Assembly (NCBI RefSeq): GCF_030532715.1
Contig: NZ_JAUNKO010000001.1
Coordinates: 186,001 to 250,000 of the forward strand
DNA: 64,000 nt
Source: Corynebacterium sp.
GTDB taxonomy: Bacteria > Actinomycetota > Actinomycetes > Mycobacteriales > Mycobacteriaceae
Direction of reading: 5' to 3'
Positions 1 through 64,000 of this stretch are shown one piece after another. Each line of letters begins with the position of its first letter. Within the stretch, counting starts at the first letter, position 1. The notes under the pieces were generated by a model. The model did not search any database. It saw only the letters and a list, made by a program, of their open reading frames with translations, and had not been told where the DNA came from. The translations under genes and the position numbers were made by a program.

Positions 1-225
1 GGACGCGACGTCGTCAAGCGCGGGACCCCAGACGGTAGGCTTCATCACCATGCCGGGGCCGCCGCCATAGGGGGTATCGTCGACGGATTTGTGCACGTCA
101 GTGGCCCAGGAACGCAGGTCATGCACACCAACGTGCAGGATGCCTTGCTCGATAGCTTTGCCTAGGAGCGCATGCCGGAGCGGTTGGAGGTATTCCGGGA
201 AAATCGTTACAACGTCGAGTCGCAT
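1..225 (-). CDS. trmD: tRNA (guanine-N1)-methyltransferase TrmD, N-terminal part (cut by window edge)
   Basis: This is the first 75 codons of a protein that begins MRLDVVTIFPEYLQPLRHAL, the characteristic TrmD start, and contains the DDTPYGGGPGMVMKP segment of the SAM-binding knot region. The family methylates G37 of tRNAs that read CNN codons, which prevents +1 frameshifting. The rest of the gene lies beyond base 1. Its ATG overlaps the rimM stop codon (TGATG arrangement), so the two are translationally coupled. Upstream on the same strand come rimM and rpsP, the usual bacterial order. Confidence 0.95.
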   Translation of the reverse strand, partial: MRLDVVTIFPEYLQPLRHALLGKAIEQGILHVGVHDLRSWATDVHKSVDDTPYGGGPGMVMKPTVWGPALDDVAS

Positions 226-728
226 CAAAGCTCCAACAACCCTTCCGGGGGCGTAATGGTGCAGGTTCCAGCTTCCAGATCCACCTCGGGAACAATGGCG
301 TGCACAAACGGCACGAGGGTTTCCTTGCCGTCCGCGAGGCGCACCTCAAGAATCTCCCCGGCAGGCCCGTGCATCACACCGGTGACTTCGCCAATATCTT
401 CGCCAAGGTGAATAACGCGCAAACCTTCGAGTTCGTGGTCATAGAAGCCCTCATCATCGTCGTCTTCCTCCCGCGGCGGGGCGAAAAACTTGGTCCCGCG
501 GAGGGCGTCAGCAGCGTTACGGTCCGCAACTTCCGCAAACTTCACCAACAGCCGACCTTGATGTGGGCGCGACGCCGCAACAGTCAGGCTGTGTTCTTTG
601 CCGCCTTGCCGGCCTGCCAACACCGCGCCTTGCGCGAACCGCACGTCCGGCGCATCGGTGGTCACCTCCACCACCACTTCGCCGCGAATACCGTGCGATT
701 TCACCACGCGTCCAATGAGCAAATCCAT
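225..728 (-). CDS. rimM: Ribosome maturation factor RimM
   Basis: This 167-residue protein has an N-terminal RimM barrel (LLIGRVVKSHGIRGEVVVEV) and a C-terminal PRC-barrel with the FYDHELEGLRV segment. RimM binds S19 in the head of the 30S subunit and assists late assembly and 16S processing. An upstream extension of 10 codons is open, but the family start pattern M-D-L-L-I-G-R-V places the start at base 728. The gene sits between rpsP, from which it is separated by a terminator-like hairpin, and trmD, which it overlaps. Confidence 0.95.
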   Translation of the reverse strand: MDLLIGRVVKSHGIRGEVVVEVTTDAPDVRFAQGAVLAGRQGGKEHSLTVAASRPHQGRLLVKFAEVADRNAADALRGTKFFAPPREEDDDDEGFYDHELEGLRVIHLGEDIGEVTGVMHGPAGEILEVRLADGKETLVPFVHAIVPEVDLEAGTCTITPPEGLLEL

Positions 729-750
729 GGTTATTAAGCATAGAACACGC

Positions 751-793
751 AAAAACACCGCTGCTTCCAGTTGCCCGGAACGCTGCGGTGTTT
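751..793 (-). terminator. Hairpin between rpsP and rimM
   Basis: The 9-base arms AAACACCGC (753-761) and GCGGTGTTT (785-793) form a perfect inverted repeat. On the reverse strand the second arm runs into a T tract (bases 755-751). It follows the rpsP stop by 27 bases, so it probably ends or attenuates the rpsP transcript before rimM. Confidence 0.7.
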
Positions 794-819
794 ACAACAA
801 CTGCGTGCGAATTGAACGC

Positions 820-1293
820 TTAGGCGTCTTCTGCCTCGACTTCGTCGGCGGCTTCCTCAGCGGCCTTGTTCTTAGCGGCAGCTTCAGCAGCCTTCTTCTC
901 GTCCTTCGCCTTGCGCTTCTTCTCGGTGATCGCCTCAGCGGTGGGGCCTTCAGCAGCCTCAGCCAACGCAGCATTGAACAAGTCCAGCTTCGAAGGCTTC
1001 GGCTCGGCAACCTTCAGGGTGCCTTCCGCGCCATCAAGGCCCTTGAACTTCTGCCAGTCGCCGGTAACCTTCAGCAGTGCAAGCACGGGTTCGGTCGGCT
1101 GCGCGCCAACACCCAACCAGTACTGAACGCGCTCGGAGTCGATGCGGATCACGGACGGATCAGCCTTCGGCTCATACACGCCCAGGTTTTCGATCGCCTT
1201 GCCGGAGCGGCGGGTGCGTGCGTCAGCGACGATCACGCGGTAGTGCGGGGTACGGATCTTACCCATACGCTGCAGTTTAATTTTGACGGCCAT
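820..1293 (-). CDS. rpsP: 30S ribosomal protein bS16
   Basis: This 157-residue protein begins [20 protein letters not shown], diagnostic of bS16, and contains [14 protein letters not shown] ([12 protein letters not shown]) and [13 protein letters not shown] segments. The core of about 85 residues is followed by an Ala/Lys/Glu-rich, probably disordered, tail of about 70 residues. Such tails are usual in actinobacterial S16 and are longer than the E. coli protein. It is the first gene of the rpsP-rimM-trmD group on this strand. Confidence 0.97.
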
Positions 1294-1511
1294 GTGATGG
1301 CTCCTTATGCCTAGTCACTGGGCAGTACAGCACCGCACCCCGGGTGGGCGCGGCCGGTTCAACCCTTGGAATGTTTTACCTGCGGTGTGACGTACCGGCC
1401 GACCGTAGACGGTTGCGGTGTTCCCACAGGAAGAACAGCGTTGCGATAATGCAACCCCTGAAATGGTAGTAGACGCACGGGTAGCGAATCAAACTGATTA
1501 AAGTTGGCGCT

Positions 1512-2480
1512 ATGAAAATCCTTCCCGGCGTTGCGGCGTGCACGATTGGGGCGATCATTGCATTTCTTTTCGACGCCGCCCTACACCAGCTCACCGGCTT
1601 CAGCTCCGTCATGCTGGTAGCAATCGCCCTCGGCATGTTGGTGGGCAATATCCGCCCACTACCGGCCTCCACCAATGACGGCGTGCGCTACACCGCAACC
1701 AGTGTACTCAAGTTCGGCGTCGCTTTGCTCGGCCTAGCAATTCCCGCAGCAGCGATCATCGCCCTCGGCTGGAAAGTGCTCGCAACGATTGTTTGCGTAG
1801 TCATCGCGGGCATCGCCGCAACAATCGTCGTTGGCAAACTCATGGGATTAAGCCGGTCCGAAGCACTCATGATCGGTAACGGCTGCACCATTTGCGGTGC
1901 CGCGGCAATTAGCGCCACCCACGGGGTGCTCACCAAGAAAAAGGAACATGAGTTCGTCACCGCCATTGCGGTTATCGCCCTGCTCGGCACATTGTCCATC
2001 TTTCTTGGCCCCGCACTCGTGGCCACGTGGGATCCGCAAGCAGCCGGTGTCTTCCTCGGCGGCAGCATTCACGAGGTAAGCCAAGTGGTGGCCGCGGGCG
2101 GCATCGCGGGAGCCGCTGTACTCCCCGTAGCAGTCACCGTAAAACTAGGTCGCGTCCTGCTGCTAGCTCCCATCATGGCCCTCCTCAGCGCATTCGAACG
2201 ACGCAATGCCGAAGGCGGGAAACTCCCCCCGCTAGTCCCCACGTTTGTGCTCGGCTTTATTGCACTCGTACTGGTCAGAACATTCTTCCCAGTACCCGAA
2301 TTCCTGATCGGCGCCACCGACATGGTGCGCACATTCCTCTTCTCCGCAGCCATGTTCGCGCAAGGAACCGGTGTCACCGTGGCAACGATGCGGCGCGCCG
2401 GCGTCAAACCGTTCGTCTTCGGCGTCATCGTTTCCGTCGTTGTCGCCGGAGTATCAGCCGCTGGCGCCTACTTGCTGTAG
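1512..2480 (+). CDS. UPF0324 (YeiH-type) integral membrane protein
   Basis: The protein has 322 residues and about ten hydrophobic segments spread over its length, with the conserved family patch IGNGCTICGAAAISA near residue 125 and GGSIHEVSQVVAAG near residue 190. These belong to the conserved hypothetical membrane family PF03601, sometimes annotated as a putative sulfate exporter, for which no transport activity is firmly established. It lies alone on the forward strand between rpsP and ffh, convergent with ffh with only 27 bases between the stops. Substrate cannot be inferred from the sequence. Confidence 0.85.
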   Translation: MKILPGVAACTIGAIIAFLFDAALHQLTGFSSVMLVAIALGMLVGNIRPLPASTNDGVRYTATSVLKFGVALLGLAIPAAAIIALGWKVLATIVCVVIAGIAATIVVGKLMGLSRSEALMIGNGCTICGAAAISATHGVLTKKKEHEFVTAIAVIALLGTLSIFLGPALVATWDPQAAGVFLGGSIHEVSQVVAAGGIAGAAVLPVAVTVKLGRVLLLAPIMALLSAFERRNAEGGKLPPLVPTFVLGFIALVLVRTFFPVPEFLIGATDMVRTFLFSAAMFAQGTGVTVATMRRAGVKPFVFGVIVSVVVAGVSAAGAYLL

Positions 2481-2507
2481 CTTCTAAGCCTCATGCGGCC
2501 GAGGTGA

Positions 2508-4118
2508 CTAGCGCTTCTTGCCACCACCTTGGCCGAAGTCAAGGTTGTTCAGGTCGATGCCTTCCATACCTTTGGGGAGTTTCGACATGCCGCCACCCAT
2601 CCCAGGGAAACCGCCCAATCCGGGCATGCCGCCGCCCATACCCATTTGATCCTGGAGCTTTTGCAATTCGGCCATGTTGGGGCGGCCGGCTGCGCGATTC
2701 TTGGCAGGCTTACGTTTACCGCTTTTCGTTTTGCGGCCCTTCGCCTTTTTCTTGGTCGCGCTGCGGCCCATGCCGCCCATGCCGAATTGATTGGCCATCT
2801 GCCCCATCATCTTCTTCGCCTCGAAGAAGCGTTCTACCAGCTGGTTGACGTCAGTGACTGTCACGCCGGAGCCATTCGCAATGCGCTTACGCCGCGAAGC
2901 ATTGAGTATCTTGGGGTTTTGGCGTTCCTCCGGAGTCATCCCGCGAATAATGGCCTGGATCCGGTCAAGCTGCTTCTCATCAACCATGTCCGCCATTTCG
3001 GACATTTGCTTGCCACCGGGCAGCATTTTCAAAATGTTGCCCAAGGGCCCCATGCGACGCACCATGAGCATCTGCTCAAGGAAGTCCTCCAACGTGAGTT
3101 CACCGGAGCCGAGTTTGGCGGCGGCCTCGATGGACTTCTCTTGGTCAATGAGCTTTTCGGCCTGCTCGATGAGAGTCAGCACATCGCCCATGCCCAAAAT
3201 GCGGCTGGCCATGCGCTCCGGGTGGAAAATATCAAAATCTTCAAGCTTTTCACCCGTGGAGGCGTACAAGATGGGTTTACCTGTGACCTCGCGGATGGAA
3301 AGCGCCGCGCCGCCGCGGGCGTCGCCATCTAATTTGGTAAGCACCACGCCGGTGAAATCAACGCCGTCGCGGAAGGCCTCGGCCGTGGCCACAGCGTCTT
3401 GGCCGATCATGGCGTCAATGACAAACAGCACCTCATCCGGGTTCACCGCGTCACGAATATTGCGGGCCTGCGTCATCAGGGTTTCGTCGATGCCCAAGCG
3501 GCCCGCGGTATCAACAATCACAACGTCGTGCTGAGTACGCTGCGCCTCGGCAATACCCGCGCGCGCCACCGCCACCGGGTCCCCGTGCGAGCTGCCCATG
3601 TCATGGTCGAGCGTATCCAGTGAAGTGCCGGGATCTGGGGCGAAGCACTCCACGCCCGCGCGCTCGGCGACGATTTGCAGCTGCTGCACCGCGCCGGGGC
3701 GTTGCAAGTCACAGGCAACCAGCATCGGGGTGTGGCCCTGCGCCACCAAATGCTTGGCCAGTTTGCCCGCCAGCGTCGTCTTACCCGCACCCTGGAGGCC
3801 CGCCAGCATAATCACTGTTGGCGGCTTCTTTGCAAGCTGCAACCTGCGGGTTTCGCCGCCGAGGATTCCGATCAATTCCTCATTAACAATTTTTACTACC
3901 TGCTGAGCGGGGTTCAGCACGTCCGAAACGGCAACGCCGAGGGCGCGTTCCTTAATACGGCGGATAAACGCCCGCACCACCGGTAGGGAAACGTCCGCCT
4001 CCAGCAGCGCTAATCTAATCTCACGAGCCGTGGCATTGATATCAGCTTCGGTGAGCTTGCCTTTGCCGCGTAACCCTGTAAGAGCGTTTGTAAGGCGATC
4101 TGAAAGCGACTCAAACAC
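2508..4118 (-). CDS. ffh: Signal recognition particle protein Ffh (SRP54)
   Basis: This 536-residue GTPase has an N domain (residues 1-95), a G domain with P-loop GLQGAGKT near residue 107, DTAGRLG and TKLDGDARGG motifs, and a Met-rich M domain. The last 90 residues are a basic stretch (KKKAKGRKTKSGKRK) and a Gly/Met-rich tail, longer than in E. coli Ffh (453 residues) but common in actinobacteria. Ffh binds 4.5S RNA and signal sequences and docks on FtsY, whose gene is 4.4 kb away on the same strand. The start MFESLSDRLTNAL matches the family. Confidence 0.97.
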   Translation of the reverse strand: MFESLSDRLTNALTGLRGKGKLTEADINATAREIRLALLEADVSLPVVRAFIRRIKERALGVAVSDVLNPAQQVVKIVNEELIGILGGETRRLQLAKKPPTVIMLAGLQGAGKTTLAGKLAKHLVAQGHTPMLVACDLQRPGAVQQLQIVAERAGVECFAPDPGTSLDTLDHDMGSSHGDPVAVARAGIAEAQRTQHDVVIVDTAGRLGIDETLMTQARNIRDAVNPDEVLFVIDAMIGQDAVATAEAFRDGVDFTGVVLTKLDGDARGGAALSIREVTGKPILYASTGEKLEDFDIFHPERMASRILGMGDVLTLIEQAEKLIDQEKSIEAAAKLGSGELTLEDFLEQMLMVRRMGPLGNILKMLPGGKQMSEMADMVDEKQLDRIQAIIRGMTPEERQNPKILNASRRKRIANGSGVTVTDVNQLVERFFEAKKMMGQMANQFGMGGMGRSATKKKAKGRKTKSGKRKPAKNRAAGRPNMAELQKLQDQMGMGGGMPGLGGFPGMGGGMSKLPKGMEGIDLNNLDFGQGGGKKR

Positions 4119-4217
4119 GTAGTATCTCTCCCATGTGGTTGTAAGTTAATCCCCACCATGCTAGCCGGTTGCCAACCTGCGGGCCATGTCGCACGCCCCC
4201 GCGGCCGCGTACCAGTT

Positions 4218-7059
<2,842 letters not shown>

Positions 7060-7060
7060 T

Positions 7061-7096
7061 CAGCTCACCAGTGTCGAGCAGCTCATCCGTGTCGAG
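7061..7096. repeat. 18-bp tandem duplication upstream of PII
   Basis: Two directly adjacent 18-base units, CAGCTCACCAGTGTCGAG (7061-7078) and CAGCTCATCCGTGTCGAG (7079-7096), match at 16 of 18 positions. They start 14 bases before the PII start codon, so they lie in the probable promoter or leader of the glnK-glnD-glnK operon. Confidence 0.75.
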
Positions 7097-7144
7097 TCTA
7101 GCGAACATAGGCGGCCCATCACCGCCACAACCAGCACGCAAAAC

Positions 7145-7178
7145 GGCCGCCTAACAGCGCGTGGCATGTTAGGCGGCC
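7145..7178. terminator. Strong hairpin, probable bidirectional terminator
   Basis: The 12-base arms GGCCGCCTAACA (7145-7156) and TGTTAGGCGGCC (7167-7178) are perfectly complementary around a 10-base loop. T tracts follow on both strands (GTGTTTTT on the forward side, GTTTT on the reverse side). No recognisable gene ends here, so it may be left over from a lost neighbour such as amtB, or may insulate the PII promoter. Confidence 0.7.
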
Positions 7179-7709
7179 GGTGTTTTTGTGCATCAACAAT
7201 CGAGTCGTCGGATTCACACCATCCAACCGTTTGCTGAGTCTCTATATTTCCGAATATTTTCGAACATTTCGGATTATCACAGGCACCTATTCGCACAACT
7301 TCACACAACAAGGTTCCGGCAACAAACAAAACCAATACCGCCGCGGAACAATTGTTACGATTTGCGCGCCTCAAGCCCCTGCAAATACCTCATCGTAATG
7401 CCAAGAAGAAACATTACATCACCCACCAATGTAGACGCTGACATGCAGGAACGCAACTCAACAACCGGAAAATTGTGCATCATTAATACCGGGATCGCGG
7501 GAATTGAGAGCTCCAAGCCATCGCCTGTATTGCGTTTCATTGGCGGTTCCCGCCACACCACACAAAAGCCGAACGCATATTGCATCTTTTATTCGACGCA
7601 AGCATCAAACACTACCCCCGCAAGTCACGCACATACACGACCTTAGTGATACGTTATGTGCATTGTCCTCCGCACCGACGAATCTGCACGAAAGCATGAA
7701 GGAGGGGCC
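7179..7709. other. Low-GC gap without a supported gene
   Basis: This stretch is clearly richer in A and T than its neighbours. Open frames of 72-152 codons exist on the forward strand and one of 76 codons on the reverse strand (7355-7585), but none has a ribosome binding site with a recognisable protein. In related corynebacteria the ammonium transporter gene lies at this place. I see no residual transporter motif. Confidence 0.5.
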
Positions 7710-8471
7710 GTGGGCCTCGATGCATTTGTCCCCTGCAGCTGCATCAAAAACGGGGCGGTGACCAGCTTTCCGTGCGACCCTTCGCTCATCGGATTCAACC
7801 ACGGACTTGCGGCACCGCAGCGACCTGCCGGGGACATGCCAGACGAAACGTGGGAGGAACTCAGCTGGATCATCCACAATTGGCTCCAGGACTGCTGCAA
7901 CCATGCGCACCAAATGTATGCGGCCGAACATATTGGCGGACACTACCTAGTGTCGCTGTTTGTAGAGCAGCTCCATCGACTAGGCCCCTCCCGCTACGCC
8001 ACATTAATTAGCCTCTTGCCGCCGGAGCCGTCCCGCGTAGTCTCCCCACAACAAGCGGCCCAAGCGCTCACAGAGTTGGACGCCTTCAGCCAGACCCACA
8101 CCGATATCGCGGGCTTGGCGTTAGTCAACGAGCTCGACGGTTGCGAATTCACTCGCTCCAACCACGGCGGGGTCGTTGCCGCCAGCAACAATACCAGCAT
8201 CGCTTATGGAGCTGACGGTATCACCGTGCGCAAACACGGAAAGGTTGTGCTGCGATCGCGGCGTGTACAACAACGCTTGTGCTACGGGGTTGCCACACTC
8301 GTTGGCGACGATGGTTCCCGGTGCACTGGATTAGGCATTGGCCACCAATCCGCCAATTGGGTGGTACGGCAACGTCGGCTCACGGGCGCGGAATTTCCCT
8401 GCGTGCGCCCGCTTCGCAGCATTTTGAACACCTCCGTCGCCATCGCAACACCCATACACATGTACAGCTAA
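7710..8471 (+). CDS. Unrecognised 253-residue cytoplasmic protein
   Basis: The start is GTG at 7710, chosen because GAAGGAGG lies just upstream (7698-7705) and the open frame before it lacks such a site. The N-terminus MGLDAFVPCSCIKNG is followed by a second Cys (SFPCDP) and a Cys-Cys pair (LQDCCNHAH) near residue 68. There is no signal peptide and no membrane span. The C-terminal half is Val/Ala/Arg-rich with many short beta-like segments (GADGITVRKHGKVVLRSRR). I do not recognise a family. It stands alone, convergent with ftsY, 20 bases from the ftsY stop. Confidence 0.75.
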   Translation: MGLDAFVPCSCIKNGAVTSFPCDPSLIGFNHGLAAPQRPAGDMPDETWEELSWIIHNWLQDCCNHAHQMYAAEHIGGHYLVSLFVEQLHRLGPSRYATLISLLPPEPSRVVSPQQAAQALTELDAFSQTHTDIAGLALVNELDGCEFTRSNHGGVVAASNNTSIAYGADGITVRKHGKVVLRSRRVQQRLCYGVATLVGDDGSRCTGLGIGHQSANWVVRQRRLTGAEFPCVRPLRSILNTSVAIATPIHMYS

Positions 8472-8491
8472 GCCCCCGCCCCCGCGCTCGG

Positions 8492-10258
8492 CTAGCCGAG
8501 CAGGGCGTCGACAAAGCTTTCAGCTTCAAATGGGGCTAGGTCGTCGGCGCCTTCGCCGAGGCCGACGAGTTTCACGGGCACACCGAGTTCCTCTTGCACT
8601 TGGAAAACGATGCCACCTTTCGCGGTGCCGTCGAGTTTGGTGAGCACCACGCCGGTGATGTCCACCACGTCCCGGAATGTACGCGCCTGCATGAGACCAT
8701 TTTGGCCGACAGTGGCGTCGAGTACGAGCAGAACTTCGTCGACTTCGGCTTTCTTCTCCACCACACGTTTAACTTTGCCGAGCTGATCCATCAGCCCGAC
8801 CGAGGTGTGCAACCGGCCGGCGGTGTCGATGAGTACGACGTGGACTTGGTCAGCCACGCCGCGGGCTACCGCATCGAACGCCACGGAGGCGGGGTCTGCA
8901 CCTTCCGCGCCTCGCACGGTCGACGCACCGACGCGGCGGCCCCAGGTTTCCAACTGGTCGGCGGCGGCTGCGCGGAACGTATCAGCGGCACCCAGCAGCA
9001 CGGTGTGCCCCATGGAGACAAGGACGCGGGCAAGCTTGCCAGTGGTAGTGGTTTTGCCGGTGCCGTTGACGCCCACCACGAGCACCACGGCAGGTTTGCC
9101 GCCGTTGGACATTGCCTTAATGGAGCGGTCAAGTTCGGGTTTGCACGCCTCAATGAGCGTTTCCCGCAGCATCGCACGCGCTTCCGCTTCGCTCGCTACG
9201 CCCCGTTCCGCGATTTTTTCGCGCAGGTCATCGACAACCTGCATGGTGACCTTCGTGCCAAGGTCGGCCATAAGCAGCGTGTCTTCGATTTCTTCCCAGG
9301 CGTCCTCATCAAGGTCGCCGGCGCTTAAGATTCCGAGCACGCCCTGCCCGATGACGTTTTGCGAACGTGCCAACCGCCCACGCAAGCGCCCCAAACGACC
9401 CACTGCGGGGGCGATGTGTTCGACTTCGCGCGCGGGCTGCGGAGATGCCACGACGGCATCCTCGGGAACTGGCGTTTCATCGAGCGCAGTCCCAGCGGCG
9501 TCTGCTTGGGCGCGCGCTGCCTCGGCGGCATCCTCCGCCTCGCGGATCGCGCTTTCGTCCACCGGGTTTTCCTCGGCGACGGACGCAAACAACGGCGTGT
9601 CCGCGAATTCGTCCACAGCGGACTCCTCAGCGTCGAGCTCCTCAATAGCAGCCGGCACGCTCGGCGCCTCTTCCTGCGTCTCGACGCCCTCCACTACCGA
9701 AGGCTCGTGCGAATCCTCGATGGGCGTTTCCGCGACGGGCGGTGCGGGTTCCGCAGCCGGGGCAGCGGGGGCGGCGTCGGCAAGCGGAGCCTCGGGAAGA
9801 TCCCCCTCCTCAGCGGGCGGTTCAAACTCATGTTTGGGTTCTGCTTCGGGTTGCTCGGGGGTAACCTCAGGGGCCGCTTCGGGGGCGGCGGAGGCGGGCA
9901 TGGTGAACTCGACTTCCGTATGCGTGGGATCAGTAAGCCCAGCGTAGCGCGGCAAATCGGCTGCACCTTCGGCGGGCGTATGATCCGGAACTTCCGGAAT
10001 GGGGGTAGATTGGTCGAGCCGCTGGCCGCGCAATACCTCCGGCTCCGCCTTCGGCGCATTTGCGGGCGCGAAATTAAACCCGCCCGAAGCCTGATAATTG
10101 CCAGACTTCTCCTGCTGGGTGAGCTCCTTGGGCGATTCCTCCTCCGCAAACGTGATGGTCTTAGTCTTCCCTCGGCGCAAACCGAGCATTACCATGAGCG
10201 CCACCACAATAATGAGGACGACGATCACCGCGACAATGATCAGATAAGTCGTGTTCAT
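8492..10258 (-). CDS. ftsY: Signal recognition particle receptor FtsY
   Basis: The 588-residue SRP receptor starts at MNTTYLIIVAVIVVLIIVV, an N-terminal membrane anchor, preceded by GGAAG. Residues 30-290 form a long acidic, Pro/Ala/Glu-rich linker (A domain). The NG GTPase domain follows, with P-loop GVNGTGKTTTTGKLA at about residue 396, DTFRAAAADQL, LIDTAGRLHT and TKLDGTAKGG. FtsY receives ribosome-SRP complexes at the membrane. The reverse-strand frame is open 50 codons further upstream but without FtsY-like sequence. Normally smc is its close upstream neighbour; here 13 kb intervenes. Confidence 0.96.
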   Translation of the reverse strand: MNTTYLIIVAVIVVLIIVVALMVMLGLRRGKTKTITFAEEESPKELTQQEKSGNYQASGGFNFAPANAPKAEPEVLRGQRLDQSTPIPEVPDHTPAEGAADLPRYAGLTDPTHTEVEFTMPASAAPEAAPEVTPEQPEAEPKHEFEPPAEEGDLPEAPLADAAPAAPAAEPAPPVAETPIEDSHEPSVVEGVETQEEAPSVPAAIEELDAEESAVDEFADTPLFASVAEENPVDESAIREAEDAAEAARAQADAAGTALDETPVPEDAVVASPQPAREVEHIAPAVGRLGRLRGRLARSQNVIGQGVLGILSAGDLDEDAWEEIEDTLLMADLGTKVTMQVVDDLREKIAERGVASEAEARAMLRETLIEACKPELDRSIKAMSNGGKPAVVLVVGVNGTGKTTTTGKLARVLVSMGHTVLLGAADTFRAAAADQLETWGRRVGASTVRGAEGADPASVAFDAVARGVADQVHVVLIDTAGRLHTSVGLMDQLGKVKRVVEKKAEVDEVLLVLDATVGQNGLMQARTFRDVVDITGVVLTKLDGTAKGGIVFQVQEELGVPVKLVGLGEGADDLAPFEAESFVDALLG

Positions 10259-10652
10259 AGCTTCCATACTTGCAGGTTCAGCGACATTCCTCACGTTTTG
10301 CGCATGATTTTTTAGTGCACTGCCCTTTTTGGTGGGCGAATTGTGTGCACCAACAATGCGCGTTACCGTTCGAGAATTCGATCGATTACTACACCCCCAG
10401 GGTAGCATTAGTGCCGGTCACGGCGACAGCCCCGCAAAGCTCGGTGCGCGGAAATGCCCACACAAAGCTGCGGAAAAAGAACACGATCCCCAATTGCGGA
10501 CACGTACATAAACGCCAATAAAGAATAGATCACAAATGCTAATTTTTGTGTCAATTATATTGAAAACGTCGGACTAAATTCTACCATGTGGGACGAACGT
10601 TTTACGCCGCGGCACCGTCGCGGCTGCACGCCCGCCCCCGACCGGAGCAGCC
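10259..10652. other. Intergenic region upstream of ftsY
   Basis: These 394 bases hold no supported gene. The part at 10500-10600 is AT-rich. A perfect TTGACA lies on the reverse strand at 10554-10549, but no convincing -10 hexamer is found at the right distance, so a ftsY promoter here is only possible. Confidence 0.4.
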
Positions 10653-13600
10653 TTAGGTAGCCAGGCCGGGGTACTTCACGGCCAGCACCATAGCTTCCGC
10701 CGCGATAAGGTCGCCGGTGACAAGGTCTGGGACAATGTCCGCGAGCTGGCTCCAACCTTGGGCGGCTTCCGTCAGCAGCTTTGATTTACCCATCAGGCCG
10801 TGGGCGTGCATCCGGGCGGACAACGCAAACACCAGCGACACCACGGGCACTAGCGCCCAGACGTTCGAAGGATCGTTGGTGTCCACGCCGTCGAGTTTGT
10901 CAAAGCGGATACGTGCCGAGGCGTAGATTTGGCGGTTCGCGCCACGCAACGCGCGCAGCAGGGACACCGCAGGCTTGATCAGTCCTTGGTCGCGGAGCAA
11001 ACCCTGGAGGCTGTCACGGTGTTTAAAGGTTTCAAACACGGCGAGTAGGCGCGCGGAATCTTCCATGATGGGACCAGGCACGATTTCGGCTTGGGAGAAG
11101 AACATTGCCAGCAACGTCTGCTGCTGGGCTTCGTTCATGTGGGCGATCTGGACGGTGGATTTATCAATGCACGCGGTGTCCAGGGTAGCGTCACGACCCG
11201 TTGCCAGGGTTTCAATCAGCCGTTTACCAGCAACTTGCTCAAGGGAGTCGAGGACATCCCGCAGTTCGGAGCGCGACGCCCCCTCCTCCACCGAAGCATA
11301 GCGAACGGGTAGTTGGGCGAGTAGTTCGAGCGTGCCAATCCAGGCGGTGCGGTGCACCTCAGTGACGGGTTCGCTGCCGGCAAATGCGCCGTGAACGAGA
11401 CCGGAGGCAATCACTCGACCGGGTTGCTTTTCAGCGGGAACCAGGGATGCGGAAAGCCCTTTCAGGGCGGCGTTGGGATTTGCCGCGAGGGCGGTCACCA
11501 CCGCGCGGTCGGGCCCCACGGTGCCCCAGCTATCGAGGTAATCCCACAGCACAGGCATAACAGCAGGATCTTCCGGAGCAGTTTCGGAAGCGCCCGAAAG
11601 GAAGGCGGACAATTCGACCAACGCCGCGGATTGACTCGAGTAGTAGCCCTCTTGTTCGACTGCGAAGGCGTCGGGGCCGGGGGCGAGCGGGGGCCGCAAT
11701 TCGGTGAGCGGATCGGCGGAGAACAATTGCACTTTGAGCGGGCCTGCGTTCACCAGCGCTGTGGGCAGCGGGGTGCGCGGCGACACGGCAACAGTGCGTG
11801 CCGACGCCCACGGGGCCGACGCCGGCCACACCCACGCGGACAACTGCCGGTCATTGTTGAGATCGGCGAACACTAACTCGCCGTCTTCGATCACGCAACC
11901 TGACGCGTGCGGTGCGGACTCCACCGCCGCGATGTTCACGCTCACTCGCTTGTCCCCGCGCGCATCGGTCCATTCGAATTCGACGCGGCCGCTCGTCATC
12001 ACCTGGGTGGAGGCCGCAAGCTGGGCCATGGGCGTCGAGTAGGTGCGGGCGTCGTCACGCGAAAGCTTGACGGTGCGCAGCGGGGCGCCGTGGTGATTGC
12101 GAACAGTGATTTTCGGGTCCCCCAATTCGCCGGTGGCGCGGATGCGCAAGGTGCCCGCGGGGTCAAACTGGCGCGGCCGCACCACCAAGCGAGTGGTACG
12201 CCACATGGGCGGCATGGTGGTCAGGGGGACCTCGAATTGCAACCGTGGCGGAATAAAGCGTAGCGGCATGCTGTCACCCTCGTCGGTGGTGACCACGAAG
12301 TCGACACCCGGCGCGTCCGGTGCCACCCGCACATCCGCCGGGGTGACCTGGAAATGTTTCTCGCCGGACTTGACCATCAACGCAGCTTCACTCAGGCCGC
12401 CCTGCGCGGGGATACGAAACGACCTGCACAAACCGGCGATTTCGGTGCTGGACAACATGCCTTCGACGATGGCGTACTCGTGACGGAAGGATTCGTTGCG
12501 CGGCCCCCGCAACCGGATGAGGTATTCGCCAACCCAGGGTGCGTCGTATACGTCGGGATCGAAAATATCGAACAAACCGCCCTCGGCGGGGATCTCCAAC
12601 GGCTCCGCAGGGGCGACCTCCTCCCCCGCGTTCCCGGTGCCCGCGTAGGAGGAAATTGACAGGTACCACGTTTCGGCGCGGCCGGAGACGGTCGGCGGGA
12701 ATTCCGCCACGAGGGAATGCGCGTGCACCGGCAACCCACCGTGCGAAAACACGTACGGAATTGCGGCGCCGGGGTCGCGGAACATCACGCGCTTTCGCGG
12801 GTCCACGCATCGCACCTGGTGCATCGCCGAGGGAGATTGATCCGGACGCACAGCTTGCAACGAAGCGATATTGTGCGCGTCAACGCGGCGGCAGGACCAT
12901 GCCGTCCAACCTTCGATTTCAAGGGTTTCGGTGACCGGGATTTCCGCGCCGGTAACCACGTCAATGAGCGTAGCGTCCTCGGGGCACACCACCAACAATT
13001 CGGAATAGTGCAGGGAAGCTTTGTCCGTAATATTGGCGCCCTTTGGACTGAACACCAGTACGGGGTCATGAGTATCCACGACGGGCAACACCCAGGTGGA
13101 ACCGTTCGTGACATCCGCGACGCTCAGCTCACGGACCTGGCGGTTGATGGTGAGATCCAACGCCTCGGTGCACGGATGCCCCTCGCCCCACATTCGGCCG
13201 GTGCGGTACACCTTCGTCGTGCCGTCTAACGTAACCCGCCACTGCACTTCGTCCTCATCGGGACCGAGCAATTGTTCGGGCAAGCGCACGCAAATTTTGT
13301 TCCGGGCAATGTCCAATACGATGCGCGGCCGCGCCTCCCGCGTGGCGACGCCGACGGCTTCCGCACGGTTGTACGTCCCGGCGGGCCGTTCACGCAACTC
13401 GGCGATCACGGCGTCGCGCACCAAGGCGGGCAATTCCGGCAGCGGCCGATCCTGCCAATCAGTCGGATGTGTGATCGTGTGGTTCCGCAACGCCATCACG
13501 TCCCGCAGCACCGGCTGCAGCAATTGCGGAGCGCATTCCGCGCAGGCAGCGGTGACATCCAACGGCAACGCCGAAGCCACGGCGTCGAGAGCATCGTCGG

Positions 13601-14171
13601 CGTCGGTGGCTTCAGCGGCTGCGCCGGACTGAGCTTGCAGGCTGCGGTACTCCCCGGATGTCAGTGCGACAACAACGTCTTCTGCGGTGGCTTGCGGGTC
13701 GAGCGCGTCGAGCAGCTCCATAAGCCCGGCGACTTCCGCACCGGTGATGCCGGCGTGCAGGGCAAGCGCAAGCACGGGATTGCACCCATTGGGGACGACG
13801 AGGCCAACGGTATCAAGCAGCTCGAAGGTGATTCCTTCCAGCACACTCAGCCAGGCGGCGTCCGCGCGCAAATCCAATCCCCCGAGGTATTCCCCATAAA
13901 AGTTCGCAGGATCCACCATGTGGGCGGCACGGGCGACCAAGGTTGCCGTGGCCAACGCTGGGGTGTCGCGCAACAGTGCTTCCAGATCAGCACCGGCGGA
14001 AAGTTGGCGGGATAAAAAGGTTCCGTAAAAGCGATCAATCCGCTCCAGTTCATCAGCAGCAAGCCCCGCTTCAATGAACAACGAACGTTCAGCAAACCGC
14101 TGATTGAGGGTGAGTTCGGTTTGGGAGGCCCAACCGAGTAGCGAATCATTCAGATCGGCAATGCCGCTCAT
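10653..14171 (-). CDS. Unrecognised 1172-residue protein
   Basis: The protein starts at MSGIADLNDSLLGWASQTE (base 14171); the frame is open 52 codons further upstream but that part is Arg-rich and looks non-coding. No signal peptide or membrane segment is visible. Residues 1-250 are mainly helical and Leu/Ala-rich. Residues 280-830 look like successive beta-sandwich or Ig-like units, rich in Val, Thr and Pro (for example VQWRVTLDGTTKVYRTGR and FEVPLTTMPPMWRTTRLVV). The last 300 residues are helical again. No P-loop, helicase or nuclease motif was found. Such large helical-beta-helical proteins occur in some defence loci, but nothing next to it supports that. It is divergent from the glycoconjugate operon. 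Confidence 0.85.
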   Translation of the reverse strand: MSGIADLNDSLLGWASQTELTLNQRFAERSLFIEAGLAADELERIDRFYGTFLSRQLSAGADLEALLRDTPALATATLVARAAHMVDPANFYGEYLGGLDLRADAAWLSVLEGITFELLDTVGLVVPNGCNPVLALALHAGITGAEVAGLMELLDALDPQATAEDVVVALTSGEYRSLQAQSGAAAEATDADDALDAVASALPLDVTAACAECAPQLLQPVLRDVMALRNHTITHPTDWQDRPLPELPALVRDAVIAELRERPAGTYNRAEAVGVATREARPRIVLDIARNKICVRLPEQLLGPDEDEVQWRVTLDGTTKVYRTGRMWGEGHPCTEALDLTINRQVRELSVADVTNGSTWVLPVVDTHDPVLVFSPKGANITDKASLHYSELLVVCPEDATLIDVVTGAEIPVTETLEIEGWTAWSCRRVDAHNIASLQAVRPDQSPSAMHQVRCVDPRKRVMFRDPGAAIPYVFSHGGLPVHAHSLVAEFPPTVSGRAETWYLSISSYAGTGNAGEEVAPAEPLEIPAEGGLFDIFDPDVYDAPWVGEYLIRLRGPRNESFRHEYAIVEGMLSSTEIAGLCRSFRIPAQGGLSEAALMVKSGEKHFQVTPADVRVAPDAPGVDFVVTTDEGDSMPLRFIPPRLQFEVPLTTMPPMWRTTRLVVRPRQFDPAGTLRIRATGELGDPKITVRNHHGAPLRTVKLSRDDARTYSTPMAQLAASTQVMTSGRVEFEWTDARGDKRVSVNIAAVESAPHASGCVIEDGELVFADLNNDRQLSAWVWPASAPWASARTVAVSPRTPLPTALVNAGPLKVQLFSADPLTELRPPLAPGPDAFAVEQEGYYSSQSAALVELSAFLSGASETAPEDPAVMPVLWDYLDSWGTVGPDRAVVTALAANPNAALKGLSASLVPAEKQPGRVIASGLVHGAFAGSEPVTEVHRTAWIGTLELLAQLPVRYASVEEGASRSELRDVLDSLEQVAGKRLIETLATGRDATLDTACIDKSTVQIAHMNEAQQQTLLAMFFSQAEIVPGPIMEDSARLLAVFETFKHRDSLQGLLRDQGLIKPAVSLLRALRGANRQIYASARIRFDKLDGVDTNDPSNVWALVPVVSLVFALSARMHAHGLMGKSKLLTEAAQGWSQLADIVPDLVTGDLIAAEAMVLAVKYPGLAT

Positions 14172-14668
14172 ACGTGTCAATCCCCTTGATGATGTCCGGT
14201 GAGAACTCCAAGCATAGCCCGCAGCGAAACACTTTCTCAGGTCGCTCATGTGCTGCCCAAAACCCGACCGAACAAGCCCGCCGCGCCGTGCACGGGTGTA
14301 ACCTCTCCGGATTCCGCTACGTGGCACGAAAGTTCCCGCCTAGCGAGAACCTGCATAGTTTTGTTACCAAACGCGAAAAGTTTCGGGGCCGGAAAAAGCT
14401 GACGCCTCAAACTTGGGCGGCCGCACGCGCAAAATGAAGCAAAGATTAAAAACCGTAAATATTATGCGTAAATCGTGGCCTTGGCGAGCGGGAACGGAAA
14501 CGAAAATGTGTCCGTTTATTCAGGTAGAAAGATAGCAAAAACGCCACTTTCCAGTTTTTTAAAATTTTGGCTGTACACCCCGGCAAACGCGACCCCAGCT
14601 TTGATCAATAGGTGAAACTGATAAAAATGTTGAAGTTTTTACCGCCCGGCTCGCTTCGGCGTTTTGCA

Positions 14669-14678
14669 TTGCTATACT
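14669..14678 (+). promoter_or_regulatory. Extended -10 promoter candidate for leader/operon
   Basis: TTGCTATACT contains TG-n-TATACT, an extended -10 element close to consensus. No good -35 hexamer is seen 16-18 bases upstream, which is tolerated for extended -10 promoters. Transcription would start near 14685, about 200 bases before the first gene. Confidence 0.5.
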
Positions 14679-14815
14679 TTACGTACGCACGAGCGGCAGC
14701 GAGTTTTTCCATGCGCGAATAGAAAAGCATTCTCAAAAAACCGCAAACCGCCTTATACCATTGAAATTCCGATTGCGAGTGATGCGAACAGTTACCGGTC
14801 CATAGCCCGTTGCTT

Positions 14816-14841
14816 ACTTGGGGGTTTCTCCCCGAGTTTTT
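14816..14841 (+). terminator. Intrinsic terminator within the leader of the glycoconjugate operon
   Basis: An 8-bp stem (ACTTGGGG paired with CCCCGAGT, one G-U pair) closes a 6-base loop and runs directly into TTTTT at 14837-14841. It lies between the promoter candidate and the ATG at 14888. It is therefore either an attenuator of the operon or the 3' end of a roughly 155-nt leader RNA. Confidence 0.7.
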
Positions 14842-14887
14842 GAGAACACTTTTTTAACTGCATTGCCAGGGTTACTAAAGGATTGCC

Positions 14888-16072
14888 ATGAATAAGCCAA
14901 TTGTTCGAGTGCTGTTGTACAGCCATGACTCGCAAGGTCTCGGCCACGTACGCCGCAACCTCGCCATCGCCCACCACATCGCCCAAGATTTACCGCGGCG
15001 GCTCGGGTGCGAAGTTTCTGGGTTGCTGGTGTCTGGCCTGCAACCGGGAAACATGTTTCCACTCCCGCCCGGATTCGATTGGGTGACCATTCCGGGGATT
15101 ACCAAACGCGGCCGCGAGTACGAGCCGCGAAGTCTGGGCGGCAGCACCAAAAACCTTATCCACCTCCGCTCAAACCTTCTTAAATCCACGCTGTTGTCGT
15201 TCGAACCACACCTAGTAATCATCGACCGACACATTCTTGGTGTATGGAAGGAGCTGCTGGAACCCCTAGAAAGTGTGCGCGCGGCCTACCCGCAGACTCA
15301 GGTAGTGCTGGGGTTACGGGACGTGCTAGATTCGCCCGAAATCGCGGCCGGGGAATGGGCCCGATTAGGCCATGAAGAAGAACTTGGCGCCATTATTGAC
15401 CACGTGTGGGTGTATGGGGATCCGGCAGTGCACGACCCCGCCGCCACGGGCGAGATCCCGCCCTGGTTGGCGGACCGAGCGAGCTACACTGGGTTCCTTG
15501 CGCATGGCCGTCGGTTAGCCGATCACGATATGGAGCTTGCCCCACAGCCCTTTATTCTCACTACCGCTGGCGGTGGCTCGGACGGGTTCCACCTGCTTCG
15601 CGCAGCCGTTCAACTCGAGGTACCTGCCGACCACGTACACATTGTGGTAACCGGACCTCAGGCAAGCACGAAACAATTCAACGAATTGCGTGAAATTGCT
15701 ACGCCGAATACGCAATTGCACCATTCTTGGCCTGGTTTGAGTACACAAATACAACGTGCCTCCGCGGTGATTTCCATGGGTGGCTATAACACGTCCTGCG
15801 AAATCCTTGCTTCGAACACCCCAGCACTCATTGTTCCGCGGGAATATCCGCGCCTCGAACAACTCATTCGCGCACAATCTTTCAACAATGTTGGGGCGGT
15901 AGATTATCTGCGACTCGACCAATGCCAACCCACGGTTTTAAGCACTTGGGTGGCTGACGCTGTACACCGCACCGTGGATCGTTCACATATTAAACGTGAT
16001 GGGCTTACCACCGCTGCGAAATTCGCCGCCAAATGTGTTGAATACAACATCGCAGAGGGAGCAGTACCATGA
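14888..16072 (+). CDS. MurG/GT28-like glycosyltransferase (COG4671 type)
   Basis: This 394-residue protein begins with VRVLLYSHDSQGLGHVRRNL, the GxGHxRR N-terminal motif of MurG-like and COG4671 glycosyltransferases. The C-terminal nucleotide-sugar domain has TTAGGGSDG (about residue 225) and SMGGYNTSCEILASNTPALIVP (about residues 297-318), with the acceptor/donor Gly loop and a Glu, as in GT-B enzymes. No signal peptide is visible; it should act on the cytoplasmic face. AAAGGA precedes the ATG by five bases. It opens a seven-gene operon and overlaps the next gene by four bases. Donor and acceptor are unknown. Confidence 0.88.
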   Translation: MNKPIVRVLLYSHDSQGLGHVRRNLAIAHHIAQDLPRRLGCEVSGLLVSGLQPGNMFPLPPGFDWVTIPGITKRGREYEPRSLGGSTKNLIHLRSNLLKSTLLSFEPHLVIIDRHILGVWKELLEPLESVRAAYPQTQVVLGLRDVLDSPEIAAGEWARLGHEEELGAIIDHVWVYGDPAVHDPAATGEIPPWLADRASYTGFLAHGRRLADHDMELAPQPFILTTAGGGSDGFHLLRAAVQLEVPADHVHIVVTGPQASTKQFNELREIATPNTQLHHSWPGLSTQIQRASAVISMGGYNTSCEILASNTPALIVPREYPRLEQLIRAQSFNNVGAVDYLRLDQCQPTVLSTWVADAVHRTVDRSHIKRDGLTTAAKFAAKCVEYNIAEGAVP

Positions 16073-17265
16073 GCCGAATTGGTTACGTTTTAAAGGTTTA
16101 TCCGAGATTTTCGGAAACGTTTATCGTTACGGAGATTCTCGCCCGCGAGACCCAGGGCGAAGACCTTGATATCTTCGCGTTGCGCCCCACCACGGACGCT
16201 CGTTTCCACCCGGAACTTGCACGTATCCAGGCGAATGTTCGCTGGGTGTCGCGCCCGCAGCTGGGCACCGGGTTTTGGGATGAATTGGGTGCCGCGTTGC
16301 GTCATCCGGTCATTGGCCCACGCGTCCAGGAAATCTTGCCGCAATTGGTGGATCTGCCGTTTGACGAAGTTTCCCAAGGGGTGACCCTCGCCCGCATGGC
16401 TCACGATCACGGCATTACACATTTGCACGCGCATTTCGCTTCCCTGCCGGGCCGAATTGCCTATATTGCCTCAACCATTACTGGGATTCCGTATACGGTG
16501 ACCACGCACGCGAAAGACATTTTCCACAACAGCGTTGATATTGATTGGTTGCGCAAGATTTGTGGGAACGCCGCACAGGTTATTGCTATTAGTCAATACA
16601 ACGAGCGCTACCTCAACACCGTCCTCGAGGGCACCGGCGCAAATGTACGACTGTGCTATAACGCCCTCGAACTGAATCGGTTCCCCTATTACCCGCCGTT
16701 GCCGTTAAAAGGTTTGTTGCGGATTGCGGCGGTGGGTCGACTCGTGCCCAAGAAAGGTTTTGACCACCTGATTGCGGCGGTTGCGCAGGTTCGCGCCGCC
16801 GGGTGGGACGTGGAGCTGACCATCGGCGGCGGCGGAGAGCTGTACGAGGCGTTACAGGCGCAGGTGAAGCAACTACAGCTTGATGACGTCGTGCGCCTCC
16901 TCGGCCCAATCAACCAAAGCGAGGTTCGTGACCTCATCGCCCGATCGCATGTGTTTGTGGCGCCTTGCGTGCCCACAGCGGACGGCAACATTGATGGCCT
17001 TCCCACCGTAGTGTTGGAGGCGATGGCCAGCGGCATTCCCGTGATCGCCACCGCCGTCACCGGCCTGCCCGAAGTGATTCGTGACGGCGACACCGGCATC
17101 CTGCTCGAGCCTGGGGACACTCCCGCGCTGGTGGCCGCATTGCAGCGGTTTGCCGCCGGCGAGGTGGACACCACCCGACTGACCCAAAACGCCCGCGCAC
17201 TGATTGAAGAACACTTCGATAGCAGCCAGCAAGCCCAAACCCTTCGTCGATGGCAGAGCGGATAG
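16069..17265 (+). CDS. GT4-family glycosyltransferase
   Basis: The 398-residue GT-B enzyme begins MSRIGYVLKVYPRFSETFIV, a start typical of colanic-acid/exopolysaccharide GT4 proteins. It contains HLHAHFAS near residue 125, HAKDIFH near residue 150, VGRLVPKKGFDHLI near residue 223 and the retaining EX7E motif (DGLPTVVLEAMASGIPVI) near residue 306. It probably transfers a sugar to a growing lipid-linked or secreted glycan. It overlaps the preceding gene by ATGA and precedes another GT4 gene by nine bases. Sugar specificity cannot be read from the sequence. Confidence 0.92.
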   Translation: MSRIGYVLKVYPRFSETFIVTEILARETQGEDLDIFALRPTTDARFHPELARIQANVRWVSRPQLGTGFWDELGAALRHPVIGPRVQEILPQLVDLPFDEVSQGVTLARMAHDHGITHLHAHFASLPGRIAYIASTITGIPYTVTTHAKDIFHNSVDIDWLRKICGNAAQVIAISQYNERYLNTVLEGTGANVRLCYNALELNRFPYYPPLPLKGLLRIAAVGRLVPKKGFDHLIAAVAQVRAAGWDVELTIGGGGELYEALQAQVKQLQLDDVVRLLGPINQSEVRDLIARSHVFVAPCVPTADGNIDGLPTVVLEAMASGIPVIATAVTGLPEVIRDGDTGILLEPGDTPALVAALQRFAAGEVDTTRLTQNARALIEEHFDSSQQAQTLRRWQSG

Positions 17266-17274
17266 GAGCACCCC

Positions 17275-18390
17275 ATGAACATCGCTTATGTATGCGTAGA
17301 TCCAGGCATCCCGGTATTCGGGACGAAAGGCGCCTGCGTGCACATGCAGGAGGTCATCCGCGAGCTCTTGCGACGCGGGCACAACGTCACGGTATTCGCC
17401 GTACGAAAGGGCACATTCATTCCCGATGATCTGCGCGAACTCGAAGTCCGCGAATTTCCTATCGAGGCGAAAGAAACCGCCGAGCGGGAACTTGCCCAGC
17501 AGCAACGCTCCGAAGAGATCAGCGCCGAAATCATCCGCGGCAATTTCGATCTCATCTACGAACGCTACTCGCTGTTCAGTACCGTCATCGCCACCTCCCA
17601 AATCCCCGGAATCCTCGAAGTCAACGCACCTCTGATCGAAGAACAACGCACGCACCGGGCGCTTCACGACATCGCGAGCGCCTCCGACGCGCTCCAATTG
17701 CAGGTTTCCCACGCTCGGGTTACGGTGTGTGTTTCGGAAAATGTGCGCACCTGGGTATCCCATCGAACCGTGGGCGGACGGGTTGTGACCGTGCCCAACG
17801 GCGTCAACCCTGAACGCATTGTGCCGCAGCCGGAGGATACCGACGGCGCACCGGTAGTCACGTTTGTGGGCACCCTCAAACCGTGGCACGGCGTGTCCGA
17901 CCTGCTGATCGCCGCCAGCTACGCAAACCACCCGTGGCGCATTCGCATTCTTGGCGACGGCCCGGAGCGCCCCGCCCTCGAGCACCTCGCCGAGAAGCTG
18001 GGGTTAAGCGTGGATTTCCGAGGTGCAATCGCCCCGGCGGAAATGCCGAAGCATTTGGCGGGCACCGCCATCGCGGTGGCTCCCTACCCGGCGGCCCAAA
18101 CGGACTCCGACCAATACTTCTCACCACTCAAGCTTTTCGAATACATGGCTGCGGGCCTGCCGATCGTCGCCTCTCAGGTCGGGCAAATCCCCAGCATTCT
18201 GGGCACAGCTGGAGAACTGGTGCCGCCATCACATCCGGAAGCGTTGGCACTCGCAATTGATGGCTTGGTTGCTGACCCGGGGCGTCGAAAAATACTGGGC
18301 GATCAGGCGCGTGCGTTAGCCGTGCGGGAACACAGTTGGCAGCAGGTGGTCACCACCATGCTGCGGCTAGCCGGGGTTGAGGTGACGTGA
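17275..18390 (+). CDS. GT4-family glycosyltransferase, second
   Basis: This 371-residue GT-B protein starts MNIAYVCVDPGIPVFGTKGA and carries the N-terminal VCVSENVR and VPNGVNPERI segments, FVGTLKPWHGVSDLL (about residue 198) and the C-terminal SPLKLFEYMAAGLPIVAS motif with the EX7E Glu. It is distinct from the preceding GT4 and only loosely similar. AGGAG lies eight bases before the ATG. The stop codon overlaps the start of the ABC exporter (TGATG). Two GT4 enzymes plus a GT28-like one imply a glycan of at least three linkages. Confidence 0.92.
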   Translation: MNIAYVCVDPGIPVFGTKGACVHMQEVIRELLRRGHNVTVFAVRKGTFIPDDLRELEVREFPIEAKETAERELAQQQRSEEISAEIIRGNFDLIYERYSLFSTVIATSQIPGILEVNAPLIEEQRTHRALHDIASASDALQLQVSHARVTVCVSENVRTWVSHRTVGGRVVTVPNGVNPERIVPQPEDTDGAPVVTFVGTLKPWHGVSDLLIAASYANHPWRIRILGDGPERPALEHLAEKLGLSVDFRGAIAPAEMPKHLAGTAIAVAPYPAAQTDSDQYFSPLKLFEYMAAGLPIVASQVGQIPSILGTAGELVPPSHPEALALAIDGLVADPGRRKILGDQARALAVREHSWQQVVTTMLRLAGVEVT

Positions 18391-20183
18391 TGCCCAAGCA
18401 ACCCTTACGGCGGACGCTCGAACTGGTGGGCCCGCACGTCAAGCCGGAACGAAAACTCATCTTCGGCGGAACCCTCGCGTTGCTGTTTGAAGTGTGCTTT
18501 CGAGTATTGGAGCCATGGCCGCTCAAAATCGTGGTGGATGCGCTGTCCGTATCGTTGGGGGCGCACACCGCTGGTATGCCGGCGTCGCTCAACCTACTCC
18601 TCGTGTGCGGCATCGCGCTGATTTGCCTCACCGCCCTACGCGCGCTTTCAAACTATTTAGCTACCGTCGCGTTTACCCTCGTGGGGTCGCGGGCGTCGAC
18701 AACGCTACGCATGCAAGTGTTCAAACACGTGCAGCGATTGCACCAGCAATTCCACTCCCGCAACCGGTCGGCGGACACGGTGCAGCGCATCGTAGCCGAC
18801 GTCAACCGCATGCAGGAAGTAGCCGTCACCGCTGGGCTGCCGCTGCTGGCCAACGTGGTGACCTTCCTCGCAATGATGGTGGTGATGTTCGTACTCGATC
18901 CGGTGTTATCCCTGGTCGTGCTGGCAGCACTGATCTTGTTCGCCATCGCATCCCGCAATACGTCGCGCAGCATCGCCACCGCGTCGCGCAACACTCGCAA
19001 AGCGGAGGGCCGGCTGGCCAACACCGCCCAAGAATGCCTTTCCGCCATTGAGGTGGTGCAGGCCTATGTGCTGGAAGCGGTAATTAGCAAACGTTTTGTC
19101 GAGGCGAACATGAAAGCCCTCAACGCCGGGGTGAGTTCCCGCAGGCTCGCCGCACGCCTCGAACGCACCACCGATGCCATCGTCGGTTTGGCCACGGCGG
19201 CGGTGCTCATAGGCGGCGGGCTACGCGTGCTGGATGGCGCCATGACCCTTGGCGACCTCGTGCTGTTTACCACCTACCTGCGCACCACAATGAAACCGCT
19301 GCGTGACATGGCCAAATACACGGGACGCATTGCCCGCGCCACCGCGTCGGGCGAACGGGTGGCCGATCTTATGGAAGTCTCCTCCGATATTGTGACGCCC
19401 ATCGACCCTGTCGTCCCGTACACCATCAAAGGCCGCATTACGTTCGAAAACGTCTACACGGACTACGAGGATGTGCTGATCCTGCGCAACTTCAACTTGT
19501 CCATCGAACCCGGCGAAGTCATCGCAGTGATCGGACCGTCAGGGGCGGGGAAATCCACGCTCGCCTCGCTGCTCGTGCGCGCCATCGACCCGATCAAGGG
19601 CGAAGTAAAGCTGGACGGGCATCCCTTGCGCGACATCGACCTGGTTTACCTGCGCGAATTGGTTTCGCTGCTCCACCAAGAGGCCATCTTGTTTACCGGC
19701 ACCATTCGAGAGAACATTCGCTTCGGTCGCCGAGATGCGACGGACGAAGAAATCATCGCCGCAGCAAAGGCTGCCCGCGCGCACGACTTCATCATGGAAT
19801 TCCCCGAGGGCTACGACACCCATGTCGGCGAACGCGGCAACACGCTCTCTGGTGGGCAACGGCAACGCATCGCCATCGCCCGCGCACTCCTGCGCAACAC
19901 GCCCGTAGTGATTCTGGACGAACCCACCACCGGCCTCGACCCCGAGTCCGCGACCCTCGTGATGGACGCCATCCACGACCTCGTCGAAGGTAAAACCACC
20001 ATCGCCGTCACGCACGATCCCGAGGTGGCCATGGGCGCCGACCGCGTGGTGTGGATTCAAGACGGCCAAGTGCTGTGGCAGGGCCACCCAGACGACCTGC
20101 TGGTCAATAACGCCGACTTCCAGGCGTGGATCAACAACGGGACCCAGTCCGTGCCACGCGCTGCGATCGGAGAGCAATTGTGA
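18390..20183 (+). CDS. ABC exporter half-transporter (membrane and ATPase fused)
   Basis: The 597-residue protein has about six membrane segments in residues 20-310 and a nucleotide-binding domain in residues 350-590. The Walker A motif is GPSGAGKST, the signature LSGGQRQR, Walker B VILDEPTTG, with an H-loop in AVTHDPEVA. It is a type IV (MsbA-like) exporter that should act as a homodimer. Its position among glycosyltransferases suggests export or flipping of a glycolipid or lipid-linked oligosaccharide. ATG at 18390 overlaps the preceding stop; GTG at 18387 is an alternative. The gene overlaps the next one at GTGA. Confidence 0.93.
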   Translation: MPKQPLRRTLELVGPHVKPERKLIFGGTLALLFEVCFRVLEPWPLKIVVDALSVSLGAHTAGMPASLNLLLVCGIALICLTALRALSNYLATVAFTLVGSRASTTLRMQVFKHVQRLHQQFHSRNRSADTVQRIVADVNRMQEVAVTAGLPLLANVVTFLAMMVVMFVLDPVLSLVVLAALILFAIASRNTSRSIATASRNTRKAEGRLANTAQECLSAIEVVQAYVLEAVISKRFVEANMKALNAGVSSRRLAARLERTTDAIVGLATAAVLIGGGLRVLDGAMTLGDLVLFTTYLRTTMKPLRDMAKYTGRIARATASGERVADLMEVSSDIVTPIDPVVPYTIKGRITFENVYTDYEDVLILRNFNLSIEPGEVIAVIGPSGAGKSTLASLLVRAIDPIKGEVKLDGHPLRDIDLVYLRELVSLLHQEAILFTGTIRENIRFGRRDATDEEIIAAAKAARAHDFIMEFPEGYDTHVGERGNTLSGGQRQRIAIARALLRNTPVVILDEPTTGLDPESATLVMDAIHDLVEGKTTIAVTHDPEVAMGADRVVWIQDGQVLWQGHPDDLLVNNADFQAWINNGTQSVPRAAIGEQL

Positions 20184-21295
20184 CGACCATGACCGCGCAC
20201 GCACTCAGCGCGCTACTGGACACCACTTGGCTCAGCAAACATTGCGGACGCCCAGTGCGGGCAACGGCCCTGCGCATAAAACCTGACACCTCCATCCTTG
20301 CCGCGCTACAAAACCATACCGACGGGCGTTTCGACGGCTGGGTGCGCTTCATGTGGCCAGCCGGGCACACCAAAGCCCACAAATTGCACGAATGGGCGCG
20401 CGCGCACGGCTATGCGGTGGAAACCACCAAGGTGTTCCGGCGGCTAGTGTTCCAACACGGCCAGCTCGAAGCCGACCCGAAACTGGGGCCCACGATGCAG
20501 CCCGACCACTTGGGCTTTCACGTCGGCGAGTTTGGCACCATTCTGCGCTACAACCCGGCCCGCCGGATTGTCTACCGCGACGCCGAGCAAGTCATCCGCA
20601 TCACCGTGGCCAAGGACACACTCAATATGCCGGTGTATCAGCATGTCTCGCAGGCGATTCCCACCCCGGTGCGCTTGGACGATGGCGGCAACCCGCGCGT
20701 CAGTATCATGCAAGCGGTCGGCGATGCCACGCTCGAGCATTCGCCGACGCTACCGGCCACCATGCAAGCCGGCCGTATCCTGGCCCAGCTTCATATGTCC
20801 ACCCCAACACTTACGCGCGACCTAGCCGATCGGCTCTATGAGCGCTACGATACGTTCCCCCACCGCATGGAGGCGCACGCCCGCATTTTCAGCATGCTCG
20901 CCCCCGAGCTGGCCAACCGCATTGTGCGCCTCAGCGCACGCATCCCAACGATGCGACGTGACACTCCAGTACTGGTGCACGGTGACGCCTCCCCCGATCA
21001 ATTCCTAATCAACCGGCACAACGCCGACATCTGGCTCACCGACTTCGACCGCGCACACCTCAACCCCGCAGCCTGTGACCTCGGCTCCTACCTTTCAACG
21101 GTGGACGAGCAACACGGCGCGGCGCTGCTTGAAGGCTACGCAAACACCCGCGGATTTTTGCCCCGACAATCCCAGATTCGCATCGCGCAACTCCAAGCCA
21201 CCCTGCTGCGAGTTGCCGAACCGATGCGCTCTGGAGATCCGGAATGGCGCAGCACCACCGCCAATACGTTGAGCAAGGTGGAGGAACTCCTGTGA
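20180..21295 (+). CDS. APH/choline-kinase-fold phosphotransferase, first
   Basis: The 371-residue protein has the C-terminal kinase lobe of the aminoglycoside phosphotransferase family: VLVHGDASPDQFLI (about residue 263) with the catalytic Asp, and LTDFDRAHLNPAACDLG with the metal Asp. The Asn usual four residues after the catalytic loop is Gln here. The N-terminal lobe contains RFDGWVRFMWPAGHTKAHKL. It could phosphorylate a sugar, lipid or nucleoside intermediate of the pathway; it is not evidence for antibiotic resistance. Start GTG at 20180 overlaps the ABC gene stop; ATG at 20189 is possible. Confidence 0.82.
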   Translation: MTTMTAHALSALLDTTWLSKHCGRPVRATALRIKPDTSILAALQNHTDGRFDGWVRFMWPAGHTKAHKLHEWARAHGYAVETTKVFRRLVFQHGQLEADPKLGPTMQPDHLGFHVGEFGTILRYNPARRIVYRDAEQVIRITVAKDTLNMPVYQHVSQAIPTPVRLDDGGNPRVSIMQAVGDATLEHSPTLPATMQAGRILAQLHMSTPTLTRDLADRLYERYDTFPHRMEAHARIFSMLAPELANRIVRLSARIPTMRRDTPVLVHGDASPDQFLINRHNADIWLTDFDRAHLNPAACDLGSYLSTVDEQHGAALLEGYANTRGFLPRQSQIRIAQLQATLLRVAEPMRSGDPEWRSTTANTLSKVEELL

Positions 21296-22296
21296 ACCCT
21301 GCACTAAGTACCCTGCATGAACTGCCCCGCATTCGTCGCGGTTGGCCCGGAACACACGGCACCCTCACCTTCGAACAATACGACGAATCGGGTCGACTGC
21401 GGGCGGGTCGCATACACGCCGACGGGACCGTCACGCTCGCCGAATACGCGAGCGATCCAAAGCTCCCAGAGCTGGCGCCGCCCACCGCGGGTGAGCTCGT
21501 GGTGCACAGATTGGGTAAACGCGGCGTGATTATCTACGAACACAGTGTGCGAAAATTCCTGCGCCCACAGCGCGTCGAATCGGTGGCAACGGCAACACAT
21601 GCAGCACACGAACTCTGCGCACCAACTGGGATACGAACCGCACAAGTGATCACTACGACGCCGGGGAGCTTAAGCACGGAAAAGCTTCCCGGAGCAACTC
21701 TGCACCAGCTCGCCGATGACGGCTTAGCGGGTTGGCGCCGGTTCGGCCAACTCTGGCCAGAGGTAGTGCGCCAACGCCACCATTGTGCCCGCCCGCACCA
21801 CGCCACCAGCGAATGCCAAGTGCTGCAAGAATGGCTCGGACACGCCACCCGGTTTGGCGCCATCCCAGCGCCTGAACGGTGCCAACAACTCGTCGCGGAA
21901 ATATGCAACGAACTGCAACAACCACAAGGTGAGCTCGTGGTGTGTCACCGCGATTTACACGACAAGCAATTGCTGTGGGATGGCCACGACCTCTGCCTGC
22001 TCGACACCGATACCCTCACCATGGCGGAAGCCGCGCTCGATTTGGGCAATCTGTTGGCCCACGCCGAGTTGCGGTACCTGCAGGGGGTGTTGAGCGCGGC
22101 GTCATTACAGCAGGTGCGCGACATCCTTCATACCCTTGCGGCAACATTGGAGGTTCCGCAACAACGTTTGAACGCCTACACTCGGAGCGCCGCGGCACGG
22201 CTGGCGTTTGTGTACGCGTTTCGGCCGCACGCCAAGCCGTGGCTGGCACAGTGGCTGGCACATTGCTTCACCCAACAACGAAAGGAAACAGAATGA
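21292..22296 (+). CDS. APH/choline-kinase-fold phosphotransferase, second
   Basis: The 334-residue protein starts at GTG 21292, overlapping the previous stop. It shows VVCHRDLHDKQLLWDGHDL near residue 217 and CLLDTDTLTMAEAALDLGNLLAH with the metal Asp, both features of the APH-fold kinase lobe. As in its neighbour, the metal-binding Asn is Gln (HDKQ). The N-lobe has GVIIYEHSVRKFLRPQR, which resembles the lysine region of this family. The two kinase genes are only weakly alike and may act on different steps or as a pair. It overlaps ugd by four bases. Confidence 0.82.
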   Translation: MNPALSTLHELPRIRRGWPGTHGTLTFEQYDESGRLRAGRIHADGTVTLAEYASDPKLPELAPPTAGELVVHRLGKRGVIIYEHSVRKFLRPQRVESVATATHAAHELCAPTGIRTAQVITTTPGSLSTEKLPGATLHQLADDGLAGWRRFGQLWPEVVRQRHHCARPHHATSECQVLQEWLGHATRFGAIPAPERCQQLVAEICNELQQPQGELVVCHRDLHDKQLLWDGHDLCLLDTDTLTMAEAALDLGNLLAHAELRYLQGVLSAASLQQVRDILHTLAATLEVPQQRLNAYTRSAAARLAFVYAFRPHAKPWLAQWLAHCFTQQRKETE

Positions 22297-23612
22297 AAAT
22301 TTCAGTAATTGGTTGCGGCTACCTCGGCGCAGTCCATGCCGCATGCATGGCGAGCCTCGGCCACGACGTCGTGGGCATTGACACCGACGCTGAAAAAATC
22401 GCGGCACTTGCCAGCGGTGAGGCACCGTTCTACGAACCTGGCCTACCCGAAATACTCGGGCCCGCCGTGCGGAATAAAAAGCTGCGTTTCACGACCGCCC
22501 CAGCGGCGAAGGAACTGGCCGCCAGCGAGGTGATTTTCATCGCCGTTGGCACGCCGCAATCCAAAGACAGTCCCGCCGCAGATTTGACCTACCTGGAATC
22601 CGCGATGAAATCCATCTTGGACGCCATGCCGACCAACACCAAAGCAGTGGTCGTAGGCAAGTCCACCGTGCCGGTAGGCACTGCCGAACGACTGGCCAAG
22701 CAGTGTTCGCAACGCGGATTAACCCTCGTGTGGAATCCCGAATTCCTCCGCGAAGGCTTCGCGGTGAAAGATACCCTGCACCCTGACCGCATCATCTACG
22801 GCTTACCCAGCGATGAGGACGCCGCCCGCCACGGCGAAGCCAAGCTGGACGCGGTGTATGAGCAAATCCTGCTGGAGGGCATGCCGAAGATTGTCACCAA
22901 CTACCCCACCGCCGAGCTCGTGAAGGTGGCTGCGAACTCGTTTTTGGCCACAAAGATCAGTTTTATCAACGCCATGGCGGAATTGTGCGAGGCCACCGGC
23001 GGAGATGTCACCCAGCTTGCTGAGGCGCTCGGGCACGACGACCGCATCGGGCACAAATTCCTCCGTGCCGGCGTCGGATTTGGTGGCGGCTGCCTACCCA
23101 AGGATATTCGCGCATTCGTCGCCAGGGCCGAGGAACTTGGTGTACATGAGGCCGTGTCCTTTTTGAAGGAATTGGATGATATTAACCAGCGTCGCCGTGA
23201 CCGCGTCGTCGCCGAAGCCAAACGCAATTTCGACGGCAACGTTGAGGGGAAGAAGATCACCGTGCTGGGCGCGGCGTTCAAACCCAATAGCGACGACATC
23301 CGTGACTCACCCGCCCTCGAAATCGCTCGGCGCCTGCACAACTTAGGAGCGTACGTCACGGTATGCGACCCGAAGGCGTTGGAATCCGCCAAGCGCGCCT
23401 ACCCAGAGCTCAACACCGAGGCAGATGTCACCGTGGCACTCGCCGGGGCTGAGCTGGTACTGCTACTCACCGAATGGCAAGAATTCGTGGCACTCGACCC
23501 CGCGGAAACCGCACAAGTAGTCGAACAGCCGGTAATTATCGACGGCCGCAACGCACTCAACCCGAAACGTTGGCGCGCCGCAGGCTGGGCATACTCCGGC
23601 TTGGGCCGCTAA
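22293..23612 (+). CDS. ugd: UDP-glucose 6-dehydrogenase (UDP-sugar/GDP-mannose dehydrogenase family)
   Basis: The 439-residue enzyme begins MKISVIGCGYLGAVHAACMA, an NAD-binding Rossmann motif. It has IFIAVGTPQ, VGKSTVPVGT, the NPEFLREG motif and the catalytic-Cys segment GVGFGGGCLPKDIRAF (about residue 258), then the third domain with GAAFKPNSDDIRDSPA. It oxidises UDP-glucose (or a related nucleotide sugar) to the uronate with two NAD. AAAGGAAAC precedes ATG 22293. As last gene of the operon it supplies uronate for the glycan, presumably UDP-glucuronate. Confidence 0.94.
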   Translation: MKISVIGCGYLGAVHAACMASLGHDVVGIDTDAEKIAALASGEAPFYEPGLPEILGPAVRNKKLRFTTAPAAKELAASEVIFIAVGTPQSKDSPAADLTYLESAMKSILDAMPTNTKAVVVGKSTVPVGTAERLAKQCSQRGLTLVWNPEFLREGFAVKDTLHPDRIIYGLPSDEDAARHGEAKLDAVYEQILLEGMPKIVTNYPTAELVKVAANSFLATKISFINAMAELCEATGGDVTQLAEALGHDDRIGHKFLRAGVGFGGGCLPKDIRAFVARAEELGVHEAVSFLKELDDINQRRRDRVVAEAKRNFDGNVEGKKITVLGAAFKPNSDDIRDSPALEIARRLHNLGAYVTVCDPKALESAKRAYPELNTEADVTVALAGAELVLLLTEWQEFVALDPAETAQVVEQPVIIDGRNALNPKRWRAAGWAYSGLGR

Positions 23613-23631
23613 TCAGTTTGCCCAACCTCAA

Positions 23632-23651
23632 AGGCGAACCATCGTTCGCCT
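23632..23651. terminator. Hairpin between convergent ugd and smc
   Basis: The arms AGGCGAAC (23632-23639) and GTTCGCCT (23644-23651) pair perfectly around a 4-base loop, and the right arm includes the smc stop codon. T tracts are short on both sides, so termination may be weak, but the position between convergent genes fits a bidirectional terminator. Confidence 0.5.
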
Positions 23652-26600
23652 ATGCGGGGCTCATGCGTTGGCTCATCACCTGAGTGATGCCATCGCCGCG
23701 CATGGTGACCCCGTACAACACATTGGCCACATCCATGGTCGGCTTTTGATGTGTAATCACAATCAATTGCGAATCTTTACGCAGCTCGCGGAACAGATCA
23801 AGCAACCTGCGCAAATTCACGTCGTCGAGCGCAGCCTCCACCTCGTCCATAACGTAAAACGGGCTCGGCCGCGCTTGGAAAATCGCCACTAACATCGCCA
23901 GCGCCGTCAATGATTTCTCGCCGCCCGAAAGCAGCGACAAACGCTTGACTTTCTTCCCCGGCGGCCGCGCCTCCACTTCGATGCCGGTGGCAAGCATGTC
24001 GTCGGGGTCGGTGAGCACCAGCCGCCCCTCCCCGCCTGGGAACAGCGTGGCAAACACATGCGGGAACTGCCGCTCTACGTCGAGCCAGGCGTCTGTAAAC
24101 AACTGCAGAATCTTCGCGTCAACTTCCTCAATCACGTCGTGGAGGTCTTTGCGCGCCCGCTGCACATCCGCCAACTGCCCGGCGAGGTATTCGTAGCGCT
24201 CCTCCATGGCCGTGTACTCCTCCAACGCCAATGGATTCACTTTCCCCAACGCAGCGAGGTCTTTCTCCGCCTTCCGCAAACGCTCCGTTTCCGCGGCGCG
24301 ATCGAACGAATCATCGGGTGCGTAGTCGCGTCGAATCACGTCCGCCGGCACACCCAACTGCTCAGTAAGCTTCGCCTCGGCTTCCTCGATGCGCACCTGC
24401 GCTTGGTGCCGCGCGATATCCGTAGCATGCGCGTTATCGGTCAGCTTTCCCAGATGCGCGCGCCTAGAGTTCACCTCATCATTCGCACGCGACAGCAAAC
24501 TTTGCACGTGGTTTCGTCGCGCCACCAGCTCATCGCGGGACAGCGCCGCCCGCGCGGTAGCATCGGCGACGCGCACCCGTATTTCAGCCGTGCATTCCGC
24601 CACGGTCGCGGCCAGCTGCACTTGGTGTCGACGCCGCGCCACCTGCTCCTCGTGCCGCGCCTTATTGAGCCGTTCCTGCTGAGCTTGTCGGCGCAAACTA
24701 TCGGCCTGCCCACGCGACACACCGGCGCGCTCTTCGGCGGTCCGAAGTGTAAGCCGCGCCTCCACCTCCATCGCACGAATCTGACCGAGCGCCGTCGTCG
24801 CGGCGTCGCGAGCCTCTGTCGAAGGCTCCTCGTCGCTATGCTGTTCCACCCGAGCCAGCCGGTCCCGGGTGTGCGCCAATTCATCGTTAAGTTGATCAAG
24901 ACGCTGTGTCGCCTGCTGCACGCTCGCCTCCGCGCGGTCCCGTTCCCCCAACGCAGCATCGAGGTGGGCTTGTGCGCGACGCGCCTCCCGTTCGAAGGAT
25001 GCCGCCTCCACATCGTGATCACGCACCGCGGCCAGCGCACTGGCTGCTGCAATCCGTGCCTCCTCAGCGGCGGCGTTCGCCCCTTGCAACGTGCCCGAAA
25101 GTTCCATTGATTGCGCGCGCAAGCTTTCCAATTCGTCGGTGGCATGCGCGATATCCGCGCCGATTTCTACAGCAGTGGCCGCACCCTTGCCGAAGGCGAG
25201 CCAACCTTCGCCAACTAATTCGCCACCGGTGGTCACCGCTCGCAACCGTGGGTCCGCGGCCACCACCGCTTGGGCGGCAACCACGTCATCCACCACAACC
25301 ACATCGGCCAGCAACCGCGTGATCGCGCCGGCGACGGTATCCCCCACACGCACCACGTCAAGGAGCCAACGCGCACCGCTGGGAAGTTGCGCCTCCATGC
25401 GCCACGGCGCAACGTTTGAGGTGCTCATCACTACCGTACGCACCACCGACGCTTCCGCCAGCGCGGCGGCGTCAAACTCTGCGACGACCAAGGCTTGGGA
25501 GTGTCCACCCAACGCTGCCGAAAGCGCCGTGGCATAACCCTCGTCGGGGGTTACTAAATCCACGAGGTCGGTGGCGCCTGGAAGCAGCTCAACCGCATCA
25601 GCTGCAGGCAGCGAAACACTCAGCGTTTCAATGCGGGATTCCAAACGCGCAATAGCCTTGTCAAAGTCGCGCCCGCGAGCATTGAGCTCTTTGAGGCGCT
25701 GCTCAGCCGCCGCCGACTCCTCCTGTGCGCTGTTCGCGCGCGTAGCCAACGAGGTACGCGCAAAGTGCATCTCCTGCAGGCGGTCCTGCATGGATTGGGC
25801 TTCCTGCTTAGCCGCGGTGATCCGCGAATCGGATTGCTCCAAGGATTCCCGCTGCCGTGCGATATCGGCTTCCAACGTGCCAATCTGATTGCGCTGGGAT
25901 TCCTCGGCGGCTACAAGGCGCACCACGCCTTCACGGCGATCAGCGAGTGCACGAACCTGCGCCATATGCTCCCGATCGGCCTCCCGTGCGAGCTCCTCAT
26001 GCTCCAACACTTGTTCCCGTATGGATTCGAGGCGTTCCCTGGCGATCTCCACCGACTCGTCAAGCGCGGCTTGCTCCGCCTCGGCTCGATCGGCGCGACG
26101 TTCCAACGCATCGGCGTCCTGCCCGGAATACGGAATCTCCACCACAGCACGTGCGCGATCTTGAGCAATGCGTTCGGTTGCGCTCACCCGCTCCGCGAGT
26201 GCGGAGAGCTCAAACCACAACGATTGAGCATGTTCAGATTGCGGCGTAACCTCCGCCAATTGCTTCTCCAAGGATTGTTGCACCTCAGTGTGCTGGGCCA
26301 ATTCCTCGGTGAGCTGTGCGACCTGGGCGGCATTGCGTTCGGCGATGCGATGGGCGTCGTCACGCTCGGTGGTTAACCGTACGAGTCGGTCACCGGCGAG
26401 ACGAAGGCGCGCATCCCGAAGTTCCGCCTGCACGCTCGCCGCCCGCTGCGCCGCAGCAGCCTGCCGAGCGAGTGGCTTGAGCTGGCGTTTCAACTCGTCG
26501 GTGAGGTCCGTAAGCCGGTCCAGATTCGCCTGCATGCCCACGAGTTTGCGCTGCGCCTTCTCCTTACGGCGGCGGTGCTTCAACACGCCCGCGGCTTCCT

Positions 26601-27084
26601 CAATAAAAGCGCGACGCTCCTCCGGGCGCGATTCCAAAATTTGTGCCAGCCGCCCCTGGCCCACGATAACGTGCATTTCTCGGCCAATACCGGAATCGCT
26701 GAGCAACTCCTGAATATCCATCAGCCGGGCGCGAGAACCATTAATTTCGTACTCACTAGCACCATCGCGGAACATACGGCGTGTGACGGAAACCTCCGTA
26801 TATTCGATAGGCAATGCGCCGTCAGAATTATCGATCGTCAACGTCACTTCCGCTCGGCCAAGCGGCTTCCGATCCCCCGCACCGGCAAAAATCACGTCCT
26901 CCATTTTGCCGCCGCGCAACGTCTTGGCGCCCTGCTCCCCCATCACCCACGCCAGTGCGTCCACCACATTGGACTTGCCCGAACCGTTCGGCCCCACCAC
27001 CGCACAAATACCCGGCTCGAATTTCAGGGTCGTCGCAGACGCGAAAGACTTAAAACCTTTCAGCGTCAACGATTTCAAATGCAC
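23650..27084 (-). CDS. smc: Chromosome segregation SMC ATPase
   Basis: The 1144-residue protein starts at GTG 27084 (VHLKSLTLKGFKSFASAT); the frame is open 191 codons further but that part is unlike SMC. The head has Walker A VGPNGSGKSNVV near residue 30. Two long coiled coils flank a hinge around residues 500-660 (TPDEGYATALSAALGG). The C-terminal head has LSLLSGGEKSLTALAML and Walker B FYVMDEVEAALDD. With ScpA/ScpB it compacts and segregates chromosomes. It is separated from ftsY by the glycoconjugate operon and the 1172-residue gene, an uncommon arrangement. Confidence 0.97.
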   Translation of the reverse strand: MHLKSLTLKGFKSFASATTLKFEPGICAVVGPNGSGKSNVVDALAWVMGEQGAKTLRGGKMEDVIFAGAGDRKPLGRAEVTLTIDNSDGALPIEYTEVSVTRRMFRDGASEYEINGSRARLMDIQELLSDSGIGREMHVIVGQGRLAQILESRPEERRAFIEEAAGVLKHRRRKEKAQRKLVGMQANLDRLTDLTDELKRQLKPLARQAAAAQRAASVQAELRDARLRLAGDRLVRLTTERDDAHRIAERNAAQVAQLTEELAQHTEVQQSLEKQLAEVTPQSEHAQSLWFELSALAERVSATERIAQDRARAVVEIPYSGQDADALERRADRAEAEQAALDESVEIARERLESIREQVLEHEELAREADREHMAQVRALADRREGVVRLVAAEESQRNQIGTLEADIARQRESLEQSDSRITAAKQEAQSMQDRLQEMHFARTSLATRANSAQEESAAAEQRLKELNARGRDFDKAIARLESRIETLSVSLPAADAVELLPGATDLVDLVTPDEGYATALSAALGGHSQALVVAEFDAAALAEASVVRTVVMSTSNVAPWRMEAQLPSGARWLLDVVRVGDTVAGAITRLLADVVVVDDVVAAQAVVAADPRLRAVTTGGELVGEGWLAFGKGAATAVEIGADIAHATDELESLRAQSMELSGTLQGANAAAEEARIAAASALAAVRDHDVEAASFEREARRAQAHLDAALGERDRAEASVQQATQRLDQLNDELAHTRDRLARVEQHSDEEPSTEARDAATTALGQIRAMEVEARLTLRTAEERAGVSRGQADSLRRQAQQERLNKARHEEQVARRRHQVQLAATVAECTAEIRVRVADATARAALSRDELVARRNHVQSLLSRANDEVNSRRAHLGKLTDNAHATDIARHQAQVRIEEAEAKLTEQLGVPADVIRRDYAPDDSFDRAAETERLRKAEKDLAALGKVNPLALEEYTAMEERYEYLAGQLADVQRARKDLHDVIEEVDAKILQLFTDAWLDVERQFPHVFATLFPGGEGRLVLTDPDDMLATGIEVEARPPGKKVKRLSLLSGGEKSLTALAMLVAIFQARPSPFYVMDEVEAALDDVNLRRLLDLFRELRKDSQLIVITHQKPTMDVANVLYGVTMRGDGITQVMSQRMSPA

Positions 27085-27220
27085 CCGGGCAGTGTAGCGC
27101 ACATTGCTAACACAGCTGGTGAGCGGCTCGCACACGCAACCCAAGGTTGCATCAAACTCATGGACCAACGCCACTAAAACACGGCTCCGCAGTAGCAAAA
27201 AGCCGCGTAGCCTTCCATAT

Positions 27221-27895
27221 ATGACGCCTACAAAACCCATGATTGCCTGCGGCCGCGCCATACTGTTTGACATGGATGGCACCCTGGTGGATTCCTCCGC
27301 CGTAGTTGCAGCGCAATGGCAAAAATTCGCCCACAAGTACGATCTCGACGCTGATGCCGTATACGAGTTTTCCCACGGCCGCACCACCATGGCAACGATT
27401 ACAAAATTCGCGCCGCACCTCACCCCCGGACAACAAGCCGCGGAAGTGAAAGCGATGCTGGAGCACGAACTCCTGCTGCGCGATAAAGTTACTGAAATTC
27501 CCGGCGCACGCGACTTCATAGCCCAGCTCATGGACCTTCGCGCCCCAATGGCGCTTGTCACCAGCGCACCCGGACCCCTCGCCCGCGCCCGCCTGCGCAC
27601 AGTCGGCGTTCCAGTACCCGCAACTGTGATCGCAGCGGAAAATATTACCCATTCCAAACCAGACCCAGAAGGCTACCTCAAAGCCGCAGCAGCTCTCGGC
27701 GTAGCACCAGAAGAAACAGTCGTGTTTGAAGACGCCGCGGCAGGCATCGCAGCCGGTGAATCTGCCGGTGCGCAAGTGGTGATCGTGGGCAACACGATAC
27801 CTCATAAAGACACCCCTCACCCGCGTATCACGGATTATCGAAACCTACAGGTGCGGCGCTCCGGCGACGGCACGTTGAACATTACGGCGACCTAA
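27221..27895 (+). CDS. HAD-superfamily sugar-phosphatase-like hydrolase
   Basis: The roughly 224-residue protein has the nucleophile motif ILFDMDGTLVDSS near its N-terminus, a helical cap, VTSAPGPLAR (motif II Thr/Ser), KPDPEGY (motif III Lys) and VVFEDAAAGIAAGESAG (motif IV). This is the layout of phosphoglycolate/2-deoxyglucose-6-phosphate/glycerol-3-phosphate phosphatases of the HAD subfamily I. Substrate is unknown. The start could be ATG 27221 (MTPTKPMIACG) or ATG 27239. It diverges from smc. Confidence 0.88.
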   Translation: MTPTKPMIACGRAILFDMDGTLVDSSAVVAAQWQKFAHKYDLDADAVYEFSHGRTTMATITKFAPHLTPGQQAAEVKAMLEHELLLRDKVTEIPGARDFIAQLMDLRAPMALVTSAPGPLARARLRTVGVPVPATVIAAENITHSKPDPEGYLKAAAALGVAPEETVVFEDAAAGIAAGESAGAQVVIVGNTIPHKDTPHPRITDYRNLQVRRSGDGTLNITAT

Positions 27896-28111
27896 TTAAT
27901 GGACCGGCTCAAATCTCAGCCCTAGCGCACTTCGAATCAGCAAGCGAGCAAAAACACCGCCCGCCTAGTGGTGCGCCACCATATGTAACGAAGTCTTCGA
28001 TGCAGGATTACATCGGCGCCGAGCTCAACGGCGTCAGCCAGACCAACTCAAGAAGTGCGCGTCGCGTACGATCCGGCGTAACGCCCCGCATACCCGAATA
28101 ACCCTCGCAAA

Positions 28112-28164
28112 ATCTGCCTGCGATACTTGCCGTGTGAGATGTGCCTGAGGCAGATGTAGCGCGG
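28112..28164. repeat. 53-bp dispersed repeat, copy 1
   Basis: This unit starts with ATCTGCCTG and contains the inverted counterpart GAGGCAGAT at 28147-28155, so it can fold into a hairpin (arms 28112-28119 and 28148-28155). It matches copy 2 (28296-28348) at 46 of 53 positions. Confidence 0.8.
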
Positions 28165-28295
28165 CGGTGTTGCGTTCCTGCGGAAACACCATCGTGTGAC
28201 GACCTGCGTGTCGAATCTGCCTGAACGTGGAAAATCGCCAGCCCTGAACGCGGAGAATTCCGGCCTGCACCTCGCCACATCACCTAGTGTGGAGG

Positions 28296-28348
28296 ATCTG
28301 CCTGGGGTTCTTGCTGTGTGAGATGTGCCTGAGGCAGATATGACGCGG
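28296..28348. repeat. 53-bp dispersed repeat, copy 2
   Basis: It matches copy 1 at 46 of 53 positions, including an unbroken run of 24 bases from 28316 to 28339. Arms ATCTGCCT (28296-28303) and AGGCAGAT (28332-28339) are inverted. Extra single cores lie at 28215-28223 (ATCTGCCTG), 28382-28390 and 28401-28409 (both CAGGCAGAT). Confidence 0.8.
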
Positions 28349-28655
28349 CCGCATTTCCCCAGGAAAACTCGGCCCAAAAATCAGGCAGATTCTGCACAGC
28401 CAGGCAGATTGTACGTGGCCGGGGAAAGGAGCCGCTTCAGCTACGGCAAGCTGCGGAATGGTTGGGCAAGGGCTGCGCACAAAATGGGCCAGGGTGCACC
28501 GAGTTTTGGGCTTCACCAAACAGCGTCACGCTTCACCGTGCCGGTCGCGAGAGCGCAGCAACAAGGCGGGTCGGCGAGCAAGCCACAGTACTGAGGTGGA
28601 GCGAGTATTCGGCCGTAAAAATTCAGCGCTAGGATTCAGCCGTTAAGGTTCGGCG

Positions 28656-29663
28656 TCAGGATTTGGTGTGTAGTTTTGGTGCTTGTGCGGTGTTGGTTTC
28701 AGCGCGGTAGATAGCGCGGCGAAGGGTGGTAATCAGGTCCCGGGGTTTATTAAGTAGGCCGTGGGTAATGCGCAAGGGTTCCCAGCCGAGTTCACGCAAC
28801 CGAATCAACACCTTCGCGTCATAGTCGCGCTGAGTACGCTGCAAATGATGGGCCCCGTCATAGAACAAGGCAACCTGGATATCAGGCCAACCAGCATCAA
28901 CAACCGTCAGTAAAGGGGTGCCGTCATCAACAAACGCACCGGAATCATAGATCGGGATCTGCACTCGCAAGTGCTCACGAATCTGCTCAGCGATCAACCG
29001 CAGCACCGTTTCCGGAGGAGACTGCGCACCCGAGCAGGAAAACCGCAGCAGCTTCTTCAGCTGACGGGCACTGAAAATATTACGAGCAATCTCACGCACC
29101 AGCCGGAAATTCAATAGGGTGCACTCACGCAACGCATCAATCAACTGAATGGCGCGAACCTCCCAGGCGGCAAGGTTAGGCACCTGATACACCCACCAAG
29201 AATGCCAACCACGCTGCAGATCAATCAGACAATCCACCAACGCAACCTCCGGGACAACCACCCGCATACTCGGCAAGTCTCGATCGGGTGCCCACACCCT
29301 AGTGCCCGGCCGCAACCTCCGGCGAGTGGCATCCAACACACTATGGCTGCGTTGGAAATTACTAGCCACATGCACAGTGATATGAGCATCATCCACCCAA
29401 CAGGAAAGCCCAGCATAAGCCGCGGCAGCCCAGCCACCAATAACCACATCCGGCGTTTGCGTGACATGAGCACGAGCCCGCACAACAATCGGAGCAACAA
29501 ACCCCAACCGCTGCGGATGAAACCGCAAACCCCACTCCACCTCACGGCCAGCACGACACAATCCCCGCGGCATGGCAAGCCGACGAGTGATGCGCACAAA
29601 GGCGGTATCAAGCAGCTTGGTACGACGACGAAACAAACCCACAGCACCAGCGATACCCCGCAC
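28656..29663 (-). CDS. DUF559-type (Vsr-like) protein
   Basis: The 335-residue protein has a C-terminal domain resembling DUF559, a PD-(D/E)XK endonuclease-like fold. PPETVLRLIAEQ carries the first Glu, LTVVDAGWPDIQ the Asp, then LFYDGAHH and DYDAKVLIRLRELGWEPLRIT. The usual E-x-D/E-G pattern before the His pair is altered to FYDG, so catalysis is uncertain. The N-terminal 200 residues resemble the AbiEi-like/winged-helix half found in many actinobacterial DUF559 proteins. Start GTG 29663 lacks a clear binding site and may be further downstream. Its role is unknown; relatives occur as single genes in actinobacteria. Confidence 0.75.
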   Translation of the reverse strand: MRGIAGAVGLFRRRTKLLDTAFVRITRRLAMPRGLCRAGREVEWGLRFHPQRLGFVAPIVVRARAHVTQTPDVVIGGWAAAAYAGLSCWVDDAHITVHVASNFQRSHSVLDATRRRLRPGTRVWAPDRDLPSMRVVVPEVALVDCLIDLQRGWHSWWVYQVPNLAAWEVRAIQLIDALRECTLLNFRLVREIARNIFSARQLKKLLRFSCSGAQSPPETVLRLIAEQIREHLRVQIPIYDSGAFVDDGTPLLTVVDAGWPDIQVALFYDGAHHLQRTQRDYDAKVLIRLRELGWEPLRITHGLLNKPRDLITTLRRAIYRAETNTAQAPKLHTKS

Positions 29664-29705
29664 ACAACACCAAAACCTAGGGTTTTCTCAAACACACCCC
29701 ACCAA

Positions 29706-29734
29706 CCTGTGGATAACCTCAAACAATCCACAGG
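29706..29734. repeat. Perfect 9-bp inverted repeat containing a DnaA-box match
   Basis: CCTGTGGAT (29706-29714) and ATCCACAGG (29726-29734) are inverted around 11 bases. The first arm with the next two bases reads TGTGGATAA, a perfect reverse complement of the DnaA-box consensus TTATCCACA. It lies upstream of the DUF559 gene. One isolated box does not make an origin. Confidence 0.6.
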
Positions 29735-29822
29735 CACGTCAAATTCAAGCAGCAACAGAGTAGCGCACGGCGAGACGGAGGAGTATAGAGCGACCGCTGT
29801 AGGGAACCGGCGGAAAACAGGG

Positions 29823-30425
29823 TTGCAGGCACGTGGACTACCCAAATTGGAAGTTGGCAACCTCACAAACTCTCACGGTTCACCCAATAGAAACGCGGCA
29901 GCATTTTATTTTAATGGCAACATCACGGACTATAAAATCCCATTTTCCGCAGAATACAGCACAACATATCATTCTTCGTTAAATTGTTTGGACAAACCAA
30001 ACTATGTAGTCCGCTACACCGATGACGATTTGCTTGTGCTGAAAACCGAATTAGTCAATAGCAAGCTGCAGATTGTCGACCGCAGCACAATGCCGCTGCC
30101 AGAAGCTGTGCATGCAGGCCGGAATTATCGCACCAGTGGTAGTAAGTACCATTCAGCAAAGGTCCTGGGCGATAGATTTAAAAGGCGGTCAATCATAATT
30201 GAGGGCGATGCCGCCCTCATAGTTGCCACCTTCCAAGATTTCGAGCAGACACTATCGCTGGCGGATTTGAATAACCCGCAATGTATTTCTCGCCCAAGCC
30301 CAATTAGGTTGCGAAGATATGACGCACCGTCGAACACATTTGGTGATCATCTATTCTCGGCATCGCACATCGTTGTTGATTCGATTTTGCCAATTGAACC
30401 GAACCTCAAGGTGGATTGCGCGTAA
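29823..30425 (+). CDS. Low-GC hypothetical frame, possibly 5'-truncated
   Basis: The frame reads through about 200 codons in a stretch markedly lower in GC than its neighbours, with a normal amino-acid mix (for example NYVVRYTDDDLLVLKTELV). Only TTG codons (29823, 29847) serve as early starts and no ribosome binding site is evident. The upstream continuation overlaps the DUF559 gene on the other strand and is low-complexity Pro/Thr/Asn. No family is recognised. It could be a remnant of an acquired gene that lost its 5' end, or non-coding. Confidence 0.35.
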   Translation: MQARGLPKLEVGNLTNSHGSPNRNAAAFYFNGNITDYKIPFSAEYSTTYHSSLNCLDKPNYVVRYTDDDLLVLKTELVNSKLQIVDRSTMPLPEAVHAGRNYRTSGSKYHSAKVLGDRFKRRSIIIEGDAALIVATFQDFEQTLSLADLNNPQCISRPSPIRLRRYDAPSNTFGDHLFSASHIVVDSILPIEPNLKVDCA

Positions 30426-30434
30426 CCCCAAAAC

Positions 30435-30716
30435 CTAACGCACCTCGAATCGACGCTCGCCTTTGGGTTCACCCCATTGTTCGACAATGGTTTTGACTTT
30501 GCCGGGACGATCATAGGTTGCGGGCTCGAGCGCCCATAGTCGGCGTAGCAGGCTTTCCACTTGTTCTTTGGGCCCTTCGGCCACCACACAGACGCGACCG
30601 TCCATAAGGTTGGTGGCGCTACCAACAAGCCCGAGTTCCATGGCTTGGCTGCGGACCCACCAGCGGAAGCCTACGCCTTGGACATGCCCATGAACCCATG
30701 CCGTCAGCCGGATCAT
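30435..30716 (-). CDS. acyP: Acylphosphatase
   Basis: The 93-residue protein contains VHGHVQGVGFRWWVRSQA, the acylphosphatase active-site signature with the catalytic Arg (GFR), and SATNLMDGRVCVVAEG with the catalytic Asn. It hydrolyses acyl phosphates such as carbamoyl phosphate or 1,3-bisphosphoglycerate. The ATG overlaps the alanine-symporter stop by one base (TAATG). In other actinobacteria acyP sits next to smc; here a low-GC region and DUF559 gene separate them. Confidence 0.95.
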   Translation of the reverse strand: MIRLTAWVHGHVQGVGFRWWVRSQAMELGLVGSATNLMDGRVCVVAEGPKEQVESLLRRLWALEPATYDRPGKVKTIVEQWGEPKGERRFEVR

Positions 30717-32173
30717 TATTGAGAATTCCTTTCGTTTCGGCGTGTCAGCGGATCAGAGCCATCCCAACAGTCCATGGCTTCCCAGCCTTTAATGCCGGGC
30801 AGGTCATCGCGGTTGAATACTGGGTTCACACCCTTGGCGCGCTGTTGGGCGTAGTTGCGCAGGAGGGCGACAGCAACGCCGCCGAGCGGCAACAGGGCGA
30901 GAATGTTGACGGTCGCCATGAGGCTTGCAAACACATCGGCAAGGCTCCACACCAGCGGTACGGTCCCGAGCGCGCCGCCCAGCACGCACAGCGATACCAG
31001 CACGCGATACACGTTAACCCACATGCGATTGTCGGTCATGAATTCGATATTGGTTTCGCCGTAGTAGTAGTTGCCGATGACGGATGAGAAGGCTAGGAAA
31101 ACGATCACCACAGACAGGAAGTAGATACCCCAGGTGCCTACGCTGGCTGCCAGTGAGGATTGGGTGAGCGCCATGCCACCCTCAACGTTGGAAAGGTCGG
31201 GGCGGGACAGCATGATGATGAACGCGGTGACGGTACACACCACGAGGGTGTCAAAGTATACGCCGAGCGTCTGGATAAGCCCCTGCTTTACTGGGTGCGA
31301 GACCGAAGCGGTTGCCGCGGCGTTGGGCACGGAACCCATACCGGCTTCGTTGGAGAACAAGCCGCGCTGCACGCCTTTCATGATTACGGTGCCGAGTGCG
31401 GCGCCTGCAAACTCACGGATGCCAAATGCGTGTTCAAAGATTTCTAGGAACATGCCGGGGACGCGATCGATGTTTACTATCACGACGGCGACGCCGATGA
31501 TGATGTAGGCCACGGCCATGACGGGCACTACGAATTGGGTGACCATGGCCACGCGTTGGATGCCGCCGAAGACGACGAGGCCGGTGACCAACGCAAGCAC
31601 GATGCCGACGACAATTTTGGTGGAGAATGGGTCGCCGCCTACAGAGTGAATGATGCTTTCCGCGATGGAGTTGGATTGCACCGCGTTGAACACGAAACCG
31701 TAGGTGACTGTGATGAGCACCGCGAATAGGATTGCCATGAAGCGCCATTTGAGGACGCGGGACATGTAGTAGGCGGGCCCGCCGCGGTAGGACTGGACGT
31801 CGCGCACTTTGTATGCCTGCGCGAGGGTGGATTCCACGAAGGAAGTGGCACCGCCGATCAGGGCGAGCATCCACATCCAGAAGACGGCGCCGGGGCCGCC
31901 GGTGGCGATCGCCATGGCCACGCCGGCAACGTTGCCGGTGCCTACGCGGGATGCTGCGGAGACGGTAAATGCTTTAAACGCGGAAATGCCTTTTTGCCCG
32001 TCGGGCAGGTCTGAGGGCTTTTCCACCACCGCTTTAAACATGTCGGGCACATATCTGATCTGTACCAAAAGTGTGTACACGCCAAAGTAAATGCCGGTGG
32101 CGGCGAGGAGGACTACGAGGACAATTCCGTATTGCGCATTGAACCAATCAATCGCATCGAGGAGTGCTTTCAT
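30716..32173 (-). CDS. Sodium:alanine/glycine symporter (AGCS family)
   Basis: The 485-residue protein has about ten to eleven membrane spans. It contains family motifs SAASRVGTGNVAGVAMAIATGGPGAVFWMW (residues about 75-103, shown in part) and QRGLFSNEAGMGSVPNAAATA near residue 288, which form the sodium and amino-acid site of AGCS carriers. The start is MKALLDAIDWFN at base 32173; the open frame upstream overlaps mutM and is discarded. It probably imports L- or D-alanine or glycine. It is coupled to acyP downstream and follows mutM by 58 bases. Confidence 0.93.
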   Translation of the reverse strand: MKALLDAIDWFNAQYGIVLVVLLAATGIYFGVYTLLVQIRYVPDMFKAVVEKPSDLPDGQKGISAFKAFTVSAASRVGTGNVAGVAMAIATGGPGAVFWMWMLALIGGATSFVESTLAQAYKVRDVQSYRGGPAYYMSRVLKWRFMAILFAVLITVTYGFVFNAVQSNSIAESIIHSVGGDPFSTKIVVGIVLALVTGLVVFGGIQRVAMVTQFVVPVMAVAYIIIGVAVVIVNIDRVPGMFLEIFEHAFGIREFAGAALGTVIMKGVQRGLFSNEAGMGSVPNAAATASVSHPVKQGLIQTLGVYFDTLVVCTVTAFIIMLSRPDLSNVEGGMALTQSSLAASVGTWGIYFLSVVIVFLAFSSVIGNYYYGETNIEFMTDNRMWVNVYRVLVSLCVLGGALGTVPLVWSLADVFASLMATVNILALLPLGGVAVALLRNYAQQRAKGVNPVFNRDDLPGIKGWEAMDCWDGSDPLTRRNERNSQ

Positions 32174-32231
32174 ATCCAGCAATCTACCGTGTTTGACGGA
32201 AATTTTGTTAGCTTCTACACATAGTCGGCCT

Positions 32232-33065
32232 CTAGTGACGTCGCTGACACTGCGGGCAAAAGTGACTTCCTCGGTTTGCGAATTCCTCGCGTTGTATTTC
32301 GGTACCGCAACGTGAACATGGTTTACCGTGTTGCCCGTATGCGTGTAGCGAAACGTCAAAGTAGCCGGATTCGCCGTTTACATTCACATACAGAGCGTCG
32401 AACGACGTCCCGCCCTGGGCCAATGCGCGTCGCATCACGGACTGCCCGTGCCCCAGCAATTCCACGATGCGTTCCAGGCGCAGCCGATGTGCTAATTGTC
32501 GGCCGTGTATTCGAGCTGCCCATAGCATTTCGTCGGCATAAATGTTCCCTATCCCGCTGACAATTTCTTGGGCCAGCAAAATGCGCTTTATTTCGGTGCG
32601 TTTGCTCTTGATCACACCCGCCAGCGCTTCCAAATCCAAGTCCGGATCCAGCAGGTCGCGCGCGATATGCGCCGCAGGGGCGGGCACCATGACCCCGTGG
32701 GATGGCTCCATGGTTACCGCCCACCAGTAGCCAAAGGTTCGCTGGTCCACGAACCATAGCTCGTGGTCGTCATCGAGCACCGCTCGCGCACGCAAATGTT
32801 TGTGCGGTTCCGTGCCGCGATCTTTGATGAGCATTTGCCCGCTCATCCCCAAATGCACCAATAAGGCGGTGCCGTCGTCGAGGCACAGCCAGAGGAATTT
32901 GCCGCGGCGTTCCACGGCGTCGATACGCCGCCCCCACACGTGGGAAAGGTCGGGGTTGTGGCGGACGGCGCGCGGATGCAAGGCTTCGGCGGCGACAATG
33001 GTGCGCCCCCGAACATGTTGGTCGAGCCCGCGCCGCACCACCTCCACCTCGGGAAGCTCAGGCAT
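32232..33065 (-). CDS. mutM: Formamidopyrimidine-DNA glycosylase (Fpg/MutM)
   Basis: The 277-residue enzyme starts MPELPEVEVVRRGLDQHV with the catalytic Pro2 and Glu3. It has the conserved Lys region RGKFLWLCLDDG, QEIVSGIGNIYADEMLW of the helix-two-turn-helix, and a C-terminal zinc finger CSRCGTEI...HFCPQCQ. It excises 8-oxoguanine and FaPy lesions. The frame upstream of this start overlaps rnc and is not used. The gene overlaps the rnc end by eight bases. Confidence 0.97.
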   Translation of the reverse strand: MPELPEVEVVRRGLDQHVRGRTIVAAEALHPRAVRHNPDLSHVWGRRIDAVERRGKFLWLCLDDGTALLVHLGMSGQMLIKDRGTEPHKHLRARAVLDDDHELWFVDQRTFGYWWAVTMEPSHGVMVPAPAAHIARDLLDPDLDLEALAGVIKSKRTEIKRILLAQEIVSGIGNIYADEMLWAARIHGRQLAHRLRLERIVELLGHGQSVMRRALAQGGTSFDALYVNVNGESGYFDVSLHAYGQHGKPCSRCGTEIQREEFANRGSHFCPQCQRRH

Positions 33066-33825
33066 CCTTGGTGAGCGCCTCCCAGTCGACGGTGCCTTGC
33101 AGCGCAAGGTAGGCCTGATGTGCTGCCTGCTGTTCCGCAAGCTTTTTTGCGGTGCCTTCGCCGCGGCCAAGCACGTGCCCATGCACGGAAGCGGTGGCCT
33201 CAAAGTGCCGCTGGTGGTCTGGGCCGGACGAAGTGGTCGCATACACGGCCATGGGCAAGCCACGCTCCGCAAGCCGTTCCTGCAGGGAGGTTTTCCAGTC
33301 CGCGTTGATGCCTTTGGACGATGCGGTCTTCAGCTTGTCGCCGTATAACCGCAGGATCACATCCCGCGTCGCATGGAAACCGTGCTCAAGGTAGATCGCG
33401 CCGAGAACCGCCTCCATGGTGTCCGCCAGAATGGACACCCGATCGCGGCCGCCCATGGACTCCTCACCGATGCCTAGGAGCACGTGGTCGCCAAGGCGGA
33501 TCTCACGCGCCACATCGGACAACCCGTACCGGCTCACCAGGGTTGCGCGCATTTTTGAGATCACGCTTTCCGGGCTTTCCGGGTGCAATTCGAACAGGGC
33601 GCCGGCCACGGACAAGCCCAACACGGCGTCGCCTAGAAATTCGAGGCGTTCGTTGTGGGGCAGGTTACCGTTCTCGTTCGCGATGGAACGGTGCGTCAGC
33701 GCCTGCTTGAGCGCGGTTTCGGAAAGCTGCACCCCGAGGGCGTCGAGAAGCGGGGTGTGATCGACGGCGGCGAAGGCGTTATCAACAGCCTCCTGCCCGG
33801 TGACGCGCCGCTTCTTCCGGCTCAC
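33058..33825 (-). CDS. rnc: Ribonuclease III
   Basis: The 255-residue enzyme has NERLEFLGDAVLGL (residues about 62-75) with the catalytic Glu and Asp, the second metal site DTMEAVLGAIYLEHG near residue 135, and a C-terminal double-stranded RNA-binding domain (KTSLQERLAERGLP to EQQAAHQAYLAL). It processes rRNA precursors and regulatory RNAs. Start GTG 33825 (VSRKKRRVTG) overlaps the stop of the DUF177 gene (GTGA). Confidence 0.96.
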   Translation of the reverse strand: MSRKKRRVTGQEAVDNAFAAVDHTPLLDALGVQLSETALKQALTHRSIANENGNLPHNERLEFLGDAVLGLSVAGALFELHPESPESVISKMRATLVSRYGLSDVAREIRLGDHVLLGIGEESMGGRDRVSILADTMEAVLGAIYLEHGFHATRDVILRLYGDKLKTASSKGINADWKTSLQERLAERGLPMAVYATTSSGPDHQRHFEATASVHGHVLGRGEGTAKKLAEQQAAHQAYLALQGTVDWEALTKDA

Positions 33826-34334
33826 AGGAACTTCTCCAACCCCGCCCAACGCGGATCCGGCAAATCGTTTGCCTCGCCAGCAATACCGTGCGGTGGCGGC
33901 ACCTCGCTGGCTTCGCAATCACCCTCGCAGGTGGGACTAAACGGAAGTTCCAACCCTGCGACGTCGACGACGCTTTGGAATAGGTCGAGTGTGTCGCCAA
34001 CCATGCTAGGCACGTCGTCTTCCTCGGATTCCTCGCCCTGAATGAACGACTCAGACGCGGAAAACACCTCGTGCACGCGGAACTCACGGGTTGGGTTCAG
34101 GGGGGCCAAGCAACGCGCGCACTGGCCCGACAGCGGCGCGCGTACAACAGCATCAACCATCACACCCTCGCCGAGCGGGGTGAGCGTGGCATCAACAATA
34201 ACTTCGGTGCCGGGCTCGATGGCGATCATCGGCAAGCCGATTCGCTCTGGGCACGGGCCCGACTGGGTAACACGCTCCGGCATTCCGGAGCCACGCACAA
34301 TCGCGGCGCAATCAAAAACAAATGGTGAACTCAT
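33822..34334 (-). CDS. DUF177/YceD-family protein
   Basis: This 170-residue protein has the family Cys pattern APLSGQCARCLAPL and an acidic ESEEDD stretch before DLFQSVVDVAGLELPFSPTCEGDCEA. DUF177 (YceD) proteins are conserved next to rpmF and rnc; in E. coli YceD is implicated in 23S rRNA metabolism. Here rpmF is not adjacent. It is coupled with rnc. Confidence 0.9.
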   Translation of the reverse strand: MSSPFVFDCAAIVRGSGMPERVTQSGPCPERIGLPMIAIEPGTEVIVDATLTPLGEGVMVDAVVRAPLSGQCARCLAPLNPTREFRVHEVFSASESFIQGEESEEDDVPSMVGDTLDLFQSVVDVAGLELPFSPTCEGDCEASEVPPPHGIAGEANDLPDPRWAGLEKFL

Positions 34335-34374
34335 GGCGTGACCAGCCTACCCGCTCCGACCGGCAAATACCCCA

Positions 34375-35145
34375 CTAGTCCTCGTACGAGCGCGAGTCTT
34401 TACGGTCCGTACCCCGCTCCCACGATCGCTCGTGCGAGGAGGCACTACGCTCGCGACCCGTCGCACCCGCACCCCGCCGCAACGCCGACCGGTCGCGCCC
34501 CACGGAACGCAGGGCGGCGGACAGCATTTCCTCGAACTCGGCGAGCTTGCCGTCAACAAACGTATCGCATTCCTGCCGCAGCCGGTTGGACTCCCCATGT
34601 GCGGCGTCCACAATGCGGTGTGCCTCCTCGTCCGCCCGGCGCACCACCTCCGCCTCGCTGACCAGCCGGTGCTGCTCAGCCAAGCCCTCATCAACGCTGC
34701 GCTGATATGCCTCGTTGCCTTTCTGCACCAACCGCTCCGCGTCGGCGGTGGCACGAGCAACCGTATCGTCCGCGGAACGGCGCGCCTCACTGACCATCCG
34801 CTCCGAATCATCTTGGGCCTTAGCCACCAATGCGTTCGCCCGGTTTTCGGCGTCCGCAACCATATGCTCCGCCTCTTCGCGTGCACGTGCGATGAGCGAG
34901 TCCGCCTCGGCCTCCGCCTCATCCACCAATTGGCGCGCGTGGTCCTCGGCATCATGCACAATCGAATCCGCCTTATCGAGGACATCTTGCGCATCGTCGA
35001 TCTCCACGGGGAGCGCGTTGCGCAGATCGTCCAGCAGGGTAAGCACCTCATTGCGAGGCACCATACAATTCGCAGTCATGGGGACGCCGTACGCCTGGTC
35101 GACTGTCTGAACGAGCTCATCAAGGGCTTCAAAAACGCGGTACAT
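34375..35145 (-). CDS. DivIVA-like coiled-coil protein (SepIVA type)
   Basis: The 256-residue protein starts MYRVFEALDELVQTVDQAYG (base 35145), the DivIVA-like N-terminal membrane-binding region, followed by a GVPMTANCMVPRNEVLTLLDDLRNALP motif (shown as VPRNEVLTLLDD). Residues 60-220 are a nearly continuous Ala/Glu/Asp/Arg heptad coiled coil, and the tail is Ser/Arg-rich. In Mycobacterium the gene at the same place (upstream of DUF177-rnc-fpg) encodes SepIVA, a septation regulator at the cell tip. Position and length support the same role. The upstream open frame of 19 codons is not used. Confidence 0.88.
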   Translation of the reverse strand: MYRVFEALDELVQTVDQAYGVPMTANCMVPRNEVLTLLDDLRNALPVEIDDAQDVLDKADSIVHDAEDHARQLVDEAEAEADSLIARAREEAEHMVADAENRANALVAKAQDDSERMVSEARRSADDTVARATADAERLVQKGNEAYQRSVDEGLAEQHRLVSEAEVVRRADEEAHRIVDAAHGESNRLRQECDTFVDGKLAEFEEMLSAALRSVGRDRSALRRGAGATGRERSASSHERSWERGTDRKDSRSYED

Positions 35146-35256
35146 AGCGTCCAAGATTACCGCCCTGACCACGGTACACGCGGGAGGCTCGCCCACCACC
35201 AACCGCGAATCATTTCAAAAACTCGTTCGCGTGCACGACCGGCGGCGCCAAACGGC

Positions 35257-35287
35257 AAAAGCGCCCAGGAAAAACTCCCTGGGCGCT
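35257..35287 (-). terminator. gdhA terminator
   Basis: AGCGCCCAGG (35260-35269) and CCTGGGCGCT (35278-35287) form a 10-bp stem with an 8-base loop. On the reverse strand the second arm is followed by TTTT. It lies 17 bases past the gdhA stop. Confidence 0.8.
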
Positions 35288-35304
35288 CGCTGGCAGTGCG
35301 AGGG

Positions 35305-36714
<1,410 letters not shown>

Positions 36715-36796
36715 CTAGGCGGCTCTTATCACTGATCGCGGTAATGTACGGTTCGGACCGACTCCAAGTTTCAATGGCTCGACAGGTATTTGCAAA

Positions 36797-37837
36797 TTAC
36801 GAAGTTGTGCTGTAGGTCACAGCTTGGCGGCGGCGTTCCGGCGGCTGGAGTTTTTGCAGCTTATCGGCCACCACCAACTCCGGAAGAAACGCGCCCAACG
36901 CAACCTCCGGGCACGGAACCTCCCCCGGACTACCCCCGCTTTGCCAATCGACCAATAGAAAACGGGTCAGCTCCGTCACAGTCGGGTTGTAGGTCATATA
37001 CATGTGCCCGCCCAGGTTCGCCGGGCACAGGTCCTGCTGCACAATATTGCGCGTGCGCTCCCCAAAGATCGGTTGGTTGACCCACTCCGGCATCATCTCA
37101 TCGGTGCGCGTAGACACCGTCACATACGCCGGACCCGGGACAGTTTCCCCGCCCGCGTTCAACTCCTCCATCACCGGAGAACCTTCCCTTAAGTCCACCA
37201 ACGCGGGCGCGACGAGTTGCGCATCCTCGGCGGATTCCACCAGCCCCGGCACATGGTTTGCCAGCGACACCGTACCGTACAGGTTGCCGCCGCGCGTCGG
37301 GGACGCCAACCCGATCCACGCGTGTGTGTGGTGGCCGTGATCGATTTTGTTCACCCACCAACGCGCCACCGTCGCCCCTTGGGAAAAGCCGACGAGCTGC
37401 ACTTTTTCCGCCCCCGAGGTGGCGCGCGCGGCGCGGATAAGTTCGTCGAGTTGGCGTGCGGAATCCTCGAGTTTGCCCCAGCCGAACCGCCCATCCTTGC
37501 CCTCGCCGTAATCCAAGCCGTAGGCACACCAGCCATCGCGTGCAATTTCGGCGCCGAGTTTGGAATAATCACCATAGAGGCTGGCATCTGTGCCGTGCAC
37601 GAGTATGACCGCGTGCGGGCGCTCAGGTGTGACACGGCATTCCGGATCGTTAACGCCCTCTGGGACCAGCGGTGTCGCACCCGCCGCGATTTGGTTGTGC
37701 CGTGCCTCCCCGCCTTCGCGAGCGGGTGGCGCTACCTGCCCTTGGGGTGGCGGCGCCGCCTGCGCATTGGTTCCAGCACCGCCTACCACGATGAACCCTG
37801 CCACACAACCGACACATAGCTTTTTCAACACAACCAC
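36797..37837 (-). CDS. Secreted alpha/beta-hydrolase (class 2 lipase/esterase)
   Basis: The 346-residue protein has a signal peptide (KKLCVGCVAGFIVVGGAGTN then AQAA). The mature part has HAVILVHGTDAS (oxyanion region), VQLVGFSQGATVARW with the GFSQG nucleophile elbow, and a late His in LGGHMYMTYNP, as in class 2 lipases (PF01674). It probably hydrolyses esters at the cell surface. The start is GTG 37837, with other close GTG/TTG possibilities (37831, 37828). It diverges from a glycerate-kinase-family gene with only 28 bases between the two starts. Confidence 0.88.
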   Translation of the reverse strand: MVVLKKLCVGCVAGFIVVGGAGTNAQAAPPPQGQVAPPAREGGEARHNQIAAGATPLVPEGVNDPECRVTPERPHAVILVHGTDASLYGDYSKLGAEIARDGWCAYGLDYGEGKDGRFGWGKLEDSARQLDELIRAARATSGAEKVQLVGFSQGATVARWWVNKIDHGHHTHAWIGLASPTRGGNLYGTVSLANHVPGLVESAEDAQLVAPALVDLREGSPVMEELNAGGETVPGPAYVTVSTRTDEMMPEWVNQPIFGERTRNIVQQDLCPANLGGHMYMTYNPTVTELTRFLLVDWQSGGSPGEVPCPEVALGAFLPELVVADKLQKLQPPERRRQAVTYSTTS

Positions 37838-37865
37838 TTACTGTAATAGAAAGTAGGTATCAGGT

Positions 37866-38702
37866 TTGCGAACACTCATTATCGCCGAAGGGGTCGGCGG
37901 GCTCAGCCCCCACCAAGTCGGAGCAGAAATCGCCGCGCGGTGCACTAGGGACGAGGTCACGCTTGTTGCCATCACCACCGGCGGTACCGGCACCGCAAGC
38001 TGCTTCAACGGAGAAACCATCGTATTGCCTACCGTTGACCCTGCCGGCGCCCTCACCGAAGCCAGCTACGTGTTCGACCCGGCCACCCAGCAGGCCTACA
38101 TCGACGTTTGCGCACACCCCTGCGACCCAGCCACTTCGGACACCTACGGCACTGGCGTCCTAATTGCCGACGCCGTGGCCCGCGGCGCCAACCGCATCAT
38201 CCTCGCCACTGGGGGTGTGCACACTCGCGATGGCGGCACCGGCATCCTCATCGCGCTCGGGGCGCAGCCGCTGGACGCCGCGGGTCACCCAGTCAAACCC
38301 GGGCAGCAGGGCCTCGCCACCATCGCCAGCATTGACACCGCGCAACTCAACGTTCCGGCTGCCTGTGCCGAATGGGTGCTGCTTATCGACGCCGCGCTGC
38401 AACCCGCAGACCCCGCATTCGCCGAGTTCTGCGACGTGCCCGACGGGTTGGGCATCGGCATGGGCATCTTGTGGCTTTCCAAACTCATGCACCAAGACAC
38501 TGAACATGTGCACATCCTGCCCGGCGCCCAAACCCTCATGGAAACCTTCGGCGTGCCCGAACTGATTAACGCAACCGACCGCGTAGTAGCGGTCACTTCC
38601 CCCGACTCCCCTACCCTAGGCCTCCTCAACGAGTTCGGTGCCACCAACGTGCAAGCCATCGTGGTGGCACCCGGTGAAACCCTAGACCAACACCTTGCCT
38701 AA
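37866..38702 (+). CDS. Glycerate kinase family protein (short)
   Basis: The 278-residue protein starts at TTG 37866. It shows the kinase-2 core YGTGVLIADAVARGANRII, LATGGVHTRDGGTGILIALGA and an ending LLNEFGATNVQAIVVAPGE. Glycerate kinases of this family have about 370-390 residues, so this one is roughly 100 residues shorter and may have a changed substrate. It follows AGTAGG by seven bases. Its stop overlaps the stop of the convergent membrane-protein gene. Reaction in the family: glycerate plus ATP to phosphoglycerate. Confidence 0.75.
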   Translation: MRTLIIAEGVGGLSPHQVGAEIAARCTRDEVTLVAITTGGTGTASCFNGETIVLPTVDPAGALTEASYVFDPATQQAYIDVCAHPCDPATSDTYGTGVLIADAVARGANRIILATGGVHTRDGGTGILIALGAQPLDAAGHPVKPGQQGLATIASIDTAQLNVPAACAEWVLLIDAALQPADPAFAEFCDVPDGLGIGMGILWLSKLMHQDTEHVHILPGAQTLMETFGVPELINATDRVVAVTSPDSPTLGLLNEFGATNVQAIVVAPGETLDQHLA

Positions 38703-39520
38703 CGCGCGCCCGCCTCACGGGGTAGAAAATCGTAGGCGGCGCGCTGAACATCCGCTGCAAGCGGGGCACGCACCACTAAGTCCCGCTGCATCAACAAACA
38801 AAAGCCGCGGTCACGCACCAGCCGAAGACTCAACTTCGTGCACCCCACGTAGATCAAAATCGAAGCCACCAGCAGGATCAAACCGCTCTCCCACTTGTGT
38901 GGCTCACCCGCCACCATGCGAATGAGCGCATTGAGGTTGCCCGGCAAATCCGAAAACGCAGCCAGCACGTACAGCACATACGGGATCGCGTACGAGATCA
39001 GCATCGGTGCGTGCAACATCCAATGCTGGCGCCCTTGACGCGCCGTGCGGATCCGCCACGACGCGGGCGCCGGCAACACCGGATACAGCACCGAAATAAT
39101 ATTGCCCACCCCGAGCCACAACAGCATGGGGTACAAAATCCCCGGGATGGCTAACACCAGCTCGCCCGACCCCTGGATGTACCACGTCACACCAATAGTG
39201 ATAAGCAGCATCGGCACAATCACCACGATGGCCTGGACGAGGTTTTTAAGGTAAATCAACGAAGCAAACGAACGCCCACTGCTTAGCGCGGCATGCGTGC
39301 GCACAATGTCATGGCCAAAAATGTTCGTGGTGGTCACGTCGGCCATGATAAAGCTGGCAAAATACACGGTAAACAGCAGCACGATGCTGTAATGATCGTC
39401 GTACACCAGCGGCCAAAAGATCAAATACGCGGCCGCGAGCACAAGATTAAACAGCACCCCTTGTAACCAACCGCACGGCCACGTAAATGTCCAGCGCAGT
39501 TCCTCCAACAACAATTTCAT
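38699..39520 (-). CDS. ABC-2-like membrane protein of unknown role
   Basis: The 273-residue protein from ATG 39520 has about six hydrophobic spans (for example VLFNLVLAAAYLIFWPLVY and VVIVPMLLITIGVTWYI), the GSGELVLAIPGILYPMLLWLGVGN segment, and a hydrophilic Arg-rich middle (TARQGRQHW). This resembles permease subunits of ABC-2 transporters, but no ATPase gene is adjacent. A TTG at 39535 is an alternative start. It is convergent with the glycerate-kinase-family gene with overlapping stops (CTAA). Confidence 0.7.
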   Translation of the reverse strand: MKLLLEELRWTFTWPCGWLQGVLFNLVLAAAYLIFWPLVYDDHYSIVLLFTVYFASFIMADVTTTNIFGHDIVRTHAALSSGRSFASLIYLKNLVQAIVVIVPMLLITIGVTWYIQGSGELVLAIPGILYPMLLWLGVGNIISVLYPVLPAPASWRIRTARQGRQHWMLHAPMLISYAIPYVLYVLAAFSDLPGNLNALIRMVAGEPHKWESGLILLVASILIYVGCTKLSLRLVRDRGFCLLMQRDLVVRAPLAADVQRAAYDFLPREAGAR

Positions 39521-39572
39521 GAGCACCACATCCAAGCATCACTTAGGCACACCGGCAGGCGCGCTTTAGCCG

Positions 39573-39962
39573 CTACGGGTACACACGAACAAGCCACGGA
39601 TACTGCGCCGGAATCTCAAATGTCTCCTCCGGTTTGAGTAGCGCTTCCTCAAGACGCAGCTCCGCCGGTGGAGTGAACAACCGGGCAAACATCATGGCCG
39701 TTTCGTTCAATGATCGCTGCGGCTCCACCAACGTAATATCGAAAGCATACACGTGCGCCCCCGCCAAATCAGTATCCTCGTGTTGGTCCCGATACGTCTG
39801 CCGCAGCTGCGGCTCCTCGGCGCACGAAGACAACTCGCAGGTCACGGCGATATCGGCGGCAGCGGCGGCGTCGACAAGCGCGTGCGCATATTGGCGAACA
39901 CGCTGCGTCAACTCGGCGACCTCAGCATCGGGCACCAAGGCGTGAAAACAGATGTTGGGCAT
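39573..39962 (-). CDS. Hypothetical 129-residue protein
   Basis: The protein begins MPNICFHALVPDAEVAELTQ and has no signal peptide or membrane span. It contains a Cys pair (VTCELSSCAEEPQL) and an acidic YRDQHEDTDLAGAHVY segment. I recognise no family. AGGGTGG precedes the ATG by five bases. It diverges from the DUF4921 gene with only 29 bases between the starts. Confidence 0.7.
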   Translation of the reverse strand: MPNICFHALVPDAEVAELTQRVRQYAHALVDAAAAADIAVTCELSSCAEEPQLRQTYRDQHEDTDLAGAHVYAFDITLVEPQRSLNETAMMFARLFTPPAELRLEEALLKPEETFEIPAQYPWLVRVYP

Positions 39963-39991
39963 GCCGCCACCCTAGCGGATACTTTAAAACC

Positions 39992-41308
39992 ATGGCCTCA
40001 CAATTCCACTCTCGTCAAATGCCGTTGACAACCATGGCAGACGGCACCATCAAACAGGTCAACCCGTTTACCGGAACCGAAGTATGGACCGTGCCGGGGA
40101 GAGGGAACCGCCCGCTATCCACCCCCACCGTAGAACCAAAACCCCTCGGCGCAGACGCCATGACCAACACCTGCGCTTTCTGCTCCGACAACCTCCTGCA
40201 AACCCCACCCGAGAAAAGTCGCATGCTGGCAACCGGTGAGATTATCACCGGACTCCTGCCCGAAGAACTGTTTGACACGCAAGCGGAGTTTCGCAGAGTG
40301 CCAAACCTATTCGAGATCGTGTCCTATGACTTTTGGCGCGCGAACTACGACTACATCATGGGCTACGACACCGCATCCCGCATGGAGCGATACCTTGCCG
40401 ACCCCCAAGGTCGCGAACACGTACTCAACATCGTACGCACCCGGCTCAAAGCGGGCGGCCGCAACCCGGACCTCACGGAAGAAGAGCTCCTGCAACACGC
40501 CGGCGGATACTTTGCGGGCAGCCACGACGTGATCATCGGCAGGCGGCACTTTATCGACGGCGCCACCCACGACAACCAACTCGCCTCCTCCGGCACCCTC
40601 AGCGTGGACGAACACCGCAACTTTATTCGTTTTACGATTGCGTCCCTGGAGGACTTGTACCAACGCAACCGGTACGCGCCCTACGTTGCGGTATTCCAAA
40701 ACTGGCTGAAGCCTGCCGGCGCCTCCTTCGACCACCTGCACAAACAACTCGTAGCTATCGACGGCCGCGGCGTGAAAGCCGAACAAGAAATTGAGCAGCT
40801 GCGGGCGAACCCCAACATGTTCAACGAATGGGCCGTGGACTACGCCGGCTACCAAAACCTCATCATCGCCGAAAACGATCACGCCGTATGCTTTGCGGGC
40901 TTCGGCCACCGCTACCCCACCCTGGAAATCTATTCAAAATCCGCAACCCCAGAACCTTGGCTGCTCAGCGACGCCGAACGCGACGCCATGAGCGACCTCA
41001 TCCACGCCTGCCACGCCGCCGCCGGGCCTGACATCCCCTGCAACGAAGAATGGCACCACAAACCCGTGGACCTAGACATCCCCATGCCGTGGCGTGTCAT
41101 GATCAAATGGCGGGTATCCACCCTCGCCGGATTCGAAGGCGGCACCAAGATCTATTTGAACACCATCTCGCCCCAACAACAGCGCGACCGCATGGTCACC
41201 GCCCTGTACAAGCTGCGGGAAGAAGGCAACATCGCGGCCACGATCCGCATCGCAATGGAATGCAAAGTGGAACGCAATAGCCTGAAATACAATCAATTCC
41301 TTAAATAA
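39992..41308 (+). CDS. DUF4921/GalT-like HIT-superfamily protein
   Basis: This 438-residue protein contains TMADGTIKQVNPFTGTEVWTVPGRGNRPL near the N-terminus (quoted in part as NPFTGTEVW), a CAFCSDNLL Cys pair, and ASFDHLHKQLVAIDGRG, which resembles the HxHxQ active-site motif of galactose-1-phosphate uridylyltransferases. Those features match the DUF4921 family, whose function is not established. ATG 39992 is preceded by GGATACTTTAAAACC, a -10-like element that would give a leaderless transcript; ATG 40019 is an alternative. Confidence 0.82.
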   Translation: MASQFHSRQMPLTTMADGTIKQVNPFTGTEVWTVPGRGNRPLSTPTVEPKPLGADAMTNTCAFCSDNLLQTPPEKSRMLATGEIITGLLPEELFDTQAEFRRVPNLFEIVSYDFWRANYDYIMGYDTASRMERYLADPQGREHVLNIVRTRLKAGGRNPDLTEEELLQHAGGYFAGSHDVIIGRRHFIDGATHDNQLASSGTLSVDEHRNFIRFTIASLEDLYQRNRYAPYVAVFQNWLKPAGASFDHLHKQLVAIDGRGVKAEQEIEQLRANPNMFNEWAVDYAGYQNLIIAENDHAVCFAGFGHRYPTLEIYSKSATPEPWLLSDAERDAMSDLIHACHAAAGPDIPCNEEWHHKPVDLDIPMPWRVMIKWRVSTLAGFEGGTKIYLNTISPQQQRDRMVTALYKLREEGNIAATIRIAMECKVERNSLKYNQFLK

Positions 41309-41382
41309 TGCGCACGCTGGCCACGGTGAACACGGGAAACCACGGCGGACTGGATAACGTTCAGCCTTGATAGTCTTGCCCC

Positions 41383-42585
41383 ATGAAGACAGACGATCTA
41401 GCAACGTTGATCAACCGCCACGGCGTGGATTTATCCTGGCAGCGAGATTTTTACCAGTGGATGCACGCCCACCCAGAGCTGTCAGGTGAGGAACACGAGA
41501 CGGCGGCTCGGATTCTGGAAAAGCTGGAAGAGTTTTCCTGCGAGGTGGTCAGCGGCATCGGCGGGCTCGGCATTGTGGCGATCTTCCGTAATGGTTCCGG
41601 CCCGTGTGCGTTGATGCGGGCTGATTTTGACGCGTTGCCGGTGCAGGAGGAATCCGGCGAACCCTTCGCATCCGTGTTTGAGGGCAAGATGCATGCGTGT
41701 GGGCATGATATGCACACCACGGCGCTGTTGGGGTTGTGCGCGATCATGGACGCGCATCGGGATCGCTGGGCGGGTACGTTTATCGCCTTATTTCAACCTG
41801 CGGAGGAAACTTCTACGGGTGCAGCCGCCATGGTGTCCGATGGTTTGTGCGAAATCATACCGCGGCCCGATGTGTGCTTCGGGCAACATATTGTCGCCGG
41901 CCCAGCGGGCACCGTGATGTCCATGCCGGGGCCCGCGTTGGCGGCGTGCGACACCATCACAATCACCTTGTATGGCCGCAGTGCGCACGGCTCCATGCCG
42001 CATCTTTCCATCGACCCTACGTTCCTTGCATCCATGATTGTGGTGCGGCTGCAAGGCATTGTTGGGCGGGAGGTTTCCCCATTCGAATTCGCGGTGGTTA
42101 CGGTAGGCTCCCTCATCGCCGGGCACACCAATAATACGGTGCCGGAAACGGCGCGCCTGGTGCTCAATTGCCGGTTCTATTCGGAAGCGGTGAAAGAGCG
42201 CGTGTACCAGGCAATTCATCGCATTGTGCGGGCCGAGTGCGAGGCCAGTGGCTGCGAGCAAGCCCCCGATTTTGAGTACTCGGCGCACGGCGAACTCACC
42301 GATAATTCGCCCGCGGTGTTTGCGACCGTCCGCCCGGTATTCGACGCGGTGTTTGGTGACGATTCGACGGATGCGCAACCGTGGACGGCTTCCGAAGATT
42401 TTTCCGAAATCCCGCGGGCGCTCGGGGTGCCGTACCTGTACTGGACGGTGGGGGTGACACCAGCGGGCGTCGATACGCCGCCGGTGAATCACATGCCCAC
42501 GTTTATCCCGGATTATGAGCCGACGATGTCCGCGACAACTCGGGCGGGAGCGGCTGCAGTGTTGAGCTATCTTGGGCGCGGTTAG
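41383..42585 (+). CDS. M20-family amidohydrolase (N-acyl amino acid/hippurate hydrolase type)
   Basis: The 400-residue protein has MHAHPELSGEEHETA (metal His region), ADFDALPVQEESG, MHACGHDMHTTALLG with the catalytic metal ligands, FQPAEETSTGAAAM with the Glu base, and a C-terminal NHMPTFIPDY. These are the M20D amidohydrolase motifs. It would deacylate N-acyl amino acids or cleave amide-linked metabolites such as those from skin secretions. The dimerisation domain lies at residues 185-300. Substrate is not known. Confidence 0.92.
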   Translation: MKTDDLATLINRHGVDLSWQRDFYQWMHAHPELSGEEHETAARILEKLEEFSCEVVSGIGGLGIVAIFRNGSGPCALMRADFDALPVQEESGEPFASVFEGKMHACGHDMHTTALLGLCAIMDAHRDRWAGTFIALFQPAEETSTGAAAMVSDGLCEIIPRPDVCFGQHIVAGPAGTVMSMPGPALAACDTITITLYGRSAHGSMPHLSIDPTFLASMIVVRLQGIVGREVSPFEFAVVTVGSLIAGHTNNTVPETARLVLNCRFYSEAVKERVYQAIHRIVRAECEASGCEQAPDFEYSAHGELTDNSPAVFATVRPVFDAVFGDDSTDAQPWTASEDFSEIPRALGVPYLYWTVGVTPAGVDTPPVNHMPTFIPDYEPTMSATTRAGAAAVLSYLGRG

Positions 42586-42698
42586 CGCACGGCGTGGAGG
42601 AACGCGGCGGGGGCCTATATGCTTATCCCCGATGGCGCGCAGCTGACTCCCGCGCCCACCTTGAATGTCCTTGTCCCCGACTTAGGAGCCCATACACG

Positions 42699-45071
42699 AT
42701 GAGTGCACACTCGCTGGCCACGAACGTTGGCGGGCATGTCCGCGCTGCGTCCGGCACTTCGCCCGCAGCTGCGACTGACCGCAAGTTCTGGTTCGGCCTC
42801 TCCGCAGCAATCATGGAACGCATTGCGGACAATTGGGAAGCCACGACCTCCGCCTACAATGGCACCCGCCAGCAGCATTACTTTTCCGCCGAGTTCCTTA
42901 TGGGGCGCGCGCTGCTGAACAACCTCACCAACCTCGAAATGGTGAGCGAAGCGGAGGAGGCCGTTCGCGCAAACGGGCACGAACTATCCGACGTCCTTGA
43001 GGCGGAAAACGACGCCGCACTTGGCAACGGTGGTTTGGGCCGACTGGCCGCCTGCTTCCTCGATTCCTGCGCCACCCAAGACCTGCCCGTGACCGGTTAC
43101 GGCATCCTCTACCGCTACGGTCTGTTCAAACAGAATTTCATTGACGGTTTCCAAACCGAAGAACCCGACGCGTGGAAGGAAGACGGCTACCCGTTTGTGG
43201 TGCGCCGCGAAAACCAGATTCGCATCGTGCGTTTCGACGACATGGTGGTCCGCGCCGTGCCGTACGACATGCCGATCACGGGTTACGGCACCAACAACGT
43301 CGGCACCCTGCGCTTGTGGAAGGCCGAGCCGATGGCCGAGTTCGACTACGACGCGTTTAACTCGCAGCGCTTCACCGACGCCATTGTGGAACGCGAGGCG
43401 GTCATGGACCTTTGCCGCGTCCTCTACCCCAACGACACCACCTACGCCGGCAAGATGCTGCGCGTTCGGCAACAGTACTTCTTCGTCTCCGCGTCACTGC
43501 AGGCGATGGTTGATAACTACATCACGCACCACGGTCCGGATCTCACGGACTTTGCTAAGTACAACTGCATCCAACTCAATGACACCCACCCCGTGCTGGC
43601 CATCCCCGAACTGATGCGCCTGCTCATGGACGAGCACAACATGGGTTGGGAAGCCGCTTGGAAGATCGTTCAAGAAACCTTCGCCTACACCAACCACACC
43701 GTGCTGGCGGAAGCGCTGGAACAGTGGAATTGCAGCATTTTCCAGCAGCTCTTCGGTCGCGTGTGGGAAATCGTGGTGGAAATTGACCGCCGCTTCCGCG
43801 AGGAACTTCGCGGCCTCGGCTTCGACGAAACCCACATCCACCACATGTCCCCCGTGCAGGACGGCACCGTGCACATGGCGTGGATCGCCTGCTACGCCTC
43901 CTACTCCATCAACGGTGTGGCGGCGCTGCACACGGAGATCATCAAGGCGGATACGCTGCGCAACTGGCACGAGATTTGGCCCGAGAAGTTCAACAATAAG
44001 ACCAACGGTGTGACTCCGCGCCGCTGGCTGAAGATGTGCAACCCGCGGCTGGCGGAATTGCTCACGAAGCTCGCCGGGTCCGACGCGTGGGTGACCAACT
44101 TGGACGAGCTGAAAAAGCTCCGCCACTTCGCGGACGATGACGCCGTCATGCAGGAATTGCTGGACATTAAGGAAGCCAACAAGGCTGACTTCGCCGCATG
44201 GATTTTGGACCGTCAAGACATCGAAATCGACCCGCACTCGATTTACGACGTGCAGATTAAGCGCCTCCACGAGTACAAGCGGCAGCTGATGAACGCGCTG
44301 TACATCCTGGACCTGTACTTCCGTATCAAGGAAGACGGGCTTACCGACGTCCCGCCGCGCACGTTTATTTTCGGCGCAAAGGCCGCACCGGGCTACGTGC
44401 GCGCCAAGGCGATCATCAAGTTGATCAACGAGATCGCCGAGCTGATCAACAACGACGACGACGTCAACGGGGTTATCCGCGTGGTGTTCGTGGAAAACTA
44501 CAATGTCTCCCCCGCGGAGCACATCATCCCGGCCGCCGATGTTTCCGAGCAGATTTCCACCGCCGGTAAGGAAGCCTCCGGCACCTCCAACATGAAGTTC
44601 ATGATGAACGGTGCCTTGACGCTGGGCACCTTGGACGGCGCCAACGTGGAAATCCTCGACTCTGTGGGCGACGACAATGCCTACATTTTCGGCGCGAAGG
44701 TTGAGGAATTGCCCGAACTGCGGGCCCACTACAACCCGCACGCCCTGTACGAAACGGTGCCGGGCCTCAAGCGCGCCCTCGACGCGTTTGACTCCACCCT
44801 CGACGACAACCACAGTGGCCTGTTCCACGACCTGCGGTCGTCCCTGCTCGACGGTGGCGGTTGGGAAACCCCTGACCTCTACTACGTCTTGGGTGACTTC
44901 GATGATTACCGCACCACCAAAGACAAGATGGCGCAGGACTACTTCAACGATCGTCTCCACTGGGCACGCATGTGCTGGGTGAACATCTGCGAATCCGGCC
45001 GGTTCTCCTCGGACCGCACCATCTCCGACTACGCGCGTGAGGTATGGAAGCTGGACCCCACCAAGATCTAA
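42699..45071 (+). CDS. glgP: Glycogen/starch (maltodextrin) phosphorylase
   Basis: The 790-residue enzyme from ATG 42699 (TTAGGAG 9 bases upstream) has RQQHYFSAEFLMGRALLNN, EAENDAALGNGGLGRLAACF, HTNHT-like YTNHTVLAEALE, and the PLP segment EASGTSNMKFMMNGALTLGT with the Schiff-base Lys. It releases glucose 1-phosphate from alpha-glucans. The frame is open 35 codons upstream without homology. A strong terminator follows the stop. glgX near the end of the window belongs to the same glucan pathway. Confidence 0.97.
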   Translation: MSAHSLATNVGGHVRAASGTSPAAATDRKFWFGLSAAIMERIADNWEATTSAYNGTRQQHYFSAEFLMGRALLNNLTNLEMVSEAEEAVRANGHELSDVLEAENDAALGNGGLGRLAACFLDSCATQDLPVTGYGILYRYGLFKQNFIDGFQTEEPDAWKEDGYPFVVRRENQIRIVRFDDMVVRAVPYDMPITGYGTNNVGTLRLWKAEPMAEFDYDAFNSQRFTDAIVEREAVMDLCRVLYPNDTTYAGKMLRVRQQYFFVSASLQAMVDNYITHHGPDLTDFAKYNCIQLNDTHPVLAIPELMRLLMDEHNMGWEAAWKIVQETFAYTNHTVLAEALEQWNCSIFQQLFGRVWEIVVEIDRRFREELRGLGFDETHIHHMSPVQDGTVHMAWIACYASYSINGVAALHTEIIKADTLRNWHEIWPEKFNNKTNGVTPRRWLKMCNPRLAELLTKLAGSDAWVTNLDELKKLRHFADDDAVMQELLDIKEANKADFAAWILDRQDIEIDPHSIYDVQIKRLHEYKRQLMNALYILDLYFRIKEDGLTDVPPRTFIFGAKAAPGYVRAKAIIKLINEIAELINNDDDVNGVIRVVFVENYNVSPAEHIIPAADVSEQISTAGKEASGTSNMKFMMNGALTLGTLDGANVEILDSVGDDNAYIFGAKVEELPELRAHYNPHALYETVPGLKRALDAFDSTLDDNHSGLFHDLRSSLLDGGGWETPDLYYVLGDFDDYRTTKDKMAQDYFNDRLHWARMCWVNICESGRFSSDRTISDYAREVWKLDPTKI

Positions 45072-45085
45072 CACCTTGGCCTTAT

Positions 45086-45130
45086 AACCCGCGCTGTTGC
45101 TGCATAACCGCACGCAACGGCGCGGGTTTT
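45086..45130 (+). terminator. glgP terminator
   Basis: AACCCGCGCTGTTGC (45086-45100) pairs with GCAACGGCGCGGGTT (45114-45128), a 15-bp stem with one G-U pair, followed by TT and GCC. The stop of glgP lies 15 bases before it. The opposing strand has no T tract of the right length, so it mainly serves glgP. Confidence 0.8.
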
Positions 45131-45218
45131 GCCATACGGACACAGAACGCAACAAGCGCGCCCGGCGAGGAATGATCCCCGCTAAGCGCGCGCGTCCTTG
45201 GGCCACGAGGCCAGCAAG

Positions 45219-46742
45219 CTACGTTGCCGTGGGCTTCTTCGTGGTCTTCGTCGTAGACTTCTTCGTGGGCTTTGTCGCAGCGGTGGCAGGGGTTTCCGCC
45301 GCCGTTGGCCGCTTGTTCAGGTGTGCATCTTCGCCCAGGAGGTGCACGTGAATCATGTTGGTGTTGCCAGACACTCCGGGCGGAGTACCTGCAACCACCA
45401 CCATCATGTCGTCGCGGTGGTATTCGTCCATGTTGAGCAGGGCTTTATCCACCTCGCGCATCATCGAGTCAGTGTTGTCCACCTGGGGGCACAGGAAGGT
45501 TTCCGCACCCCAGGACAGTGCCAGCTGCGAGCGCACCGCCGGGTTCGGGGTGAACACCAACAACGGTAGGTAGGAGTGCAGGCGCGCCAAACGGCGTGCG
45601 GTATCGCCAGAGGTGGTGAATGCCACGAGGGCACGCGCATGCAGGCGTTCCGCGATGTCGCGCGCGGAGTAGGAGATCACACCACGCTTGGTGCGGGGGA
45701 TGTGATTCAGCGGCGGTACTTCGCCTTGGGTTTCGGCGAATTGGACGATGCGGGACATGGTGCGCACCACGTTGATGGGGTCGCGCCCCACGGAGGTTTC
45801 ACCGGAAAGCATGACGGCATCCGCGCCGTCGAGAACCGCGTTGGCAACGTCGGAGGCCTCGGCGCGCGTAGGCCGAGAATTTTCGATCATGGAGTCCAGC
45901 ATCTGCGTGGCCACAATCACGGGCTTGGCGTTTTCGCGCGCAATCTGGATGGCCCGCTTTTGCACAAGCGGCACCTCCTCGAGCGGCACCTCAACGCCCA
46001 AGTCGCCGCGGGCGATCATCACGGCATCGAAGGCCAAGATGATGGCCTCGAGCGCTTCCACTGCCTCTGGTTTTTCCAGTTTGGCAATGACGGGTACGCG
46101 GCGACCCTCCTCGTCCATAATTTTGTGGACGAGCTCAATGTCCGACGCCGCGCGCACGAAAGAAAGTGCGATGAAATCAACGCCGAGTTTCAGGGCGAAG
46201 CGCAAGTCACGAATGTCTTTTTCAGACAACGCGGGCACGGAAATATCCATGCCCGGCAACGACACGCCCTTGTTGTTGGACACGGGGCCGCCTTCGACGA
46301 CCTCACAGATCACGTCGTTGCCTTCCACACCGACGCAGACGAGGCCGACCTTGCCATCATCGACCAACAGCCGGTCGCCGGGTTTGGCGTCCTTGGCTAG
46401 GTTTTTGTAGGTGGTGGACACTCGGTCGTGAGTGCCTTGTACATCGTCAACGGTAATGCGAACAGTTTCGCCGTTCTCCCAGACGGTTGCGCCATTAATA
46501 AAGCGCCCTAAGCGAATCTTCGGTCCCTGCAAGTCTGCGAGGACACCCACTGCGCGACCAACTTTGTCTGTCGCTTCGCGAACCCACTTGTAGTTTTGCT
46601 CATGGTCGGAGTAGTCGCCATGCGAGAAATTCAATCGGGCCACGTCCATGCCTGCTGCAACGAGGTTCCGAATCCCATCCTCGCTGGCCACGGCCGGCCC
46701 CAGAGTACACACAATCTTGGTTCTTCTTTCCACGACCCCCAC
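45219..46742 (-). CDS. pyk: Pyruvate kinase
   Basis: The 507-residue enzyme has RRTKIVCTLGPAVASEDG, MDVARLNFSHGDYSDH, the catalytic KLEKPEAVEALEAI motif, MIARGDLGVEVPLEEVPLVQ and MLSGETSVGRDP. It converts phosphoenolpyruvate plus ADP to pyruvate. The last 35 residues (TAAETPATAATKPTKKSTTK) are a low-complexity Thr/Lys/Ala tail not present in typical pyruvate kinases. The start MGVVERRTKIV could also be internal VVERRT. Confidence 0.97.
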   Translation of the reverse strand: MGVVERRTKIVCTLGPAVASEDGIRNLVAAGMDVARLNFSHGDYSDHEQNYKWVREATDKVGRAVGVLADLQGPKIRLGRFINGATVWENGETVRITVDDVQGTHDRVSTTYKNLAKDAKPGDRLLVDDGKVGLVCVGVEGNDVICEVVEGGPVSNNKGVSLPGMDISVPALSEKDIRDLRFALKLGVDFIALSFVRAASDIELVHKIMDEEGRRVPVIAKLEKPEAVEALEAIILAFDAVMIARGDLGVEVPLEEVPLVQKRAIQIARENAKPVIVATQMLDSMIENSRPTRAEASDVANAVLDGADAVMLSGETSVGRDPINVVRTMSRIVQFAETQGEVPPLNHIPRTKRGVISYSARDIAERLHARALVAFTTSGDTARRLARLHSYLPLLVFTPNPAVRSQLALSWGAETFLCPQVDNTDSMMREVDKALLNMDEYHRDDMMVVVAGTPPGVSGNTNMIHVHLLGEDAHLNKRPTAAETPATAATKPTKKSTTKTTKKPTAT

Positions 46743-46833
46743 CCTAGTCCTTTCTCAGCTGGTAAAGCCACACGGACATACGAAACCACCGGGCACAACG
46801 ATGTTGGTGACTCCAACCACAACACCCGTTATG

Positions 46834-46842
46834 CAGGCAGAT
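46834..46842. repeat. Isolated CAGGCAGAT core
   Basis: The same nine-base core as in the 28.1-28.4 kb repeat cluster occurs in the pyk-lgt intergenic region (CAGGCAGATTC at 46834-46844). It is noted because it lies outside coding sequence; one 9-mer alone is close to chance. Confidence 0.3.
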
Positions 46843-46895
46843 TCAAAAACAACCGGGCAAAACGCGCTGTTGTACTCGGCGCCCGATGTATCTGG

Positions 46896-47741
46896 TCACA
46901 CCTTGGTTTCCCGCGGGCCTTTCATCAGGAAAAACGCCACAAACCCGCCGATCAACAACACCGCCGACGAGATGGTATTGATGCGCAAACCGAGGACCAT
47001 GGTCGCGGCGTCGGTACGCATAAACTCAATGAAGAAGCGCCCCAAGGCATAGCTAGCAACATACAAGGCGAACACACGTCCGCGCCCGAGTTTGAACTGC
47101 CGATCCGCCCACACCAAAAACAGGCACACCGCGACATTCCACAGCAGCTCGTACAAAAAGGTCGGGTGCACCGTCGCCATGACCTCACCGGTGGAAACCC
47201 CCGTGAGTGGCGCGAAGTTACCGCTTTGATCAACGCGGTAATAAATTTCCAGCGCCCACGGGACGTCCGTTTCGCGCCCATAGAGCTCCTGATTGAACCA
47301 GTTCCCCAGGCGACCGATACCTTGTGCGAGGACGATGCCGGGGGCGGCGGCGTCTGCGAGCGGGGCGAGTTTCAGGCCTTTGCGCCGCATGAGCACGGCA
47401 ACGGCGGCCACCCCGAGCGCCACCGCACCCATGATGCCCAACCCACCGTTCGTAATCTTGAGCGCATCTACGGGGTTGCAGGTGGAGCAAAAGTACTTGT
47501 CGTAGTCCGTGGCCACGTGGTACAGCCGCCCGCCGATAATACCCGCAGGCACGGCGACCATCGCCGCATCCAACACCACGTCTGCGTCCCCGCCGCGCGC
47601 CACGTATCGACGCCGCGTCAACCACACCGCCACAAAAATCCCCGCGATAATGCATAGCGCATACGCTCGAATCGGTATGGGTCCCAGGTACCAAACCCCT
47701 TGCGGCGGCGAAGGAATTGCGGCCAATAGATCAACCATCAT
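46896..47741 (-). CDS. lgt: Prolipoprotein diacylglyceryl transferase
   Basis: The 281-residue membrane enzyme has seven hydrophobic spans, [36 protein letters not shown] (quoted to 20 as [20 protein letters not shown]), and [11 protein letters not shown] with conserved His/Arg/Glu. It transfers diacylglycerol to the Cys of lipoprotein precursors. A substrate candidate in this window is the lipoprotein at 62133. It lies 13 bases after the TrpC-like gene and probably belongs to the same transcript. Two ATG codons (47741, 47738) may start it. Confidence 0.95.
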
Positions 47742-47754
47742 TGTTGAAAGTCTA

Positions 47755-48564
47755 CTAGCGTGACGCCGGACACGATGGATGCTGCCCCGCTGCCACAAGC
47801 TTGCGACACACATCCACCGGATCCGAAGAGGTGACAAGATTCTCCCCGATCACCACCGCGTCCGCCCCAACCCCCGCATAACTCATCAAATCCAACGGTG
47901 TGCGCACCCCAGACAACGCCACGCGCACAATCCCGCGCGGCAGCCCGGGCGCGATCTCCGCGAACGCCTGTCGATTCACCTTGAGCGTTGTAATATCACG
48001 CGCATTTACCCCGATGACCCGCCCGCCGGCAGCCAAGGCGCGGGTAGCCTCCTCCGGGGTGCGCACCTCCAGCAACGCCACCATCCCGAGGGATTCCACC
48101 CGGTCCAGCAGCGCCTCTAAGCGGGACTGCTCCAACGCCATCACCAATAGCGGCACCATATCAGCGCCGTAAACGCGAGCCTCGTGGATTTGGTAGGGGT
48201 CCACGATGAAATCGCGGCACATCACGGGCACGCTCACCGCGGCGCGAACTTTACGCAAATCCTCGAGCGAACCGTGAAATCTTCGCCGCTCTGTTTGGCA
48301 GCCGATCATCCGCGCACCACCCGATTCGAACTTTTGCGCGAGTACTTCAGGGGCGTCAATTTCGGCGATAATGCCCTTCGGCGGCATGGCGCGTTTAATC
48401 TCGGCGATCACGCCACAGCCAGTTGCGTGCAGCGCCGCCAGCGCATCCCGCGGCGGCTCCGCATCAAAGGAACGCGCCTTAATATCAGAGAACGGGACGC
48501 GAAGTTTGCGGGCCGCTACATCCTCGGCTACGCCCGCAATGATCCGGTCAAATACCGACGTCAT
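47755..48564 (-). CDS. TrpC-like protein (indole-3-glycerol phosphate synthase paralogue)
   Basis: The 269-residue TIM-barrel protein aligns throughout with indole-3-glycerol-phosphate synthase: GVIAEIKRA (Glu and Lys of the first loop), [36 protein letters not shown] (Glu base), [13 protein letters not shown] (Asn). However the catalytic Lys of KDFI is Arg (VMCRDFIVD), the Glu of the ESGI motif is Leu (VALSGV), and the Ser of the first loop is Met (KRAMPPKG). It is part of the his operon behind a Trp-associated membrane protein. Whether it still makes indoleglycerol phosphate is doubtful. Confidence 0.85.
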
Positions 48565-48642
48565 GGCGATCCCTTTCTTCCTGCATCCCAGGCTAGTGGG
48601 GCAACCTATCACACCGGAAATCACGCAGCTAAACGCTAAAAC

Positions 48643-49296
48643 TTACACGCTAGGTTTTTTCGAATCCGCGGCCGGGCCATCCGGATCCGTAGGATCAATA
48701 TCCGCGTCGAGGGCATCCCACAGCACGCGGCCGGAATCGGGCGCTTCGGCCATATCTTGAGCCAGGGTTTCCTGCCGGCTACTTGCGCGTTCGTAGGCGC
48801 GGGAACGCACGGTGTCCGCCCCGGGGCGCATGGCCAGCAGCACCCCACCGAACAATGCGACAGCGCACGCGCAAAACGCCAATGCGGGCCCGAGCGTGTG
48901 CACTTCCGCGCCGCTGACATCCGCCCACGAAGCGATCAGCACCGGGGATTGCGCGCGCTCGGTGGCCGCGCCGGAGGTGAGTATGTTTTTCGCGCGCGCA
49001 AGGTCCGGTTCACCCGCGAGCAACGCCAATGGCTGCCAGCTCGCCGCGATTGCAGCTGCCGCGCCGACGATGCCGATGATTCGGCGCGCGGTGCGGCGCA
49101 GCACGAGGCCAGCCACCATGGCGGCGAGCAACACAAGCGCCAACGCGGTAAGTTCCGTGGACCAGACTGCGCCGACGAGTTCGTGGGTACTCTCACCAGA
49201 CTTATCATCGAACACATTGACGGTTAGCCACGGGAGTCTGGACACGCCCCACAGGGCGGCCCCACCCACACCGAGCAACACGGCGGCGATTCGCAT
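48643..49296 (-). CDS. TIGR02234-type Trp-operon-associated membrane protein
   Basis: The 217-residue protein starts [20 protein letters not shown] and has four hydrophobic spans (for example ALALVLLAAMVAGLVL and GPALAFCACAVALFGGVLLA), then an acidic cytoplasmic tail (SGRVLWDALDADIDPTDPDG). The fold and context match the tryptophan-biosynthesis-associated membrane family, whose function is unknown. Its ATG overlaps the hisI stop by one base (TAATG), 78 bases before the TrpC-like gene. Confidence 0.85.
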   Translation of the reverse strand: MRIAAVLLGVGGAALWGVSRLPWLTVNVFDDKSGESTHELVGAVWSTELTALALVLLAAMVAGLVLRRTARRIIGIVGAAAAIAASWQPLALLAGEPDLARAKNILTSGAATERAQSPVLIASWADVSGAEVHTLGPALAFCACAVALFGGVLLAMRPGADTVRSRAYERASSRQETLAQDMAEAPDSGRVLWDALDADIDPTDPDGPAADSKKPSV

Positions 49297-49658
49297 TACG
49301 CAAGCTCCAATTGCCTGTCGTCGAAACAACTACGGGTTCCAGTGTGGCATGCCGCACCCGTTTGCTGAACCTCGAGCAACACCGTGTCCCCGTCGCAATC
49401 CAAGCTTGCCGCAACCACGTGTTGCACATGCCCAGAGGTCAGGCCCTTAATCCAATACTCGGCCCGGGAGCGTGAATAATACGTGCCGCGGCGAGTGGCC
49501 AAGGTGAACGCCAGGGCGTGGGCGTCCATCCACGCCATCATCAGCACCTCTCGGCTTTCGGCGGCCTGCACGATGGCGGGCACCAAGCCAGCATCGTTAA
49601 AACGCACTTTCGCCGCAACCTCGGGGGCGAGTTCGTAGTCGGCGGGATTGTCACTCAC
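49296..49658 (-). CDS. hisI: Phosphoribosyl-AMP cyclohydrolase
   Basis: The 120-residue enzyme has [32 protein letters not shown], and the zinc/metal motif [21 protein letters not shown] with the conserved Cys residues. It opens the purine ring of phosphoribosyl-AMP (step three of histidine synthesis). It lacks the HisE phosphohydrolase domain, as in actinobacteria. Start GTG 49658 (VSDNPADYE) overlaps hisF by eight bases. Confidence 0.95.
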
Positions 49659-50421
49659 CGGTCCGCACCTCAAACCCAGCCGCAGCAAGCGCCTGCTTGC
49701 ATTCCGCAATAGTCACTTCCTGAAAGTGGAATATCGACGCCGCGAGCACCGCATCCGCACCCGCTGCCACAGCCGGTGGGAAATGCTCAGCGTTCCCCGC
49801 CCCGCCGGAAGCAATGATCGGAATGTTCACCGCAGCTCGGACCTTTTCCACCAGCTCGATATCAAATCCCTGTTTGGTTCCATCCCCATCCATGGAATTG
49901 AGCAAAATCTCGCCCACGCCAAGCTCTTCGCCGCGGCGCGCCCAAGCCACGGCGTCGACACCCGCGCCGCGGGAACCACCATGCGTGGTCACCTCGAAAC
50001 CGCTCGGCATCCCCGGCGCGCGGCGGGCATCCACGCTCAACACCACGCACTGCGCGCCAAAGCGCTGCGAAAGCTCACCCAACAATTCAGGCCGAGCCAA
50101 CGCGGAGGTGTTCACGCTGATCTTATCCGCGCCGGCGCGCAGCAACTCGTCCGCGTCCTCCACGCTACGCACGCCGCCGCCCACGGTGAGCGGGATAAAC
50201 ACCGCCTCCGCAGTACGCCGCACCACCTCCAGCATGGTGCCCCGTCCGGCTTTGGAGGCACTCACATCGAGGAACGTCAGCTCATCGGCGCCCTCGGCGT
50301 CATAGCGCGCAGCGAGTTCCACCGGGTCGCCGGCGTCGCGCAGGTTTTCAAAATTCACGCCTTTGACCACACGGCCATTGTCCACGTCCAGGCACGGGAT
50401 CACACGCACTGCCACAGCCAC
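49651..50421 (-). CDS. hisF: Imidazole glycerol phosphate synthase cyclase subunit HisF
   Basis: The 256-residue TIM barrel has [17 protein letters not shown] (catalytic Asp), [25 protein letters not shown], the [18 protein letters not shown] catalytic loop, and [12 protein letters not shown]. With HisH it makes imidazole glycerol phosphate and AICAR. Several GTG/TTG codons cluster at the 5' end (50430-50421); GTG 50421 gives the family-length N-terminus [10 protein letters not shown]. It follows the phosphatase gene by 24 bases. Confidence 0.95.
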
Positions 50422-50445
50422 GGCCAACACGCTCCTTACACTTCG

Positions 50446-51231
50446 CTAGGTTTCCAACGCTCTGATCGTACCCAGGATGGATTCATGCACCGCACGCGTA
50501 CCCGCCACCAGCCCCAAGGACCCAGGTTGCCACCGGTTGCCCTGCAAATCGGTCACGCACCCGCCGGCCGCCTCAATGGCCAACACCCCCGCCGCGTTAT
50601 CCCACACAAACGGGCTAAACGTCACAGCGCCTGCGAAGATACCCAATGCGGTAAACGCCAAATCCACGCCCACCGAGCCGGTCACCCGCAGCCGCGGATA
50701 GCATTCCGCAACCTTGGCCAACAGGTCGTGGCGTAGCAACGTCGGAAACGCCGAATTCACCGGGGAAACGATGGAACCGAAGGCGATGGGCGCCACCAAC
50801 GGGCGCTGTTCCGCAAGCTGCGGCTGCGGGCGCCCATTGAGCATCAACGGCGACCCCTCAAACGCACACAAGCGTTTGCCCAGCAGCGGCATCGAAATCA
50901 CCGACACCACCGGCCTGCCCGCCAACAACAGCGCCACCAAAATGGCGCACATCGGGCTACCCGCGGAATAGTTCGACGTCCCATCGATCGGGTCCACCAC
51001 CCACACCGCGTCCGCATAAAGGTCCCCGCCGGCCTCTTCCCCGAACACGGGAATCCCGGTGTGCAGGGTGAGCAATTGGCGCAAGAGTTGTTCGATCTCA
51101 ATGTCGGCCAGGGTGGCAAAATCGCCGCCGGGTTTTGTCACCTCCGGCGCGGCCCCGATCCGCGCCACGAAAACACGTTCGGCCTCGTCGACGACGGCCT
51201 CCGCAATAGCAAGTAGTTCGCGCGCGTCCAT
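50446..51231 (-). CDS. impA: Inositol-monophosphatase-family phosphatase in the his operon
   Basis: The 261-residue protein has GEEAGGDLYADAVWVVDPID with the metal Asp (family motif WxVDPIDGTSNY), and WDNAAGVLAIEAAGGCVTDL as the second Asp motif. In C. glutamicum the gene at this place is impA, once considered for histidinol-phosphatase. It could serve as inositol phosphatase or a backup histidinol-phosphate phosphatase; the sequence does not settle this. It follows hisA by four bases. Confidence 0.88.
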   Translation of the reverse strand: MDARELLAIAEAVVDEAERVFVARIGAAPEVTKPGGDFATLADIEIEQLLRQLLTLHTGIPVFGEEAGGDLYADAVWVVDPIDGTSNYSAGSPMCAILVALLLAGRPVVSVISMPLLGKRLCAFEGSPLMLNGRPQPQLAEQRPLVAPIAFGSIVSPVNSAFPTLLRHDLLAKVAECYPRLRVTGSVGVDLAFTALGIFAGAVTFSPFVWDNAAGVLAIEAAGGCVTDLQGNRWQPGSLGLVAGTRAVHESILGTIRALET

Positions 51232-51235
51232 ATGC

Positions 51236-51970
51236 CTACTGGCCTACTGCGGCGAGCGCTTCCGCCAGCGTAAACCGACCCTCATACAACGCCTTGCCAA
51301 TGATGACGGAATCAATGCCCTCATCAACGTAGTGCGACAAGTCCACCACATCCTGCAACGTGGCGATGCCGCCGGACGCCACGATCGGCGCGTCCGTCGC
51401 CGCCGCCACGTCCCGCAACAAATCGATGTTCGGCCCGGCAAGGGTGCCGTCCTTGGACACATCGGTCACTACAAACCTTGAACAGCCTTGCGCATCGAGC
51501 CGTTCCAATACTTCCCACAGGTCACCGCCATCGGAAACCCAACCGTTGCCGCGGGTGCGCCACTGCCCATCAATGAGCCGAACGTCCAACCCCACTGCCA
51601 CGCGATCGCCATAACGTTCAATGGCGCTTCGGCACCACTCGGGGTGCTCGAGCGCGGCGGTGCCGATATTGACGCGACGCGCGCCAGTGGCCAGTGCCCG
51701 TGCCAAGGACGCGTCATCCCGGATGCCGCCGGTGAGTTCCACATTGATGTCCAACCGGCCGATCACCTCCGCCATAAGCTCGTGATTAGACCCGCGGTTA
51801 AACGCGGCGTCCAAGTCCACGAAGTGTAACCATTCGGCGCCTTGCTCCTGCCAATTCAACGCCGCCTGCACCGGCGTACCGTACACGGTTTCGCTTCCGG
51901 CTTCGCCTTGGTGAAGGCGAACCGCCTGACCATCAACAACATCAACGGCGGGGAGAAGTGTGAGACTCAT
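51236..51970 (-). CDS. hisA: ProFAR isomerase HisA (or PriA)
   Basis: The 244-residue TIM barrel begins [20 protein letters not shown] with catalytic Asp (AVDV), has [38 protein letters not shown] with the second Asp, and [12 protein letters not shown]. It isomerises ProFAR to PRFAR. Actinobacterial homologues may also isomerise phosphoribosyl anthranilate (PriA); I cannot decide which from sequence alone. Start ATG 51970; the ORF opens three codons further. Confidence 0.95.
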
Positions 51971-51988
51971 GGCGCTCAAGTGTAGTCG

Positions 51989-52621
51989 CTAAAAGCTCGC
52001 CAACCAGTTCCGCAGCAGCTTTTGCCCCGTTTCGGAGGACTTTTCCGGGTGAAACTGCGTAGCCCACAGCGGCCCGTTTTCCACAGCAGCCACAAAGTCA
52101 CACCCGTGCGTAGCCCACGTCACCAACGGTGGGGTGGTCAGGCCATCGTCATCGAACTCCCAATCGCGCACCCCGTAGGAATGCACGAAATAGAACCGTT
52201 CCGCCGGGCTGATGCCCGCGAACATTTGCGAGCCCTCGGGCGCGCGAACCGTATTCCAACCCATGTGCGGCAGCACCGGCGCACTCAAACGCGTGACCAC
52301 TCCCGGCCATTCGCCACAGCCGGCGGTATCGTGACCGTGCTCCACGCCATGCTCGAACAAAATTTGCATACCCACACAAATGCCAAGGACGGGCCGACCG
52401 CCGGCGAGCCGCTCCCCGATCATGCGGGCGCCTTGCACGCGCTCGAGGCCCGCCATGCATGCGGCAAACGCACCCACGCCGGGCACCAGCAAACCGTCGG
52501 CTGCGAGAACTTCGCGGGGATCGTGCGTCACCTTCACCCGCGCGCCTGCATGTTCTACCGCACGGGCGGCTGAGCGGATGTTACCGGAACCGTAATCAAG
52601 CACGGCGACTCTTGTTGGCAT
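51989..52621 (-). CDS. hisH: Imidazole glycerol phosphate synthase glutaminase subunit HisH
   Basis: The 210-residue class I glutaminase has [48 protein letters not shown] with the nucleophile Cys, FYFVHSYG, and the catalytic His-Pro-Glu at [16 protein letters not shown]. It supplies ammonia to HisF. The frame is open 29 codons upstream without homology. It follows the MFS gene by 20 bases. Confidence 0.96.
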
Positions 52622-52641
52622 GGTGAAGATTCTAGCGCGTC

Positions 52642-53853
52642 CTAGCCCCGCATACCCCTTCGAAGAAGCGCAAACCCAAACTCGGCCACGGCCGCCACAC
52701 ACGCGCACGCCACGATCATCGCACCGGCAGCGAACGCACCGGTGTAGGCCAGCCGGGCCGCCACCATCCCCAGCACCAGTGAGCCAGCCCCTGTGCCCGC
52801 ATCAAAAGACATGTTCCACAGCGCACTCGCCTCGGAAATGCGCTCTTGCGGCAAGCGGGCGAACATCATCAACAGTGCCTCGTTTTGCACAACCCCGAAA
52901 CCGGCGCCGAAGCAGCCCACGGCAACCACCACCAACCAGCCTGGCCCTGCGGCATTGAGCGCCACGCACAACAATGCGAGGCCCACGCAGCTGGCAAGCA
53001 ACCCAACAAGCAACAGCGAACCGGTGCGGTTGCGCCGGTCTGCGATCACGCCCGCAGCAAACCGCGACACCATTTGCGCGCCACCAAGCACCGCGAACGT
53101 GACGCCGGTGAGCACGGGCGCGGGACCTCCAAGATCACCGGTGATAGCGGCGGGTAGGAACGCGGAAATCACGCCGAAGCCCATGGCGGTCGCGCCGATT
53201 GCGGCCGCCGGAACCACCACGACAACCGAATACACCTTCGTCGCTGTGTTTGTGTGGGACGGGACGACGGCCGCGCGGCGGCGCGGGATGGCAAGGCACA
53301 TCACGGCTGCGATCAGCGCCACCGCCGCGCCCAGCACGTACACCAACGTCGCGCCGAAATGCTCAAAAAGGAACAGGCCCGCGGGCAGTCCGATGAGGTT
53401 GGCAAAGCCGATAACCAATCCCAGCGACCCGCTTGCCCGCCCCAGCTGGTGGCGCGGCACCAGCTCCGCCACCAGCGCCGATTCCGCGACGGTGAGCGCG
53501 CCGAAGCCAATGCCACGCAGTGCGCAGAGCGCCAGCACGGCCACCGCGGCGTCGGTAATCGCGTACCCTACGGCAGGCAACCCGAGCATCATCGCGGCGA
53601 ACACCATCACCGGGGTGTAGCCGAAGCGCCGTAATGCCCACGGGGTAACAATCTGGGTGGCCACGGTCACCGCCATAAACACGCCCGTCGTCGCGCCCGC
53701 CAACGTATTCGAACCCCCGGCGGTCAGGATGGCCAGCGGCACCACAGGCAGCAGCAACCCCCAACTGCCAAACGCGGCGGCCACCGCGACGAGCGTGGGC
53801 ACAAACCCCGGCGCCCGCCACAGGCTCGGCGCGGGCACATTCGCAACGGTCAA
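52642..53853 (-). CDS. MFS permease within the his operon
   Basis: The 403-residue protein has twelve hydrophobic spans and the MFS patterns [19 protein letters not shown] at the N-terminus, [16 protein letters not shown] between spans 8 and 9, and [17 protein letters not shown]. The start is TTG 53853, just after the stop of the small membrane gene; GTG 53838 is an alternative. Related corynebacteria carry an MFS gene at this place. Substrate is unknown; proximity suggests a link to histidine or precursors but is not proof. Confidence 0.85.
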
Positions 53854-53854
53854 G

Positions 53855-54022
53855 CTACATCGCGCCCAACAACCACAACAGCGCCGTCGCAGCGGCAAGG
53901 GCAGCCAACAAGGCCAGGATAAAAGTGAGCACACGCTGCCCGGCCTGGTAGGCGGACCAGGTGCCGCCGACCAACAGCCCGGCAACCGCAAACAGCAGGT
54001 AAATCAGCCAGGAATATTCCAT
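53855..54022 (-). CDS. Small membrane protein between hisB and the MFS gene
   Basis: This 55-residue frame reads MEYSWLIYLLFAVAGLLVGG and then a second hydrophobic stretch LTFILALLAALAAATALLW. It has two membrane spans with a short polar loop (TWSAYQAGQR). Its ATG abuts the hisB stop codon (TAGATG) and its stop lies two bases before the MFS start, so it is clearly part of the operon. A small hypothetical gene occupies the same place in C. glutamicum. Function unknown. Confidence 0.75.
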   Translation of the reverse strand: MEYSWLIYLLFAVAGLLVGGTWSAYQAGQRVLTFILALLAALAAATALLWLLGAM

Positions 54023-55713
<1,691 letters not shown>

Positions 55714-57045
55714 TTACGCCTCCAGAGTTTCGAACCGCGCGCGGATCGCCTCGCCGTGGGCGGGCAAATCCTCGGCGTCGGCGAGGGTGACTACGGTCGC
55801 GGCCAGCTCTTTCAGCGCGGCTTCGTCGTACTCGATCAGGTGCACGCTGCGGACAAACGTGTGGGTGGAAAGCCCCGAACTGTAGCGCGCGGAACCCGAG
55901 GTGGGCAGCACGTGATTCGACCCTGCCGAATAGTCCCCCAACGGCACCGGCGCGAACGTTCCTACGAAAATGGCGCCGGCGTTGCGGATGCGCTCCGCAA
56001 CCTCCCGCGGATTGTGCGTATGAATTTCCAAATGCTCCGCGGCGTATTCGTCCACGACGCGGATTCCGGCGTCCATACCATCGACGAGCACGATGCCGGA
56101 CTGCGGGCCGTTGAGCGCCTGCTTCACCCGCTCCGCATTGCGCGTAACCCCATACCGCGCCGCCACTTCCCGCTCCACGGCTTCCGCCAATTCGGGCGAA
56201 TCCGTCACCAGCACGCTGGCCGCCATCACGTCGTGTTCCGCCTGGCTGATCAGGTCATAGGCGATGTGGATGGGGTTTGCACTGTCGTCGGCGAGGATGG
56301 CGATCTCGGTGGGGCCCGCCTCGGCGTCGATACCCACCACGCTCCGGCAAATCCGCTTCGCGGCGGTCACGTAAATATTGCCGGGGCCGGTAATCATGTC
56401 CACCGGCGCGAGCTGCTCGGCGTGCGCCTCGTCCCCGTAGGCGAGCAGCGCAACGGCCTGGGCCCCACCGACCGCCCACACTTCCGTCACGCCCAACAAC
56501 GCGCACGCCGCAAGAATCGTCGGATGCGGCCAGCCGCCGAAATCGGCCTGCGGAGGCGAGGCAACCACGAGACTTTCCACGCCTGCTTCCTGGGCGGGCA
56601 CCACATTCATAATCACACTCGAGGGGTACACGGCGTTACCGCCAGGCACGTACAACCCCACTCGCTGCACCGGCAGAAACTTCTCCGTCACGTATCCCCC
56701 GGGCGCGAGTTCCGTGGTGTGGGTATGCGGCCGCTGTGCCGCGTGCACGATCCGCACGCGGCGAATGCTCTCTTCAAGGGCTGCCCGTACGTTCGAATCC
56801 AGGTTTGTCAGCGCGGCGGCGAGCACCTCGGCGGGCACGCGCACGGACGCGGGCCGCACGTGATCGAATTGCTCCCCGTATTCGAGCGCGGCCTCCGCGC
56901 CATTGGCCACCACGGCCTGCACCACGGGTTGGACTATCGGAACAACCGCATCAACATCGGTGCCGCCGCGCGGGAGGGCGCGGCGCAACTCACCAACGGA
57001 TGGGGTTCGACCACGTAGGTCAACAACGCTCAACATTTTCGACAT
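55714..57045 (-). CDS. hisD: Histidinol dehydrogenase
   Basis: The 443-residue enzyme has [30 protein letters not shown], the catalytic region [38 protein letters not shown] (Glu-His base) and [12 protein letters not shown] (zinc ligands). It performs the last two oxidations to histidine. Start ATG 57045 ([12 protein letters not shown]) lies nine bases after GGGAGCG. It is the first gene of the twelve-gene operon. Confidence 0.97.
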
Positions 57046-57108
57046 GGGCTTGACGCTCCCTACCACTCACGCATGCTTTCCGGGCTGAAGTTAGCCACCA
57101 GGTTCCTC

Positions 57109-57136
57109 ATTGTAGGCAGTGCGGATGCGCAAACAA
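57109..57136 (-). promoter_or_regulatory. hisD promoter candidate
   Basis: On the reverse strand a -35 TTGTTT (57136-57131) and a -10 TACAAT (57114-57109) are 16 bases apart, giving a start near 57102 and a leader of about 55 nt before hisD. No T-box consensus or His-codon-rich leader peptide is seen in it. Confidence 0.5.
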
Positions 57137-57256
57137 CAGTTGCATCCTCCAGCGACCGAACGGAAACCGCCGGGCGCGACGGTAGCAGTGTTGCGAACAC
57201 GCCGGGCGGGGTGGGATCCCCCCAGTCCCCCGCCGGTTTGAGCCTAGAATAAGCGC

Positions 57257-58267
57257 ATGAAAATACCCACGCTGTTCGATGTCACGCTCGTCGCCCGCAG
57301 CAACGATGTAGACCCGATTCGGGGCAAAGACTACATCGCGTTCGCGTGGGAGGACTTCTTTACCGTCTTCTATTTTTCGGAGGAAACGGTCGGCCATTTG
57401 CTCATCCAGTCGGTGATGTACAACCGGCTGGATTTTTCGCAATTGCACGCCGCGACGCAGGCGGCCTCCACATGGAACCTCGCGCACGTGGACCTCACCG
57501 CCACCGCGAAGATTCACGACGCCGCTGCCTCCACCGAACTCGGGTTCCGCACCGCATTCCCCGTGGCTACGGGCACTACGCAACATCAGCTGACGGCCAC
57601 GATTGGGCATGCCTGCGACATCGCGCACGAGGCGTCAACATTCTTTATCGAGCAATTCCCTAGCCTGAAATGCCAGCTGACTCTGAGCGAAAAAACGGCC
57701 CTAGCGCAGCAATACGCGGCGAAACTCGCGGCCAAGGCACCCACATTGCCGGAACACCCGCGGCGGCTGGCGGAAGAGGCGCGCTTTATGCAACGGCTGA
57801 TGAGCACGGACGATGAACTCCTAGAGGGCATTTCTATGGTGACGCTGCCCCGGATTCGTACGATGCTCACGGAGTTGGGTTCCACAGAATTGGATATCGC
57901 CGTGGATGCCAACAATCTGATGATGAGCTTTTGCAACGTCATGTTTAACGTTTCCGTCGCCCCCGGGCCGGCGCTGATCCTGCGCGGGCATTGGGTGCCC
58001 ACCTCGGAAGTCGGCCAAGATTTCGCCCGGGTGTTTACGCTCTGCAACGAGTGGAACCAGTCTTCCCGCACGACCACCGCGTATTGTTCGGAAACAAACT
58101 CGACCTTGCCGTTGGTCAACGTCGAATACACGGTTGCCATGACGCGGGGGCTTTCGGAGGCACAACTGGCCCAAGCGCTGCGCGTGGGGCTGAGCAATAT
58201 TCTCACCGCCGTGGAGCATCTCAGCACGACCGGGGACGGCGCCAGCGTTGTTACCTGGGCGAATTGA
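57257..58267 (+). CDS. YbjN-like two-domain protein, copy 1
   Basis: This 336-residue protein begins MKIPTLFDVTLVARSNDVDP and consists of two related halves. Each has a beta segment, a short helix and a WN pattern: N-half FYFSEETVGHLL...AASTWN, C-half ARVFTLCNEWNQSS with GLSEAQLAQALRVGLSNILTAVEHL. The fold resembles the YbjN / T3SS-chaperone-like domain. It has no signal or membrane span. Function unknown. It diverges from hisD and begins a run of three paralogues in tandem, with similar N-termini (M-x-I-P-S/T-x-x-D). Confidence 0.8.
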   Translation: MKIPTLFDVTLVARSNDVDPIRGKDYIAFAWEDFFTVFYFSEETVGHLLIQSVMYNRLDFSQLHAATQAASTWNLAHVDLTATAKIHDAAASTELGFRTAFPVATGTTQHQLTATIGHACDIAHEASTFFIEQFPSLKCQLTLSEKTALAQQYAAKLAAKAPTLPEHPRRLAEEARFMQRLMSTDDELLEGISMVTLPRIRTMLTELGSTELDIAVDANNLMMSFCNVMFNVSVAPGPALILRGHWVPTSEVGQDFARVFTLCNEWNQSSRTTTAYCSETNSTLPLVNVEYTVAMTRGLSEAQLAQALRVGLSNILTAVEHLSTTGDGASVVTWAN

Positions 58268-58324
58268 TCCACCGCCCGCGCACACGTTTCCGTAAAAGTT
58301 TCCTAAAGCTTCGTGAGGACACCC

Positions 58325-59341
58325 ATGCACATTCCATCCATCACCGATATCGCGGACTATATTTACGCCACGGACACCCTGCCGCGCGTGGAAGAAGACC
58401 ACATTGTGATCTCCAACCAACACTATTGCACCGTGATTTTCTTCGCCCACGAAACGGTGGATCACTTGGTGGTGCATTCAGTGCTGCGCAACCACCTGCC
58501 CGCCGCGGATTTTGCGGTGGTGGCACAGGCGGTGAGCTGGTCGAACTCGAAGTTTGTGGGGCTGACCACGCTGCTGGAACCGCAGGATGATTCCTCGCTG
58601 GCCATCGCGTTTCGTACCTCCATGCCGATTGCCGCGGGTGTGGCAACACAGCAGCTGGATACGTTTTTGGAAACCTCGCTGCACACCACGCATTCGGCGG
58701 TGGAGCATTGCATGTTTCAATTCCCCACCCTGGGCCGCGCGCACGAAGACGAAACCGCACTCGAACAGGACGCCGAATACGCGCAGGGCATTGGGGAGAA
58801 AATCACCCCAAACCCGTACGCTTTGACCACCTGGGAGACCGAGTCACGGCAGCTGGAATACCTGCTGGTCCTGGACCCGGAGCTTTCGCAAGTAACCCCG
58901 CGCCGCATCGAGGCGATTTTGCGGCGCTATGGGCCATGCGATTTGCACTATCAACTGCACGAGTCGCATCTGCTTGCCAAGATTGGCGGGCTGTATATGT
59001 CGTTTCGTATCACCCGCGACCAAGATCCGGAGCCGAACCCGCAGGCGCTGGTGATTGAAGCGAAGTGGATTCCGGACCTGCACCCGGATGAGCATTTCAT
59101 CCCGATTGTGGCGTTGTGCAGTGTGTGGAACCAGTCCGCCTCCACGACGAAGGCGTCGTGCACGATCGAAGCCGAGGAGCGCATCCACATCAACGCGTAC
59201 TACAGCATTGCGTTGCGCTATGGCTTGGGTGAGGCGCAGCTCATGAACACCCTGCGCGTGGGCATTAGCAACACGCTCGCGGCTATCGAACACATCAGCA
59301 CTGAGGCGACGGGGAGTTCGGCGGTGCACTGGCCGCTGTGA
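58325..59341 (+). CDS. YbjN-like two-domain protein, copy 2
   Basis: The 338-residue protein starts at ATG 58325 (MHIPSITDIADYIYATD), chosen because copies 1 and 3 have the same start pattern; an in-frame GTG lies at 58313. It has IFFAHETVDHLVVHSV in the N-half and FIPIVALCSVWNQSASTTKA plus GLGEAQLMNTLRVGISNTLAAIEHI in the C-half, as in copy 1. It is separated by 57 bases from copy 1 and 40 bases from copy 3. Same fold, unknown role. Confidence 0.8.
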   Translation: MHIPSITDIADYIYATDTLPRVEEDHIVISNQHYCTVIFFAHETVDHLVVHSVLRNHLPAADFAVVAQAVSWSNSKFVGLTTLLEPQDDSSLAIAFRTSMPIAAGVATQQLDTFLETSLHTTHSAVEHCMFQFPTLGRAHEDETALEQDAEYAQGIGEKITPNPYALTTWETESRQLEYLLVLDPELSQVTPRRIEAILRRYGPCDLHYQLHESHLLAKIGGLYMSFRITRDQDPEPNPQALVIEAKWIPDLHPDEHFIPIVALCSVWNQSASTTKASCTIEAEERIHINAYYSIALRYGLGEAQLMNTLRVGISNTLAAIEHISTEATGSSAVHWPL

Positions 59342-59381
59342 GGTCGCCGCATCGGCGCGGTTGGCTCTCTAGAATACGGGT

Positions 59382-60374
59382 ATGGAGATTCCATCACTTG
59401 TCGACGTCGCGATGGCCACCGCCGAGCTTGGGCTCGGCCACTCCGTCCACGACGACCGCATCACGTTCCCGTGGCCGGATCATCGCAGCATCGCTTACAT
59501 CGGTGTGGAAAGCGCGGAGCATCTGGTGGTGCTGTCGATCATGCGCAACCGCTTGGAATTTTCGCAGATCAAGGAGGCCGCCCGGCTGATCACCATGTGG
59601 AACGAAAAGCGCATCGGCCCAGCCGCCTTTCTGGAAATTACCGACGATGCGGCCGTGGTACTCAAGTTCCGCAGCTCCCTCCCCATTGAGGCAGGAGTCA
59701 CGCCGGAGCAGCTGAAGGCGTTTATCACCACGGCGTCGGAAACCGCGGTGTTGGCGGTGCAGTATTTCCTTACGGCGTTCCCCGCGCTTGCCTACACCGG
59801 TTCCGAAGTGGAACTGGTACGCGAAGACGAGCGCGCACGGGCGGAGAAACTTCCCGGCAAGGATTCGCCCAAGCCGGACAAAGCCACCGGATTCACCAAA
59901 CAACACATCACCCCTCAGGACGTTATGGATGCGGACAACCAAACCCCCTACCCCGTCACCCTCGAACGCATCCGCGACGCATTGGAGCATCTGGGCACGC
60001 CACGCAACGACCTCGACGAACAACGCCTCATTACCGCGTTCAACGATGTGATCTGCACCTTTTTCATCGACAATGGGCCGACGCTGTTGGTGCGGGCGTA
60101 TTGGCTGCCCGGGATGGACCCCGAAAAAGACTTCATGCGCCTATTTTTGGTGTGCAATGAGTGGAACGAACGCGGGATCGCATCCAAAGCCTTTTGCCAC
60201 ACCGACGACGACGGCCTGCAAGTACATGTGGAATACACCACCACCATCGCGCGCGGCCTGACGGACGCGCAGTTGATTCACACCGTGGCGGTGTCTGTGC
60301 AATCATTGCTCAGCGCGGTGGACATTATCAGTACGAACGCCACCGGAACCTCCGCGGTGGACTGGCCGGAATAA
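59382..60374 (+). CDS. YbjN-like two-domain protein, copy 3
   Basis: The 330-residue protein starts MEIPSLVDVAMATAELGLGH and has AYIGVESAEHLVVLSIMRNR in the N-half and FMRLFLVCNEWNERGIASKA plus GLTDAQLIHTVAVSVQSLLSAVDII in the C-half. Its linker between halves is Lys/Pro-rich (LPGKDSPKPDKATGFTKQH). The three copies have diverged considerably (by eye well below 50 percent identity), which argues for an old duplication. Confidence 0.8.
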   Translation: MEIPSLVDVAMATAELGLGHSVHDDRITFPWPDHRSIAYIGVESAEHLVVLSIMRNRLEFSQIKEAARLITMWNEKRIGPAAFLEITDDAAVVLKFRSSLPIEAGVTPEQLKAFITTASETAVLAVQYFLTAFPALAYTGSEVELVREDERARAEKLPGKDSPKPDKATGFTKQHITPQDVMDADNQTPYPVTLERIRDALEHLGTPRNDLDEQRLITAFNDVICTFFIDNGPTLLVRAYWLPGMDPEKDFMRLFLVCNEWNERGIASKAFCHTDDDGLQVHVEYTTTIARGLTDAQLIHTVAVSVQSLLSAVDIISTNATGTSAVDWPE

Positions 60375-60400
60375 CCAACCCCGCCGGTGGGCGCGGTGCG

Positions 60401-60778
60401 TCACGCTTCGGCGGCAGCGCGCTCCGTGTGTGCGCTGACCATGGCGGACCAATAGGCCATCGCCGCCATGACCGGCCCCAGTGCGAGTGCTGCGGCCCCC
60501 GGGTTGTGTCCCACCCCGGCGACCAGGGCACACGCCCCTCCGATCGCACACACAATCGCCGCCGTGGCGCCCGCCGCCCCGATGCCTAACCGGCGGGCAG
60601 CCTGCGCACCCAGGGTGGTACCCATGATTGCGTTCGCGGCGACAATCAGGGCGAACGCGGCGAATTCTGGGCTAGCGCCCAATGGTGGGAGTATGCGCAC
60701 CACCACGCCAGTGATCACTCCGGCGAGCAAGGTGATCAGGAGCATTCCGGCGGCGGTTCCAACTGGTCTTGCAATCAT
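60401..60778 (-). CDS. Small membrane protein downstream of bioB
   Basis: The 125-residue protein from ATG 60778 has four hydrophobic spans (for example [17 protein letters not shown] and [11 protein letters not shown]) and an Ala-rich, short hydrophilic end. In mycobacteria a comparable membrane gene follows bioB and the small Cys protein (Rv1591 position). Function unknown. Its ATG overlaps the upstream stop by four bases. Confidence 0.75.
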
Positions 60779-61023
60779 CGTTGACCAAGATACGCCGAAT
60801 CGACGGTGCCGTGTCGGGAGCAACGCGCATCCCAGCCGTCGGGACGCACCTGCACCACCATGCGGCGGCCGCAGAGCTGGCAGTACCTTGGGGCTTCCAG
60901 GCCGGCGCGGGCAGAGGGCGAGAGTTTTATTTCCGCGCCGTCCGCAATGCGTTGGCCGGTGTTGGGGTGGTATACGGGCGGCTCGTCTGTGAGCAACGCC
61001 ACCAAAAGTTCGTCGCTTTCCAT
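60775..61023 (-). CDS. bsaP: BsaP-like biotin synthase auxiliary protein
   Basis: The 82-residue protein has a C-terminal Cys cluster [20 protein letters not shown] then CSRHG, that could bind a metal or iron-sulfur cluster. It lies directly after bioB with a one-base overlap (TAATG). In mycobacteria the gene at the same place (Rv1590 type) is needed for biotin synthase activity, and has been called BsaP. Position, size and Cys pattern support that; sequence similarity was not measured. Confidence 0.75.
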
Positions 61024-62033
61024 TACACCGTTGCGTTGAGTGCTTTGATGGGCAGGCGCAGCTTGCCGATCATGTCCAAATCTTGTTCCTGCGGGCGGCC
61101 CAGCGTGGTCAGGTAGTTGCCCACGATGATGGCGTTGATGCCACCGAGCAGGCCTTGCTCCGAACCCAGATCGCCGAGGGTGAGTTCGCGGCCGCCGGCG
61201 AAGCGAAGGATGGTTTTCGGAAGCGCGAGGCGGAACGCGCCGATGGCGCGCAGGGCGTCGGCAGTGTCCATGACTTCATAGTCGGCGAACGGGGTGCCGG
61301 GGCGCGGGTCGAGGAAGTTCATGGGCACTTCGTCCGGCTCCAGCGCCGCCAAATCCGCCGCAAATTCGGCCCGCTGTTCGAGAGTTTCGCCCATGCCCAG
61401 GATGCCGCCGGAGCACACTTCCATCCCGGCTTCCTTCACCATGCGCAACGTTTCCCTGCGGGTGTCCCACGTGTGGGTGGTTACCACGTTTGGGAAGAAT
61501 GAACGTGCGGTTTCCAGGTTGTGGTTATAGCGGTGGATACCGGCCTTGGCCAGCCTGTCCACCTGCTCCTGCGTCAAAATGCCTATCGACGCCGCGACCT
61601 GAATATCCACCTCAGCCTGAATCGCCGCGACGGCTTTCTCCATCTGCGACATCAGGTTCTCATCAGGGCCTTTCACGGCTGCCACGATGCAGAACTCGGT
61701 GGCGCCGGACTTCGCGGTTTGCTTCGCGGCTTCGACGAGGCCGGGGATGTCCAGCCAGGCGGCGCGAACCGGGGATTCAAACAGGCCGGATTGGGAGCAG
61801 AAGTGACAGTCTTCGGGGCAGCCACCCGTCTTTAAGGAAATAATGCCTTCAACTTCTACTTCCTCGCCGCACCACTTCAGGCGGACTTCGTGGGCGAGCG
61901 TAAGCAGTTCTTGCAGGCGGTCGTCCCCAAGTTGCAGCACCTGGAGCGTTTCCTGCTGATCTAGGCCGATGCCCTTGCCCAGTACCTTTTCGCGGGCAAT
62001 CTCAAGAATGTCTGTAGCCTCGGGGCGAGTCAT
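61023..62033 (-). CDS. bioB: Biotin synthase
   Basis: The 336-residue radical-SAM enzyme has the cluster motif [20 protein letters not shown] (CxxxCxxC), [43 protein letters not shown] and [16 protein letters not shown]. It inserts sulfur into dethiobiotin. The start ATG 62033 ([15 protein letters not shown]) is preceded by AAGGAGG. bioA, bioD and bioF are not in this window. A BioQ-type operator lies upstream. Confidence 0.97.
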
Positions 62034-62085
62034 GTGCGCGCGGCCTCCTTCGAATGGGGATTGTGGTGTGAGCCACGCATGACGA

Positions 62086-62122
62086 TACCCCGCACTGTGA
62101 ACATCGTTCAAGTCGCGGGGTA
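62086..62122 (-). promoter_or_regulatory. BioQ-type operator overlapping the bioB promoter
   Basis: TGAACATCGTTCA (62098-62110) is a perfect palindrome with spacer ATC and matches the corynebacterial BioQ consensus TGAAC-N3-GTTAC in eight of ten fixed positions. It sits inside a longer symmetrical element with arms TACCCCGC (62086-62093) and GCGGGGTA (62115-62122). On the reverse strand a TTGAAC / TATCGT pair 18 bases apart overlaps it, so binding would block RNA polymerase. The outer arms could also act as a hairpin behind the lipoprotein gene. Confidence 0.65.
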
Positions 62123-62132
62123 GGCCAAAACC

Positions 62133-62759
62133 CTAGTTACACATCTTCCACGTACCATCTTCGCGCAGCATACGCATGGTGAAGGTCTCTTGCTTGCCTT
62201 CGGCGGTAGACGTCACCGTCGCCGAGGCGGTATCACCATCAACCTTAATGTCCGACACGGAGTTCACCGTAGGACGCTGGTGCGGCGGAATCTCCGCATC
62301 CGGAATTTGGTTGAGGTCCTGCGGCCCCAATCCGCCCTGCGCTTCCAACGCACGCCGACACGTATTATCAATCATGTAACCGAAGAATTGGCGGGTAGTC
62401 GAAGGGTTCGCCATTCCGTTCACCATCGCCTGAATAGCCGCCGCATCCTCCGGGCTCGCGGGCGAACCGCCTTCAATCGGAGCGTGCTGCGGGATCTCCA
62501 CATTCGTCGGGGGCGCCTCCGCTGGCTTGTCTTCTGGTTTCGGTTCCTCGCTCGGGGAATTCGAAGACTCCTCCGATGAAGTTTCAGACTTACTCACGGA
62601 CGATGAAGACTTCGCAGCGGTCGAACTCTTCGAGCTCGACGCAGTGGTACTGGGGTTTTCTTCGCCGCCAAACAAACCACATCCCGTCAGCACTAATGGC
62701 AGCACCAGCGCTGAGGCCGCAACCGCCTGCCGGGTTCGAGTGAAAGATTGAACGGACAA
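62133..62759 (-). CDS. Lipoprotein with a Ser/Glu-rich linker
   Basis: The 208-residue precursor has a signal peptide ending in the lipobox LVLTGC (Cys about residue 27). A Ser/Thr/Glu/Pro-rich linker follows (residues 36-88). The C-terminal domain of about 110 residues holds FFGYMIDNTCRRALEAQGG and GDTASATVTSTAEGKQETFT, an alpha+beta pattern like small NTF2-like or DUF4878-type lipoprotein domains. Its Cys pair (NTC, KMCN) may form a disulfide. It probably sits on the outer leaflet of the plasma membrane. It is divergent from the TetR gene. Confidence 0.82.
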   Translation of the reverse strand: MSVQSFTRTRQAVAASALVLPLVLTGCGLFGGEENPSTTASSSKSSTAAKSSSSVSKSETSSEESSNSPSEEPKPEDKPAEAPPTNVEIPQHAPIEGGSPASPEDAAAIQAMVNGMANPSTTRQFFGYMIDNTCRRALEAQGGLGPQDLNQIPDAEIPPHQRPTVNSVSDIKVDGDTASATVTSTAEGKQETFTMRMLREDGTWKMCN

Positions 62760-62895
62760 TTGGACTCCTGACTACGGGTTTTCCGGTTCAAGTACGACTA
62801 GCCTACCAAACGCGCGGCCAGCCACAATGCTGGCAACGCGGCGATTCTGGCAGTCTTCCCCCATAAAACTTGGGATATGACTACGATTAAAGCTT

Positions 62896-63465
62896 GTGCA
62901 GTTGACAAAAGACTCGATCATTAACGCCTCCATCGAAATTTTGGATGAATACGGCCTCGCCGACATGACCATGCGTCGAGTTGCCAAGCGTTTATCAGTC
63001 GCACCTGGCGCATTATATTGGCATATTCCGAACAAGCAAGCGCTAATCGCGGCGATTGCGAATCGAATTATTGAGCCCGCCGCGTTTCACAGCACCGACG
63101 ATGGTACCCACGATTGGCGCACCGCGGTGGCCACCACGTGCCGCTCGCTGCGGGGCGCCATGCAAGCGCACCGCGACGGCGCGGAGGTTGTGATCGCCGC
63201 GCTCAGCAGCGACTCCGCCCTCCGCCTGCAACTCGAACAATTGATTGGCCAGGCGTTGGGGACGGCCCCGCTGGCGGACCAGGAACGTCATGACGGTGCA
63301 CTTACCCTGTTGTATTTTGTCACCGGCGCCACGCTCAGCGAACAAACTGCCACGCAATTAGCGGAGGCCACGGGCACGGCTGTCGATGCCCCCGCGGACC
63401 GCACCCGGGTGTTTAATTGCGGCATCGACCTGATCTTGGCAGGGCTTGAGGCAAAAGGCAGTTAA
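62896..63465 (+). CDS. bioQ: TetR-family regulator, probable biotin repressor BioQ
   Basis: The 189-residue protein starts at GTG 62896. Its N-terminal helix-turn-helix is typical TetR (SIINASIEILDEYGLADMTM then MRRVAKRLSVAPGALYWHI). The C-terminal ligand domain ends GIDLILAGLEAKG. In C. glutamicum the TetR gene immediately before glgX encodes BioQ. Here it also stands near bioB, whose promoter carries a matching operator. No clear operator is seen upstream of this gene itself. The ligand is thought to act with biotin status through an unresolved mechanism. Confidence 0.82.
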   Translation: MQLTKDSIINASIEILDEYGLADMTMRRVAKRLSVAPGALYWHIPNKQALIAAIANRIIEPAAFHSTDDGTHDWRTAVATTCRSLRGAMQAHRDGAEVVIAALSSDSALRLQLEQLIGQALGTAPLADQERHDGALTLLYFVTGATLSEQTATQLAEATGTAVDAPADRTRVFNCGIDLILAGLEAKGS

Positions 63466-63476
63466 GATATGGGACC

Positions 63477-64000
63477 ATGAGTCCCTCATCCAACGAAACG
63501 ACCTATCAAGTCTGGCCGGGTAACGCCTACCCGTTGGGCTCCACCTATGACGGTGCGGGCACCAACTTTGCCCTGTTCTCCGATATCGCTGAAAAGGTAG
63601 AACTGTGCCTGATCGATGAAGAGGACAATGAGACCCGCATCCCGTTAGAGGAAGTTGATGCGCACATTTGGCACTGTTATTTGCCGGGTGTGCAGCCGGG
63701 CCAGCGGTACGGCTACCGCGTGTATGGCCCCTACGACCCCGCTAACGGGCACCGCTGCGACCCAAACAAGTTGTTGGTTGACCCGTATGCGAAGGCCTTC
63801 GACGGCAGTTTCGACGGCCACCGCTCGCTGTTTAGCTACGATATTTCGGACCCCAGCGACTTAAGCAAGCGCAATACCGAGGATAGCTTGCACCACACCA
63901 TGAAATCCGTGGTGATTAACCCATTTTTTGATTGGGCTTCCGACCGCGCGCCGAAGATCCCCTACCACGAAACGGTGATCTATGAGGCCCACGTCAAAGG
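63477..64000 (+). CDS. glgX: Glycogen debranching enzyme GlgX, 5' part (cut by window edge)
   Basis: 174 codons are visible from ATG 63477. It contains NAYPLGSTYDGAGTNFALFS (the CBM48/isoamylase-type start), QRYGYRVYGPYDPANGHRCD and VINPFFDWAS, then VIYEAHVK, which starts the catalytic barrel. GlgX removes short maltodextrin branches after phosphorylase action, acting with glgP. The gene follows the regulator by 11 bases and continues past the window. Confidence 0.95.
   Translation, partial: MSPSSNETTYQVWPGNAYPLGSTYDGAGTNFALFSDIAEKVELCLIDEEDNETRIPLEEVDAHIWHCYLPGVQPGQRYGYRVYGPYDPANGHRCDPNKLLVDPYAKAFDGSFDGHRSLFSYDISDPSDLSKRNTEDSLHHTMKSVVINPFFDWASDRAPKIPYHETVIYEAHVK

What the first reader, a model, noticed from the sequence alone, without database searches (positions are those of the whole stretch)
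14888..23612. Seven-gene glycoconjugate operon inserted between ftsY and smc
Seen: seven overlapping or nearly overlapping forward genes (COG4671-like glycosyltransferase, GT4, GT4, ABC exporter, two APH-fold kinases, UDP-sugar dehydrogenase) break the usual close spacing of smc and ftsY, which are on the other strand. Established: GT-B enzymes, MsbA-like exporters and Ugd are known elements of lipid-linked glycan pathways. Inference: the operon builds and exports a uronate-containing glycan with a kinase step. I know of no described system with exactly this set, and actinobacterial members may form a distinct family. No polymerase, flippase or priming transferase is present, so the product may be a small glycolipid rather than a polymer.
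Basis: partly seen in the sequence, partly recalled or inferred. Interest (0 to 1): 0.72.

Follow-up and report, generated by a model that had tools for sequence, protein, structure and literature searches.

The report
Kinase-equipped glycan export operon across phyla
A seven-gene operon in this Corynebacterium, whose core recurs in the same gene order in bacteria of six phyla and on E. coli plasmids, is predicted to build a sugar chain, phosphorylate it and pump it out of the cell; no description of it turned up in our literature searches.

Summary
The seven genes are real. They form a strictly ordered operon: GT28, GT4, GT4, ABC exporter, APH kinase 1, APH kinase 2, UDP-sugar dehydrogenase. 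It is inserted between smc and a 1,224-aa gene next to ftsY; smc lies close beside that gene in 23 of the 29 Corynebacterium genomes that have it (of 61 searched). The core order is kept in 58 of 65 named loci with enough flank, spans six phyla (three known only from metagenome assemblies), and the whole set is on plasmids of 18 of 5,426 E. coli genomes. Both kinases keep catalytic motifs with Gln where Asn is usual (kinase 1: 72 of 72; kinase 2: 88 of 92) and model confidently as APH-fold kinases. In several diderm bacteria an outer-membrane porin (Alginate_exp or OprB) follows the operon. Fusions (kinase-kinase, exporter-kinase) link phosphorylation to assembly or export. Substrate, product and co-transcription are untested, and the dehydrogenase is a weak clue. 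No paper describing the set was found, in an open-access library only. Verdict: real, widespread, apparently undescribed.

The parts
14888..16072 (+). GT28-type GT-B glycosyltransferase (first gene; Glyco_tran_28_C; best solved relative by profile is MurG)
   Evidence: Pfam PF04101 37.6 bits; profile vs PDB 1f0k 46.6 bits; 53 invariant columns in 17 diverse relatives, including SHD..G.GH, GYN...E and PR...R.EQ.IRA
16069..17265 (+). GT4 glycosyltransferase a
   Evidence: PF13692/PF00534 119.9/119 bits; overlaps the gene before by 4 bases
17275..18390 (+). GT4 glycosyltransferase b
   Evidence: PF13692 83 bits, PF13439 49 bits
18390..20183 (+). ABC exporter of the ABCB/MsbA type (fused TMD-NBD); ORF list starts at GTG 18387, ATG at 18390 preferred
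   Evidence: PF00664 139, PF00005 119 bits; TIGR02204 394 bits, below its cut-off of 780; Walker A GPSGAGKS, LSGGQ, Walker B; closest solved chains by score are eukaryotic ABCB proteins, then Sav1866 and MsbA
20189..21295 (+). APH-fold kinase 1 (HGDASPDQ ... DFD), with an extra N-terminal part of about 93 residues
21292..22296 (+). APH-fold kinase 2 (HRDLHDKQ ... DTD); ATG 21244 is an alternative start
   Evidence: PF01636 29.8 bits; H, D and Q kept in 88 of 92 profile-labelled frames, window included; model pLDDT 96.2; glucosamine kinase and maltokinase high in Foldseek, APH(4) first in the second look
22293..23612 (+). UDP-sugar (probably UDP-glucose) 6-dehydrogenase; the only PF03721 match in this genome
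   Evidence: TIGR03026 413.5 bits, over its cut-off; GFGGGCLPKD motif; single hit in own genome
14328..14887 (+). 560-base intergenic leader, candidate regulatory region
   Evidence: 14851-14890 is 87.5% identical to the sister locus; small ORFs of five leaders are unlike each other; no sigma-70-like site on the + strand
10653..14327 (-). Flank: 1,224-aa protein of unknown family, usually beside smc
   Evidence: No Pfam/NCBIfam match; beside smc in 23 of 29 genomes
23650..27657 (-). Flank: smc
   Evidence: PF02463 over cut-off
8492..10408 (-). Flank: ftsY
   Evidence: TIGR00064 333 bits, over cut-off

Best explanation
This is one copy of a widely shared operon that is predicted to assemble a glycan in the cytoplasm with three glycosyltransferases, to phosphorylate it or its precursor with two kinases, and to export it through an MsbA-type ABC pump, likely as a soluble rather than lipid-anchored product. 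Shown: the gene set, its strict order across phyla, intact motifs in the kinases, exporter and dehydrogenase, insertion next to smc, and porins beside the operon in several diderm loci. Inferred: the GT28 enzyme starts or caps the chain and the two GT4 enzymes extend it. Inferred: the dehydrogenase supplies UDP-glucuronate or a similar donor to this pathway and, where it is the only copy, to other needs of the cell. Inferred: the kinases phosphorylate a sugar of the growing or finished glycan, and this phosphate marks the product for the exporter. That last step rests on kinase-kinase and exporter-kinase fusions only.
For: Order GT28-GT4a-GT4b-ABC kept in 58 of 65 named loci with at least 7.5 kb downstream; 57 of the 58 have an APH-profile match after GT28 and 49 have both kinds (the loci are the best 80 of 591 confirmed). 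In 51 loci with 8.5 kb on both sides, APH matches of 25 bits or more lie downstream in 47 and within 8.5 kb upstream in 0. All 13 GT28-positive genomes among 151 Corynebacterium carry the run, this one included. Same set plus an Alginate_exp protein on E. coli plasmids. Outer-membrane partners: Alginate_exp in 4 loci; OprB downstream in 6 cyanobacterial loci; a Porin_O_P protein upstream in one Phycisphaerales locus. HxDxxxxQ without motif selection: kinase 1 in 72 of 72 frames, kinase 2 in 88 of 92; confident APH models. Fusions: both kinases in one frame in 3 of 12 other corynebacterial loci, with a fourth split, and in 7 of 80 named loci; exporter and kinase in one frame in L038 (Pfam-confirmed), L046 and L117. 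The four corynebacteria without an operon dehydrogenase each have one elsewhere.
Against: No product, substrate or transcript was measured. MsbA relatives can move lipids or lipid-linked sugars, and GT28 includes lipid-acceptor enzymes such as MurG (both recalled), so a lipid carrier remains possible. No porin was found at the tested place in several diderm loci: Crocosphaera L096 and L128 and Tildeniella L129; in Pasteurellaceae L094 and L119 the gene tested after the operon is a helicase and a YadA-type piece, and in Marivita L098 two genes gave no Pfam match. Only 11 of the 58 core loci have a dehydrogenase within 10.5 kb, and it is near-universal in Corynebacterium. Seven cyanobacterial core loci (L091, L096, L099, L102, L105, L128, L129) and one Arthrobacter locus (L088) show one kinase only, and L127 none with room. 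Four kinase-2 frames depart from HxDxxxxQ. The usual GT4 E-x7-E is not at its usual place (recalled) in either GT4. The E. coli GT28 protein has no Pfam match, although it scores 273 bits with our profile.
Confidence: 0.5

Rival explanations
1. Small phosphoglycolipid: GT28 glycosylates a lipid (diacylglycerol or polyprenol phosphate), the GT4 enzymes extend it, kinases add phosphate, and the MsbA-type pump flips the lipid, which stays in the envelope. This is.
For: GT28 profile is nearest to MurG among solved chains; the exporter scores 349.7 bits with the lipid A exporter MsbA model and 394 with MsbA_rel; no polymerase match among the seven. In S. meliloti, removing msbA2 is harmful only when its upstream glycosyltransferases are intact (passage of PMC12239276), as if an intermediate builds up.
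Against: Outer-membrane porins of different Pfam families beside the operon in several diderm loci suggest that the product crosses the outer membrane in water. Both MsbA models are well below their curated cut-offs, and eukaryotic ABCB chains and Sav1866 score above MsbA.
Confidence: 0.3
2. Glycosylated or phosphorylated natural product (for example a peptide): the kinases resemble LxmK of class V lanthipeptide synthesis and the exporter secretes the product.
For: LxmK is the best NCBIfam hit of both kinases (28.4 and 20.8 bits), and LxmK structures top the Z list for kinase 1 (20.6, rmsd 3.2 over 255).
Against: Far below the LxmK cut-off of 315; other small-molecule kinases tie within 1 Z; no scaffold gene among the seven proteins and the small ORFs of five leaders are unlike each other.
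Confidence: 0.08
3. The kinases act on free sugars to make sugar phosphates for nucleotide-sugar donors, and are not part of the exported product's make-up.
For: Foldseek ranks glucosamine kinase first for both kinases, and maltokinase high for kinase 2.
Against: The glucosamine-kinase signature is absent in 71 of 71 aligned rows; TM-scores to these kinases are low (0.31-0.53); no nucleotidyltransferase match among the seven; exporter-kinase fusions point to the export step.
Confidence: 0.12

Closest known systems
Plasmid-borne E. coli cluster (L135, L136; no name or study found)
   Same: Same order of GT28, GT4, GT4, ABC, APH, APH, then dehydrogenase; kinases with HGD....Q and HRD....Q
   Different: An Alginate_exp outer-membrane protein lies between kinase 2 and the dehydrogenase; sequences are distant (GT28 about 29% identical; no Pfam match for it)
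S. meliloti msbA2 operon (SMb21188-21191)
   Same: Glycosyltransferases plus MsbA-like exporter for an unknown glycan; exporter loss harmful only with the glycosyltransferases intact (passages)
   Different: Has an acyltransferase; in the 14-kb stretch only the exporter matches our profiles (215.8 bits), with no GT28, GT4, APH or dehydrogenase match
Rhizobial redA/redB-type cluster (L132, L137-L139)
   Same: GT28 and GT4 homologues in the same order, followed by an ABC-type protein, with dehydrogenase nearby in R. etli and Shinella
   Different: Third enzyme is GT28-like (by our profile; by Pfam in L137), ABC protein scores only 31-44 bits, no APH match
Wzx/Wzy, KpsMT-type and synthase-dependent polysaccharide systems (recalled)
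   Same: Make and export glycans, some with uronates; synthase-dependent systems use AlgE-type outer-membrane proteins
   Different: None of their hallmark proteins is among the seven; export is by a fused ABC protein with dedicated kinases
Cyclic beta-glucan exporter NdvA/ChvA (recalled)
   Same: Fused ABC exporter for a glycan made in the cytoplasm (TIGR01192 235 bits, PRK13657 297 bits)
   Different: Below the curated cut-offs (585 and 733); no glucan cyclase; kinases and three GTs here

Membership tests
MsbA lipid A exporter (TIGR02203) / MsbA_rel (TIGR02204) | Score over the curated cut-off | tested here: not met
   349.7 of 602 and 394.2 of 780.4 bits; it looks like such an exporter but is not filed as MsbA
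Fused TMD-NBD ABC exporter | ABC_membrane + ABC_tran with Walker A, LSGGQ, Walker B | tested here: met
Wzx/Wzy polysaccharide pathway | Flippase, polymerase and priming phosphotransferase in the operon | tested here: not met
   None of the seven proteins matches such a family (NCBIfam lists capped at 25 for two of them); the rest of the genome was not searched for them
Group 2 ABC-dependent capsule | KpsM/KpsT pair and KpsC/KpsS Kdo transferases in the operon | tested here: not met
   No such match among the seven
UDP-glucose 6-dehydrogenase | Three-domain NDP-sugar dehydrogenase with G.GG.C.PKD cysteine motif | tested here: met
   TIGR03026 413.5 of 189.8 bits; motif. TuaD model 371 of 700 and AglM 337 of 670: exact substrate not settled
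APH-fold kinase (PF01636) | Gathering score and HxD ... DxD catalytic motifs | tested here: met
   51.9 and 29.8 of 23.2 bits; H, D and Q kept in 72 of 72 and 88 of 92 frames; Gln where Asn is usual (recalled)
Actinobacterial glucosamine kinase | Signature Q-x2-RE-x2-YA-x3-LP-x-W (PMC6520443, passages) | tested here: not met
   0 of 71 aligned rows
Class V lanthipeptide kinase LxmK | NF038156 score over 315 | tested here: not met
   28.4 and 20.8 bits
S. meliloti msbA2 operon | Homologous glycosyltransferases beside the exporter | tested here: not met
   Only the exporter matches in L133
COG4671 | Match to the COG model | not testable with these tools
The word occurs in 0 papers of the library
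This operon family (defined here) | GT28-GT4-GT4-ABC in order plus at least one APH-fold kinase | tested here: met
   Window and 12 of 12 other Corynebacterium loci; 57 of 65 named loci with room

The most novel reading that the evidence does not exclude
The operon is a separate, undescribed class of bacterial glycan secretion machine, spread by horizontal transfer over at least six phyla. A pair of HxDxxxxQ kinases phosphorylates the glycan and so licenses it for a dedicated MsbA-type exporter, and diderm hosts add whichever outer-membrane porin they have at hand.
Probability: 0.3. Interest if true: 0.85.

Novelty: new variant of a known kind. Interest (0 to 1): 0.64.

Why it matters
Bacterial surface and secreted glycans are usually assigned to a few export routes. 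A fixed set of three glycosyltransferases, one or two kinases and an ABC exporter that recurs from corynebacteria and Actinomyces to filamentous cyanobacteria and E. coli plasmids would be a further route with an unknown product. It can be tested directly by gene removal in laboratory strains, and the kinases and exporter give clear biochemical handles. If the phosphate gates export, it would be a new way to control glycan release.

Tried and rejected
Literature: redA/redB with Rhizobium etli (none); COG4671 with other terms (1,494 papers held two of three terms, 20 listed, none with COG4671) and alone (none); alginate export with aminoglycoside phosphotransferase and others (none); SMb20808-20812 (one paper, not opened); GT28/GT4/dehydrogenase/Corynebacterium (one review in the listing); glucuronosyl lipids of C. 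glutamicum (listing only); mixed export terms (17 papers, 8 listed, none opened). Papers seen beyond listings: passages of PMC3687685, PMC12239276 and PMC6520443 only. The library lacks most subscription papers, so a description elsewhere is not excluded.

Defence system: in PADLOC six of the seven proteins have no match; the exporter's nucleotide-binding part matches mad3 (118.6 bits), mad8, AriA and two others, which I read as shared ATPase homology. Peptide precursor in the leader: ORFs of 25 or more residues in five leaders are unlike each other. Rhizobial redA/redB cluster as a member: rejected for lack of kinases and a divergent ABC. msbA2 operon as a homologue: rejected except for the exporter. 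Fold comparison could not choose a kinase substrate: rows tie within 1 Z, the first ~93 residues of kinase 1 are barely covered by those rows, and glucosamine kinase is not among the 50 rows shown for kinase 1 there. GT4a and exporter trees were built but not inspected; only the GT28 tree was read (quick method). DNA search of plasmids with the whole operon gave only short matches. Promoter and terminator scans were below the shuffled means.

The upstream control covers 8.5 kb, the downstream search 10.5 kb. The Gln counts were made on frames found or chosen with a motif that requires N/Q or Q, so they are circular; one search repeats the count on every frame labelled by the profiles at 25 bits or more, without a motif filter, and is the one quoted. 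L051 and L025 appear to be the same contig (96,329 bases) and are counted in both sets. The greedy ORF picks lost genes in GC-rich loci and were replaced by six frames. Alignment rows of A1-A5 were a hand-picked spread of loci, those of A2-A5 drawn from the motif-selected list.
Full report
What is there. The window lies in a 2.63-Mb genome of 10 contigs. Its genus is Corynebacterium: the genome search marks G136 as same genus, and G136's contig of 96,329 bases appears to be the Corynebacterium sp. record NZ_JAUNKC010000009.1 of the same length. Seven + strand genes fill 14888-23612: GT28, GT4a, GT4b, ABC exporter, APH kinase 1, APH kinase 2, UDP-sugar dehydrogenase. Likely starts differ from the ORF list for the exporter (18390), kinases (20189, 21292) and dehydrogenase (22293). 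Neighbouring genes overlap by a few bases or lie within 10 bases, which suggests but does not show co-transcription. The exporter keeps Walker A, LSGGQ and Walker B, and the dehydrogenase its GFGGGCLPKD motif. The dehydrogenase is the only PF03721 match of the genome.

Site. On the - strand, ftsY (8492-10408), a 1,224-aa gene of no known family (10653-14327) and smc (23650-27657) surround the operon. Of 61 Corynebacterium genomes, 29 have the 1,224-aa gene; in 23 of these smc ends within about 520 bases of its matched part, in 2 (this genome and G023) the operon separates them, and in 4, with distant copies, no smc is within 1.5 kb. G010, G018 and G026, which carry the operon elsewhere, are among the 23. 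So the operon is an insert. GC content falls only in the leader (0.505 in 14000-14999; 0.57-0.64 over the genes), so composition gives no strong sign of recent arrival.

Distribution in the genus and phylum. GT28 matches at E <= 1e-20 occur in 13 of 151 Corynebacterium genomes, this one included. All 12 others have the genes in the same order; eight have all seven (G150, G115, G023, G136, G026, G010, G014, G143), and four (G075, G018, G061, G103) lack the dehydrogenase; in three of these four both kinases are one frame of about 650-685 aa, and in G075 the frames are split. In the GT28 tree (quick method, some forks open) the window's group lies in an 18-row set (support 97) with Actinomycetaceae, Propionibacteriaceae and Rothia, where the corynebacterial rows are themselves not one clade; the four others lie near Brevibacterium. 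That suggests at least two arrivals in the genus. In a spread of 396 genomes of the phylum, 18 have a match at E <= 1e-30, this one included, in 15 of 237 genera.

Distribution beyond. A scan of named genomes with a 17-sequence GT28 alignment kept the best 80 of 591 confirmed loci. Six-frame searches with profiles of the seven proteins found the order GT28-GT4a-GT4b-ABC in 64 of 80, and in 58 of the 65 with at least 7.5 kb downstream; 57 of those 58 have an APH match, 49 both kinds, and 11 a dehydrogenase within 10.5 kb. As a control, in the 51 loci with 8.5 kb on each side, APH matches of 25 bits or more lie downstream of GT28 in 47 and upstream in 0, and GT4 matches in 51 and 0. Core plus kinase occurs in Actinomycetota, Cyanobacteriota and Pseudomonadota (Aggregatibacter, Actinobacillus, Marivita), and in metagenome-derived Nitrospirota, Planctomycetota and Chloroflexota; labels are those of the records. 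The seven loci with room that break the order are L101, L112, L113, L114, L115, L126 and L130; L101, L112 and L115 are Desulfobacterota-type.

E. coli plasmids. In the plasmid collection GT28 matches 275 records, mostly rhizobial, with 10 Escherichia. L135 and L136 hold GT28, GT4, GT4, ABC, APH, APH, an alginate-export family protein and a nucleotide-sugar dehydrogenase. Their GT28 scores 273-276 bits with our profile but has no Pfam match (L136); the two APH and the dehydrogenase domains of L136 are Pfam-confirmed. The 10.3-kb stretch is in 18 of 5,426 complete E. coli genomes, all on plasmids, at 99% identity or more. So the full seven-gene set is not confined to Actinobacteria.

Rhizobial look-alike. 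Rhizobium, Sinorhizobium and Shinella plasmids carry GT28 (named redA in R. etli), GT4 and a GT28-like gene, then a divergent ABC protein, without APH matches. I treat it as a related but separate cluster. The S. meliloti msbA2 operon is another system: in its 14-kb stretch only the exporter matches our profiles (215.8 bits). It is still a useful precedent, since removal of msbA2 is harmful only if its upstream glycosyltransferases remain (passage of PMC12239276), and the operon was proposed to make and export an unknown polysaccharide (passages of PMC3687685).

Outer-membrane partners. Downstream of the kinases, Alginate_exp proteins lie in L097, L120, L126 and L136 and OprB porins in L091, L093, L099, L102, L105 and L130; a Porin_O_P protein lies upstream in L118. 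L126 and L130 do not have the strict core order, and no kinase was seen in L130. Crocosphaera L096 and L128, Tildeniella L129, Marivita L098 and the gene tested in the two Pasteurellaceae loci show no porin. Different porin families at the same place suggest that the product leaves diderm cells in water, so a soluble glycan is the better reading.

Dehydrogenase. PF03721 is over the cut-off in 58 of 61 Corynebacterium genomes, so it is a poor marker of the pathway. In seven of nine genomes with all seven genes (this one, G150, G115, G023, G136, G026, G014) the operon copy is the only full-length one; G010 and G143 have a second, and the four genomes without an operon copy have theirs elsewhere. 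A dehydrogenase of this family is therefore present in all 13, which fits a uronate-containing glycan but does not prove it.

Verdict. The finding is real and larger than reported: an ordered, inserted operon for making and exporting a probably phosphorylated glycan, with its core in six phyla. Seven literature searches gave no description, within an open-access library only. Mechanism and product remain inference.

Noticed in passing
10653-14327 (-): A 1,224-aa protein without Pfam or NCBIfam match, encoded between ftsY and smc and found in 29 of 61 Corynebacterium genomes.
   Followed up: partly
23632-23651: Seen by eye: an 8-bp inverted repeat (AGGCGAAC CATC GTTCGCCT) between the convergent ends of the dehydrogenase and smc, possibly a shared terminator; not flagged by the scan.
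   Followed up: no
L137 8950-15476, L132, L138, L139: Rhizobial redA/redB-type cluster of GT28, GT4, GT28-like and divergent ABC; where annotated (L132, L137, L139) it is next to an ABC importer and an adenylate cyclase or cyclic-nucleotide-binding or Crp-type gene.
   Followed up: partly
L140 15065-18169: Sulfitobacter ABC protein of 1,034 aa ends in a cyclic-nucleotide-binding domain, downstream of GT28, GT4, a histidine phosphatase and a polysaccharide deacetylase.
   Followed up: no
L063 16799-18993, L064: Arthrobacter loci with two tandem kinase-2 genes (HGDLHD[KR]Q type) after kinase 1.
   Followed up: no
L091, L093, L098, L099, L102, L105, L126, L129 flanks: Genes of two shared clusters flank the operon in eight loci; the one tested (L129) is a histidine kinase, so a two-component system may regulate it.
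   Followed up: partly
L047 10834-15172: A subtilase and a CHAT-domain protein are encoded upstream of the operon in a distant actinobacterium; similar-sized ORFs occur in L045 and L050.
   Followed up: no
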